From Marchantia polymorpha subsp. ruderalis (Eukaryota > Streptophyta > Marchantiopsida > Marchantiales > Marchantiaceae): a stretch of 64,000 nt of DNA. The notes beneath the pieces were generated by a model. It was not told the DNA's origin. It searched no databases and saw nothing but the letters and a program-made list of their open reading frames with translations. The DNA lies in the NCBI GenBank assembly GCA_037833965.1, contig AP031353.1:17300501-17364500 (forward strand), given 5' to 3'. Within the stretch, counting starts at the first letter, position 1, and the number at the start of each line of letters is the position of its first letter. The position numbers were made by a program, and so were the translations under genes. Positions 1 through 64,000 of the stretch are shown here, in pieces.

Positions 1-3000
1 CTTCTCATCTTCTCATCTACCGCTGGAACCTGGATGATTGGAGGTTCTTTTCTTCAGTTCTGAAAGTCTCGTTCGGCAGTAAATTTCGACAGTATATTTG
101 TCTATATGTCCTTTCATACTTGAAAGGACATATAGACTTGTTGAAAGTACATGGCATGGGATTCGTCACGAGGATATATCAATCTTTGTGGGGTTTATAC
201 GAGAACGTGTGGAGTTTGACGAGGAAACCCATATATTTTCTCTTTTTTGGTTTTCTCGTTTCTTTGTAACTTGAATTGACTGTCACCATCCAAAAGCCTT
301 CGTCTTTTCACTGTGGATTATGGTACACGCTGCTTAAGGGAGGTCAAGGTAGTGTGAACGGGTATTATAGTGGATATGTAAATACCTGGCCCCGAGTATG
401 TACATGGACTGTCTGACAAGTCATTTGTATCTCACCGACGATGCACATCTTCATTTGAATTTGGGACTTTTTTACTATGTTCTTGATCAGATGGTAAGAA
501 TTTGACAATTTGTGAACAGGTATATGAAGCTTCTGTATCTGCTCTCTGATTCTCCTCCTTTGGACGGTATAGAAGCCCTACTTTGCCTAGGTTCCCTGAA
601 CCATATACAAACTACCAGTAGACAATACTGCATGTTGTAGAAATCCATGGCCTCAAGGCCAACGACATTGTTAACCGAAGTAGGTCGATAGTGCATGTTG
701 ATCCTACAATCGTTAGTGGGAGAGCGCAGTAGTGATGTAAGTATGTATGTCACTTGAGGCACTCTTTGTCTTCATGGTCGTTGCAGACTTGTAGGGATTG
801 CCGGGAAAGATGAATGTCCACATGATGAGGAGAGCAGTCGAGCATGAAGATTGCAAATGACGATGGAGACTGCGAAATCGCATACGGACTTGCGAGTGAA
901 AAAGCTTTCATAACGGCCTTTCGGAAAGACATTGGATTCACTGTAGCCCAACCGGAACACCAATTGCTCGTTTCGAATGAATATACCTTCAAGGAACTAA
1001 CTTTTCACATGAAACCTTGAAAGGTGTACCTCAAGGCAAGACTATGTACTTTATATGCTCTGTAGATGAACTGAGATCCTGTCGAAGGTTCCGTGTTAAA
1101 GTTAGGAAGATCTCACGAAAGGATCAAATCTATGGCTTGCTAGGTGCGAGATACATATCGTCATTGTTATATTCCTCACCAGTGTGCTTGATCATGTGAC
1201 GGCTTCCCAATTCACACAGTGAACTAGGAAACCGCCAAATGAACACAACTTTCGAACGCAGGAACGAATGAACCTTGTGAAGCACGTGGCCGAAATTCCC
1301 TAGTCGTTACTGAAGTTTCGCCCTTCGTACATATGTCGCTTGTAAAGATTAGGAGTGAATTCAAAGATCAATCATATCATTATTAAAAGGATTTTTTTGC
1401 CAGCGATTAGATCTATTCCTCAAGATGCAGAGGTAGTATGCTATCGTCATCAAGAAAGTGGGAGATTTGTCCAAAGAATTGTAATTCCACCATATTTGTC
1501 GGGTTTTCAAAAGTAGTCAACAATGTGTCCTTTCAATCCTGAACCTAGATTCTGTATCGGCTTATACCGTGCGTTGCTGCATTCTGCGGCCGTGTCTCAA
1601 AGGCAGGCATGTCAGTTCACATTCCAAGCACTTTCCAGCATCCATGCATGCCGAAATTCTACAATAGGTCCATCTAGGCGCAGAGGAAAGTCATCCTTTT
1701 AAAAATCATGTCGGCCCACAATGTTTACTTCGAATACAGACCATAGTAAATTAGTTTCCATGTGGTATGAGTTAGCTTGACTTCTGGCAAGTACTAGAGA
1801 CGAATGGCTGTAAACATCATAAACTTCATCTAGTCGGGGAAAAAATAATAGTGCTACTCGAACGAAGTGTGTTCAGCACGTTCGACTCGATTGAACCTCT
1901 CAATTCAGTGAGAATTCGACCCGGCATGAGCTAAGATAGAACTACCCTAAACCTAAACCCTAAATTTATATGCAGACTTACAGACGACACTACACAAGTA
2001 AAAGACTTTCTTACCCACAATTGAGACATTGTTTTGAGCATATTGGAAGGTAAATATGCGGACTACAGTTTCGTTACATGTGAGTTGAGAAAAGGGTGCT
2101 GGTTGATGATACATTTTGTACTGAGAGAATATGGAAATCAAACCTTAGCCTTAATTCTTTTACAGAACATATGATTTGGTAAAAAAAGAAATTAAGCATG
2201 TTCATTTGTAGACCTCTAGGTTGCAACAAAGGACTCCCGTAAACATTCTCTGCCTGATTGACCCAGCTTCTCCTCAAATAGTTGAAAATGGCATCGTAAA
2301 GATGCTAAACTCCGCTAGTCCATGTTGGTATGATTAATTATGAACACGCTGAATTTGCTGCTCTTGGGAGGAGATTACCAGCGAAGGCAAGAAGTCATAT
2401 TTTTTTTGGCTCTCAAGTTTGATGGTGTGAAAGCAGGTGAGAAAGTTTTCATTACTCTTAGACTTGTTTTCTGACGACACTTTTCTTAGTTCCAATTGAC
2501 GAGATGGACAAATGTCATGAAGTTTCCACCTAACAGCATAAAAGACAAGTAAATCATGTTCACCCGACACGCTCATTCTGTACATTTCTCTGCTCAAAAG
2601 ACTAGTGAAAGGGCCAAGAAGGGACTATCATCTTACGTTCCTCTGAATAAACTCCATTTGTGATTCACTTCTTCCCACTTCTCCTATCCTTTGGAGCTCA
2701 ATGACAACTGTAGTGTTTAGCCGGAACCTAGACGACAAACGCATTGAGACCATCATAAGAGTCGATCTCAACCTCATTTCTTTCTACAATCAAGCCCTAT
2801 ATGGAATAAGATCCAGTGAAATTCATCGACCATAAGTGAGAAAATCTTCTTCATTTACAGTAAAGATGACAATGAGAATTTTTTTGTTCAAATTTGGATC
2901 ACTTTTGTTAATAGTCCCTTTGAACCCTGGTCACGAATTGCTTGATGATCATTTACGTAAATTTTGTGGTAAAAAGACCACCATTGCATTTTACCTTTCA

Positions 3001-3626
3001 GTGTAGAAATATGCATATGAATGTACAAAGAGGAAATTGAAGGGATATTTTTTGTTCTCACAATGCAATTGTATTGCTATATTGATGAAGCGATATATTT
3101 TGGATTGGAGAGTTGAAGTGGTGAAGAAGAAAGTGGATTGTATATAAAAAGACTTATTTTATGTTTTAACTCAATGATTTCATTTAGCTTAATACTAATG
3201 TATTATCTTTCTGTCACATATGTGAGATTGTGAATTGATATCCTAATCTAAATTTTTACAAATTTTACATAACGGATATTGTTTTATCAGCTCGAAATGA
3301 AAGTGTCAAAAATTTATCATAAGATAGAGTTATTGTTAAAAAAAAATTTAATCTATGACGAAGAATTTACAAATAAATATTGAGTACACATCTATGAAGT
3401 TTTTTGAAAACTTCTCATAATTTTTTGCTCATTGATACTTCGTTTTATTTTAATAATTTTTTTTTATGAAAAACTTGATATTAAAAAATTTTGAATTTTT
3501 CTATCATCTTTTAAAATATGATAATTTTTCTTATGTGAATACTTGAATTATAATTCAAATTTATCAACTATAAATTATAAATTTATGAGTATATCTTTTA
3601 AACTATCAATTGATATTTGAAAACAT
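1..3626. other. spacer without a supported gene
   Basis: No reading frame here shows a recognisable domain, and all open stretches are under about 95 codons. A perfect hairpin lies at 101-136 and a telomere-like stretch (two partial CCTAAA units ending CCCTAAA) near 1,947-1,966. From about 3,040 to 3,600 the sequence becomes very AT-rich with A and T runs. I see no RNA gene. Confidence 0.6.
101..136. repeat. perfect 16-bp inverted repeat (hairpin)
   Basis: TCTATATGTCCTTTCA (101-116) is followed by the loop TACT (117-120) and the exact reverse complement (121-136). No flanking gene explains it. It could be the tip of a foldback element or a chance cruciform. Confidence 0.7.
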
Positions 3627-3890
3627 TGTAACGTCAAAACACGCAAGTGATAGTATACACTCAAGACAAGATCTAACGTGGTTCATCCCCTTGAAAAGGC
3701 TACGTCCACCGAAAACACGTTCCACTTTACTTCAATTTTTTTACACAAGACTTACTTCATATACAGGCCAATGTCGATTATTTATGTCATGCGAATACAT
3801 ATCGTCATACACTCTAAATCGTTGACATGCTACTCACATACACATACGCACACATATAAGACGCGAGAGCGTACACATTTAAATGTACTA
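3627..3890 (-). repeat. LTR-like end, probable 3' LTR of the decayed gypsy element
   Basis: On the minus strand this ends in ..GACGTTACA (CA end at 3,627). It shares its last ~190 bases, with changes, with the LTR at 26,916-27,150: a GGTGGA..GTA block, GAACCACGTTAGATCTTGTCT and the ACTATCACTTGC block. A G-rich run at about 3,895-3,905 (minus strand GGGGGGG) could be the polypurine tract between the PHD-finger remnant and this LTR. The expected TG start is not clear, so the right edge is approximate. Confidence 0.45.
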
Positions 3891-4070
3891 GAACTCCCCC
3901 CCTAGTTGGCGGTCAGCTCCCTCAGACTCCAGGTAGCCCTATCTACAACTACATGTTATACACCTTCATGAGTACGCAAAACAGTAGACCGAGTGCTATG
4001 TCGCCCCATCGTTAGTCGCCTATCTGTAATTCATAACATGTGAAGATCAAGTCATCTACCCCTCCGAAGT

Positions 4071-4206
4071 ACATTGAGGACAAACCCATCGTCTAGCCGG
4101 AACAACATCGATAAGTGGAGTCATGCATGACATTTACCATCTCCTAGAACATCTATCACACACTAAACATACAAGCCGCCTGAACTACTGACCCACATAA
4201 CATGCA
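4071..4206 (-). pseudogene. PHD finger at the C-terminal end of the retrotransposon pol
   Basis: On the minus strand from 4,206 the residues run C-M-L-C-G, then after a frame change C-D-R-C, then W-(stop)-M-S-C, and finally W-V-C-P-Q-C ending at 4,071. This is the C4HC3 spacing of a PHD zinc finger, with the expected WVCPxC tail. The histidine usually found after the W is replaced by a TAA stop and there is a one-base frameshift, so the domain is broken. PHD fingers bind histone H3 tails; at the end of an integrase this would be an alternative to the chromodomain of chromoviruses for choosing target chromatin. That role is inference. Confidence 0.65.
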
Positions 4207-4209
4207 CCT

Positions 4210-4714
4210 CAAGCCAGTACGTACTATTGTTAAGCTTGGATCCATAGTTCCATCCACGTTTGGGAGGTGACATGGCACACAATTGCGCACATGATACTTC
4301 CAAACAACACTGTCACGACCCTCCGACATGAGAGCTCCAGAAGCTAGCACCTCTCGCACTCGTAAGATTGTGCGTCCCGCCGTCACATCTAATGTTGTCG
4401 GTGCAGTCTCCTGTAGATAGACGTAGTCTTCCACATGGAACCTACGAAGGTCTGTCTATCGATGATCTATAACCTCCTCCCCGAATGGTTATGTACCGCA
4501 ACGTATCTCTATGCTGAGCAATCGCAAGATTCTCAAATGCTGCAGGCATAAATCTCCGAAAGAGCTCTGCACGTTGAGAACACACTCTCACCCACATGTT
4601 CAAGTCATCAAGGTTCATCGTATATGGTCTATACTTGACGACTGAACCGATATTCCATGGCCAATTATGATAACTACATATTCCAGTCTCTAAGATGTCC
4701 TTTCTGTAGGCCAT
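4210..4714 (-). pseudogene. integrase C-terminal region
   Basis: Two open pieces in different frames (4,714-4,442 and 4,434-4,207) carry the part that follows the catalytic core. The first has the helical stretch ELFRRFMPAAFENLAIAQHR and the second begins DYVYLQ and continues with LRVREVL and EGRD, which fits the small beta-barrel (GPY/F-like) module of Ty3/gypsy integrases. It leads directly into the PHD finger. The frame changes between 4,441 and 4,434, and further stops lie between the core and this region. Confidence 0.6.
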
Positions 4715-5095
4715 ACTTGCGCAATGACTTCTTCACCGTCTTTACAACACGTACAGCCAAACCATCCGCCTCCGGATGATCTCAAGACGTGGTTCGATGA
4801 TCAATTAGTGCCTTGTCACACAAGACCTGAAACTCTGTACCCTTATCGGTCAACACCTCAACATGTGCATCAAGGTAACTAAGCATCTTGTCAAGAAAGT
4901 CATACGCTGTTACCTCAGTCGCCTTGTCAAATAATGCCACCAACTCAATCCACTTGGAGAAATGCTCTACCATGACCAACACATACCGATGATGTCCTAT
5001 AGTCAACGGTAATGGTTCAGCGATTCCAAACTTCAAAAGTATTTCAACCCAAGGGGGTTGAGTTATCGTTGGATAATGAATGGGTAATGGATGTA
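4690..5095 (-). pseudogene. integrase catalytic core, right half of the split gene
   Basis: The minus strand shows VMVEHFSKW (position of the first acidic residue, Glu instead of the usual Asp) and VLTDKGTEF (second Asp). A stop follows at DHRTTS-stop-DHPE, where CGA appears to have become TGA. The stretch that should carry the third catalytic residue reads DGLAVR, with Val where Ty3/gypsy integrases have Glu in the GLAER-type motif. Two catalytic positions are therefore altered or doubtful. At 5,095 the frame runs into the inserted E element and continues at 15,927. Confidence 0.8.
5091..5095. repeat. target-site duplication ATGTA, left copy (outer E)
   Basis: ATGTA directly precedes TGTAATAACCC, the left end of the outer E element. 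The same five bases occur at 15,922-15,926 directly after its other end (..GGTACCACA). Removing the element and one ATGTA restores a continuous integrase frame apart from one TAG, which confirms a true insertion site. Confidence 0.9.
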
Positions 5096-5339
5096 TGTAA
5101 TAACCCACTAAAGGCTAAAACTGCAATATAGTGGTAGAAAGGTCGAACCCACAGGGACAGAGGAACACACAGGGTACAAAGTGTCACGTTTTAACAGACT
5201 ATTGAGGAGTTTGAATTCTCAGGCGACTGTCACTCCCAGAAATACTGCAAGTGTCCACTCGGAGCGCACTCGGAGGTCGCACAGTGCAGCGTAACACACA
5301 CACACACACACACACCTGAAACTACAGAAACACAACCCA

Positions 5340-5344
5340 GAGAT
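5340..5344. repeat. target-site duplication GAGAT, left copy (inner E)
   Basis: GAGAT lies directly before the inner E start TGTGGTACC and is repeated at 10,747-10,751 directly after its end TTATTACA. Joining the flanks at one GAGAT rebuilds the outer E sequence (..CAACCCAGAGATCCGTTAGG..), as checked against the inner copy at about 10,500-10,520. Confidence 0.9.
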
Positions 5345-5779
5345 TGTGGTACCCCACTTTTGGCAATTTTGAGGAAATTAAAACATTTTTGGAAAACTGT
5401 ACCCTGGCAGCATTGTAAATAGCCTTCGGTACATCAAAACAGAGTGAATCCGGAAGATCGCGGGGATTCTCGAGGGATCTTGTAGAATCTGGGATTTGGG
5501 GTGCCGCAGTAAGGACAGGCACCACCCTCCCTGCGAGCTCCGCAGTTAGGATCTCTACAGCGCAAGGCGCAAAATCCGCCTTCGAAGGTTGCGTCCGCGG
5601 CTGTAGGGAAACCCCCCGTAATTAGGTAAACCCTCGGGCGCCTTGACCAAGTTAGGGTCCCGTTGGAAAGAGCTCGACGCGCTGATTCTAACGAGCCCAA
5701 GAACGCTTGGAACGGACGAGGACTTAGGGAGTTATCGCTACTGGAAGAAACGGAGGCGGTCGCCTACGGCGGAAGGAGT

Positions 5780-6320
5780 TCGCCACCGGCGCGAATTCCG
5801 CCTACGCGGAAGGCGGAATCAAGTTTTGTCCTATGCGCGGACGAAGGCGTTCGCCTGTGCACAGGCGAAGTAGGGTTAGGGAAGGCGCGAAGTCCGCCTA
5901 CGCACAGGCGTTCGCCTGCGCACAGGCACTTCGGCGTCGGCGGAAAATCCGCCTTGGGCCCTAGAAATGCGCCTTGTGAGGTAGAAAGTGTACGGCGCCT
6001 TCCGCGCCAGCGCAGCGCCGCGTACGTCGGAAGAGCCGCCAGAGTAATCCAACAGGTACGGACCGTGCGGACGGCACGGGTGGATGCGCTCTTGGACGGA
6101 CGGAGTTGCGGCGGCGGAAGCGCCAACGGAGAGACAAGGAACGGACAGATTGAACGGAGACGGCTGACCACGGTCAACGCCTTCCGCGCCAGCGCAGCGC
6201 CGCGGACGAAATTCGCCTGCGCACAGGCGAACGCCTGTGCACAGGAGGATGGAGTTCCGCACCGGCGGAGGATCCACCGAGGCTTCCGCCTGCGCACAGG
6301 CAGGAGTTGAATTTTTGTCC
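5780..6320 (+). repeat. palindrome cluster in the 5' region of the inner E
   Basis: This GC-rich stretch has repeated short palindromes built on GCCTGTGCACAGGC, GCCTGCGCACAGGC and GCCTACGCACAGGC, plus hairpins of the type GTCGCCTACGGCGG and CGCCTTCGGCGC. A perfect 20-bp palindrome lies at 5,850-5,869 (TTCGCCTGTGCACAGGCGAA). The matching cluster in the outer E is at about 14,950-15,500, and in the third E at about 63,830-64,000. No single long ORF uses this region convincingly. Confidence 0.75.
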
Positions 6321-6588
6321 GACATGCGGACACACGCGTCAAGGCAGAAGGAGATTGGCCGAGGGGCGGTACGAACAAGTGTACCGCGCAAGGCGGAAAA
6401 CTCGCCTTCGGCGCTACGCCCCCATGTCCGGAGGGTGACACGCTCGCGGAGTTCAAATCCGCCAATTCGAGCGTGAGAGTTTAATCGACGACGGCGGAGC
6501 GTGAAGCCGCGCGTGAGAGCGAAGACCGTTCCAGCGTACAGCCGGCGCGGCCATCAAGTGAGACGTTCTTCACGACCAAGAGCCGACC

Positions 6589-9500
6589 ATGACCTTCGAC
6601 CGGGCGGCGGAGAGCGTCCCATTCTTGAATTCGCGATTCCAATCTCTTGTGCGCGCTGCGCGCATCCATCTGCTGGCTGCGGACCATTCTCGGCGTCGTC
6701 GCAGAGGAGATTTCTTGTTGATTGAGGGAGAAGTGAGTGCGCGTGATTTGGAATTGAGAGCGATTAGAGTTTGCCGAGAGAGAAAGAAACGCGGACAGTG
6801 CGGAAGTAGAATGAGCGGGCGAGCGAACCCCAGGAACGCAATGACGAGACCGAGCAGATTGCGGATGGTGCCACTTCGCCTGCCGCAGAACGGGCTGCGC
6901 GCTTTCGAGGAGCGCTTAATAGCAAGAAAGCTCGATTTCTTGCTATGGGGATGGAATTACATCTGCGCGAATATGGTGCGCGAGTGGCTAGAGCCACAGG
7001 GACCACCCTCGCGCGGATTGCGTCCGCATGTTGACCGGTGGACAGTCCAAGATTGGGCGCAGGCGTTGGGAAGATGTGCTGGCATGCCAGGGCATCTCCT
7101 TTTCGACAGTGAGAGCATCAAGGTGACCAAGCAAGAAGAGGCGCAATTTGTGGAGCTGTTCAAGACCGGGAGGTCAACCAAGAATGGGTACAGGACCCGT
7201 GATTACAAGGATCGATTTCGCCGGACTTTGTCCGCGGCGCTGATGCAATTACTGCAGCCGCACCGCGCCTGCTACATCACATTGTGGCAGGTCTCTTTTG
7301 TGGAGTGCGTCATCGAGGGAACTCCAATTCACTGGGCGAGCATCCTGCACAGGGTGATGCGACAGCACGCGTTTGAGGAGAAGGGGGGAACTCTAAACCA
7401 TCTTTCTCCTTTCCTCATCAATTTTTATCGACAGCGGAATTGTTTGACAGCGGCGGAGCTTGAACATTTTCCGCCATTGTCCATCGACCATCCCGGGAAG
7501 TATGTGCGGGAGAACGAGGTCGATACTGACGCAGAGGAGTCCCCGACTTCTACCCCATCAAGACGGAGAGACGAAGGGAGACACACCCCTGCAGCGCGAG
7601 TGCCGCGGAAGCGGCGATGGAGGGAAGAGTCCGAAGAGGAGCAGCATCAAGAACTCTCTGCTCCCATTCGACCGCGGCCGCTGTGCGAGCCATACAGCCG
7701 GCCGAAGCAGAAGGCACGCAGACTAGTGTTGCCAGCTGACAGTGCAGACACGGCGACGATTGCGACGGAGATAGGAAGTGCGTCGCCAGAGAGGCGAGAG
7801 GAAGCGCGGACGACCGCAGGAGCGACGGGCCACGCTGCAACCTCGTCGGGAGAGAGGCCGCCTACGGGCCAAGGGCCTCCGGAGTTACCACGTGCGATGC
7901 GGACAGACGTTCCGTTTGCGCACAGGCGAACCTCCGCGGACGGACGAGCCTCCGCGGACCGGCGAACACAAGTGGACGTGGATCTAGGCTTACGCGTGGG
8001 AAGGAGCAGTCCGCCTGTGCACAGGCGCTCACCTGTGCACAAGTCGCATGTGCACAGGTCACCTGTGCACAGAACACCTCCGCACGTGCCGCCTGTGCAC
8101 AGGCAAGAATCACCCCCGTTCCAACGTAGGAAGGGGAAGGAGCCGGCGGAAGAACCGCCTACGAGACACCGGCCCTCGGGGCCAGACCCTCCGGCGCATC
8201 ACGCGCCGCAATTTGCGCCTTCGGCGCCAGGGCCTTCGAGCCGAGGGGATACGAGCAGAGAGCGTGCCGAGGCCGCACCATCGGCGGGAAGTCCGCCGAT
8301 AGATGCGCCTTCGGCGGTAGGGCCTATAGGCCAAGGAACATCGGGCGTGCGGCCCCCGGCCATGTCGCCTTCGGCGGTAGATGTCCGCGGCGCTACGCCT
8401 GCGGCGGACAAGGCGCCGGCAAATGCGCCTGCGCACGGGCCGGGCACAGCCCCCACGGACCAATCGAGGGAGCAGCAGACGGAGGAGCGGAGTGACTGTC
8501 CGCGGGACGACATCTCGATGCGCGATGCGCAATCCAACCCCGCGCAGCCACCCTCCGCTCGATCGCCTTCGGCGACGGACGACGGCGACAGAGAGAATGA
8601 GGTGGGCAATCAACCAGCGAGCGACGGGGATGCCGCTCGGATACATTCGCCTTCCGCCTTAGACATTTTGGCGACGAGCAGCGAGGCCGCAGCCGTGCCT
8701 TCGCAGGCAGCACACGTCGAGGACGTGCAGCCCCACTCGGGGCAGTCGCCAACGCAATCAATGGCGACTGAAATTCTCCACTCGGATGATGACGACGGGG
8801 GCTCCACGGAAGAAATGTCAGGAGCAGAAGACACCGAGGAGGAGGAGGAGGAAATTGTTGGAGCGCCGGCGGCGGCGCTCTCTGAGCAGGTGATTCCGTT
8901 GCTGCGGTACTTGGATCGCAAGGTCGATAAATACGCCGACCCACTCCAGCCGGGATCTTACATCGAGTTAGTGCGCAGGAGGACTCGCACTAAAGTCCAC
9001 ACCAGCAAGCTATTAGCTAGAGTGGACCAGGAGTTGAGGGACTTGAAGGAGAAGCATGAGTGCTTGTGGGGACAGTACAAGCTTAATCAGAAGTTCTACA
9101 AGCACTCCGAGAAGATGAAGGATGAGAAACTGGGCGAGCTCACCAAGGAGCAGGTGAAGGTCAAGGAAGCACTCAACTCTGAGCAGGCCCAGAATCGGAT
9201 TTTGTCAGAGGAGCTCGTGCGACAGACGCGGTTGTTGGAACAATGTCAGCTCGCACGGCAGGCGGATGAAGAATTAATCCGCAGTTTGCAGTCAGAGTGT
9301 GGCGAATTGAGAGCGCAACGTGCTGAAGCCGAATCGCAATTAGTGACGATTGAAGAGGATCGCAGGAAGGAGGCGGATCGCACGAAGGTGGAGACGGCGA
9401 GGCGAGTCGCCCACTGTCTCAAGGGCTACGCCCACTGGGAAGTGAAGGCGCAGGAGAAACTCACACTGCGTGAGTTTGAATTGCGCGCAGCCGGGTTGTT

Positions 9501-9741
9501 GTCAGGCGACAGTAGGAGTCGGCGGAAGGTAGCGAAGAAGCTCGAGGCCTTTCTGTCGAAGGCACATGATACCATGTCCGCCCTCGAGGGGGAGGTGTCC
9601 GCGGCGTTGCAGCGGTTGGGACTGCGCAGTCGAGCGGAAGAGTGGCAGGGTAGAGAGTTAGTGCGCGGCAGTCGGCCGCGCAGGAGACGTAGTACAGGTT
9701 CCGCGGAGTGTAGTGTAGCGTGGTTCCGTGCAGGCGTGTAG
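6589..9741 (+). CDS. E element protein (gag-like or plant-transposon-type, coiled coil), inner copy
   Basis: A single uninterrupted ORF of 1,050 codons starts at ATG 6,589. Residues about 90-310 form the only globular-looking part, rich in Trp and aromatic residues (motifs WNYICANMVREWLE, RWTVQDWAQALGRC, LSPFLINFYR); it reminds me of the plant-mobile or putative-transposon domains of bryophyte repeat proteins, a resemblance from memory. Residues about 320-740 are low complexity (Pro, Ser, Arg, Ala), including PVHRR-type repeats at about 474-505 encoded by GTGCAC palindromes. An acidic run (DDDD, EEEEEE) lies near 730-755, followed by a long coiled coil (about 800-1,015) and a basic tail. No zinc knuckle, protease, RT or DDE motif is seen. 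A structural, gag-like role is a guess. The intact frame in both copies implies recent activity or selection. Confidence 0.8.
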   Translation: MTFDRAAESVPFLNSRFQSLVRAARIHLLAADHSRRRRRGDFLLIEGEVSARDLELRAIRVCRERKKRGQCGSRMSGRANPRNAMTRPSRLRMVPLRLPQNGLRAFEERLIARKLDFLLWGWNYICANMVREWLEPQGPPSRGLRPHVDRWTVQDWAQALGRCAGMPGHLLFDSESIKVTKQEEAQFVELFKTGRSTKNGYRTRDYKDRFRRTLSAALMQLLQPHRACYITLWQVSFVECVIEGTPIHWASILHRVMRQHAFEEKGGTLNHLSPFLINFYRQRNCLTAAELEHFPPLSIDHPGKYVRENEVDTDAEESPTSTPSRRRDEGRHTPAARVPRKRRWREESEEEQHQELSAPIRPRPLCEPYSRPKQKARRLVLPADSADTATIATEIGSASPERREEARTTAGATGHAATSSGERPPTGQGPPELPRAMRTDVPFAHRRTSADGRASADRRTQVDVDLGLRVGRSSPPVHRRSPVHKSHVHRSPVHRTPPHVPPVHRQESPPFQRRKGKEPAEEPPTRHRPSGPDPPAHHAPQFAPSAPGPSSRGDTSRERAEAAPSAGSPPIDAPSAVGPIGQGTSGVRPPAMSPSAVDVRGATPAADKAPANAPAHGPGTAPTDQSREQQTEERSDCPRDDISMRDAQSNPAQPPSARSPSATDDGDRENEVGNQPASDGDAARIHSPSALDILATSSEAAAVPSQAAHVEDVQPHSGQSPTQSMATEILHSDDDDGGSTEEMSGAEDTEEEEEEIVGAPAAALSEQVIPLLRYLDRKVDKYADPLQPGSYIELVRRRTRTKVHTSKLLARVDQELRDLKEKHECLWGQYKLNQKFYKHSEKMKDEKLGELTKEQVKVKEALNSEQAQNRILSEELVRQTRLLEQCQLARQADEELIRSLQSECGELRAQRAEAESQLVTIEEDRRKEADRTKVETARRVAHCLKGYAHWEVKAQEKLTLREFELRAAGLLSGDSRSRRKVAKKLEAFLSKAHDTMSALEGEVSAALQRLGLRSRAEEWQGRELVRGSRPRRRRSTGSAECSVAWFRAGV
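7905..8105 (+). repeat. in-frame palindromic repeats inside the E ORF (inner copy)
   Basis: The coding sequence contains back-to-back TGTGCACA-centred palindromes (for example 8,012-8,027 and 8,091-8,104), read as PVHRR, PVHK and PVHRQ, preceded by TCCGCGGACGG units read as SADGR. The outer copy (13,140-13,340) has one more SADGR unit and fewer PVH units, so the array changes length in steps that keep the frame. Confidence 0.8.
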
Positions 9742-10746
9742 CGTAGTGCAGTGTAGTGCTAGGTAGGACTTAGAAGGTATAAAATAGTTCCAGGCGTTTT
9801 GCCTGGGGTTCTTTCCCATCAGAAGTGCAGATCAGGAACCCATTTCCTTTGCGTGTTTGTGTCCTTGAGTTCTGTCACCACGCACGAGGAGTTACAACTT
9901 AGCGTTCCGCATTTTGTAGCTGAAGGCCTTCGGCCGAATGTTCAGAGCTAGTACAGTGGTTAGAGACTTGAGTAGTTCGGATCTGCACCTGCGGGTGACT
10001 GCCGATGCTCAGAGCCAGTGACTAGTTAGATACTTGAACAGTTTCGCCCCTACACCTTCGAGTGTTTCTTTCTGATTGTACTCCTTGGGATTTTTCCCCT
10101 GAATGCCAAAGTGAAGTTTTGCTACTTCGTGTAAGCCTTGGTTGTAAATTCAGGTTACGCTGCAGCAGGTGCCTTGAGGGTAACCCCTGTAGTATTTCTG
10201 GGAATGACAAGTGCCTGAGAATTCAAACTCTTCAATAGACTGTTGTTGTGTTACTGGAATGTTTCACAGTGAGTCCTTTAGTGCGGACCTGTGTTCTCTG
10301 CGCGTTTTGTGAGTTGAGAGTGTTGTTCACCGCGTATGAGTGACTTCGATCCGAAGTAGGCAGTCCAAACCGGGTTTCCTACACTAGCAGCAAGCTAGTG
10401 GAAGCGTTGTAAAAGCCGGAGTTGGAAGTCACTACCCGCAGCTTTGCCGAGTGTGCTCGTGAGAGACTTTCCCCCTGAAATCTTGAAGTAGAGGTCCTAA
10501 CGGATCTCTGGGTTGTGTTTCTGTAGTTTCAGGTGTGTGTGTGTGTGTGTACGCTGCACTGTGCGACCTCCGAGTGCGCTCCGAGTGGACACTTGCAGTA
10601 TTTCTGGGAGTGACAGTCGCCTGAGAATTCAAACTCATCAATAGTCTGTTAAACGTGACACTTTGTACCCTGTGTGTTCCTCTGTCCCTGTGGGTTCGAC
10701 CTTTCTACCACTATATTGCAGTTTTAGCCTTTAGTGGGTTATTACA
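9742..10746 (+). other. 3' region of the inner E with TATA-like motif and internal duplication
   Basis: After the ORF stop there is GTATAAAATAG (about 9,777-9,787), then a small hairpin GGCGTTTTGCC. Two segments resemble each other: about 10,185-10,260 and about 10,595-10,665, both containing TTTCTGGGA.TGACA and CCTGAGAATTCAAACTC followed by TCAATAG.CTGTT. A (GT)n run lies at about 10,530-10,550. The last bases, GTGGGTTATTACA, form the 3' terminal repeat. The TATA motif downstream of the only ORF is odd and could mark a promoter reading toward the 3' end. Confidence 0.55.
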
Positions 10747-10751
10747 GAGAT
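10747..10751. repeat. target-site duplication GAGAT, right copy (inner E)
   Basis: This matches 5,340-5,344 and directly follows the terminal ATTACA of the inner E. Confidence 0.9.
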
Positions 10752-11515
10752 CCGTTAGGACCTCTACTTCAAGATTTCAGGGGGGAAAAGTCTCTCGCGA
10801 GCACACTCAGCGAAGCTGCGGGTAGTGACTTCCAACTCCGGCTTTTACAACACTTCCACTAGCTTGCTGCTAGTGTAGGAAACCCGGTTTGGACTGCCTA
10901 CTTCGGATCGAAGTCACTCATACGCGGTGAACAACACTCTCAACTCACAAAACGCGCAGAGAACACAGGTCCGCACTAAAGGACTCACTGTGAAACATTC
11001 CAGTAACACAACAACAGTCTATTGAAGAGTTTGAATTCTCAGGCACTTGTCATTCCCAGAAATACTACAGGGGTTACCCTCAAGGCACCTGCTGCAGCGT
11101 AACCTGAATTTACAACCAAGGCTTACACGAAGTAGCAAAACTTCACTTTGGCATTCAGGGGAAAAATCCCAAGGAGTACAATCAGAAAGAAACACTCGAA
11201 GGTGTAGGGGCGAAACTGTTCAAGTATCTAACTAGTCACTGGCTCTGAGCATCGGCAGTCACCCGCAGGTGCAGATCCGAACTACTCAAGTCTCTAACCA
11301 ATGGACTAGCTCTGAACATTCGGCCGAAGGCCTTCAGCTACAAAATGCGGAACGCTAAGTTGTAACTCCTCGTGCGTGGTGACAGAACTCAAGGACACAA
11401 ACACGCAAAGGAAATGGGTTCCTGATCTATACTTCTGATGGGAAAGAACCCCAGGCAAAACGCCTGGAACTATTTTATACCTTCTAAGTCCTACCTAGCA
11501 CTATACTGCACTACG

Positions 11516-14500
11516 CTACACGCCTGCACGGAACCACGCTACACTACACTCCGCGGAACCTGTACTACGTCTCCTGCGCGGCCGACTGCCGCGCACTAAC
11601 TCCCTACCCTGCCAATCTTCTGCTCGACTGCGCAGTCCCAAACGCTGCAACGCCGCGGACACCTCCACTTCGAGGGCGGACATGGTATCCTGTGCCTTCG
11701 ACAGAAAGGCATCGAGTTTCTTTGCTACCTTCCGCCGACTCCTACTGTCGCCTGACAACAACCCAGCTGCGCGCAATTCAAACTCACGCAGTGTGAGTTT
11801 CTCCTGCGCCTTCACTTCCCAGTGGGCGTAGCCCTTGAGACAGTGGGCGACTCGCCTCGCCGTCTCCACCTTCGTGCGATCCGCCTCCTTCCTGCGATCC
11901 TCTTCAATTATCACTAATTGCGATTCGGCTTCAGCACGTTGCGCTCTCAATTCGCCACACTCTGACTGTAACCTGCGGATTAACTCTTCATCCGCCTGCC
12001 GTGCGAGCTGACATTGTTCCAACAACCGCGTCTGTCGCACGAGCTCCTCTGACAAAATCCGATTCTGGGCCTGCTCAGAATTGAGTGCTTCCTTGACCTT
12101 CACCTGCTCCTTGGTGAGCTCGTCCAGTTTCTCATCCTTCATCTTCTCGGAGTGCTTGTAGAATTTCTGATTAAGCTTATACTGACCCCACAAGCATGCA
12201 TGCTTCTCCTTTAATTCCCTCAACTCCTGGTCCACTCTAGCTAATAGCTTGCTGGTGTGGACTTTAGTGCGAGTCCGCCTGCGCACTAACTCGATGTAAG
12301 ATCCCGGCTGGAGTGGGTCGGCGTATTTATCGACCTTGCGATCCAAGTACCTCAGAAACGGAATCACCTGCTCAGAGAGCGCCGCCGCCGGCGCTCCAAC
12401 AATTTCCTCCTCCTCCTCCTCGGTGTCTTCTGCTCCTGACATTTCTTCCGTGGAGCCTCCGTCGTCATCATCCGAGTGGAGAATTTCAGTCGCCATTGAT
12501 TGCGTCGGCGACTGCCCCGAGTGGGGCTGCACGTCGTCGACGTGTGCTGCCTGCGAAGGCACGGCTGCAGCCTCGCTGCTCGTCGCCAAAATGTCTAAGG
12601 CGGAAGGCGAATGTACCCGTGCGGCATCCCCGTCGCTCGCTTGTTGGTTGTCTACCGCGTCCTCTCTGCCGCCGTCGCCCGCCGCCGAAGGCGATCGAGC
12701 GGAGGGTGGCTGCGCGGGGTTTGATTGCGCATCGCGCATCGAAATTTCATCCCGCGGACAGTCACTCCGCTCCACCGTCTGTTGCTGCTCCCTTGATCGG
12801 TCCGTGGGGGCTGTGCCCGGCCCGTGCGCAGGCGCAATTGCCGGCGCCTTGTCCGCCGCAGGCGTAGCGCCGCGGACATCTATCGCCAAAGGCGACATGG
12901 CCGGGGGCCGCTCGCCCGATGTACCTTGGCCTATAGGCCCTACCGCCGAAGGCGCATCTATCGGCGGACTTCCCGCCGATGGTGCGGCCTCCGCACGCTC
13001 CCTGCTCGTATCTCCTCGGCTCGAAGGCCCTGGCGCCGAAGGCGCAAATTGCGGCGCGTGGTGCGCCGGAGGGTCTGGCCCCGAGGGCCGGTGTCTCGTA
13101 GGCGGTTCTTCCGCCGGCTCCTTCCCCTTCCTACGTTGGAACGGGGGTGATTCTTGCCTGTGCACAGGCGGCACGTGTTGAGGTGTCCTGTGCACAGGCG
13201 ACCTGTGCACAGGCGAGCGCCTGTGCACAGGCGGACTGCTCCTTCCCACGCGTAAGCCTAGATCCACGTCCACTTGTGATCGCCTGTCCGCGGAGGCTCG
13301 TCCGTCCGCGGAGGCTCGTCCGTCCGCGGAGGCTCGTCTGTGCGCAAACGGAACATCTGTCCGCATCGCCCGTGGTAACTCCGGAGGCCCTTGGCCCGTA
13401 GGCGGCCTCTCTCCCGTCGAGGTTGCAGCGTGGCCCGTTGCTCCTGCGGTCGTCCGCGCTTCCTCATGCCTCTCTGGCGACGCACTCCCTATCTCCGTCG
13501 CAATTGTCGCCGTGTCCGCACTGTCGGCTGGTAACACCAGTCTGCGTGCCTTCTGCTTCGGCCGGCTGTATGGCTCGCACAGCGGCCGCGGTCGAATGGG
13601 AGCAGAGGGTTCTTGATGCTGCTCCTCTTCAGACTCTTCCCTCCATCGCCGCTTCCGCGGCACTCGTGCTGCAGGAGTGTGTCTCCCTTCGTCCCTCCGC
13701 CTTGATGGGGTAGAAGTTGGTGACTCCTCTGCATAAGTGTCGACCTCATTCTCCCGCACATACTTTCCGGGATGGTCGATGGACAATGGCGGAAAATGTT
13801 CAAGCTCCGCCGCTGTCAAACAATTCCGCTGTCGATAAAAATTGATGAGGAAAGGAGAAAGATGGTTTAGAGTTCCCCCCTTCTCCTCAAACGCGTGCTG
13901 TCGCATCACCCTGTGCAGGATGCTCGCCCAGTGAATTGGAGTTCTCTCGATGACGCACTCCACAAAAGAGACCTGCCACAATGTGATGTAGCAGGCGCGG
14001 TGCGGCTGCAGTAATTGCATCAGCGCCGCGGACAAAGTCCGGCGAAATCGATCCTTGTAATCACGGGTCCTGTACCCATTCTTGGTAGACCTCCCGGTCT
14101 TGAACAGCTCCACAAATTGCGCCTCTTCCTGCTTGGTCACCTTGATGCTCTCACTGTCGAAAAGGAGATGCCCTGGCATGCCAGCACATCTTCCCAACGC
14201 CTGCGCCCAATCTTGGACTGTCCACCGATCAACATGCGGACGCAATCCGCGCGAGGGTGGTCCCTGTGGCTCTAGCCACTCGCGCACCATATTCGCACAG
14301 ATGTAGTTCCATCCCCATAGCAAGAAATCGAGCTTTCTTGCTATTAAGCGCTCCTCGAAAGCGCGCAGCCCGTTCTGTGGTAGGCGAAGTGGCACCATCC
14401 GCAATCTGCTTGGTCTCGTCATTGCGTTCCTGGGGTTCGCTCGCCCGCTCATTCTACTTCCGCACTGCCCGCGCTTCTTTCTCTCTCGGCAAACTCTAAT

Positions 14501-14674
14501 CGCCCTCAATTCCAAATCACGCGCATTCACTTCTCCCTCAATCAACAAGAAATCTCCTGTGCGACGACGTCGAGAATGTTCCGCAGCCAGCAGATGGATG
14601 CGCGCAGCGCGCACAAGAGATTGGAATCGCGAATTCAAGAATGGGACGTTCTCCGCCGCCCGGTCGAAGGTCAT
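11516..14674 (-). CDS. E element protein, outer copy
   Basis: Uninterrupted ORF of 1,052 codons starting at ATG 14,674, nearly identical to the 6,589-9,741 protein with scattered substitutions and small in-frame length differences in the low-complexity middle (an extra SADGR unit, one fewer PVH unit, an added Gln). The Trp-rich N-terminal domain, acidic run, coiled coil and basic tail are all kept. The frame stays open although the element itself is interrupted downstream of the stop by the inner E. The insertion lies in the 3' region, so the coding part was spared but the normal 3' end was removed by 5.4 kb. Confidence 0.8.
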   Translation of the reverse strand: MTFDRAAENVPFLNSRFQSLVRAARIHLLAAEHSRRRRTGDFLLIEGEVNARDLELRAIRVCRERKKRGQCGSRMSGRANPRNAMTRPSRLRMVPLRLPQNGLRAFEERLIARKLDFLLWGWNYICANMVREWLEPQGPPSRGLRPHVDRWTVQDWAQALGRCAGMPGHLLFDSESIKVTKQEEAQFVELFKTGRSTKNGYRTRDYKDRFRRTLSAALMQLLQPHRACYITLWQVSFVECVIERTPIHWASILHRVMRQHAFEEKGGTLNHLSPFLINFYRQRNCLTAAELEHFPPLSIDHPGKYVRENEVDTYAEESPTSTPSRRRDEGRHTPAARVPRKRRWREESEEEQHQEPSAPIRPRPLCEPYSRPKQKARRLVLPADSADTATIATEIGSASPERHEEARTTAGATGHAATSTGERPPTGQGPPELPRAMRTDVPFAHRRASADGRASADGRASADRRSQVDVDLGLRVGRSSPPVHRRSPVHRSPVHRTPQHVPPVHRQESPPFQRRKGKEPAEEPPTRHRPSGPDPPAHHAPQFAPSAPGPSSRGDTSRERAEAAPSAGSPPIDAPSAVGPIGQGTSGERPPAMSPLAIDVRGATPAADKAPAIAPAHGPGTAPTDRSREQQQTVERSDCPRDEISMRDAQSNPAQPPSARSPSAAGDGGREDAVDNQQASDGDAARVHSPSALDILATSSEAAAVPSQAAHVDDVQPHSGQSPTQSMATEILHSDDDDGGSTEEMSGAEDTEEEEEEIVGAPAAALSEQVIPFLRYLDRKVDKYADPLQPGSYIELVRRRTRTKVHTSKLLARVDQELRELKEKHACLWGQYKLNQKFYKHSEKMKDEKLDELTKEQVKVKEALNSEQAQNRILSEELVRQTRLLEQCQLARQADEELIRRLQSECGELRAQRAEAESQLVIIEEDRRKEADRTKVETARRVAHCLKGYAHWEVKAQEKLTLREFELRAAGLLSGDSRSRRKVAKKLDAFLSKAQDTMSALEVEVSAALQRLGLRSRAEDWQGRELVRGSRPRRRRSTGSAECSVAWFRAGV
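13140..13340 (-). repeat. in-frame palindromic repeats inside the outer E ORF
   Basis: The same GTGCAC-centred palindromes and TCCGCGGACGG units as in the inner copy, with a different unit count (three SADGR-type units here against two full ones there). Confidence 0.75.
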
Positions 14675-15921
14675 GGTCGGCTCTTGCTCGTGAAGAACGT
14701 CTCACTTGATGGCCGCGCCGGCTGTACGCTGGAACGGTCTTCGCTCTCACGCGCGGCTTCACGCTCCGCCGTCGTCGATTAAACTCTCACGCTCGAATTG
14801 GCGGATTTGAACTCCGCGAGCGTATTACCCCGCGGACATGCGGGCGTAGCGCCGAAGGCGAGTTTTCCGCCTTGCGCGGTACACTTGTTCGTACCGCCCC
14901 TCGGCCAATCCCCCTCTGCCTTGACGCGTGTGTCCGCATGTCGGACAAAAGTTCAACTCCTGCCTGTGCGCAGGCAAGAGCCTCGGCGGATGCTCCGCCG
15001 GCGCGGAACTTGAACATCCTCCTGTGCATAGGCGTCCGCCTGTGCGCAGGCGAATTCCGTGCGCGGCGTCGCGCTGGCGCGGAAGGCGTTGACCGTGGTC
15101 AGCCGTCTCCGTCCAGTCTGTCCGTCCCTTGTCTCTTCGTCGGCGCTTCCGCCGCCGCAACTCCGTCCGTCCAAGAGCGCATCCACCCGTCCCGTCCGCA
15201 TAGTCCGTACCGATTTGATTACTCTGGCGGCTCTTCCGCCGTACGTGGCGCTGCGCTGGCTCGGAAGGCGCCGTACACTTTCTACCTCACAAGGCGCATT
15301 TCTAGGGCCCAAGGCGGATTTTCCGCCGACGCCGAAGCGCTTGTGCACAGGCGAGCGCCTGTGCGTAGGCGGACTTCGCGCCTCGCCTAACCCTACTTCG
15401 CCTGTGCACAGGCGAACGCCTTCGTCCGCGCATAGGACAAAACTTGATTCCCCCTTCCGCGTAGGCGGAATTCGCGCCGGTGGCGAACTCATTCCGCCGT
15501 AGGCGACCGCCTCCGTTTCTTCCAATAGTGATAACTCCCTAAGTCCTCATCCGTTCCAAGCGTTCTTGGGCTCGTTGGAATCAGTGCGTTGAGCTCTTTC
15601 CAACGGGACCCTAACTTGGTCAAGGCGCCCGAGGGTTGACCTAATTATGGAGGATTTCCCTACCGCCGCGGACGCAACCTCCGAATGCGGGTTTTGCGCC
15701 TTGCGTCGTAGGGGTCCTAACTGCAGAGCTCGCAGGGAGGGTGGTGCCTGTCCTTACTGCTGCACCCCAAATCCCAGATTCTACAAGATCCCTCGAGAAT
15801 CCCCGCGATCTTCCGGATTCACTCCGTTTTGATGTACCGAAGGCTATTTACAATGCTGCCAGGGTACAGTTTTCCAAAAATGTTTTAATTTCCTCAAAAT
15901 TGCCAAAAGTGGGGTACCACA

Positions 15922-15926
15922 ATGTA
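15922..15926. repeat. target-site duplication ATGTA, right copy (outer E)
   Basis: Matches 5,091-5,095 and directly follows ..GGTACCACA, the 5' end of the outer E read on the minus strand. Confidence 0.9.
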
Positions 15927-16185
15927 ACTATGGTGTCCGTGCATTAAACGATGTCTTCACCCGATCATAAATCATGCAACATGATACTAATCGTTGTACT
16001 TGAGTATGCATACCACGCCACCAATACTGATCAAGGAGTAAGCTGTATGTACGCTTCACTCAAAAATGTCCCAAATCCTCATGAGTATGCATACCACGCC
16101 ACCAATACTGATCAAGGAGTAAGCTGTATGTACGCTTCACTCCAAAATGTCCCAAATCCTCATGAGCATGTTGCACGATGAGTGC
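15927..16185 (-). pseudogene. integrase zinc-binding (HHCC) region, left half of the split gene
   Basis: The minus strand encodes a His-containing stretch (HEDLGHFGVKR, then YWWRGMH) followed by a C-C-x-x-Y-D-R-V segment, the usual N-terminal zinc-binding module of Ty3/gypsy integrases; the second Cys position appears changed. The stretch from the first His to just before the Cys pair is present twice as an 81-bp in-frame tandem copy, and the more C-terminal copy has a stop. The frame then runs through SFNARTP-stop-LH to the insertion point and resumes at 5,095. Confidence 0.75.
16002..16163. repeat. 81-bp tandem duplication (two copies)
   Basis: Two nearly identical 81-bp units start at 16,002 and 16,083 (GAGTATGCATACCACGCC...). 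81 bp is 27 codons, so the integrase frame is kept. The copies differ at very few positions. Confidence 0.9.
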
Positions 16186-16188
16186 TCT

Positions 16189-16458
16189 CTAAGCTGGATG
16201 CAAAACTACTCGTACCTTTCCGTACTCCCACACTTGGAGAACATGTGATCCCTCCAATCGATATCTTTTCGCCCGTTGGAGAACACGATGTTGCTCCTTG
16301 GCACCCACTGTGCCTTGCACCATACTGGTCCGTAGTAATTCCAACACTAAGGCATCATCGTGAATATCACGTTGATCCGTAGCACCATCTTCAACCTCAG
16401 GATCTAAAGATTGATCATCCACTCTTTGACTAAAGCAAGATGTCAAGTGGTACTCCAC
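16189..16458 (-). pseudogene. pol linker between RNase H and integrase
   Basis: An open 89-codon stretch on the minus strand with the segment DIHDDALVLELLRT and a C-terminal LEGSHVLQVWEYGKVRVV lies between RNase H and the integrase zinc region, where Ty3/gypsy elements have a connecting segment. No catalytic residues are expected here. Confidence 0.6.
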
Positions 16459-16459
16459 A

Positions 16460-16900
16460 CTAGAGTCTCAACACAACAAACACATGAAGACAGATGCATG
16501 CCAACCGGACACCATCTCTTCATCAGTCTCACCATGCCATCTAGCTCTAGTGTCATACTCCTAGCTAATGCACGAGTTTCGACTTAGACCGTTGACATCC
16601 AAGTTTGCAATTCAAGATCTATGCACCACTTCGAAGTCATACTCCAATAAGATGAAAGCCCATAGTGCAAGCTTCCCTATGAGCTTGTCAAACTTCATTA
16701 ACCACTTCAGCGGCTGGTGATCAATGACAAGGGTAAACTGCGTATCAAACAAGTAACACCTAAAGTGTGCCACTGCTCACACTGCTGCCAAACACTCTTC
16801 CTCGTACGAACTATATTGCGACTCCGCTCCACTGTTCAAACAACTAGCATACGCAATCATAAATTTCTTGCCTTCATCATCACACTACGTCAACACGGCT
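16460..16900 (-). pseudogene. RNase H domain of the gypsy pol
   Basis: The minus strand reads IAYASCLNSGAESQYSSYEEE, then CLAAV-stop-AVAHFRCYL, then FTLVIDHQPLKWLM and a WAFILLEYDF stretch. This is the typical RNase H pattern of Ty3/gypsy elements (S..YSxxExE and TDHxPL; here IDHQPL). The TGA inside CLAAV(W)AV fits TGG to TGA. Confidence 0.8.
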
Positions 16901-17055
16901 CCAAGTCCCAACATACTTCAATCAATGTGCAACTGGTATGGGCGACCTTTGATGGATCTTCTCAAAATGGGAGCGGTCACCAATCTAACCTTGAGCTCAA
17001 CAAAGGCTCTCTCCAGTTCATCTTTCCATTGCCATTCTTGATCTGACTTCAACAA

Positions 17056-18030
17056 CTATTTTAAAGGTTTGGCTATAGCGCTAAACTCCTTCACATATCT
17101 CCGATAGTAGTTTGCCAAGTCCATGAATGCAAAAACTCTACTCACATCCCTTGGACAAGGGATGTGTGCGATAGCCTCCACCTTTGCTTGCTGAACTTCC
17201 AAATCACCTAGGTAGATCACATGACTCAAGTATGCAACGCTTTCTTGGAAGAACTTACACTTCCCTAGATGTAATTGCAGACCATGAGCCTTCAATCACT
17301 CAAACACAATCAGCAATTGAATCTGGTGTTGCTCCACTATGTACCTAAACACCAAGATATCATCAATGTAACATTTGACAAAATCCAACCTTGCTAGGAT
17401 TTTGTCCATAGCCATCTAAAACTTGGCAGGAGCATTCTTCAACGCAAAGGGTAAGAATCGCCATTGATATAAACAATCATTGCCAGGAGAGTTAACGCTC
17501 CAAAACGCTGTCTTGACCTTGTACTCCTTTCGAATCGGCAACTGATGATATCCTGCCCGAAGAGCCAAAGTACTAAAAATTCTTGCATGTCCCACCACAT
17601 CAATGATCTACTCATACTTATCGGACTTCGTCTGTCGATTGATATGATGGTAGACTCCACACATTCGCCTATCCGTGCAATTGCCATGTACATGCTTCTT
17701 CACTTACATGACAGTGACTGACGCATACTCACTATGCGACAACTCCACTAACCCAGCCTCCAATAATTCCAACGTCCTACTCCGAATCAAGTCCCTGTCC
17801 ATATCACTATATCGATAGGGACGACGAAAGATTGACGTATCACTACCCAACTCTATCCGTATGCCTGGTCTTATCAAAGAAACTAGCTCCTTCATGTCAA
17901 AGGCAAAATAATTTCTATAGGCACGTAGGAATTGTGTCAACTGTTGTCTCTCTCCTCTTGTGATCTGGAGATCAATCAATGGCACCCAATCCTTCTCTAT
18001 AGGCACACTAGAGGAAAACGACTTTGTCAC
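17056..18030 (-). pseudogene. reverse transcriptase of the gypsy element
   Basis: Three open pieces in order on the minus strand: 18,030-17,704 (N-terminal part, RPYRYSDMDRDLIRSRTLELLEAGLV), about 17,600-17,416 (STLALRAGYHQLPIR and LPFALKNAPAKF), and 17,295-17,056 (LHLGKCKFF, then a YYRRYVKEFSAIAKPL connection). Between the last two lies the catalytic YIDD at 17,359-17,370, still intact. Stops and frame changes separate the pieces, so no functional enzyme is made. Confidence 0.85.
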
Positions 18031-18170
18031 TGGTTGCTATGCAACCTCTTCCAAAGAATCGATACGGCTCTACGTACCCTCTTTTAGACCAACCTCCACG
18101 CGAAAAACTCATCTAACTACATGAATTGGACTGCAACTCTACCAAGCCCTCTCGTCGCGAATCAAAAACT

Positions 18171-19521
18171 CTAAGGGTGACAATAATGTCGCTTGTCGCC
18201 CCTAGCCATTGTCTCTACCAACCCGATAGACAATGGGCTAAATAATGATGTAGTAATCATCAAATATGAGCGCATACGTCGTTGTTCAGCCAAATCCAGG
18301 CTCACAATCGAAGTAAGACAGTTCAAATCCATAGCTTGATCCATAAATTGCTGACGTGAAGCCTCTGAAACTGACAGAGTCTGGATTGTGCCGGTAAAAA
18401 AATCCCATGGCACGCTCGTGCTCATGTGCGTTGGGTTCCATCAAACGGTGCATACAGGTATCCCATAGCAGCCTAGGACTACCAACCCTATAAGCATGTG
18501 ATGCGGGAAAACTCACAAACGTGGATAACGCCATCCGAGGTTGTCCCACTTGATTCATCATCGCCATAGGTGACTGATCACCAACCCTCACCAACTATGA
18601 ACTTCGCCCAACATCTAGAATGTTGTACACTGTGAGAGCATGATCGCATGACACACAGTCATATGCTTACCTCAAGATCTTCCTTGGCAACATATTTGTC
18701 CATCACAAACGTGATCGATGTGTCCATGAGTCAACTCTTGCTGCATCGAGCAAAACAGCTGGTCCAATCCACGACCGTACCTAATGTACACTCGCCATCA
18801 ACTGTGTCTGAGTGTCATCCAACAATGGTACATTCTCTACGATGTACGTTAGAGGACTTGCCTGATATACCTGGAGATGACATAACACACGTAACATCTC
18901 CCAAAACATACGAGATCTAGGATCGTGCAGCCCTGCTCCATGACATGCACGTGTGTGATCCTAGCATGACCACCCTGCTATCATCAGCTCAATGTGGCAA
19001 ACCCGATCGAGGTCTAGCGCCTCCAAGAATGAAAGATCTTAAGTCAAGGTCTTCTCATATCCTCAAACAGAAGATCGTGGCAACAAGAAAGTATAACTCT
19101 GCATCAATTGTGGAACATGTTGTGTGAAAACTCGATGTGTAGTCTCATCATTCTCAACATACAAGTATTTGCTTACAAGAATACCTTATTGCAACACTAC
19201 AGCCAAACCTGTGTTGATCCCACCAAAAAGATCCAACACACCCTCTACGCAATACCCCCATGCAATAGTTGTAGTGACCAATGACAATAGCACGCGAGTA
19301 TCACAACAAGGCTGACAATCTTGAGATGTTTCTATCTCCTCATGTAAAGAAGCCTCACTCCAAGCTTTCTTCACCAACCTATCAGCCTCTTGGTGCATCT
19401 CATGGCAAGAACGCCAAAGTTGAACATTTATGGAAGAGTGCACTTTCGCCGCAATGCTCACAATCTGCTCCACAACTTCATAGGCTAGAGTGTTGTCGGC
19501 TGACATGTTGCCCTCTTGCAA
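18171..19521 (-). pseudogene. cytosine-C5 DNA methyltransferase-like domain (Dnmt3-like order) inside the retrotransposon pol
   Basis: Between protease and reverse transcriptase the minus strand encodes, in canonical unpermuted order: motif I DLFGGINTG (Asp at 19,231-19,233), motif II YLYVENDE, motif IV IAGWSC-stop (Cys codon 18,964-18,966, stop 18,961-18,963), motif VI YIVENVP (ENV at 18,829-18,837), motif VIII THRSRL-stop-WTN (about 18,694-18,726), and a C-terminal part with HERAMGFFTG and SEASRQQFMDQAMDLN. That end resembles the ERxxGF..R.LLG stretch of Dnmt3 enzymes. About eight in-frame stops and a frameshift at the A-run 18,396-18,402 inactivate it. The catalytic Cys codon survives, but the preceding Pro is Ser and the following Gln is a stop. 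DRM-type plant enzymes have permuted motifs, so this is not a copy of one. It could have methylated element or host DNA when intact. Confidence 0.85.
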
Positions 19522-19995
19522 GTTGTTGGATCACGCAAGCACTCCGCTAAATCCTGCAACAAATGCCAATATCGTAGGAGAAGATCCAAGCGGTCGAGCT
19601 CTAGAAACGAATCTCACAGCTAGCTCGCTCATACGTCCATACCTTGACTACCAACTAGGGCAATAGGCTGCTGTCTCTTTCCAATAGTCCATCTGAAAAT
19701 CCATCGGATACAAGACAGCTACTCCAACAAGCACATCATACGATTCTGCTCACGTCATCACAGCGCGAACTCCACGCTGTGAACTATCATGCGCGTCATC
19801 ATGCCTCAACTGCACTGATACGCTCTCCTTGGTAATGAAATATGACCTATCACTAGTACCTCCAAGTGATGTTTGGATCTTGAATGTACAACGCTCCAAC
19901 TCGGATCTCCGAACTCCTAAAGTGATGCAAGCTGCTTTGCTCAACATCAAGGGCAGTGCACCAGAGTTAAGCAAAACTCTGGTTGTGACATACAC
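19522..19995 (-). pseudogene. aspartic protease and following linker
   Basis: An open stretch (19,995-19,750) has LLNSGALP at the place of the D-T/S-G-A active site, with Asn replacing Asp (AAC for GAC). Downstream it shows LGVRRSEL and QTSLGG, and across a stop YDVLVGVAVLYP, the usual second hydrophobic strand region of retropepsins. The Asp to Asn change alone would abolish catalysis. The linker to the methyltransferase (19,749-19,522) has two further stops. Confidence 0.75.
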
Positions 19996-20597
19996 CTATC
20001 ATGTAGAACTGCTAAGCAAAACAAACCACTCCAGTTGTCTACTAGACACACAACAGGTACAATCCTCTCGCGATCAATGGCTGGCCGGGCTAGTAATAAC
20101 TCCATCTTTGCCGCAGCCGTCAGCCAAGTCGTCTCATCCTTTAGTGTAGGCGTTGAGGGTTGCTTTACAGCAGTATCCTTGCGTATCTTGGCACTTGTAG
20201 CAATTACCCTCTCACGTTCACACAATGTGGCTGCTACACAAAATACACAAGCCACATCAATCTCGGAGTCCATCAGCTCCATGGCTGAAAACAATGGAGA
20301 TTTCATCACCAAAGTAGCCATCCGCATTGTTACACTAGATGATGTCTCCGCGCCCACAACATGTGATGTAGATGACTCAGTCTGCAGTTAATGATCACTG
20401 TGTGGTATAGCAATCATGGATGAAGTACTGCCCACCTCTAACAACTGGAATGACTGGGGAAGTCTAGGTTGTCTTCCACCCTTAGCTTTCTTGGGGTTTA
20501 ACTCTACGGTCGCACCACGTGGCTCTGAAGCACAAGCAACACCTCTCGTCACTACAATGCTAGACAACGTTAATATTCCATCCTCAGGCAATGAACA
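19996..20597 (-). pseudogene. possible gag C-terminal or gag-protease linker remnant
   Basis: Open minus-strand stretches at 20,357-19,996 and 20,600-20,388 precede the protease in the right place for gag. A CVFCVAATLC segment is Cys-rich but does not match a CCHC zinc knuckle. I cannot recognise a capsid domain, so this is named from position only. Confidence 0.35.
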
Positions 20598-20639
20598 CAT
20601 GAAGTCTACTGTGTTGCAATCAACACAGTAGACTTCATG
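20598..20639. repeat. perfect 19-bp hairpin at the edge of the gypsy remnant
   Basis: CATGAAGTCTACTGTGTTG (20,598-20,616), loop CAAT, then the exact reverse complement (20,621-20,639). It sits exactly where similarity to the retrotransposon ends, which suggests a foldback rearrangement at a truncation point. Confidence 0.8.
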
Positions 20640-22269
20640 GAACGGGAAGCGGCCAGTGTTTGCTCAAGAACAGCTTGAGATATGTTTCCGTGAAGTGACT
20701 AAGAATCTTTGTTGTATTTTGTGTTCACTATTATATGTTTCTTTTTGTAAAACTTCTATTACTAACAAAATCTATCATCTCACCACAAGCCATCTTCCTT
20801 GAGCCAAATTGTATATCTCCAAATTCATTGGAATTTAGATGCTGCAGTCTGCTCTGTTATTTTTTGACGGAAAATAAACACCAACGGAATCGCTCAATTT
20901 GGTCCAGACAGTCTTAGACCATTCCTGGAGGCTTTAACGAGCTTCCTAAACTTTAAAAGCTCTATAACCTTGGCAGTTGTCACTTCTGAACTGTCAGACA
21001 ACTCTGAGTTCTTTTCCTTCAAATTTTCACTTATGCTCTTTCAATTCTCGCTATAACGAGCGAAACATCTGACTTCCGAATTCGGCTCTGAAGAATGGTT
21101 TAATCACAGCCTGTAGTATAAGCACTTAGAGGTAGGTGGTTTTCAGAATACTCCAGCAGGATGCCACCATTGACGTACTGTACTTCTTACATTAACCCCC
21201 CAAAAACTGGTGTAGAAAATATCCTGCAGTTCCGCTTGTCCCGGTGTTGTCATCGCTATGCTCAAACATGCCGATACAAACTCTCGTACAGACCATACAT
21301 AGCAACAACTATACAAGCGACCACTTCTCCTCTATAAAGGCATCTGCTAAGGGTTTGTCATAGTTTGTAGCAAGGAGGCCATCTATGGAATCCCCCTTTG
21401 AATATTGCTTGCTTCTTGAAATCACCACTCTGAAACGCAAAATATATCTTTGGTACATTGCTTTTCAAAAAAACTAGTTCAATCCTTCTAGTTTTGGACT
21501 TATGTTTCCCTTCTTGATCTTCATTAGAATAAGAATCTTACTTTGCTTTTATGATTTAACTTTTCAAGCTAGGTTACGAACGAGTGCTGCCTGCTATTCA
21601 CCACTAACGCGCGCTTCTTTCATTCTTCTCGTGGAACCATTCAAGTGTATCTCGGCAATTGCAAAGAATTTGTGGAGCCTGCCTGTCGGTGTGAACGGGA
21701 AACTTAGCTTGAATCTCCCCGTAAAGGTTTGAGGTCAACTATGCAAAAAACATCACTTCACTACGATGGACAGAATTCAGGCTCGTTTCGACGAGAGACA
21801 AGGGGTGTCGACTTACGAGCGACTTACGAGCGTGTAATTTGACCTAAGAACCTAGAACCATCTCCTTTTTGGCATGTATCTTGTCAAAATGTCCCAAATC
21901 AATTGCACCATACGATCTTCAAAACCCTTATCTCCCAAGGACCTTGACTCCTCGAGTGAAAACTTTGGAATTCCCATCAAAAATCACACACAATCTCACA
22001 ACTACAGATAAATGCAAACTCATCCAAATTTTAATTAAATCCAAACGGGAGTTCTTCGAGAAATTTGACGTGTTTTCCCTCACTGGAAAATACGTGTAAG
22101 TCTTGATTATCCAACTGGCAACAAAACCGTCACATATATTAATTGAGCCCAACCCACTCGTCACAAGAATACAGGTCGATGCTTGAGGATGCTCACTCGT
22201 CCAACGCTACAAGCTCGACTCAAAGGATTGAACGTTCTTCGAGTTGTCGGCGCCTCTATAGACTCCCGA
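20640..22269. other. spacer without a supported gene
   Basis: Only short open stretches without recognisable domains occur here. A short direct repeat (CGACTTACGAG twice) lies near 21,810-21,832. I see no RNA gene. Confidence 0.5.
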
Positions 22270-22415
22270 AAGCGGTAACCCTAAGATTGACATCTAAATA
22301 TATTAAGAAACAAAACTACATGACATTTAACTACATGACATTTAATGTAGATGATCCTCCTAGCTTAATATAGGTAGGATCCGAGATTAGTCCTTAACTA
22401 GAGTTAATTTCAACA
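22270..22415 (-). repeat. LTR 5' end next to a polypurine tract
   Basis: On the minus strand TGTTGAAATTAACTCTAGTT starts at 22,415 and is preceded by the purine run TTAAGGGGGAGAT (22,428-22,416), the usual arrangement of a polypurine tract before a 3' LTR. Its first ~50 bases match the LTR start at 27,150 (TGTTGAGGTTAACTCTAGTT). The rest diverges, and the far end is not defined. Confidence 0.55.
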
Positions 22416-22694
22416 ATCTCCCCCTTAACTCATGTTAAGGAAACATTAACCTCTGTAACCTACATTATTACTCCGCGAGAAGATGTAGACAAAAACCTAA
22501 CACAATGTTCAATTTTTACAAAAGAGTTAATTAGAACTAAATCGTAGTCATAGCAAGATAGAGTTATAACATTAAGAGGTAACTAAAAACCTTATGACTT
22601 ATAGTCATCCGTGATTGTTCCTCACTTTAGTCCAGAACTCACTCGCACCGTCATCAGCACCAGCAATTAAGCATTGCCCGCGACTTACATCGTC

Positions 22695-23450
22695 CTGTAA
22701 GACCTGATATTGCATGTGTGAAATAAAATTATAATTAGCCAAGGAATTAATCATGGTTAGGATAGTTATGACTAAATCTAGCTAGTTATGACTAAGACTA
22801 GCTAGTTTAGCTATAATGTCTATACTTGGCGGAATAACTAGAGAAGTTCTAGAAGATTTGAGTGAGCACTTCTATTTTGTCTTGTACAAAAGTCTAGATT
22901 CCAAGAGAAAAGACTTTTGAACTTCATGTTTAGTTTTGATTGGTTTGACTAAAGTAAGGAGTATTCCATTGGTTAGACTAAGTCTTATGTTGACTTAGTG
23001 GAAAGTGGAAGTTCTAGAAGTTGGAAAGGCACAAATGGCATGTCGCCACCTCAATCTATGGATTAGTAAACATCTGGAAGGTTTAGGGGGCCAATGGCAT
23101 GTTGCCACATATTGATTACTAGTCAACCTTACTATGGTTTATCTTCGTAAAAGTAAGTTAGATAGAAATTACCATTTGTTACTATGGTAAATTTTCAAGT
23201 AATATATATAGAGAAGTAGGGAAGAGCCTCTCAAGCAAGTTTGGAGAGTTCATATGTAGAGACTTGTTTCATATATGAAAGGGTGACGAATTTTCAGTAC
23301 CTTGGAGTGTCGATGAGTGTATGAGTTGGAGTGATACCTTGAGAGATTGTGTGAGAGGGTGTTTAGGTTATGAGCATGATGCGGAATCCTAGTACTCTAG
23401 AATCATGATGAGCTACCGAAAAGCCATCTGAGGTAAACGTGAGTGAGAGT
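22695..23450 (+). repeat. LTR remnant, same family as 43,741-44,535
   Basis: Starts TGTAAGACCTGATATTGC and runs about 750 bp with strong similarity to the LTR at 43,741, including TAGCTATAATGTCTATA.TTGGCGGAA, CAATGGCATGT.GCCAC, the TATA-like ATATATAGAGAAG (about 23,203), and CAGTACCTTGGAGTGTC followed by TGAGAGATTGTGTGAGAG. Similarity fades after GAGGTAAA near 23,440. No coding part is seen next to it. Confidence 0.65.
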
Positions 23451-23479
23451 TAGCCCGGAGGTTACAGTCCGTGACTAAC

Positions 23480-23790
23480 CGTTACCATTTCCCGCGACTA
23501 AATGTCGACCGCAACTTACGACGCCCGCGACCGTTGCTCGCAACTATCCTTTTACCACAATTTACCATCGCTCGCAACCGGCCATCACCGTAGTCCGCTT
23601 CGACTATTGCCCGCAACCAACCGTCTTCATCGTTGGCAACTTATCGTCTCCATGCCCACAACTATTGCACGCTACTAAACGTCATCGTCGCCTACGATTT
23701 ACTGTCTCCATTGACTATCGACTGTCACCATCAAATGCCTGTTAACTGCGGTTGCTCTATCTAATGTGGTTACTCCATCGACAATGTCCA
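23480..23790. repeat. degenerate minisatellite, units of about 20-25 bp
   Basis: Variants of a short unit follow one another: CCCGCGACTAAATGTCGACC, CCGCAACTTACGACG, CCCGCGACCGTTGCTCGCAAC, TGCCCGCAACCAACCGTCTTC and more. No frame is kept across the array. The family is unknown to me. Confidence 0.5.
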
Positions 23791-24448
23791 TCATGCAGAC
23801 CAAGGTCGCTCTAGCCGAACGTGGTTGCCTTGCCAATTGCGTTCTATCCGATCTATCGCGGTTGGGGTGAACCTCCAACCTGCCTCGCCACTCGGCTCTA
23901 CCATTCAACTCTTGATTAGACCTCGCCACGCAGCAAGCATTTGCGCCTGTCAATCGGCTCTCGGCTTGCTCGAAGCCTGCTGTTCGACGGCAAGTTAGGA
24001 ATCAAGAACAAGATGTGTGCCATTCGAGCTTGTGCAATACCCCACTTCTCTCCACGCGACGCTCGAGAGAGGAAAATATTCCTCTGTTCTATTCTCGTCA
24101 TTCGTCTCTCGGGCCACGGCCCCTTGGGCCTTGTTATTTAAGGGTGGATGCTGGCCTAGCACTTGGCCGCTCCGATAACCACTCTCTATATCAATGAGCA
24201 CAGTCGCGCAGTCGGGATCCGTCCACTCGTCGTTTGAAATGTCATGTTTAGCATGCCCTATTTGTTGTACCCCAAGCCGTAAGCAAATCGCGGCACCGTC
24301 AAGGTGCTGCTGTCTGCCATAAGGATTGTTAGGCTCTTCAGCACCATGTATGTGCAGCCGCCAACGCTCCCCCACTAGCAGCGCGATGCTGTTCATCATT
24401 GAGACCTAGACTTATGACGTTTTTTGGCTCGTCTGCACCTTCGCCGGT

Positions 24449-24752
24449 TGTAATATTAGGATTTAGATTGAAGTTCACTAGAAGATGGAAACATAAACTC
24501 TGAAGATGAGAGATACCAACAATGGTTCTCATCTTTCTTATATAGCTCTCACCAACAAGTACAAGGAAATAAGATATTATTCACACCATCCATCCCACTT
24601 CTAGTGGATGGATGGCGTGGCGGATAACCCTAACAAGTAACTGATTGCTGACGTGGCGCTCCCAACTGACACACATACTCTCTACCTACTAAACGCGCGG
24701 ATCGCTGACGTGACAGTTGTGACTAGTGCACGCTAAAGTATCAATATCAACA
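24449..24752 (-). repeat. solo LTR, same family as 42,967-43,325 but inverted
   Basis: On the minus strand it starts TGTTGATATTGATACTTTAG at 24,752 and ends ..TAATATTACA at 24,449. It shares with the plus-strand copy at 42,967 the ACTTTAGCGTGCA start, several CACGTCAGC.ATC blocks, CCGCCACG, and AGAGCTATATAAG-type core sequence. No primer-binding site follows its end, so it looks like a solo or truncated LTR. Confidence 0.7.
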
Positions 24753-26915
24753 TTTTGAGTATCCTCTACCTAAACCTCTACATTCTAACTAACTAAAGAT
24801 AGGAACACCGGCACCGCGGCCGTCTTGCCCAAGCGTCGCGTAGTTGGTCCAGCCGACGTGATTTTTCCTCAGATCGCGGTTGATTCGAATGACGTGGTTT
24901 GTTTTGCCCACCACAATCATGGGCTGCTCCGGCCACCACGATGGAAACTCGTCATGCATCCGCGAGAGTGGAAAAAGGGGGTTTGGGAGGAACTTGCATT
25001 TTTTGCCTCCTCTTGCATGATGTCATCGTTGCCATGCCCTCAACCTATCATTCACCCTGCCGCTTGACTGCTCCATCCAGACCGCCATTAGGCCTGACCC
25101 ACTCACGCATCCTGTACGTGATGTGCGGCTGTACGTCTCGCCGGGCGGAAGTGGAGGCTATACGCCCTCGCCTCTCAGTCCACACTTGGACCCCTCTAAT
25201 CACAACGTTGTCTCCGCGCAGTAATACGCAACTCTATTTGTAACTGTACCTAAAACTTTGCTGATTGATCATAACGATCAATCAGCAAAGTGTCATCCCC
25301 ATTCAAGAAACCTAAGCCGCAAATCCGCTGAATTGCTTCTTTCTCATACGATGCTAGAGCGATCTCCAAGGACTGGACAGAAATTTAGTCTGCAGTGCAT
25401 TCATTCTATTTGAATTCCTCTATAACATACAACAATTTGAGAAGTCTTCAACCATCCACTCTACTTCTTAGCTTTTCTTCTACACGCCGTATTTGAATGC
25501 GGCCCTCACATACCCTAACCACCTTCTCTCCATGAAGTGGTCCAACTCCATCAATTTGACAATGTTCATGGCAGGAATCAAAATGGCTTGTTCCTTTTGA
25601 ATGTCCTTGGCGCTCTTCATTTTTTGCGCGATGAAGGTATCAAGCTAAATGTTGATTTGCCCACTCACACCGTTGTACGCGGTCATGTTGGAGGAGTATA
25701 GAGGAATTGAGACAGCAAGCCTCACCATAGGACGAATTTGTACTTGCTGGGCACGGAGATCATGGCTGGATCGTCTCGCCCAAGCATCCACTGCCATTGA
25801 ATTTAACATAGACGCCAAGGAGAAGTTTTGCTTCCTCAGGCACACGAATTTCTACTGCTGCTGGTTTGTTGTGTCGTGCTTATTTTGCCCAATTGCATCA
25901 TCATGCTTTTGAATTGCATCGCTCTGGATCGCCTAGCCGCGCCTCCGCGCTATTAGACGACCATCCATCAACGATTGAAGGTCTTCAAAGGAGGCTGTAG
26001 CGGCTTAGACTAAGTTCTCAAAAACATGAATCTACTCAGGATGTAGTTGTCCACTGCATCAAAACCCTTGTTAATCATGTGGTCAAGCTTGTGCACGTCT
26101 TTACTTCTTTTGAAATATTCGTTGTCGATGAATAGCGGCTTGCATAATCTCAATCTCCGTGAAAACAATGAAAAACAAGCCCAGAATCTAAGAGAGGTTA
26201 GTAATCTTGGAGCTAACAATGAACAAAAAAAATTCCACGAGTTACACAAATTAAAATTTTAAAAAAATTCTTAGAAGAAAAAGCAACTGTTCAGCAAAAT
26301 TAGGTGTTATAATTTACGCGTCAATTGTCTCTTCTCAGATTTCTTCAAGGTATTAGAGCTACACGACAGTAGCAAATAAAGAACACTTCTAATATATGAA
26401 TCATCAAGAAATGATGAAACAAATTTTTCTCGAAGTTTGATGACTTTCCAATGGCTGGATAGTGATTGAATCTTGAATCTCTCCCAGGGTGCTGAAAATC
26501 TTGGAGATCCAGTATTGTATATGCCAAGATCTCAAGGTTAACAAGTCCAAAATTCTATCACTACTCCCTTCAGAAAACCGTCAGTAAAATCTGATGTAAA
26601 CGTAAAATGAAACCATTGTGACAAACTCGAAACCTTCCAGCCGTGTCAATTTAGCAATCCAACATGGCATGAATCACTGAACCTGCATTCAAGAATAATA
26701 GTGCTTTGAAGCAGGCGTGATTCATTAAATGAAATTCTAAACGTGAATCGTCAATTGTTAGACAACCGTTAAGAAATCTCGTCCTAGAAAACCGTCAAGA
26801 TATCTTGTCTCAAAAACAGTCAATAAATTTTGTCACTAAAAAACTGTCAGAATACACCAACTAAAACAAGATGTTGAATACAGATCCAAACCGAAAACCT
26901 TGCTTTGATACGAAC
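24753..26915. other. spacer, possible internal part of a non-coding retroelement
   Basis: No domain is recognisable in any frame. It lies between an LTR with a primer-binding-like site (26,916-27,150) and an LTR start with polypurine tract (22,415), both on the minus strand, so it could be the internal part of a non-autonomous LTR element later hit by other insertions. A hairpin lies at 25,255-25,291. Confidence 0.4.
25255..25291. repeat. perfect 16-bp hairpin
   Basis: ACTTTGCTGATTGATC (25,255-25,270), loop ATAAC, exact reverse complement (25,276-25,291). Function unknown. Confidence 0.7.
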
Positions 26916-27150
26916 TGTAACGTCAAAACATGCAAGTGATAGTAAACACTTGAGACAAGATCTAACGTGGTTCACCCCTTCGAAGTAGATACATCCACCG
27001 AGAACATGTTGCACTTGACTTTAGTTTTCCTACACAAGACTTACTTCATGTATAGGCAGAAGCTGAGTATTTAACCCAAGTGTAGACGACCATCCTAGCT
27101 ATATTTAGCTAGTACCCGAGGTTAGTCCTTAACTAGAGTTAACCTCAACA
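26916..27150 (-). repeat. LTR with primer-binding-like site
   Basis: On the minus strand it starts TGTTGAGGTTAACTCTAG at 27,150 and ends GACGTTACA at 26,916, about 235 bp with TG..CA ends. The next bases on the minus strand, GTTCGTATCAAAGCAAGG (26,915 down), resemble the initiator-Met tRNA complement TGGTATCAGAGC with three to four changes. The family also occurs at 3,627-3,890, 22,270-22,415 and about 41,600-41,842. Confidence 0.6.
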
Positions 27151-27298
27151 AACATCACATATTTTGATAATCAAAAATTGAATACAATTAAGATGATGAA
27201 CAATAAAATAAAATCAATGAATATCATGATATCTAAGTGAAATCAAATAAAAATACTATTTGGTGTTTTCAATTCAGGTTTAATGTTTAAAGATGTTT

Positions 27299-27337
<39 letters not shown>

Positions 27338-28859
27338 GTTATTGTAGCTAGCACCTTTGGATGTAGATATATAATTTGAACACTATTTTCAAGATGATAT
27401 CACGAATTTATTCTAAAAAAAAGATTTTTTTAAAGTGATGTATAATTTATTATCCTGATTTATGTTAGTATACAAATGTTTGTTTAAAATAGAATGATTA
27501 AATGTTAATTTTTTTACTAATGTTTGAAAGCTATTAGCTTGAAATCTGGTTTGTCTAGTTTTGAAAAGTAGATGATCATTAGTATATTTAAAAAAATCTC
27601 TTTATTTATCTGAAAATTTTGAATTTTGAATTTATATTTTAAAATTAACTTAATAATCAAACTAAAAATAAATATATTGATATATATTTTTACTGAAAAA
27701 TTCACACCTTTGATTTATTTATTATTGTGTGATGTCAAAACATTTTTAAACTAAACCAATTTTCCATTTAAAAAATTTCATTTCAATTTTAAATCCAAAA
27801 AGAAAATTATGCATACTTTAAATTTCAATTCATTTTTTTCGATGATTTTTGAAATAAAATAAATTTATCATTAATAAATGTTCCAAAACTACACCATACT
27901 GAACTGGAAAAGGCGTAAACATGACGTGGATATTATGTAGTTTTTGGAAGGTAAAGATGAAGAGGATTGTCATGTGTAGACCATGGCCCTCAATACATAA
28001 TCAACTATGTACTCGCACTTGGTGTACATTACAGCACAACTTGGTTGTGGAAAGTGAGAAGGCCACGTGGTTGACTGCTCATTCACCCCTGTACAGTAAG
28101 CGGAAATTAGTCGGTCCGAGCAGATTCAAGCTCAAAGTTTCTCCATTCGAGTCGTTCTCTGAGAACGCGGTTTGTGACCGTTAAGGTTGAAACCTCACCA
28201 CTTTGCGAACGAGTTGTAACCTCAGTCACAAGTCTAAGGGATCAGACAGGGATGCCATGGCCAGATGGCGGGTTCGTCCACGCGCACAGTTCGTAATCTG
28301 GAGGTCACGTAAGCGCAGGCGAATCAGCGCGCGACGCGTGGGGCTAAAGTTAGAGCCTCTTTTCCAGACGCATTAACGGCCAGCGTTCAAATTGAAAGCG
28401 GTTTTGGCTGAAGAATTTCCCGGACAACTGCAAAAGATCTGATTGGTCACATGCCGAATTCATCGTCCACGGATTGGCAAGAAAACAACCTCAAATAACC
28501 AAAATCAGTTCGCCAGTTATTGTAAATTATGTCGAGTTGGTCGTGGTTAATCCGCGCCAGCCAGCCAGCCAGCCAGTGGTAGTGGCCGAGATAATCCGAC
28601 TGTAATCCACGTCTGTCGCTGGCTCCCATGGCGCAAAACGAGAATCGACGCCAGGCCCAGCCGGTGCCGCCGGTCGCAGACAGGGCACGGAAGGAATGCA
28701 GAAAGGCCGTCGTGGACCTCCCGAGGGGAAGGAGGGAGGGAAGGGAAGGGAGGATGCAGCCGGGGAGCGTCTAGTCCTTTCTCCTGCTTCTGTTCGTAGA
28801 GTTGGTTTTGGGTGAGTGTGTCGAGTGAGGCGGGGGCGGGGCGGGGGAGGGCAGGGCAG
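27151..28859. other. AT-rich spacer and upstream region of the TPR-DnaJ gene
   Basis: 27,151-27,900 is extremely AT-rich with an (AT)n run at about 27,308-27,332. From 28,200 the base composition rises toward the gene, with a CCAG repeat at 28,558-28,577. The promoter must lie here or just downstream, but no TATA box can be assigned with confidence. Confidence 0.5.
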
Positions 28860-29100
28860 GGTGGCGGGTGCCCTCAGCTCGGGTTGGAGGCCGTGAGCAG
28901 CTGCTAGAGGAGGAGGAGGAGCAGGAGGAGGAGGAAGGGGAAGGCGAGGCAAGGAAGAGGAGGGAGGGAAGAGAAGAGGAGGAGGAGGAGGGGGCAGGGA
29001 GAAGTGAAGAGAAGAGAAGAGGCGAGGAGAGGAGAGCAGGAGCGAGCTTGTGTTCTTCCTGCGACGAGGAGGGAGGAGGAGGAGGAGGGGGCGGGCGGGC
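28860..29100 (+). repeat. purine-rich (GGA/GAG)n tract, probable 5' leader of the TPR-DnaJ gene
   Basis: A long G/A-biased stretch with many GAGGAG and GGAGGA units lies 500-750 bp upstream of the start codon. Such tracts are common in plant 5' untranslated leaders and GAGA-type promoter regions. It creates spurious Glu/Arg-rich open frames on the plus strand and Ser/Pro-rich ones on the minus strand, none of which I call as genes. Confidence 0.6.
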
Positions 29101-29603
29101 AGAGGCAGAGACGGAACTACTCATCGTGGCGAGGGAGCGTCTCGTCTGTCTGCTGCTGCGTGCTGGCGGGCATGGTTGCTTGCACGCAGCGTCGGTCTAG
29201 GGATTGCGGACGGGCCGGGAACGGATTGGAGGTGGAGAGTGGTTTCTTTCCGGCGATCGCAGGATTGATTGATCGAGGGGAGGGAGGGTTTGGTGGCGAG
29301 GATTGCCGTCTGGGTTGTGCGTGGAGAGGATTTCTTGGAGGCCGGAGGAGTCGATGGTCAGAGGAGGAATTGAGGATTTGATTCGGGCGCGAGATCGGAA
29401 GAATCGGCGGAGGGACTGATTGAGAATATATTGGGTGAGGAAGTAGACGAGGTGCTGGTTGTGTTGTTGGTTGGTTGGTTCTGTATTTATGGTTGTGGTG
29501 TATGTTGTGTGCCGTTTTGTTAGATCGAGGCGCTGGAGGGGTGTTGTGTGAATATTATACATTCTCTTAGGAGGGGAATTTGTCGCGAGTGGTGGGAGGG
29601 AGC

Positions 29604-32600
29604 ATGTCCATGCTGGTAGGGGTGAGGGGACAATCAAGAGAGAGCGAAGGGGCAGCACTGCGAGAGGGAATAATACAGCAGCCTGGTCCTTTTTACAATG
29701 GCAACCCTTCTTCTATCATATGGGGCACATCAAATGCTGCGCCGCTCTGGAGAGATGAGAACTCCGCTTATTCTACATCCTCGTCTCCTTTCTCTAGTGT
29801 CCAGCAGCAGCAGCAGCGTGTGCAGGAGGAAGAAACGGAGAAAGATGTTGGGATGAACGTAGCAGCCGGAGAAACGAGGGCGGCCACCAAGGGCTCCAGG
29901 CGCCATGTTGCTCGGAATTATGTACCTCGTACTTCCAATCCTCCTGCCCCAGCTTCTTCTCCTTTTGCCTTCGGGTTTCCTCCTCAACCTAATCCTGGTC
30001 CTGCATCCGCGCCTGCTGCTGGACTCGGTCAGCCAGGGATTTCCTCTGCTGGGACATCTGCTAGTTCTTTTGTGGCGTTCGGCGCTGGTGTCAATTTTAC
30101 CCCCGACGCGCCAAGCAGGGTTGCGAATGCGCCTGTTATTCGACCAGTTATTGATTTGAGTGCACAAGACGAACGGATGGAAGATATCGAGGAGGTGATT
30201 CCGGCAATGTCCAATCTGTCGGTTAAAGAGCAACGGAACGAAACTAGATTACACGTCTCGTCTGCCCAGCCGACTGCTTCCAATGTCAGTGCTCTAGACG
30301 TCTCTCCGTCATGGGGTACTGGATCTGATGTGAGTGAGAAGTTCAGTGCTTTAGGGGTGAACTGTTCTTCCGAGACTTCGAGCGAACGAACTGATGCTGC
30401 CGGGGTCTTCGTATTCGTGGCCCAAACTACGAGCAATGCAGGTGGTTCCGCTCCACCCAAGCCGGCGGTCGTTACAACACCTGCAGTGTCCACGAGACCT
30501 CGAGTGAAGGTGAAGAGAAGTGGTTTCGCGGCCAAGGGCAAGGGTATAGCTGCAGGTAATGGGCCATTCAATGTACCTTCACCCATGGGTTTGGATGGCT
30601 ATCCATCCGTGACTGGAGAATGTTCTTTCTCATCACCTAGTTTCGGTCCCTCATCTGTCCAGGATGTGAAAAGCACAATTGAAGATCCCAGAACTCAAGA
30701 CCTTCCATCTTCTTCGTCTCTTCCTATGTCTGCATCCCAAGATTCTCTTATGGAAGGTGTGCACCAGTCCTGGTCCGAAAGATCCTCTCCTTCTAGGTCA
30801 GGTCGAAATGCTGTCTTTGTTGAAAAGTCGTGGATTGATCGTCCCCCTGAAGAATTAGGCACTAGGACGAAATCTCCTTTTGTAGCTGAAAAGATCTTCA
30901 AATCAAAGGAATTTGATCAAGCAACTGCGAGAGGCTGTGATATTTTGCTTCCCTCTGCCTTCAGTAAGGTCGGTGCTTCTGGAAAGGGTCTTCTTGATGA
31001 AAGTTGCAGCTCCACTCAGTCGCTGAATGCGTCGTTCGCGGGAGTGACGTTCTCTAATTCGAAAAGTAAGGAGATGTCTGGGAAACATGGGCTTGCTTCA
31101 GGTCATGCTGATGTCAAAGCGCATTTGCAGCCAGTCGAAGATTTAATTTCAGGCTTTGCAAGGAAATTGTACGGAGGATCTGGTGGGATCGCATCTGATA
31201 AAGGACCTAAAATGCCTGGATTGTTCAATTCTCGCAATGTGCGGCCTGCCGAAGAGAATGCAGATGTTCCACCTGCATCGGGTACCGGGTTTCGACAGGC
31301 GATTCACACCGGTGGGAGAGAAGCAGGAGGTAATCTGAACTTCACGTCTTCTCCGCCCACTGAGTCTTTAGAGCAAGCAAACTTGCATAAGCAACCTGGG
31401 ATTGATAACCAAAAGCCTTATTCTGATGTTTTTTCACGCGTGCCGCCAGAACCCTTTGTGTTCGGGGCATCATGGTCTCATCAACCTAGTACTCTTCCCG
31501 ATGTGCCGTCTCCATCAACACCTTTTAAGTTTGGGGCGAAGGTCAATTCTCCGTCTCCATGCCTTAGCTCGAGTACTGGAGGAGGCTGTGTCAGCCGAAG
31601 CGCAAGTATCTCCGTTTCGGACCTTCTTGACTTGAAGCATAAGAATTCAGCTACTGTTGACGGTAGCTTTACTCCACTTTCCGAGGCTGACGCAGTTACG
31701 TCTTCTTTCTCTTCCTTCAATTTGGGCGCATCTATCTCCAGTTCCAAGGTCGACAGCCCTAATAGTACTCGATTTCCTTATATGGGTAACGATAAGTCAA
31801 CTGTGGAAACCTCAGTTGCAAGTGGAGCAAATGCCGCAAGTGCGGATTCTGTCGACGGCGATCCATCTAGTTCTTCATACAGTACCGCGCCTTCCCATTT
31901 TGTGTTTTCAGCCGGGTCCGGCTCTACATCCTCTACTTCTCCAGCGGTACCTGGACATCAAGGCAGTAGTGGAAGCGATGCCGCGGCAGCTCTGGAAAAG
32001 AAAGTCAAAGAAGGCATGTTTCAACCAGTATTTTCCGCAGGTCCAGTTCCTACAGAGACGCAACAATCTTCACAGCCTTCTCATTCCAATTCGAGTAACT
32101 CTTTCGAATTCCGTGCAAGTAGTGGTAGTAGCAAGGGTGCGTCTACAAGGAAAAAGGTTAATAAAACTCATATAGCGGCGCCCAGGCGGGCCAGCCGCAG
32201 CTCGAGTGCATCGAAAGACAAGAAGAATGTGGGAGGCTCCTTCATGAATTTCGCCAGCGCTTCTGGACCCTCCGTGGTTCCCGACGATGCTGGATCCCCC
32301 ATGGACTTTTCACCTCAGCGTTTCACTCCTCCCGACGGATTTGAGAATGGCCACGACTTGGAGCAACCTTATAAATCGTGGAGCCAGCGAAGTCAGTCCT
32401 TGGAGAAGGAAGGTGCAGACGGGGATGACGAGTGGGCACAGTTTTCTGAGACGGACATGGCTATGGATAACCTGAGGACTGCAGCGATGAACTTGACACT
32501 AGGGAAGGAAGATTTTTGCTCGCCTGGCAAAGAAAACTCTCCTAATAAAGCGACTGGCAAGAATGGGAAATGGAAGCGTGCTCCATTTGATGACAATCAA

Positions 32601-35600
32601 ACTCCCTTAAGTGGTAGAGACAACAATTCAGCTGAGCCGAAAGTGGACATCGCTAACGATTGCGATAGCGCCGCCAGTAGTTCATCTCGCAGTGTCGACT
32701 CCAGTGCCAGCAGCAGTGGTTACAGCCCCTACAAATTTTCTGCCGGGGCTCAGAATTTTCCTTCAACCACCACCTTGCTAAAGAGACATGCCCCTAGAAA
32801 TCGTAGGGATAAACCAGGTGCAGGATCTGGAGAGGCTGGGAGAAATGCAAGGACTCGAGGAGAGAATGTGGGAACAACTGATGCAAATGTTCCAAAGCAA
32901 AATAGTGTTTTAAATGCCACGGCCACAGGTCTAACATCCAATGCGCAACGTCCAGTTTTCAGTTTCGAATCTGCAAGAGAGACCAACATAGGCGACTCAG
33001 AGAAGGGGATGTTGGGAAGGACTGTTAGCGGGACTGGGGTTAGTAACAAGGGGCCATCTGTTACGTTTACTGCCAGACCTAGCTCATGGTCAACAGAAGC
33101 ATCATCAACTATGGGTCCTTTGCCCAGAACAGACGTAGCCGGACCCCTCAGCCCAAGATCTTCGGGAGCTGCAGCAACCGAGCAAGTCTGCGAGAAATGG
33201 CGTCTTAGGTAAGTGTGACAATTACGCTGATTGTCTTCAGTGACTTTAGTCCATGACTATTCAGAGCATGGGATGTTTTCTGTTTATTACACTCGGGGTT
33301 AAAATCTTTACTTAAATGATCACATACTTCATACATACATCCGAAATTGATTTAGAGGCTCGATGTCATGTGAAAGCTTACCGCACCTATATTTCCCCCC
33401 TTTTTCTTGTACTTAAACAGAGGAAATCAGGCGTATGCAAATGGAGATTTTCCGAAAGCTGAGGAGTATTATTCACGAGGTGCTAGTAGCGTACCTCCTA
33501 ATGAAACGTCACAAAGTTGTATCAGAGCATCTATGCTGTGCTATAGCAATCGCGCTGCTACACGCATGGTGGTTGGGCGTATGCGGGAAGCTTTGGCTGA
33601 TTGCATGCGAGCGATGGCCGTTGATCCTAATTTTCTTCGTGTCCGATTGAGGGCAGCTAGGTGAGGACATGTGTTGATTTCCTGTGCTATTGGTTGAATT
33701 CTTGGTTGCATGTCTTATGTAGCCGTAATATTTTGATGTCAACCTTTCCGGAGATATATAAGCTAGTGCCATAATTTAGGCAGCCTCAGTCCTGCCTTCA
33801 CTCTGATTCTTACTGGGCTACACCAGATAGTAGTATGTACACTTTCTTTCATGTCTTGCATATTGCTGTCCTACCTCGATATCGGCCAAAAATTTACGCT
33901 CATTCATACAAACGGTTGTAGCAGGCGAGCACATGAAAGCAAAGTGCTTGCTGTTGAGATGTTCGGGAAGGCGCTTGCCCCACTCCCAGCTAGCTTGCTG
34001 GACTACACTATACGTTACTTTTAAAGTCTGCTTTGCTCTCTTTGTCTCTTACATATGCATGTATTGGCTGTTCACAAGTGTATATTGTTTCCTTACCGTC
34101 TCTGACTTGTGGACCCTTGTGTGAAATTGGCCAACCTATACGATCGATTACGCACAGTTTAACATGTTTCATCCAATCTTACTTTTAAATACTTGTGTGT
34201 GGGAAGTACTGCCTACCTACCTTTCATCATTCAATTAAGGTGATGTATGAGGACGATAGGACTGTGTCACTTGATTTCGAGATTTGAAGAGTAACTTGCT
34301 TCTACAGGATGTTACGCATTTTAAATTCCTGTCTTGCAGTTGTCATCTTGCTTTAGGTGAAATAGATGCTGCAGAAGCAGCCTACAAAGAGTGTCTTCGT
34401 CGAGCTAAGGATGATAGTCAGCCTGATACTAAAGTTTCACAAGAATCTACTGAAGGACTGCGGAAAACATTGGTAATATTATCTCCATTCGATATCAGTT
34501 TGAACGTCATTTGGAGTTTTGAAGGTGTGGTGGTAGTGAAACTATGTTTGTATGATTCCGGAAGAGTTGCTACTGACACTTGTTCATTTGGGTTTTTCCT
34601 GGACACAGCAAGTAAGAGAATACTTAGATCGCGCTTTGGAGATACTGGAAAACTGGAACTCTGGTGACGTTCCAACTGCTTTGCGTTTACTGAACGAGGC
34701 ACTTCTAAGTAGCCCTCATTCTGAACGGGCCCTTGAATTGAAGGCTTGCGTCCTTTTACTGGTTAGTTCCGTGGACAAGTGCTTTTAGTAGATCTATCGA
34801 AGTTGATGAGTTTGAATAGGATAAATTTACATGCTACAATGTGGGAGGCAGTCGAAGTTTTACTGGAGCATATGCTGATGTGTGCCTTTTTTATTACGTT
34901 TGTTTAATTTTCACAACCTGCAGCTTATGGATGTCACCCTTGAGGTTCTCGAGAGTGAAAAATAAGTAACATTTTAAAAGATGTCTAGCAAATTTTTGTT
35001 CTAGTTGGTATCTTCCTTCTCCTACAAAGCCTGAATTCAAGGGTTGGTTTCGTAGCTCATGAACGGCCAACATCCATTGTAAAGTAAGGGAAACAGGAAC
35101 TTTTAACAAGATTTGTTCCATAAATTTCAACTAGTTGTTATCATCCTTCTCCGCACAAGCCCTGAACTCAAGAGTTTGTTTCGTATTGCATGAACGGCTT
35201 ATTTTTGAGCATTTGCAGTTCATGCTATCAGTCTCGAAGTCTAGAATGTGATTCATTTGAACAAAATGAGGGAACACGATCATTTCATAGACCGTAGCCC
35301 CATGGTTATCGATCTTCCTTAGGTCCATGGATGGCTCACTTCTCAAGGATTAGCTGCAGTGTAGTTCTTATTACTAGTGGTTAGATACATCGTAATTCAA
35401 TAAACTTATTCTCGAATAAGTTTATTGGGAATGAAGTATTCCTGTGGTCATATGTTTAGTTGTTAAATCAGCATAAATCAAAATTAGAATCACGTCAGAT
35501 GTGACAAGGCTGTCAGCCGAGCTGCTGATAAGACTGCGCCAGTTGCTCTCGTTGGTGGATTTTGCTCGGTAATGGGTTTTTTTTATGAGTTGCAACATGT

Positions 35601-38600
35601 GCAAAAGCAAGGACCTCGCTGATGAGATCATTCAAGAAATCTCTATCGACGGGCCATTTTCATTTTGTCTAGTAGCAACTATGTCAACCGTGACTCTCAT
35701 AACACAGTTAAATCTTTCTTGGCAGCTCCGAAAGTACGACGAAGTTGTCCAGCTGTGCGAACTAAGTTTGGCTTCAGCAGAACGTAATCATGCGGCAGTG
35801 AGTGTCGAGTCTTCTACATATCCACAGCCTCAAGGCAGTCAGACTCAACTTGGAGGTTATGCCTTGAAGGTTTGGAGGTGGCAGCTCAATGCTAGAGCGA
35901 AGTTTCATTTAGGGAGACTTGAGGAGGCTCTCGAGTTACTGCAAAAGCTCGATGAGGTTGCCTCATTTCATAAGTACGTGAACACCTTCTGCTCTTGCGT
36001 CTTTACTTTGTAACGAGTGGTTTATGATTTGTGTATGCTCTCCGTCCTATTTTTTTTTAACTGGCCCATCGCTGGAAGGGAACAGAATCTGCTATAATGT
36101 GAATTTGTTACAAGCACAGTTGACTAAACACTGCACCGGATCATTATCTGGATGTTGTAAGATTCACTCTCTTGCACTGACTTCTGCTAATCTGCTATAC
36201 CACTTCTGGACCCTAGAGTAAGATGTTGCTCACTTGTTTGGCAGAACTACCAGCATTAGCACTTCACTTAATGCCGAGTCTACGTCTCTTTCCATATTAA
36301 GCATCAGGGACCTCCTCCGCCACAAGGTACCTTTTCCGTTTGAACATCCTTTCTGTATTTAATCATGATGTATAGAGTATAGCAAGTCCTTGGGCTTTCA
36401 TGGTTATCCGTTCGGTCACGTTATTTATATTCGGGTTTGGAATATAAAGCCAAATAATCGACTGAGGGCTAGGTTGCATTTCTAGGTTGACTTTATCGAC
36501 GAGCGTATGTCAAACAAACTGTCGTGATGTTTCAAAGATGCGTGGTTCTGTCTTCGGCACTCCACTGCCAATCTTTCCTTGTTAACTTAATCCATTAAAT
36601 GGAACTTTGTATGCATACCCCACAGTTGAGTATGTTGATTTGGAGAATGCTTTGTGAAATATTGGTAAAAGAACGGTCTTAATGAAACCAATAGAGTAAC
36701 TTTGTAAAACCGTACTGTAGGACAGAAGTTCATAATGTATCTTCTCTTTTCCATTTCATGACATGACAGGCTGCTGGAAACGAGGCATTCCAAGCCGGAA
36801 AACATGCTGAAGCGGTCGAACACTACACTGCCGCTCTGGCGTGCAATGGAGACTCACGCCCTTTCAATGCAGTCTGCCTTTGTAACCGGGCAGCAGCCTC
36901 CCAAGCATTGGGTCATATCGGCGATGCCATTGCTGATTGTAGCCGTGCCATCGCCTTGGACCCAAAGTATGCCAAGGTGTGTTAAATAGTAGAGATTCTC
37001 CATGATCTAAAAGTACTAGTGTTGTGAGGATATGTGACCGTCTTCTGTTGCCAGCTTTGTATTGCTGTGGAAATTGGAGTTACGTAAACCGCGTCTTACA
37101 AGATTAAGTTGTAGTGTGAAGGAAGACCGTCGTAGCTATCTTTCTGTGGCTGCTCATGGTTTTCTATTAGACATCAATGTCGGTGCCTTACTTTTGAAGT
37201 GCATAAGTGTGATGGCGCTTAACCTTGTTCAGTAATCTGAACGAACTGTACGTGTTGTCGATGTAAAGGCCATTTCCAGACGAGCCACCTTGCACGAAAA
37301 AGTTCGTGATTATGGGCAGTGCTGCCACGATTTGCAGCGATTGATAACCCTTCTGGAAAGTCAGCAGCAACAGGTCAGGACAACGCAAGTTGGTCCTGGT
37401 CGTCTCGGCAGGTCAACGAATAGCACCCAGGACCTGAGACAAGCCCGTGAGCGGCTAGCCAAGGCGGAGGAAGAAATGAAAAAAGGGCATCCCTTAGATC
37501 ACTATATGATACTGTGAGAATTCTCTCCTGCCGCAATATGGGCGCTGCATATTTTTGTCCAGTAAACGAAATGAACAAACTTGTATTTCGAAAGTGGAAG
37601 CCTTGTATTCATTTGATTTTAGCTTGTTCTGTGCTCGTGGAAGTTAGTTGAGTGTCAATCAAGGTGTTATCGCAACGATCGGTCTTGCAGGCTCTCCCCA
37701 GGACTATTTGTATGCCAAACGTACGCATAGTCCTTGCTGCACACCTTCCCAAGCTAGCAGCAAAAGTCGAGAAGTTGTACTTTTCGTTACTTTTGTTCGG
37801 TCTATAGGGTTGTCAATCCATCGAGTAAAATCTTGCAAACACTGCAATTTTGAAGCTGATCACATTCATACGCCTATGCAGAGGATTGGAGCCAGCCTGC
37901 TCGAGCGCCGAAATCAAGAAGGCCTACAAGAAAGCTGCTTTGAGGCATCACCCTGATAAGGTAAATATAGTTCCAACTCCTTCAGGTGCATCGTCTGACC
38001 AAAATTAATAGAGTTGTTATTACCCAGTAACAAGAAAGAGCATATTCGTTTTTATTTCTTGAAGGTAGCATCATCCCACAGGTAAATCTTCTTCTTTTGG
38101 AGTATCTAGAATTTGATATCCCCACTTGTGTTAATTATGCTGCTCTTCCAGGCAGGGCAGTTTTTGGCGCGAAGCGAGGGGGGAGATGATGGTGGTCTGT
38201 GGAAAGAGGTTGGTGATGAAGTTCGACGCGAAGCCGAGCGTCTCTTTAAGCTTATTGGTGAAGCATATGCAATTCTTTCTGATCCCCAGAAGGTACTACT
38301 CTTCTGATCTTGAGCTATGCAAGTGGATGTATTCAAAGTATTGAGTTGCAATTCAAGTCCAACGTTGTTCTGTATTTTAACTCGCCTGTCATGCGCCTTT
38401 AGTTTATCTCGATCAGTAGTCTCTTTGAAATCTTTCTTTTCTTTCCAGGGTTCTGTTTAGGGTAGGTCTTGAATCTACTTGGGTCTGTTAATCTATACTG
38501 TTCCATGAGCTTTAGTCTACATTAGGAGTGAAGTGTAAGTACTGTATTCCGCAGAAAGACAACGACTGGCTTGGTTCACTGTATTGAAAGGCATGATAGG

Positions 38601-39144
38601 AAATGTAAACACTAAAGATATTAGGTCAGGTCTTGTTCTCAGCAGGATTATCAAAACTTGCCGGGATTCGTAAGCTTAGATGGAAGTGATTTGACGGGCT
38701 TGGATGCCCACAATGACACAATCGTTGGAGACAGCTTCTTCTTGTTGCGGAAATTTTAAATCTTATTCATATCGGTTTTGCATGAGTTTTGATTTGTTAA
38801 TGCGATACTAACATTCTATGATATGTGTGGATGTTTTAAATATCTAGCGCTTAAGGTACGATCAAGATGAAGATATTCGGAAGCTGAGAACGCGCGCCAG
38901 CGGGGCCACTGGATTATCTGAAATCTACCGAAGTGCAGAAAGAGCAGGAGTAGGTCGAAAACCTCGTGACCGATATGATTCGTGGAGTAGTGGCCATAGC
39001 TACGGTCAACATCAACGCTGGCAAAGTGGCCCAGATGCAGCTCAACCTGACACATACGCTCGACGGGGAAGCGGGAGATACGGTTCAAATAGCACTGCCC
39101 GGACTACTGGCGATGGTGGGACTGAATATGATGACTGGGACTGA
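29604..39144 (+). CDS. TPR and J-domain co-chaperone with long disordered N-terminus (11 exons)
   Basis: Predicted exons: 29,604-33,208; 33,421-33,660; 34,340-34,472; 34,609-34,761; 35,726-35,973; 36,245-36,326; 36,770-36,976; 37,269-37,513; 37,882-37,960; 38,152-38,292; 38,848-39,144. All introns are GT..AG, and the phases join to one 1,809-residue frame ending at TGA 39,142. Residues 1-1,200 (all in exon 1) are Ser/Gly/Pro-rich and look disordered, with recurrent F-x-F-x-A/G motifs (FAFGF, FVFGA, FKFGA, FVFSA, FKFSA). Residues about 1,200-1,600 are TPR repeats, for example RGNQAYANGDFPKAEEYYSRG and AAGNEAFQAGKHAEAVEHYT. The J domain is at about 1,633-1,720 (DHYMILGLEP; HPD at 1,661-1,663), followed by a charged tail ending DDWD. 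This matches the plant DNAJC7-like TPR-DnaJ family: TPRs bind Hsp90/Hsp70 tails and the J domain stimulates Hsp70. The start is the first in-frame ATG; MSML at 29,613 is an alternative. Confidence 0.9.
35398..35427. repeat. 14-bp hairpin inside an intron of the TPR-DnaJ gene
   Basis: CAATAAACTTATTC, two-base loop TC, then GAATAAGTTTATTG, in the large intron between 34,762 and 35,725. It is perfect but AT-rich, so chance is possible. Confidence 0.6.
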
Positions 39145-41599
39145 GTATGATTGGGATAACATGTAAAGTTCTCCTTCTTGACGTTGGCAAACTCCGAGTT
39201 ATCATTTCCTCATTGGATCCTCGGTATTTGCCATTTGCCTTCATATCTGAAAGGAATGTGAGATCTACATTCCTGAGCTTCAGTTTAGTAGTTAATTTTT
39301 TATCCAGCCTCTATATGATTCCAATTTTTCCAAACAGAAGAGTGATGTGTATGCGTCTACAACCAATCACCCATGGAATGGACCTTTGAGGGCCATCATT
39401 CGAACACCCTCTTGAGCTTAGTAGGAGTATATGCTAGTTCAGCAATTTTCTGTTGTACATTGGTAGCTTATAAAGCCACCAAAGTGAAAAATTTCATATG
39501 TTTCTCTACACCTATCAATATCAATGTGCATGCGAAGCCTATCTTTTCTTATATTGGGATCTAGTAACTGATCATTTCGAAGAAATTTTTAAATTTTTGA
39601 ACGATTTTTGAACGACATGAGTTACAGTGAGGCATATACAAGCAGATCTATCAAAGATCCGAAATCTGTTATCCGTTGAAGAGATTTGGGTTGTCTTAAA
39701 ACATGTTGTCTTCTAGAACTATGACAACGATGAAAGCCTTGCTGCTCTGTTTGTCAGTGTCAAACTCTCGTGCAGCAAATGAATTCAGCTGGTCCAAGCA
39801 GTCATTATATTTGCTAATGTTATCTATTCAAATTTACTCATCTCTCGTGTCAGGTGTGCATACGTTATATCGATTGGCTTGTTGAATTTATGAAAGATAG
39901 TAGTTAAACTGGTATGTGTAAGTCGACCGCATATCGTATTGACTGTTTTGACTGCATTGGATGTAGAAGTAAGTGATGTTTGACATATCTTGGTTTTCTG
40001 GATTTGGTTGTGGTTCTATACCCGTAGTGTGCAATTATTGCTTCTAGTTGCAGAGCACTCGAGGTTTATTTTAGACCTGTTAGGTGTTTTCTAATTACAA
40101 GACTTCCGATGGTGTTCGTTCAGTGTTCGTCACACTGTTAACCTTCTTCGAGGCGGGTCGGTGAATCGGTTCACGGTTGCTCATAAGAAAAGACTCAGGT
40201 TCGCACTCGCAAATGAATGTGGATTCTAACATAGGCGATCTAGTTCTGGATTCACATTTGTTCCTCATCACACAATATGGTAAGCTGATTATTTCCAACC
40301 CTGAACGACAGCTCAAGAAAAATCAGATGTTATAATTAAAAGGTACACGATTATCTCGAAAAGGGTTATCTCGGGTATTTGATATGATGCGTGTTCTCGA
40401 ACACTCATCGGACCCAAGGGAAACTTGATGATGTTTAGCAGTGGCTAATGCAAAGCATAGGGTTTTTTAAATGTTGAATAAAAATTGGTCGAAGGTTTGA
40501 ATACTTATAAAAGCGCCGGATATGATGCACATGTCGCTTACCAGAACATTTTGCGGCAAAAAGATTCTAAGCTTCGTAAGATTTCCAATATTTTAACATT
40601 CCAGAGTTTAGAAATGGCATGACACGCGATAGCTACTCTACTGTTGTTGTTAATGATGTCTGTGATGTAGTACTTTCCCTGTGTTCAGCTGTAACACGAA
40701 TTGTTAGACCACGTCTTCGATAGCAAGAGTAAATTCACTTGGATTATTAATAAGCGCTTGGACGTATTCAGCCAGATGGATAAGGTGAAATCCATCCAAC
40801 CAAATTAATTCTTCCTTACCATTAGTAATGGCCAACGTAATGAAATTGCCAGATTCACAGTACAGAAATTTGTCTCCTTGACTCTCTAGTTGCGGACAAT
40901 GGCTAAAGAAGATCTAAATGTTAGTTGATATGTGATACACATTGATAGTAGATTAACTATGTATGGAGACAATGCATATACTCATATATCTAGAGTAAGT
41001 TAATGGATATATCATCTATGTTCCTATATTTTTCTTAAATACTAAAGTGATGTCAAGCGTGGTGAGTAGTAAATAAATCTATAAATTGATTGTAATTATA
41101 AATGATTACTTTGGTGATTTTTAAAAATCAAACGAGAAATAAACATAATCTATTCAAATTATTATTGAATGTAACATTAATGATGATGTTTTTCATGAAA
41201 AAAATGTAGATTCAGAAGTTGATTCAATGATAGAGATGAAATAGATTGCTATAACCTTCTATATTTTAGTTTTACTTTGTCTACATTCTTGGTTTTGTAA
41301 GGTCAACCCGCCTTTTGTTAACAATAGTTAGTCTAATTGTAGTTAAATTTGATCACTAGTTAGGATTCAGGGTTCACTATGATAATAGTAAAGGTTTGGG
41401 GTACTTAGCCCTAGGATGAGCACATTCCAGTTCAGTCTCACATATACACTTGATGGATAAAGAGAGATAGTTGAGATTTTGGCTATGAATGTAATATTCT
41501 CACTTTAATGAAGCTTCTATCTTAACCATGGGAGTAGATTTATGTGAAATTTAAGCAGGTAGATCAAATAGATCGAGGTGTGATTTTTGTTGATCTCAC
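39145..41599. other. spacer downstream of the TPR-DnaJ gene
   Basis: The first few hundred bases are the 3' untranslated region. After that, no open frame has a recognisable domain. The sequence becomes AT-rich from about 40,300. I see no RNA gene. Confidence 0.5.
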
Positions 41600-41842
41600 A
41601 TATAAAACCAAGGGTTCTTATTCAAGCCAAGTACAAATCACACGATATAATCATATAACATGGTTCACACTCAAAAGCTACGTCCACGACTGAAACAAGC
41701 AAAAAGATTTATTGACAACTAAATACACAATGTGTCCCGAGTAGAAGTCTTGGGGTATATATATAGCCGGTGCTAGCGACACATTTAGCTATAAATAGCT
41801 ATAACATGAGGTTACTCCTTAACCGGAGTTAACCTCAATAGT
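41600..41842 (-). repeat. LTR-like remnant
   Basis: On the minus strand it begins TATTGAGGTTAACTCCGGTTAAGGAGTAACCTC at 41,842, like the LTR starts at 27,150 and 22,415, with blocks such as TATATATACCCCAAGACTTC and GTAGCTTTTGAGTGTGAACCATGTT. The start has an A in place of G in TG. It is diverged, with an undefined left edge. Confidence 0.45.
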
Positions 41843-42966
41843 TGAGAAGAACATATAATTGGTATTAGAGTCTCAAGTATCAAACTCGGCTGGCAGGGAT
41901 CTTTTGGTGCGATTGCTCTTACTCTAGTGCTGTCGTCAAAGGATTACTTGCTTGCAGTGGTGATCGCACAATTGGATTTGATGCTCGTGTTGCATTGTGG
42001 TTGCAGCAGTTTGAATCTTGGATGTTTTAGATTCTTTGCATGCACACACTAGCACGGACAGTTAACTTTAAAGCCATGTGGATAAAAATTTGAGTATCAA
42101 AGCACCATCCACATGAGATCGTATATTTGTCAATATTCCTAGAGGCTTTGCTATGGAGTGCAAAGATTTTTTGAGACATTTTACATTGGTCTTGTCGACA
42201 TGAGACCTTTGTCTCTCAGATTTGTTGTGTTGATTAATATCCAATTCTCTTGTGCTAGAGTAAACATATGTGCCATTCTTGAATATACAAGGAGAAAAAT
42301 CTGATTTCAAGAGCATTTGGCTCCGTCAATGAAACGAGCATGATTTTTTTCAGCCTCTAGGCAGCCTTGATTCTGAGATTCTAATTGGAAACGGGTCCAT
42401 ATCATGTCAGCATGAAAGGAAATTTATTGCAATCAGGTTCTAGTATCTTCAATAGTTGTTGAGATTTTTTGAAAATTGGTGAAGCATGTGTCTTGTGCAA
42501 GCTTTGGAAAAGAATTCAACAAAGTGAATGCATTGAAGCTCTTAGATTGGAGGTCTAGCATGTGGATTACTTTTTGTTTTGAATGATGTTGATGCGTTTG
42601 GTTGCTGCAAATTGCGTTTGTGGAAGTTGGAGGAAAATTGCAGGTTTGGTTCGACAAAAAAAGCTTCCGCAACTTTGTCGAACTTCCCACCCTCTAGTTT
42701 TATTGCAACTCTCGATCAATACAAGGGGTGCAAGTTTTTGAGAATTATTATTATGTAGAAATTTGTTACCTCCGCAATGTGCGAAAGATTACAAGTGCAA
42801 ACATTTCATGCCAAAATAGTTCAATACTGCATGTAAAACACATGCTATGAATGTTTTGCCAACTCCCCAACAAATGAGAGATTTGAATCATTTAAGCTAT
42901 TTTGAAAATAATTCAAAAGTGTAACAATATTTTGTTAATTAGAAGTAAAGTAGAGTTTACTCTAAA

Positions 42967-43325
42967 TGTTGATATAGATACTTTAGCGTGCATTAGTCAT
43001 GGCTGCCACGTCAGCGGTCCGTGAGCCTGGTAGGTAGAGAGTGGGTGTGTTAGTTGACAATGTCACGTTAGCGATCCGTGTGCTTGTTAGGTAAGGATTG
43101 AGTGTGTTAGTTCGTAGCGCCACGTCAGCGATCCGTGTGCTTGTTAGGGTTATCCGCCACGTCATTCATCCACGAGGAGGTTAGATGGTGGAGATTAGAT
43201 CTTATCTCCTTGTACTTGTTGTTGAGAGCTATATAAGGAAGAGTATAATCATTGTTGGTATCTTTCATCTTTAGAGTTTATGTTTACATGTTCGAGTGAA
43301 CTTCTCTCTAAACCCTAGTGTTATA
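42967..43325 (+). repeat. LTR followed by a tRNA-Met primer-binding site
   Basis: Starts TGTTGATATAGATACTTTAG and ends near ..CCTAGTGTTATA. Two bases later TGGTATCAGAGC (43,327-43,338) is a perfect match to the usual initiator-Met primer-binding site of plant LTR retrotransposons. A TATA-like CTATATAAGG lies at about 43,230. Only about 400 bp of internal sequence follow before another LTR begins at 43,741, so the element is truncated. Confidence 0.8.
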
Positions 43326-43740
43326 ATGGTATCAGAGCAACCTTGCTTTTTCCTTGAGTGTGGATTACCGCTCATGGAATAGCAAATGACTGTTGATGGA
43401 ATGCAGCTTTGAGAGTGTATAGAGGCTAAGAGAGATTATTGATCTGCATGTAGAGAGAGAGTTGAAAATGGGGAAATTGTGGTTTTGCAGATATGGATGG
43501 GCTTGACAGGAATCTAATACCGCACTGACCTATTCCTAATCTATTCGATATTCATCTTCATTGCATGAAGAAACATCATTTTCAGATGTACCTTGTTGCT
43601 TGTTGGGGTGCAGATTTTATGATTAGAGTGATGGAGTCGAGAGTGCCACTGATTTTTCCAATAGTTCGTTATGGAGAGAATTGGGATTGTAACATATACA
43701 TTTGAATGTTTCATGGATTTGAATCACGAACCACTTGTAC

Positions 43741-44535
43741 TGTAAGATCGGATATTGCACATATGTACTAAGTCTTAAAAGTGGTCAAATGATTAAGGAT
43801 GATTAGTCAATGCATAGCTAAGTCTAGCTAGTTATGATTAAACTAGTTAGTTATAACGAAGTTTATCTAGTCATGACTAAGTTTAACTATAATGTCTATA
43901 GTTGGCGGAAGAATTAGCGGAGGTCTAAAAGAGTGGAGTGAGCGCTTTTATTTTGTTTTTTACAAAGGAGTGAGCACTTTTATTTTGTCTTTTACAAAGG
44001 TCTAGATTCAAAGGGATTAGATATTTGACTAGAAATTTGGATTTGATTGGTTTGACTAAATGTATGAAAAATGATTGGCTACACTAAGTCTAATGTTGAC
44101 TTAGTGGCTAAGAAGCTTGTAGAAGTTTAAAAGCTTCCAATGGCATGTCACCATCTCAATATTGGATTCCGGAAACTTCTAGAAAGTTTAGCTGGGCCAA
44201 TGACATGTTGCCCCGTATAGTGGGTTAGTCAAACTTACCTAGGTAAAAGTGAGTTAAGAGAAATTACCACATGTTAATATGATAACTTCTCAACTAGTAT
44301 AAATAGAGAGGTAAAATAGCAACTCTCAAGCAAGTTTAAAGAGTTCATATGTAGTAACTTTTTTCTTATATGAAAGAGTGATGACTTTTCAGTACCTTGG
44401 AGTGTCAATGTGTGTGTGAGTTGGAGTGATACCTTGAGAGATTGTGTGAGAGTGTGTTTGGGCTATGAGTATGAAGAGCAATCCTAATCTTCTAGAACCA
44501 TGATGAGCTAGCAAAAAGCCATGTGAGGTAAATCT
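43741..44535 (+). repeat. LTR of the plus-strand gypsy element
   Basis: Starts TGTAAGATCGGATATTGC and is similar over about 750 bp to 22,695-23,450. It contains TATAAATAGAGAGG at about 44,297 as a likely promoter. The right edge is near the GAGGTAAATC at 44,525. A stretch containing AAAGCCATGTGAGGTAAATC recurs inverted at about 44,672-44,695 and direct at about 44,753, so the area is rearranged. Confidence 0.6.
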
Positions 44536-44560
44536 AGCTATACCGACAGGTATAATCAGG

Positions 44561-44600
44561 ATACCGACAGAAGAGATCTCACAATCTCTTCTGTCGGTAT
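44561..44600. repeat. perfect 17-bp hairpin
   Basis: ATACCGACAGAAGAGAT (44,561-44,577), loop CTCACA, exact reverse complement (44,584-44,600). It lies between the LTR and the gag remnant. Confidence 0.75.
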
Positions 44601-44999
44601 ACTGTTCTAATCTCTACATAAGTATTGAACCGGATCAAAACTGCAACCTACGGGCTGATTCTCACTCAGATTTACCTCACATGGCTTTTGCACAATTGGA
44701 TGTATATATATGAGGCTTGAAAGATCAAATTTGAAAGGAGTTGATGGTAAAAAGCAATGTGAGGTAAATCTAGCTATATCGACATCCAATTCTGAGCTAA
44801 TGATGATATATGAGGCATTGGATGTATTCATATGAGGCTTGAAAGATCAAATTTGAAAGGAGTTGATGGTAAACAATTCATTTATTGTGAATGAAACAAT
44901 CGCAATTGGTCAAAGAATTTCGGGTGCTTTTGGTGTCACACACGGTGAACTAGTTTGCAATTTTTGAGATCCATCTAGCCCAACACTTATGGAGTTGGA

Positions 45000-46802
45000 A
45001 AACCTTTGAGGTAGAGAAAATTTTGCACCAACAAGAGGACCACCGCCGAGATTTGGAGATGAGATTTCAAGAGCTCCAAATTTGCAAGAAGATCATGCAA
45101 ATAATGGAATGGTTCGAGGAGGAGCTAGAGTTCGTGACAATTGTCAATGCTATGCATGTGGACGAATGGATCACATTGCCAAGTTTTGTCAAAGTCGATC
45201 GGCACCACAAGGAGGACGTCCCATACAACGACGACTGTTCAACAAATGGAGCGGATAGAGTATGAAGAGTATAAAGAAGAAGTTTCGGGAAACAAAGATC
45301 ACCAGTAAACTTGCCTTGCGGCCTTACTGGTTCTACAAAGCAAAGAAAAGGCAAGGTTGAAGGCAATGGAAGGAGCAAGAAACAAGCTCAACTTAATGTC
45401 ATTGATGGTTTGATGGAAGTACACAAGGTGAGTGTTTTAATTGATCCAGGAGCAAAAGAGAATTGATGAAAGACGCAAGTGAGAAAGTTGAATTGCCAAA
45501 CGGGCAAACTGAAGTGATACAAACACTACCACGGAGTGTAGAATTGTCCATAGGTAGATACAAGGAGAGCATTGAATGGAAAGTAATTTGTTTAGCTCTA
45601 TATGATGTCATCCTTGGAATGCCATGGATAGAGCAATATAATCTAAAGGTAGATAGGAGATTGATTACAAGTAGTGGTTGAAAGATCTATGGAGATAAAA
45701 TTAGATCTCAAAATAGGAATTTATCCCTCTTTGTGATGGGTAAAAAATCCATTTCTAGAGATGATGTATGTTTCCTTGGACTTATAAGGGATATTGGGTC
45801 CACGGACAAAATTTACATTCAGGAGTCCTTGAACAACATTTTTATGGAGTATCAAGATGTTTTTTCAGATGATCTACCTGCAGGATTACCATCAAAGATA
45901 CAAGTAGATCACAAGATTAAGGTGATACCTTGCAGTACATCAACTTGCAAAGCTCCATATTGTTTGGCTCCAAACGAATTGGAAGAATGCAAAGCTCAAG
46001 TGTAGTAGATGTTGAGTAAGTGATTCAATCAACCAAGTCTTTCACCTTATGGAGCTTCATGCTCTTTGTGAAGAAGAAGGATAGTATCCATGAAACTATG
46101 CATCGACTATCGGGGATTAAATCAGCAAACGGTGAAAAAAAAATATCCGTTACTTCGTATGAATGATTTGTTTGATCAACATCAAGGAGCGAAGTACTTC
46201 ACCAAGCTAGATTTGAGAAGCGACTATAATCAAATTTAAATTGCAGATGGAGATATACACAAGACAACTTTTCGTACTAGGTATGACCACTTTGAGTATA
46301 TAGTGATGCCTTTTGGTCTTACTAATGCACCAGCTACATTCATAGGATTGATGAACGATATCTTTTGTCCTAATCTAGATAAATCTGTTATTGTTTTTCT
46401 TGATGATATATTGGTGTATAACAACACTTTGAGTGATTATAGAAGTCATTTACTAGAGGTACTTCAAGTTTTGAGAGACAATCAATTGGTGAAAATCCGA
46501 TCATAAACCCTTGGTTTTTTTAAAAAACTCAAAAGGATTTGTCTAAACGAGAAATTCGGTAGGACGAGTGGCGTCAACGCTTCAACATGAAGATTTTGTA
46601 CTTGGAGGGAAAGAAGCAACTTGCGGATGCTCTCACACACATGCCTTGTTTGAATCATGTTGCAGAAATGAATATTCAAGCTGATTGGTGGAGCAAGATG
46701 ACAAAAGCCACAAAGGAGGATGAAGAGATCACTCGAGCACTACAAACTGAAAAGGCGGAGAAATCTCGAGGTTTGGCTCTCTACAAACAACGGATATGGT
46801 AA
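45000..46802 (+). pseudogene. broken Ty3/gypsy gag-pol: zinc knuckle, protease, RT, RNase H end
   Basis: A CCHC zinc knuckle C-x2-C-x4-H-x4-C is encoded at 45,148-45,189 (CYACGRMDHIAKFC). The protease region has VLIDPGA (Asp 45,443-45,445) and VILGMPW near 45,610-45,630. RT shows [28 protein letters not shown] and the catalytic FLDD at 46,396-46,407. After an internal deletion near 46,500-46,580 the end of RNase H appears (LEGKKQLADALTHMP). Integrase is missing. Frameshifts and stops separate the parts. This belongs to a different Ty3/gypsy lineage from the element at 4-20 kb, since nothing like the methyltransferase lies between its protease and RT. Confidence 0.85.
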
Positions 46803-47358
46803 CGTCTGTTAGATCAATCCCTAAGGTTGACTGCGATGAGCTAGAGAGGAGCCGATTCCTCTTGGCTTTTCCACTTCTTCCTATGTGCTAGTCTACTTTC
46901 AGCTCGAGTTTGCAAATCTAAGTGGGCGGACCCTATCTTGGAATGCAGGTGTTAGACCTTGCAACATGCTTTTGACTAGGACTCATTATCGATTTTGAGC
47001 GTAGCTATGTTATCTTTGCTTGATCGTAGAATCCTAAGTGTTGTAAAGCATGTTGTGTTTACTACAAACTCATTTCGATAATCAAAAGTGCAAATTTTTT
47101 GGTATCACAGACTTTTCTTATCTAGTTGAGCAAGTCTCGATACGAGTATGGTGTGGCACAATTGCATGGATGTAACACCTTGGTTGTTTCTTCTATGTTA
47201 TCCAGCTTGCGTGTGATCAAAGTGTACTTGGGAAGTAGAAGTACTGCAATGTGGCCACAAAACCTGTGCACGCTACTTGTGATTTGTATAAGGCCAGGAA
47301 TAAGAGTATTCTCTTTGCATGTGTGAAAGTGATGGATTGTGAAGATGGACTTTGAAGA
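46803..47358. other. spacer
   Basis: No domain or repeat recognised in this stretch between the broken gypsy element and module R. Confidence 0.5.
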
Positions 47359-48110
47359 ATGCAAGATAAGGCTACAGTTCCAGCCCCTGCTGCTGCATCT
47401 TCCACTCCCGCTCTTATTGTCAATATTGACAACTCAAACGTAACAAGAAAAACATTCTTGATTTCACATCGACTTTCAATTCTCTGTCTACGCTTGGAAT
47501 TTTTGAAGTTCAGCGATCCTCAAAGCGGGACGGAACACAGTCTCAAGTGGGTTGTGGTGAATATGAAGTGTACCAAAGAGGAGATGAATATGAAGATTGT
47601 TGAAGTGACCTCACTCATTCACTTTGCCTTCATGGTCCAAGATTATTATCGATGCCGAGTTCCTTTCTCCTTCGGTCAATCGGTACTAAGAGATGAATGA
47701 GTGGGAGTACGCATTGTGCTCTTGTCGTCTCGATTTTGCTGCTATGAACTCATGAATCAGAAGTCATCAAGACTTTTTTCAGCTTAGAGACATGTATGAG
47801 TTAAGTCTTGGTGTGGCTTTACAGCGAGATCCAGAAGGTATTCAAAAATTGTAGATGAAGCATAAATCCTCGCGGTCGAGGGTGAGATTGAGGTCCACGC
47901 TCTAAGGATCCAGCTCATCTTGGAGTAACTTCAGTGCCGGATTCTGAAGTCAGGAAGGAAGTATTTGATCCTATACTTGTGAGACGAGCGACTGCATTTG
48001 AGAGTGAGGGATGTTTTGACCAAGTTCCATGTCCACTGCGTGCAGCCAGATCATTGTGTGGGGAATAGGTTTCCACTTGTGCCTTCCCCCACCAGCAACA
48101 TTGATAATAT
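47359..48110 (+). pseudogene. module R, copy 1: fragment of an unidentified gene
   Basis: An open frame (47,359-47,700) ends in YRCRVPFSFGQSVLRDE, and the following 400 bp match 54,410-54,890 and in part 63,150-63,414. The intact version of the shared frame is seen in copy 2. Here a TGA interrupts it after VLRDE. I do not recognise the product. Confidence 0.45.
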
Positions 48111-48443
48111 TATTTTAATTTAATGGATTTCATAAATTATAACAATGATACCATTAACATGTTCAAGAAATGAATATAGTATCTAGCTTGACTGTATCTT
48201 TTGAAGGTATGTATATATATAATTTAAACATCCAAAAAATTTTAAAATATATCAATTAGTTATAAATTAATTAAATAATATTAAAAAATTTACATTATTA
48301 AAAAAACAAGATTGACCATATTCATGTGATATTAACAACTTTAACATAATATTCATATTGCAATCTAGATAAATTTTTATCCACATTATTCAATATTGTT
48401 TGAATTAGAATTTCAAAAATCACGTTACATTGTTGAGTATAAA
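48111..48443. other. AT-rich 3' flank of gene A
   Basis: Very AT-rich sequence directly downstream of the gene A stop on the minus strand, partly matching the flank of gene B (for example CACATTATCCAATATTGTTTGAATTAGAAT at 56,884). It should hold the 3' untranslated region. Confidence 0.5.
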
Positions 48444-51305
48444 TCATAGACATCCAAGACAGACATAAACAATAGACAGCGGATACATACAGCAGCAGTT
48501 ATCCTGAGGAGGTACATGATATGGCTTCCTATGAGAATCTCCCAGACTGTTTGGAAGCCTAAGTTCACAATACGTTAAGAGATGCGTAGTCTCTTTTTCG
48601 AGATTAGTCACATCCAAACATGATCTTAACCCTGCCTTGAGCGTATCCAGATTTTCTTCGTTCCCTCTTATTTCTTCCCTCACCTTCTCGTTGCGAAGTA
48701 AATCTGCGCATACAGAAGATGCATAATACCTGACTTCCCTATCATGCCGCCCTTGGATTAGGCCTATCAAGTCTTTTATGGAATCTATAACAGTTACTCT
48801 TCTCATCAATAGGTTGGAATGTGATTTGGCTATGTCGTGTAATGACTTGAGAATGGAGAGCTGCAGCTGTACAGGGTTATCTTCGGTCACTTCGAGCACT
48901 CTCACCATGTTTTCCAGAACTCCCGGACATCTGGCAATTAGCAACGCATTGGCCCCACCTGCTGTTATCCCTTCGAAGATGGTGGCTACTTTGACGCGAT
49001 GTACCATCTCCCCCTCATTTTGCTCTCCGCTCTCTCCGCTCTCTGCACTTCTGTTCCCCAGAAGTAATATGGCCAAGGTCTTGAGAGGTTGTTCCTGCTT
49101 TGCTAAGTGCTGGTAGTACTCAGGAACATTCGCCAAGGCATGGGCGGCGGAATATTGAAGGTTCGGAACTTGCTTCTCCTCCAGCATAAGCACAAGTACT
49201 TTGCATGCTCTATCGCGATCGAGAAAGCTTTTCTCGTTTTCTCTACGCAAGTCGGTCGCGAAAGCCAGCGTCGTGGCTGCTTTGACTCTCACGTCTGCAT
49301 CCTTCAGGCTGTCAATCAGGATGATCAACTGGTCGAGAGCTCCTGGCTTTCGACATATAGCCGCCGCCGATGGGCCGTCGCGTGCGAGAACGTGCAAAGC
49401 GTACAGCGCGGCCTTGAGAACCTCTCCCACTTTCATGTGCAGCAGCTTCAGCAGCCTCTCCAACGCCTCTGGATATAGGCCGATCTGGGCCCTCAATTTC
49501 TTCTCGCGTGCCAGATGATACATAATATATGCCGTAGTGGCACGGATCCGGCCATCGGCATCCCATCCCTTATCCCGCCCTTCTTCCCTGAAGAGGCGGA
49601 CGAGGTCTTCGAGGAATCCTGGTGAATCAACAAGTTGAGTTTTGAATTCTATAGGGGCGTTCTTCAATCGTTCCTTCAGATCTACGAGCGAGGCCAGGTC
49701 TAAACTGGGCAACTTATTCAAGGAGGCTTCTCTCAAGAGTTTCAATCTGGCGACTGCGTCCCGAACGTGATCGGCGATTCGAAACTCAAACTTCTCATTT
49801 TGGCAAGCCACAATCTGGCTCAGGAGATCAATGTAACTGTTGCTGGTTTTGCTAGTCGGCTTGCACACTGAGAAGTGGTCAGCGTCCGCTGTCATGTAAC
49901 TGTCACAATCGCCGCCTCTCCAAGATCCTTCCGGCACCAGCACGTCGTATATTCCCCCTAGATCCTGCATCAAGGAGAAATCGTGTGCGTCAATTAGAGG
50001 CCAACCATCATATTCTCAATTCGAAAGTAATCAGAACACGAACAGAAAGACATTCATCGAGCGACCAGTTCAAAGTTAAAACACTGTCTAAGACCAACAA
50101 TGGCAACGAACGAGGTGATACATGAGCCAAGGGCGATGAATACTCCTTCCAGGCGTCGACCAACTTTGCAGATCCACAAACATTTACTCACTTGATCGGG
50201 GCCGAACAAGAAGATCAGAATGTTTAATCTATTGCGATCATGGCCTAAGCTCTTTTGCGTTGGATTTAAATAGTAGAGACTCGAGGTAAACGGAGAATAT
50301 GGTCCTCATAGTTACCAGCATTGAAGACAGCAATGCTTGCACGATCCAACTTTACTGATAACCTTTTGGAGCCCTGATTAGCATACGAGCCTCTACAAAA
50401 CATAACTTATGTTTCATAGGGAGGGGAGCACCAGAAACGCACAGAGACATAGCGAGGGAAAGAAGAAAGGGATGTTCTAAGTCAACTCCTAGCAGTAGAG
50501 AAACTTTTGCATTTGACGTGCATGCTATTTAAAATGGCCATGCATGTCATCCGAAAGCAATTTCGACACCGGGAAAAGAACATACCCACTTAGTCATAGA
50601 ACTTTCTCCAATTGTAGCCTTCCGCCATTCCCTGTGCAAGCTAGATAACTGCCTGAACTCCTGCTGTATCCGTGAGAGGTACGCGTTCATAATTCTGGCA
50701 TTTTCCCATATTGAACTCCGGAGGCTAGTAAGGCTTAGGGGGCCATCCGAATCTCCTTTCACGCGAAGTGTCATGCCAGAATGAGGCGTTGAGTAGTAGT
50801 AAATCAGGATGATGTTGTCCAGGAACTGCTTGACCCTTCCTTTGTCGTATACGCCACTTCCGTACCCCACAAATTGGTGAGCTTTCAGCAGAAGTTCCTT
50901 AATAACGATTCCTCCAAGAGAATGACCCACCAAGACCACGGGTTTTGACCACATCTCGTACTCCTTTGCATGCAGGAATATGCTAGCTAACAAGTTTTCT
51001 CCTATTGTGTAGTAATCTTGTCTCCCGTTTGTCGATGTAACCTTCAGGCTAAGATCGTAAGTGGCAGAAAATATCCGGGCACCTGCCACGTCTTCCGCCA
51101 GCCAAGCCTCTGGCCACAGAACTTCGGCACCGCTATCATCTTGAGAGGTCGAAACCCAATCGCGCAGATACATTTTAGTTATTTCCTCTCCATCATTACA
51201 GGGCCCGTGGAAGAAGATGATGGACATAGCGAAGTCAGCTCTCTCATTTAGGGCGTATAGGTTGTCATCGAGCCGCTTCGCGAATGGAGGTTGGCTCCGT
51301 GACAT
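48444..51305 (-). CDS. gene A: SERAC1-like alpha/beta-hydrolase fused to armadillo repeats
   Basis: Two coding exons, 51,305-50,586 and 49,964-48,444, join in phase 0 through a 621-bp GT..AG intron (donor GTATGT, acceptor GATGCAG) into 746 residues. Residues about 25-290 are an alpha/beta-hydrolase: IIFFHG (oxyanion hole), VGHSLGG (nucleophile Ser), YYYSTPHSG, and across the intron ADADHFSVCKP (catalytic His). The pattern is that of SERAC1/lipase-type hydrolases. Residues about 350-700 are armadillo/HEAT-like helical repeats, for example ATTAYIMYHLAREKKLRAQIG, VRVKAATTLAFATDL and VRYYASSVCADLLRNEKVREEI. There is no signal peptide or NB-ARC domain. An acceptor at 51,322 (TTTCTTTCAG) just before the ATG implies an upstream, probably untranslated, exon. 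The substrate is unknown. Liverwort NLR receptors with N-terminal alpha/beta-hydrolase are known, so an immune-type scaffold role is a possible inference. Confidence 0.85.
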
Positions 51306-54300
51306 TTCTGCGAATATGGTTCTGAAAGAAAAAAATTAAGGCAGCGATCATGAGTCGATCGGAGAAACACAAAACCTTCTTTTTCTCGAAAATAACGATC
51401 AGGAGCAAGCGGAAAGTCAGCTGGTGTCCGCAAGTTCAACCTCACGCAGCTGTGTTTGCAATAAACCTCAAATCTACACTCTGCAATAGATATATGACAA
51501 CAATACTGCTGCATACATCGCCAACTACGTCGAGAATCCGACCCAAAGTTAGCAGAGGAACCATATGCTCCATCAAGAGTACAGACAGGATCCTTGCAAC
51601 TCATCCAGCAGCGACAACTTGATTTGATTGATACTCCGATTTGACTTGATTAAGACTGACAAGCTACGAAAGATATCATTCCAACGAACCACGCCGGGAG
51701 TCTACTGTGGAGAGGATTGCACTCGGAGCCTCTGTACCTTTGCTGGAATCCTTTGTGGGCGAAAAACACTGCATATTATAGTCGTGATGTTTTTTGAATG
51801 AAGTAGCACGTTCTAGGATCTAGTTTTGTTTTTCTGTCGGAGACATTAATATCTCTCACGAGCTGCAGACGTTCGATGGACGCGATCGCATCAGAGCTTT
51901 GATTGGTGAAGGTAACCAGAAGTGGACCTCGTTCGTCTTTGCGAGCAAATCGTTCAGCTGCACTCGGAGAGTGACCTTCTGGAGTTCGCATTCACAAAGA
52001 CATGTTAGTTCCTTCTGTCTACTGAAATGCAAGACAATAAACATCTCTCACATCTGAACGACGAAAGAAATTCTCGATTCATGAGTCCAAACTGACAGAC
52101 GATATCACAGTTAATACGATTAAAGCCGATTCTTGCTCTTGGACTGAATTTCTGATCATAGAATGTAACTTCTCATCTGCATGTTCCAAATGCGGACATA
52201 TGTTTTCGCCTCTCGTCCTTGACTGAGAATTCGAAAAGGAAGTGAATGATCAACACAAAGAAGAAACGATAAATGAAGTTCATCAGTTAGCTGCAATCCT
52301 CCAGGCATGGAAATAAAGATGTCAACAACGGAAGAAAATTTGCGAGAAATCCATATACTTCTCTCTTTACTTACGAATAAGACTACTATCTGGGTCGATT
52401 AGACATAACAACCGACCACCATGGTCAATCTGAGACACCAAAGCTATAATGCTCAATCCATTTTATATAAGTAGGCCCTAATCTGCTCTTTAGAAACAAT
52501 GACAACTGCACACAACTGTCCTAACATGAGCTTTGGATACAGCTGTAAAATTCCAGGTGGAAGTTAAACTGTAAAAAAAGAAGTAGCACTTTTCTCAGAT
52601 TCTGTCAATGCAGGAGACCGTATGTCTCTCGTGTCCAGCAGAGGTTTACATTCACTTTACTGTAGGTACAGTCTTACGAGATTTACATGCTTGATTGACA
52701 TGATTACGAGTACTTGAAATCGTCCATTTTAGTTGATTATCACATTTCCAATGAATCATCGTTGGTAGTGTGCACCTAGGATAGATATATTTATACCACG
52801 GCGGTCATGAGCTGCCCGTCAGCTTTCCATTTCTTTTGTGCTCTGATACTAGTTGATGCGTTTTTGGCACAGGTTACATGGTTCGGAGTCCGTCCTTCGC
52901 CAGAGTTATATGGAATTTGCTGGACTTGTACTCGGAGTGACGTCCTAACTTGCTGATCACTATTTTTCCGATTTTCTCTCTTTGAACACTTTCATAGTAT
53001 TATGGCATTTAAGTAAGGATTTTAAGGATTCACGGGAGCTACCTTAACTAGCATGAGTCCCACCATTATAATATTGACATGACGTGATTTGGGTGAAGAA
53101 TCTGTAGGAGCTCCTACACATACAGAGAGGCATCGAGCGGATATCGCCCACTGTCAAATGTACAACTAGTCGTCGGAATCTATTCACAACACTACGGGTT
53201 GAGAGCTCTACGGCGAGGTTCTCTTCTAATTTCACCTTTTCAACCATTTCAAGGGGCACACAACAAGGAGCCGCAATATGCGAGAATACCTTCTATAGTT
53301 TGACCAACTAGACTAGACGGGTAATGTGATCTAGCTCACGTTTCTTATGTGAATGAAAACAACTGAGTACCCAAGTATGTGTTGTAAGTATTGAAGAATA
53401 TGCTGACAAGTAAAATATCTTGTTTCATACGCCGTTTAGGATGTCTTGATAATACAGGTTGTGACATGCACAGCTCATCCCTGGTTTAAACATGGACAAG
53501 GAAACGAATAAGTGATACATGTACAAGTTCAACACAAGATACTCATTGTCTTTAGCGTTGAAGTTCAATGTGTTTAAATAAATGCGCGATATGGCTCACT
53601 TGACCCAAAGTATAAAATACTGATGGGAACCATGGATAGAAACATACTGCAGATAATGCGAAGCCATATTTTATCAACTGAGAAGTTACAAGAACCTAAA
53701 ACTTAGCTACAAAACCGAATTCATGGTGCACCTCATTGGGACTTGAACAGCAATGTAGTAAGCCTTAAAGTACACCATCTGACTCTGCAACATTTTGTTA
53801 CTTACTTTGTTAGATTTGGCCATATATTTTTTAAAAAGATACTTAGTAACAATCCATATCACAACTCTTCTACACCTTATGCTGTTGTGGAAGTTGGAGG
53901 CGTGTCCAACTTCCATAAAAAGTCATTTACGCTTATCTGTAATATTGTTACGTCTTATACAATTTACCTCTCATGCACATGCATAGCCACTCCATTTTGA
54001 GCGAAGTCTTTTGTTATCTTTTGTTGCTTGCATATCGAAGTCAACTAAAAGTGTTCATTGCTGAGATCAATCACTCTTATTAGAATCTGCTTCTTCCCAT
54101 CAAGAAAAAATATTGCTTGCCTTATCTGCTATGACTTTTAATCTTGCAGGTCTTCCTGCACTTATTTCATGAAACTGACATTTCATAACCCGCAAATGGC
54201 TATGTCGTCAATATTCTACACCTCTATGATTTTCATTTTGCTAATAATTTGTGCATATTCTAGAACATGACATTCTTAGTTTTATGATACAATGAAGATA

Positions 54301-54393
54301 ACGAATGGACACATGAACAAACAAAATTGATTGAAATGATTGTTGTGGTTTTTACTCAAACAAAACATTCTCAAAAGATGTACGGTGTGAAAG
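51306..54393. other. upstream region of gene A, duplicated at 59,822-62,460
   Basis: It contains the first intron and leader of gene A, then about 2.5 kb conserved with unit 2. Small minus-strand open frames (53,259-53,044 here, 61,592-61,377 in unit 2) are conserved in length but differ by many replacement changes, so I do not call them genes. Relative to unit 2 there are about 160 extra bp at about 51,741-51,900. Confidence 0.5.
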
Positions 54394-55086
54394 GTGATGA
54401 GCTTGATTATTATCCAAGATAATTATCGATGCCGAGTCCCTTTCTCCTTCGGTCAATGGGTACTAAGAGATGAACGAGCGGGAGGTCGCATTGTGCTCTT
54501 GTCGTCTCGATTCTACTACTATGAAACTCATGAATCAGGAGTCATCAGGACTTCATCCAGCTTAGAGACATGTCTGAGTTAAGTCTTGGTGTGACTTTAC
54601 AGCGAGACCCAAAAGGTATCCAGAAACTGTAGATGAAGCAGAAATCCTCGCGGTCGAGGGTGAGCTCGAGGTCCAAGCTCGCTTGAGCGCATCGTGGATT
54701 AACTTCAGTCCCGGACTCTGAAGTCAGGAAGGGAGTCTTCGGTCTTTAAGTTGTGTGACGAGCGAATGCATTTGAAAGTGAGGGACGTTTTAACCGAGCT
54801 CCATGTCCACTGCGTCCAGCCGGATCATCGTGTGGGGAATGGAATTCCACTTCTGCCTTTCCCCTTTGCCACCAGCAACGGAGACTCGTGCACGCATTGC
54901 GCTAAACCATCGGATGAAACGTCGTCCGGAGTGGGCAAATCGCGAGTCAACAATGGGTTGGTTGGGACACTGGCCAGTCTCGACAGAAATTTGGACGATC
55001 AGAAATCCTCCGCACAGAAAGCCAAGCTCATCGCGGACAAGACCGGAGTGAACCTCCTTGTAGGTTTCAAAATCCGAACATTATAG
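54394..55086 (+). pseudogene. module R, copy 2: best preserved fragment of an unidentified gene
   Basis: The frame 54,394-54,582 reads NYRCRVPFSFGQWVLRDER, then IVLLSSRFYYYETHESGV. A second frame contains VDEAEILAVEGELEVQARLS at about 54,630-54,690, and an open frame at 54,751-55,086 follows. Similar reading in copy 1 suggests a former coding exon group. Several stops fall between the pieces unless introns remove them. The uninterrupted sequence AGTCTTCGG at 54,734-54,742 is the paralogous empty site of the third E element. Confidence 0.4.
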
Positions 55087-56200
55087 TGACGCTTTCAAGA
55101 GGATATCTTCGGGAACTAAATTAAACTAAATAAAGTCGTGAACACCTCTAAGCACAACAAAGAACAGCTTCCTCGCTCACCAGGTAAGAAAATAAATCAC
55201 TCGAATATGTCCAGAGAAACGAATCAGAATGAATTCTACTTTCGGACTCATTTAGAGAAAAAGTCCCCTTACACGCTGCTGTCGAATTAGATTTTGTGGC
55301 CATTCTCCACAATTCCCAGCAAACATAACATCGAAGCTAGCTCCGAAATCTGTCCAAAGTGTTTGTCCAAAGCATGCTGCGGAATATGACAGTTGCACTC
55401 CACGCACTTGGCTCCTGCGTGGGTTTGAAGAGAGAGAAGAGGGAAAGCCAAGAGGTGTCGGCTGCTCCGTCTGTAGACCAAATCCTCTCCCAGCAAACTT
55501 TAGCGACAGATTTAGCGGTCCTTCCGCTCGAACGGTGTCCATAATAATTACACACGACGGTGACTGTAACCCGTCAGACCGCAAGCATTCGGTTTCGGTT
55601 AGTGTAGTCCATCAATTGGATGAGCTCATATTAATTACGTTATACCCTTGAAGCTAATCCTGGGCTACTTGGGCCCGTGCCATCAAATGTCTCGAACACT
55701 GTCCTCATCTCCGAGACGTCGGGGATGATGGTGAAGCTGGACACCACGGTAGCGGTGGCGTCCGTCGCCAACCCGTCGAATTCGAAAGCGCTCGAGCCGG
55801 GTTGGCTCGCGAATGCCTGGAACAACCATGCCTGATCGGACGTGAACCACGACGCGACGTCGGACGCGAGGAGTGTCGGATGACCGGACTCGAAGTCCGC
55901 CATCAAGCTGAATTCTGCCACCTCGTGGTCGCCGAGGAATCCCACGCGCAGGGCCCTCGTTCTTCAATCTGGTCAGCGAATGTCACGAAGGCCGCGAAGA
56001 AAGAAAGACCGGAACGAGATTTTGAGCACGCAGAAGTGCCAATTTCACCCCCGAGGAAATTCGCTCGGGTCAATCTACTCATGGAATTGAGAAGCTGTGC
56101 GACAAAACTTCCAGTGTACGATCGCACGCTGTGGATGCCGGAGCGGAATATTACAGCACTAGTGTGCGAGATTACGAAATGAAAAGATAGATAGAGAATT
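55087..56200 (-). other. segment unique to unit 2 with open frames of unknown nature
   Basis: Minus-strand open stretches at 55,945-55,640 (starting MGFLGDHEVAEFSLM) and 56,127-55,903 overlap in different frames, and 55,584-55,252 is also open. One frame (55,496-55,287) has KCVECNCHIPQHALDKHF, a possible C2H2/C2HC-like zinc-binding pattern. GC content is above that of the neighbours. It could be a small gene with introns or a gene fragment; I cannot name it. Confidence 0.3.
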
Positions 56201-56384
56201 GCTTATGCGCAAACTGGTTCAATTGAAGAAGCTGGAGATGACAAGGCGAGTTTATAGCATCCGGATTGCGAAAAGCGGTTCTGTCGCCATCGAATCTCCA
56301 CATCTGGTTCCAGCCTGCGGAGACGAGAGGTACTTGGCTTGGTACCCTACCCCGAACGCTTCGGCGAGTTCTCCGTGTTCGATC

Positions 56385-56947
56385 TTTTATATATATAACT
56401 ATTCGTTCGTTAAATTATATGATATTATATTTATTATTTTATGTAATGATTTAATATTCAACAAAAATAATTTATAAATATGATATATTATAAAATTTAT
56501 ATTTTTTTAAATAATTATTATGAATACGTGGAATTTTATTTTTTATTGAATTAATTTCTTTAAAACGGATTCATCATAAAAATATATAAATTAATAATAA
56601 TTCTATTGAATTTTATAAATTATAATTTTCATACGAGCAACATATTTAAAAAATAAATATAATATTTTTTTTATTGTGTTATTTGAACATATGAATCTTA
56701 CAATCAATTAATCATTTATGACTTAGCTAGAGGATATAAAATAATTTATTACATTGATAACAAAATGTTAACATGTTAACATTAAAATGATAACATGTTA
56801 CTAAAATAACAAAATTCATCATAATCAATATAATATTAATAATTTAAGCATGATATTCATATTATAAACTAGCTGAATTATTTTCCACATTATCCAATAT
56901 TGTTTGAATTAGAATCTCACATATCATTTTACATTGTTGAATATAAA
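56385..56947. other. AT-rich 3' flank of gene B
   Basis: Extremely AT-rich sequence with runs of A and T and no gene. The last 80 bp before 56,948 match the 3' flank of gene A. Confidence 0.6.
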
Positions 56948-59821
56948 TCATAGACATCCAAGAATATCCAGCGTATACAGAAAGCAGTAGCAATTATCAT
57001 CACGATCTACATGATCACGACGAAATGGTTTCCTATGAAAGTCTCCCGAACTGGTTGGAAGCTTAAGTTGACAATACATTAAGAGATGCGTCGTCCTTTT
57101 TTCGAGAGAAGTCACATCCAAACATGATCTTAACCCTGCCTTGAGAGTATCCAAATTTTCTTTGTCCCCTCCTATTTCCTCCCTCACCTTCTCGTTGCGA
57201 AGTAAATCTGCGCATACAGAAGATGCATAATACCTGACTTCGCTATTATCCCGCCCTTGGATTAGGCCTATCAAGTCTTTTATGGAATCTATAACAGTTA
57301 CTCTTCTCATCAATAGGTTGGATTGTGATTTGGCTATGTCGTGTAATGACTTGAGAATGGAGAGCTGCAACTGTACAGGGTTATCTTCGGTCACTTCGAG
57401 CACTCTCACCATGTTTTCCAGAACTCCCGGACATTTGGCAATTAGCAAAACATTGGCCCCACCTGCTGTAATCCCTTCGAAGATGGTGGCTACTTTGACG
57501 CGATGTACCATCTCCCCCTCATTCCGCTCTCTCCTCTCTCCGCTCTCTGCACTTCTGTTCCCCAAAAGTAATATGGCCAAGGTCTTGAGAGGTTGTTCCT
57601 GCTTTGCTAAGTCTTGGTAGTACTCAGGAACATTCGCCAAGGCATGGGCAGCGGAATATTGAAGGTTGGGAATTTGCTTCTCCTCCAGCATGCGCACAAG
57701 TACTTTACATGCTTTCTCGCGTTCGAGCTTGCTGTCCTTGTTTTCTCTACGCAAGTCGGTCGCGAAAGCCAGCGTCGTGGCTGCTTTGACTCTCACGTCT
57801 ACATGCTCCTGGCTGCCCATCAGGAAGACCAACTGGTCGAGAGCTCCTTCACTTCGACCTATAGCCTCCGCCGATGGGCCGTCGCGTGCGAGAACGTGCA
57901 AAGCGTACAGCGCGGCCTTGAGAACATCTCCCACTTTCATGTGCAGCAGCTTCAGCAGCCTCTCCAACGCCTCTGGATATAGGCCGATCTGGGCCCTCAA
58001 TTTCTTCTCGCGTGCCAGATGATACATAATATATGCCGTAGTGGCACGGATCCGGCCATCGGCATCCCATCCCTTATCCCGCCCTTCTTCCCTGAAGAGG
58101 CGGACGAGGTCTTCGAGGAATCCTGGTGAATCAACAAGTTGAGTTTTGAATTCTATAGGGGCGTTCTTCAATCGTTCCTTCAGATCTACGAGCGAGGCCA
58201 GGTCTAAACTGGGCAACTTATTCAAGGAGGCTTCTCTCAAGAGTTTCAATCTGGCGACTGCGTCCTGAACGTGATCGGCGATTAGAAGCTGAATCTTCTC
58301 ATTTTGGCAAGCCTGAATCTGGCTCAGGAGATCAATGTAACTGTTGCTGGTTTTGCTAGTCGGTTTGCACACTGAGAAGTGGTCAGCGTCCGCTGTCATG
58401 CAACTGTCACAATCGCCGCCTCTCCAAGATGCTTCCGGCACCAGCACGTCGTATATTCCCACGAGATCCTACATCAAGGAGAATCGTGTGCGTCAATGAG
58501 AGGCCCACCATCATTTTCTCAATTCGAAAGTAATCAGAACACGAAAAGAAAGACATTCATCGAGCGACCAGTTCAAAGTTAGAACACTGTCTGAGACCAA
58601 CACAGGCAACGAACGAGGTGATACATGAACCATTGGCGATGAATCCTCCTTCCTAGCGTCGACCAACTTTGCAGATCCACATACATTTACTCACGTGATC
58701 GGGGCCGAACAAGAAGATCAGAATGTTTAATCTATTGCGATCATGGCCTAAGCTCTTTTGCGTTGGATTTAAATAGTAGAGACTCGAGGTAAACGGAGAA
58801 TATGGTCCTCATAGTTACCAGCATTGAAGTCAGCAATGCTTGCACGATCCAACTTTACTCTTAATCTTTCGGAGCCCTGATTAGCATACGAGCCTCTACA
58901 AAACATAACTTATGTTTCATTGGGCGGGGAGCACCAGAAACGCACAGAGACATAGCGAGGGAAAGAAGAAAGGGGATGTTCTAAGTCAACTCCTGGCAGT
59001 AGAGAAACTTTTGCATTTGACGTGCATGCAATTTAAAATGGCCATGCATGTCATCCGAAAGCAATTTCGATACCGGGAAAAGAACATACCCACTTAGTCA
59101 TAGAACTTTCTCCAATTGTAGCCTTCCGCCATTCCCTGTGCAAGCTAGATAACTGCCTGAACTCATGCTGTATCCGTGAGAGGTACGTGTTCAGAGTTCT
59201 GGCATTTTCCCATATTGAACTCCGGAGGCTAGTAAGGCTTAGGGGGCCATCCGAATCTCCTTTCACGCGAAGTGTCATGCCAGAATGAGGCGTTGAGTAG
59301 TAGTAAATCAGGATGATGTTGTCCAGGAACTGCTTGACCCTTCCTTTGTCGTGTACGCCACTTCCGGACCCCACAAATTGGTGAGCTTTTAGCAGAAGTT
59401 CCTTGATAACGATTCCTCCAAGAGAATGACCAACCAAGACCACGGGTTTTGACCACATCTCGTACTCCTTTGCATGCAAGAATATGCTGGCTAACAAGTT
59501 TTCTCCTATTGTGTAGTAATCTTGTCTCCCGTTTGTCGATGTAACCTTCAGGCTAAGATCGTAAGTGGCAGAAAATATCCGGGCACCTGCCACGTCTTCC
59601 GCCAGCCAAGATGTTGGCCACAGAACTTCGGCACCGCTATCACCTTGAGAGATCGAAACCCAATCGCGCAGATACATTTCGGTTTTTTCCTCTCCATCAT
59701 TACAGGGCCCGTGGAAAAAGATGATGGACATGGCGAAGTCAGCTATCTCATTGAGGACGTACAGGTTTTCATTGAGCCGCCTCTCTCGTGGAGGTTGGCA
59801 CCGTGACTTCTCTGCGAGCAT
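56948..59821 (-). CDS. gene B: SERAC1-like alpha/beta-hydrolase fused to armadillo repeats
   Basis: Coding exons 59,821-59,090 and 58,468-56,948 join in phase 0 through a 621-bp intron (donor GTATGT, acceptor GATGTAG) to give 750 residues. It is a tandem paralogue of gene A with the same catalytic motifs (IIFFHG, GHSLGG, STPHSG, ADADHFSVCKP) and armadillo repeats. It uses a start codon four codons further upstream: ACC-ATG here, where gene A has ACC-ATA, while the gene A start is AAG here. Differences cluster in the repeat region, for example AIGRSEGALDQLVFLMGSQEHVDV against AICRKPGALDQLIILIDSLKDADV, and at the C-terminus, whereas about 115 residues before that are identical. An acceptor (TTTGTTTCAG) at 59,826 lies just upstream of the ATG, implying a leader exon. 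Confidence 0.85.
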
Positions 59822-62470
59822 GGTTCTGAAACAAAAAAATTTAAGACAGCGATCATGAGTCGATCGGAGGAACACAAAACCTTCTTTTGCTCCAAATTAA
59901 CGACCAGGAGCAAGCGGAAAGTCAGCTGGTGTCAGCAAGTTCAACCTCACGCGGCAGTGTTTGCAATAAACCTCAAATCTTCTCTCTGCACTAGCTATAT
60001 AACAACAATACTGCTACAAACATCGCCAACTACGTCGAGAATCCGATCAAAAGTTAGCAGAGGAGCCATATGCTCCATCAAGAGTACAGACAGGATCCTT
60101 GCAACTCATCCAGCAGCGACAACTTACTCCGATTTGACTTGATTTAGACTTACAAGCTACGAAAGATATCATTCCAACGAACCACGCCGGGAGTCTACTG
60201 TGAAGGGGATTGCACTCGGAGCCTCTGTACCTTTTCTTGTGAAGAGAACCAGAAGTGGACCTCGTTCGTCTTTGCGAGCAGAATCGTTCAGCTGCACTCG
60301 GAGAGTGACCTTCTGGAGTTCGCATTCACAAAGACATGTTAGTTCCTTCTGTCTACTGAAATGCTAGACAATAAAAATCTTTCACATCTGAACGACGAAA
60401 GAAATTCTCGATTCATGAGTCCAAACTGACAGACGATATCACAGTTAATACGATTAAAGCCGATTCTTGCTCTTGGACTGAATTTCTGATCATAGAATGT
60501 AACTTCTCATCTGCATGGTCCAAATGCGGACATATGTTTTCGCCTCTCGTCCTTGACTGAGAATTCGAAAAGGAAGTGAATGATCAACAGAAAGAAGAAA
60601 CGATAAGTCAAGTTCATCAGTTAGCTGCAATCCTCCAGGCATGGAAATAGAGATGTCACCAACGGAAGAAAATTTGCGAGAAATCCATATACTTCTCTCT
60701 TTACTTACGAATAAGACTACTATCTGGTTCGATTAGACATAACAACCGACCACCATGGTCAATCTGAGACACCAAAGCTATAATGCTCAATCCATTTTAT
60801 ATAAGTAGGCCCTAATCTGCTCTTTAGAAACAATGACAACTGCACACAACTGTCCTTACATGAGCTTTGGATACAGCTGTAAAATTCCTGGTGGAAGTAA
60901 AACTGTAAAAAAAGAAGTAGCACTTTTCTCAGATTCTGTTAATGCAGGAGACCGTATGTCTCTCGTGTCCAGCAGAGGTTTACATTCACTTTACTGTAGG
61001 TACAGTCTTACGAGATTTACATGCTTGATTGACATGATTACGAGTACTTGAAATCGTCCATTTTAGTTGATTATCACATTTCCAATGAATCATCGTTGGT
61101 AGTGTGCACCTAGGATAGATATATTTATACCACGGCGGTCATGAGCTGCCCGTCAGCTTTCCATTTCTTTTGTGCTCTGATACTAGTTGATGCGTTTTTG
61201 GCACAGGTTACATGGTTCGGAGTCCATCCTTTCCAGAGTTATATGAAATTTGCTGGACTTGTACTCGGAGTGACGTCCTAACTTGCTGATCACTATTTTT
61301 CCGATTTTCTCTCTTTGAACACTTTCATAGTATTATGGCATTTGAGTAAGGATTTTAAGGATTCACGGGAGCTACCTTAACTACCATGAGTCTCACCATT
61401 ATAATATTGACATGACGTGATTTGGGTGAAGAATCTGTAGGAGCTCCAACAGATACAGAGATTCATCGAGCGGATATCGCCCACTGTCAAATGTACAACT
61501 AGTCGTCGGAATCTAATCACAACGCTACGGGTTGAGAGCTCTACAGCGAGGTTCTCTTCTGATTTCACCTTTTCAACCATTTCAAGGGGCACACAACAAG
61601 GAGCCGCAATATGCGAGAATACCTTCTATAGTTTGACCAACTAGACTAGACGGGTAATGTGATCTAGCTCACGTTTCTTATGTGAATGAAAACAATTGAG
61701 TACCCAAGTATGTGTTGTAAGTATTGAAGAATCTGCTGACAAGTAAACTATCTTGTTTCATACGCCGTTTAGGATGTCTTGAGAATACATGTTGTGACAT
61801 GCACAGCTCAACCCTGGTGTAAACATGGACATGGAAACGAATAGGTGATACATGTACAAGTTCAACACAAGATACTACGTGTCTTTAGCGTTGAAGTTCA
61901 AAGCATTTAAATAAATGCGCGATATGACTCACTTGACCCAAACTGATAAACTGATGGGAACTATACTCCATCTGACCCTGCAAGATTTTGTTATTTACTT
62001 TGGTAGATTTGGGCATATATTTTTTTAAGAGATACTTAGTAACAATCCTTATCACAACTCTTCTACACCTTATTCTGTTGTGGAAGTTGGAGGCGTGTCC
62101 AACTTCCATACAAATTCATTTATGTTTATCCTAATATTCTTACGTCTTATACAAATTAACTCTAATGCACATGCATATCCACTTCATCTTTGAGCCAAGT
62201 CTTTATATATCTTTTGTTGCTTGCATATCTTTTGTTGCTTGCTAAAAGGTTCATTCCTGAGATCAATCACTCCTATTAGAGTCTGCGTCTTCCCATTAAG
62301 AAAAAAATAATGCTTGACTTATCTGCTATGTTATTTAATCTTGCAGGTCTTCCTACGCTTATTTCATGAAACTGACATTTCAAAACCCGCAAATGGCTAT
62401 ATCGTCAATATTCTACACCTCCATGATTTTCATTCTGCTAAAAATTTGTGCATATTCTAGAACATGACAA
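59822..62470. other. upstream region of gene B, duplicate of 51,306-54,260
   Basis: Leader and first intron of gene B followed by sequence conserved with unit 1. It carries short indels relative to unit 1, including loss of about 160 bp near 60,233 and about 75 bp near 61,950. No separate gene is supported. Confidence 0.5.
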
Positions 62471-63149
62471 ATTTGTAGTCTCATGTCATTAGTCAACACC
62501 CATAGCTTATTAAATTTTCAGAAAAATATATTATCTTACCAAAATAGGTTCTTTATTTGTTGTTAGCGGTTTATCCACTTCAGATGTTTGATGTTTTCAT
62601 GGTTGTCGTCCATGCCAAATCAGATATTTGAATTTGATTATAATTGGAGCACTTTTCCTTGTTGTAATCTAATTTTCATGTTTTAATATAATACATCCTT
62701 TGAATTCTTAGTGGTATACTTTTTCTATCGTGATCCAAATGTGATTCATTCATCCCTAACATCCTTTGTGTCTAGCATCTTTCTGAGTCTAGAAATTTTT
62801 TTTTACTTTTCTATCTCAAAATTCTCTTTACTGCTCTAAGCAAACACAAATCTAGACGTATAGAATATATTATATATTCAATATCAAGTTTAAATCGACA
62901 ATAAGATTTAGCTTAACAATTCTCACCAAATATCATGTCATAGTAAGAAAGGCTGTCATAAAAAGATTCAATTTTGTATATTTCCAACCACTATGTATAA
63001 AGCAAAGTTTTATTTTAATAAATATTTACAAAATTTTGGCAAAAAAGTAAGAAAAATCTGATACTGGAAAAAATTAAATAGCTAGAATTAAAAAGCAATA
63101 GCATAATTACACATATCAACATCTGATTGTAATGATTTTCAAGATTTCC
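62471..63149. other. AT-rich spacer
   Basis: Sequence present only in unit 2, AT-rich, without recognisable genes or repeats. Confidence 0.5.
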
Positions 63150-63414
63150 CTTTGTCAATCGGTACTAAGAGATGAACGAACGAGATTACGAATTGTGCTC
63201 TTCTCGTCTCAATTTTGCTACTATAAACCTCATGAATCAGGAGTCATCAAGACTTCTTTCAACTTAGAGACATGTGTGAGTTAGTTCTTGGTGTGACTTT
63301 ACCCAAAAGGTATCCAAAAACTGTAGAGGAAGCATAAATCCTTGCGGTCGAGGGTGAGATCGAGCGCATCGTGGAGTAACTTCAGTGCCGGACTCTGAAG
63401 TTAGGAAGGGAGTC
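63150..63414 (+). pseudogene. module R, copy 3: truncated by an E insertion
   Basis: Begins TTTGTCAATCGGTACTAAGAGATGAACGA, matching module R, and continues to GGGAGTCT, where the third E starts. It has lost several pieces present in copies 1 and 2, for example around 63,300 and 63,360. Confidence 0.6.
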
Positions 63415-64000
63415 TTGTGGTACCCCACTTTTGGCAATTTTGAGGAAATTAAAACATTTTTGGAAAACTGTACCCTGGCAGCATTGTAAATAGCCTTCGG
63501 TACATCAAAACAGAGTGAATCCGGAAGATCGCGGGGATTCTCGAGGGATCTTGTAGAATCTGGGAGTTGGGGTGCCGCAGTAAGCACAGGCACCACCCTC
63601 CCTGCGCGCTCTGCAGTTAGGATCTCTACGGCGCAAGGCGCAAAACCCGCCTTCGGAGGTTGCGTCCGCGGCTGTAGGGAAACCCCCGTAATTAGGTCAA
63701 CCCTCGGGCGCCTTGACCAAGTTAGGATCCCGTTGGAAAGAGCTCGACGCACTGATTCCAACGAGCCCAAGAACGCTTGGAACGGACGAGGACTTAGGGA
63801 GTTATCGCTACTGGAAGAAACGGAGGCGGTCGCCTACGGCGGAAGTAGTTCGCCACCGGCGCGAATTCCGCCTACGCGGAAGGGGGATTCAAGTTTTGTC
63901 CTATGCGCGGACGAAGGCGTTCGCCTGTGCACAGGCGAAGTAGGGTTAGGGAAGGCGCGAAGTCCGCCTACGCACAGGCGTTTGCCTGTGCACAGGCACT
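63415..64000 (+). mobile_element. third E element, cut by the window end
   Basis: Starts TGTGGTACCCCACTTTTGG exactly like the inner E, and the first 586 bp match 5,345-5,930 closely, including the palindrome cluster. The preceding AGTCT (63,410-63,414) is the predicted left copy of the target duplication. The paralogous site without insertion is at 54,734-54,738. The ORF would start about 660 bp beyond the window. Confidence 0.85.

What the first reader, a model, noticed from the sequence alone, without database searches (positions are those of the whole stretch)
18171..19521. DNA cytosine methyltransferase domain inside a Ty3/gypsy pol region
Between protease and reverse transcriptase the minus strand carries C5-methyltransferase motifs I (DLFGGINTG), IV (the Cys of the PCQ site, in WSC-stop), VI (ENV), VIII (HRSRL) and a Dnmt3-like C-terminus, in the unpermuted order. 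Cytosine methyltransferases captured by retrotransposons have, to my knowledge, been reported in a few algal and protist lineages; a bryophyte gypsy version between PR and RT would be notable. It could let the element methylate its own or target DNA.
Basis: partly seen in the sequence, partly recalled or inferred. Interest (0 to 1): 0.92.

Follow-up and report, generated by a model that had tools for sequence, protein, structure and literature searches.

The report
Self-methylating jumping gene of early plants
A broken retrotransposon in what is likely a Marchantia liverwort genome holds the remains of a DNA-methylating enzyme, and relatives in liverworts, Sphagnum moss and an unplaced metagenome contig carry this enzyme next to their particle proteins, ahead of a stop codon predicted to be leaky, which would let the element mark its own DNA.

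Summary

Intact relatives exist: Marchantia Mp_4g09160 (1278 aa, Gag-PR-MT) and a whole 9.2-kb element (L001). Capture of DNMT3 by Gypsy is in print for the alga Klebsormidium, so the kind is known. New as far as my searches show: bryophyte members (Marchantia, Riccia, Calypogeia, Sphagnum); a PHD finger after integrase; and the MT lying before an in-frame UAG that reads UAG-CAR-YYA in both DNA copies at hand (0 of 36 decay stops do). So MT is predicted to be made at Gag/protease level, RT/integrase only by readthrough. MT is conserved almost like protease in two of three comparisons. Likely role: methylating the element's own DNA (inferred, untested). A second order, RH-MT-INT, occurs in 6 of 51 proteins.

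The parts
18135..20564 (-). Remnant of ORF1: linker, protease, methyltransferase and C-tail (P0055 residues 439-1250); two frame changes
   Evidence: tblastn of Marchantia P0055 in three pieces, 61%, 67% and 58% identity; 16 in-frame stops in the three pieces
19945..19977 (-). Protease active-site region VLLNSGALPLM; relatives have LLDSGAQPLML, so the catalytic Asp is Asn here
   Evidence: translation; relatives; Pfam Asp_protease_2 in relatives below cut-off, 20.0 and 20.5 of 24.3 bits
18255..19245 (-). Broken DNMT3-like C5 methyltransferase domain (frame changes at about 18400)
   Evidence: 8 stops
19207..19233 (-). Motif I DLFGGINTG
18961..18972 (-). Motif IV, WSC-stop (catalytic Cys kept; relatives WPCQ)
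18829..18837 (-). Motif VI ENV
18706..18723 (-). Motif VIII THRSRL
18031..18039 (-). ORF1 stop with predicted readthrough context UAG-CAA-CCA, in frame with RT
   Evidence: matching ORF1 ends of Marchantia P0055 and P0060
15931..18015 (-). Remnant of ORF2: RT, RNase H, integrase zinc-binding part
   Evidence: tblastn of L001 ORF2 (P0037 residues 11-675), 48% identity, 13 stops
5343..15923 (.). Inverted-repeat insertion that splits the integrase (arms 5343-10510 and 10745-15923)
   Evidence: self blastn, 95.6% over 5194 columns
4035..5024 (-). Rest of ORF2 remnant: integrase core, C-terminal part, PHD finger
   Evidence: tblastn of P0037 residues 693-1041 in four pieces
4059..4215 (-). PHD finger remnant (GLRCMLCG ... 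RWVCPQCTSEG)
   Evidence: Pfam PHD in relatives P0022 and P0037
3896..3905 (-). Candidate polypurine tract CTAGGGGGGG, same ten bases as in L001 at 6937
   Evidence: pattern match in both; role inferred

Best explanation
The region is a decayed copy of a Ty3/gypsy retrotransposon whose intact relatives encode a DNMT3-like cytosine methyltransferase between protease and reverse transcriptase, ahead of an in-frame UAG that is predicted to be leaky, and this enzyme likely methylates the element's own DNA. Shown by calls: the domain, the order Gag-CCHC-PR-MT, UAG, RT-RH-INT-PHD in one intact element, the kept catalytic residues, the conservation of the domain, and UAG-CAR-YYA in the two DNA copies at hand. 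Inferred: the stop is read through by a small share of ribosomes, so MT is made in Gag-like amounts and packed in the particle, where it meets the new double-stranded cDNA; it methylates that DNA there or just after integration; the PHD finger at the end of integrase steers insertion to chromatin that lacks H3K4 methylation. The element would then enter quiet chromatin and arrive already marked, which lowers harm to the host and makes it look like resident DNA.
Confidence: 0.55

Rival explanations
1. The methyltransferase acts mainly on host DNA around the insertion site, or on rival elements, rather than on the element's own cDNA.
For: A PHD finger follows integrase, so the integration complex may touch nucleosomes; DNMT3-like enzymes methylate chromatin DNA (recalled).
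Against: MT is encoded with Gag and PR, not with integrase, in this clade. In the RH-MT-INT group it does sit next to integrase, which favours this rival there.
Confidence: 0.2
2. The enzyme methylates RNA (genomic RNA or the tRNA primer) rather than DNA.
For: The authors of PMC5890265 raise RNA methylation for LINE-type relatives (section 11); DNMT2 is a C5 enzyme that acts on tRNA (named so).
Against: DNMT3 ranks far above DNMT2 in the profile search, 1.4e-23 against 6.4e-7.
Confidence: 0.1
3. The UAG is an ordinary terminator and RT-INT is made some other way, for example by internal initiation or splicing; the CAR-YYA context is chance kept by descent.
For: Only two DNA copies; annotated Marchantia models join MT to RT across the stop region (P0025, P0033, P0058).
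Against: Same frame on both sides in both copies; no early Met in ORF2; the first Y differs (UCA, CCA) while the pattern holds.
Confidence: 0.2
4. A host DNMT3 gene fragment inserted by chance in this one copy.
For: The window copy alone is weak against Pfam.
Against: 45 of 51 proteins share the order; intact ORFs in several clades; a whole element.
Confidence: 0.01

Closest known systems
KnitGypsy-Dnmt3 of Klebsormidium nitens (de Mendoza et al. 2018, PMC5890265)
   Same: LTR Gypsy element with an unpermuted DNMT3-related domain in Pol, under purifying selection (section 9)
   Different: Bryophyte hosts; a stop between MT and RT; PHD finger. The paper's text does not say where in Pol the domain lies or mention a stop or PHD in the passages seen. 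No direct sequence comparison was possible
SymbioDIRS-Dnmt3 and SymbioLINE-Dnmt of Symbiodinium (PMC5890265)
   Same: Retrotransposons with a captured DNMT; DIRS versions also show two domain orders
   Different: DIRS and LINE elements, not Ty3/gypsy; tyrosine recombinase or endonuclease in place of integrase
Readthrough stops of tobacco mosaic virus and of soybean SIRE1 (PMC2194720, PMC2754532, passages)
   Same: In-frame stop; in tobacco mosaic virus followed by CAR-YYA
   Different: There it splits a replicase or, in SIRE1, precedes an envelope-like ORF (title in a reference list); here it falls between a methyltransferase and RT. Gypsy elements of rice were already named as readthrough candidates (PMC2754532)
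Cellular DNMT3 and DRM enzymes
   Same: Catalytic fold; best profile and fold matches
   Different: No ADD or PWWP domain seen beside the MT; PCQ or ECQ rather than PCN; linear order, unlike DRM

Membership tests
DNMT3 family (catalytic domain) | Motifs I, IV, VI, VIII, X in linear order | tested here: met
   window motifs and relatives
DNMT3 family (catalytic domain) | Closest to DNMT3 among C5 enzymes by profile and fold | tested here: met
   tree with DNMT3A against 12 viral-contig enzymes 100/99, long branch. No host DNMT3 of plants in the tree
DNMT3 family (catalytic domain) | PCN at motif IV | tested here: not met
   PCQ or ECQ in 9 of 11 rows; DNMT3A shows PCN. Hence 'DNMT3-like', not a filed member
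DNMT3 family (catalytic domain) | De novo 5mC activity | not testable with these tools
   needs expression
DRM | Permuted motif order | tested here: not met
   linear order
Ty3/gypsy | PR, RT, RNase H, integrase in that order | tested here: met
   L001 and window; Ty3 is the best PDB hit of ORF2, 6.7e-100
Ty3/gypsy | LTRs, primer-binding site, target-site duplication | tested here: inconclusive
   candidate polypurine tract only; LTRs not assigned
KnitGypsy-Dnmt3 | Sequence kinship with the Klebsormidium element | not tested
   its sequence did not turn up by name
Tobacco-mosaic-type readthrough | UAG followed by CAR-YYA, next ORF in frame | tested here: met
   L001 and window
Tobacco-mosaic-type readthrough | Measured readthrough | not testable with these tools
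   needs a reporter assay

The most novel reading that the evidence does not exclude
An old green-plant lineage of Ty3/gypsy elements is a self-methylating particle: a DNMT3-like enzyme, made in Gag-like amounts in front of a tobacco-mosaic-type leaky stop, writes 5mC on the element's own DNA inside the particle, while a PHD finger on integrase carries that DNA to H3K4-unmethylated chromatin. The capture predates the split of bryophytes from their algal kin, or even of streptophytes from chlorophytes, rather than being an event of the Klebsormidium lineage.
Probability: 0.3. Interest if true: 0.85.

Novelty: new variant of a known kind. Interest (0 to 1): 0.62.

Why it matters
Cytosine methylation is a main plant weapon against transposons, yet here transposons keep a methyltransferase of their own, in two of three comparisons almost as conserved as their protease. 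Finding the family in Marchantia, a tractable model liverwort, makes the open question of what such an enzyme does for a transposon directly testable. The stop-codon layout gives a clear prediction: the enzyme rides in the particle with Gag and protease. The range across bryophytes and algae suggests a family older and wider than the Klebsormidium case in print.

Tried and rejected
Whole-genome search of the window's assembly (genome search) did not complete in 11 calls (5, 7, 19, 30, 40, 55, 67, 82, 87, 92, 98: machine busy). So copy number, Ka/Ks and more junctions from the host could not be had.

Scans of viral contigs with A1, P0036 and P0037 gave no relative; with A2 they gave 21 loci at 24-40% identity, 12 of which served as outgroup. 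The one genome-contig scan gave one relative, L001, from 58 pattern matches.

LTRs of the window copy: the pair 3627-3784 / 26916-27073 (82%) might be LTR remnants, but the second copy abuts a piece shared with 22346-22416, so it is not assigned. RNA structure after the stop: not convincing. tRNA genes in L001: none. One capture or two: P0059 falls in different places in the two trees and long branches are flagged, so this is left open. CpG depletion of L001 is too mild to read as self-methylation. VIA realigned only chains that Foldseek ranked, so families absent from its list are not excluded.

Rows dropped: the first tree used 41 of the 72 proteins then held, those covering most of the domain, plus the window; the second used 18 retro MTs; A3 used 47 of 172.

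Literature: that bryophyte members are not in print rests on search listings 10, 15, 44, 45, 50, 95 and 96 and on passages of PMC12344493, PMC9516144 and PMC6453930; for the stop and the PHD finger on listings 42, 50 and 83. The library holds open-licence PMC papers only; no supplements or subscription papers were seen. PMC5890265: abstract, sections 9 and 11 and passages. PMC2194720 and PMC2754532: passages.

Full report
Observation. The minus strand of 19245-18255 carries the motifs of a C5 cytosine methyltransferase in linear order. The broken copy alone scores just under Pfam's cut-off (20.1 bits, cut-off 22) and hits DNMT3A with E 3.5e-4. A protein search found 35 homologues at E<=1e-3 among 2471 candidates, the best at 8.5e-122, so the domain is real. 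One of them, P0027, an annotated gene model of Marchantia polymorpha subsp. ruderalis, is 99% identical over 25% of the query, and its pieces match this locus nearly letter for letter. The window is therefore likely Marchantia; the assembly itself could not be queried.

Anatomy of the window copy. Marchantia P0055 (Mp_4g09160) aligns to 20564-18135, and L001 ORF2 (P0037) to 18015-15931 and again to 5024-4035. Between lies a near-perfect inverted repeat, arms 5343-10510 and 10745-15923, 95.6% alike, which split the integrase. The second piece runs through the integrase core to a PHD finger. The copy is dead: 36 in-frame stops in the eight matched pieces, 8 of them in the MT piece, frame changes between pieces, and the protease Asp replaced by Asn. 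TpG/CpA is over-represented, 1.40 in the ORF1 part against 1.11 for the window, as expected if methylated cytosines decayed. The part of ORF1 before P0055 residue 439 was not found at E<=1e-4. LTRs are unresolved.

Intact relatives. A scan of genome contigs (prokaryote assemblies) found one contig, L001, titled as a cyanobacterial assembly (isolate AVDCRST_MAG81) but holding a gypsy element and so most likely eukaryotic contamination. Its ends overlap by 127 bp, so it is read as a closed 9158-bp unit. It holds Gag, two CCHC knuckles, PR and MT in one ORF ending at 3491, then RT, RH, INT and PHD in a second ORF, 3492-6635, in the same frame; Gag and the knuckles are my reading of the translation. 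A second protein search found 37 proteins at E<=1e-3 among 7994 scored, with ORF1s of about 1250-1450 aa; a third, by profile, gave 197, of which 120 were listed. Named hosts are Marchantia polymorpha, M. paleacea, Riccia sorocarpa, Calypogeia fissa, Sphagnum troendelagicum, S. tenellum and Closterium sp. NIES-53; one label, Chrzof1, I read as the chlorophyte Chromochloris zofingiensis. Of 172 proteins held, 170 match MT and 51 of these show another retro-domain: 45 in the order (CCHC-)PR-MT(-RT), 6 in the order RH-MT-INT, counting two that begin at MT and one that ends there. P0022, among the 45, is a gene model that skips RT.

The stop between MT and RT. In L001 the junction is AAG UAG CAA UCA; in the window it is GCA UAG CAA CCA, the UAG at 18039-18037, in frame with RT. 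Both fit UAG-CAR-YYA. The six bases CAR YYA after UAG are essential for readthrough in tobacco mosaic virus (PMC2754532) and by another account direct it alone (PMC2194720). Controls: 0 of 36 other in-frame stops of the window copy fit; 6 of 1663 TAG triplets on both strands of the window fit; L001 has 2 of 190 on both strands, and on its plus strand only this one. ORF1s of separate copies end at matching places within each clade (ALSATK, NGASSSN, PPLEQVS, PPLEEVS), and the window copy reads SLEEVA before its UAG. ORF2 of L001 has no Met before residue 117. Readthrough is thus the likely route to RT and integrase, with MT made alongside Gag and PR. Limits: two homologous DNA copies only; P0059 and P0063 run from MT into RT without a stop.

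Selection. Catalytic Cys is kept in 46 of 47 aligned relatives, Glu and Asn in 47 of 47, each Arg in 45 of 47. Mean identity of MT, PR and Gag N is 0.87, 0.92 and 0.67 among six ORF1s of the L001 clade; 0.78, 0.89 and 0.76 among five of the 1430-aa clade, where MT hardly exceeds Gag; and 0.51, 0.55 and 0.34 among one member of each of three clades. Ka/Ks was not computed, for want of DNA.

PHD finger. Pfam PHD follows integrase in P0022, P0037 and P0065. PDB matches include PHF12, UHRF1, CHD4, KDM5, PHF21A, ATXR5 and AIRE fingers, many of which I recall as readers of H3 unmodified at K4, as are DNMT3 ADD domains (recalled). Targeting of insertion is inference.

Mechanism. The layout suggests that MT is packed with Gag and PR and meets the cDNA in the particle; self-methylation is the most likely job, at about 0.35 taken alone. 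Identity as a DNMT3-like domain of a gypsy family is about 0.97, the leaky stop about 0.75.

Known work. De Mendoza et al. 2018 (PMC5890265; sections 9 and 11, other passages) reported KnitGypsy-Dnmt3 and inferred an acquisition in the K. nitens lineage; their Klebsormidium MT gave no methylation in yeast, which they call inconclusive. A 2025 paper (PMC12344493, passages) says that some DNMT3s sit in retrotransposons, as reported in streptophytes and dinoflagellates. I found no report of bryophyte members, of the stop or of the PHD finger in the searches named under Tried and rejected. L001 might itself be a Klebsormidium element, as that alga lives in soil crusts (recalled); this is untested.

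Verdict. A real, broken member of a gypsy family with a DNMT3-like enzyme; a new variant of a known kind, with a testable layout.

Noticed in passing
window 5343-15923: Large inverted repeat, arms of about 5.2 kb at 95.6% identity with a short spacer, inserted in the integrase; its outer ends also match 63415-64000.
   Followed up: partly
window 11516-14701 (-): Open frame of 1061 aa inside one arm of the inverted repeat, no Pfam match at E<=0.01.
   Followed up: partly
window 48276-54272 and 56777-62469: Two blocks in direct repeat at 89-97% identity, a local duplication.
   Followed up: no
window 46093-46488 (+): Piece of another gypsy RT, 31% identical to P0037.
   Followed up: no
window 22346-22416 and 27081-27151: Shared 71-bp piece (83%) beginning like an LTR next to a purine-rich tract; may be ends of a Copia-like element.
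   Followed up: no
window 16001-16170: Tandem duplication of an 81-base unit in the integrase zinc-binding part, next to the insertion.
   Followed up: no
L001 1-9285: A whole gypsy element titled as part of a cyanobacterial metagenome assembly, a binning error.
   Followed up: yes
proteins P0065, P0068, P0069, P0070, P0071, P0122: A second domain order, MT between RNase H and integrase; in the tree with a protein labelled Chrzof1 (P0090), so perhaps chlorophyte elements.
   Followed up: partly
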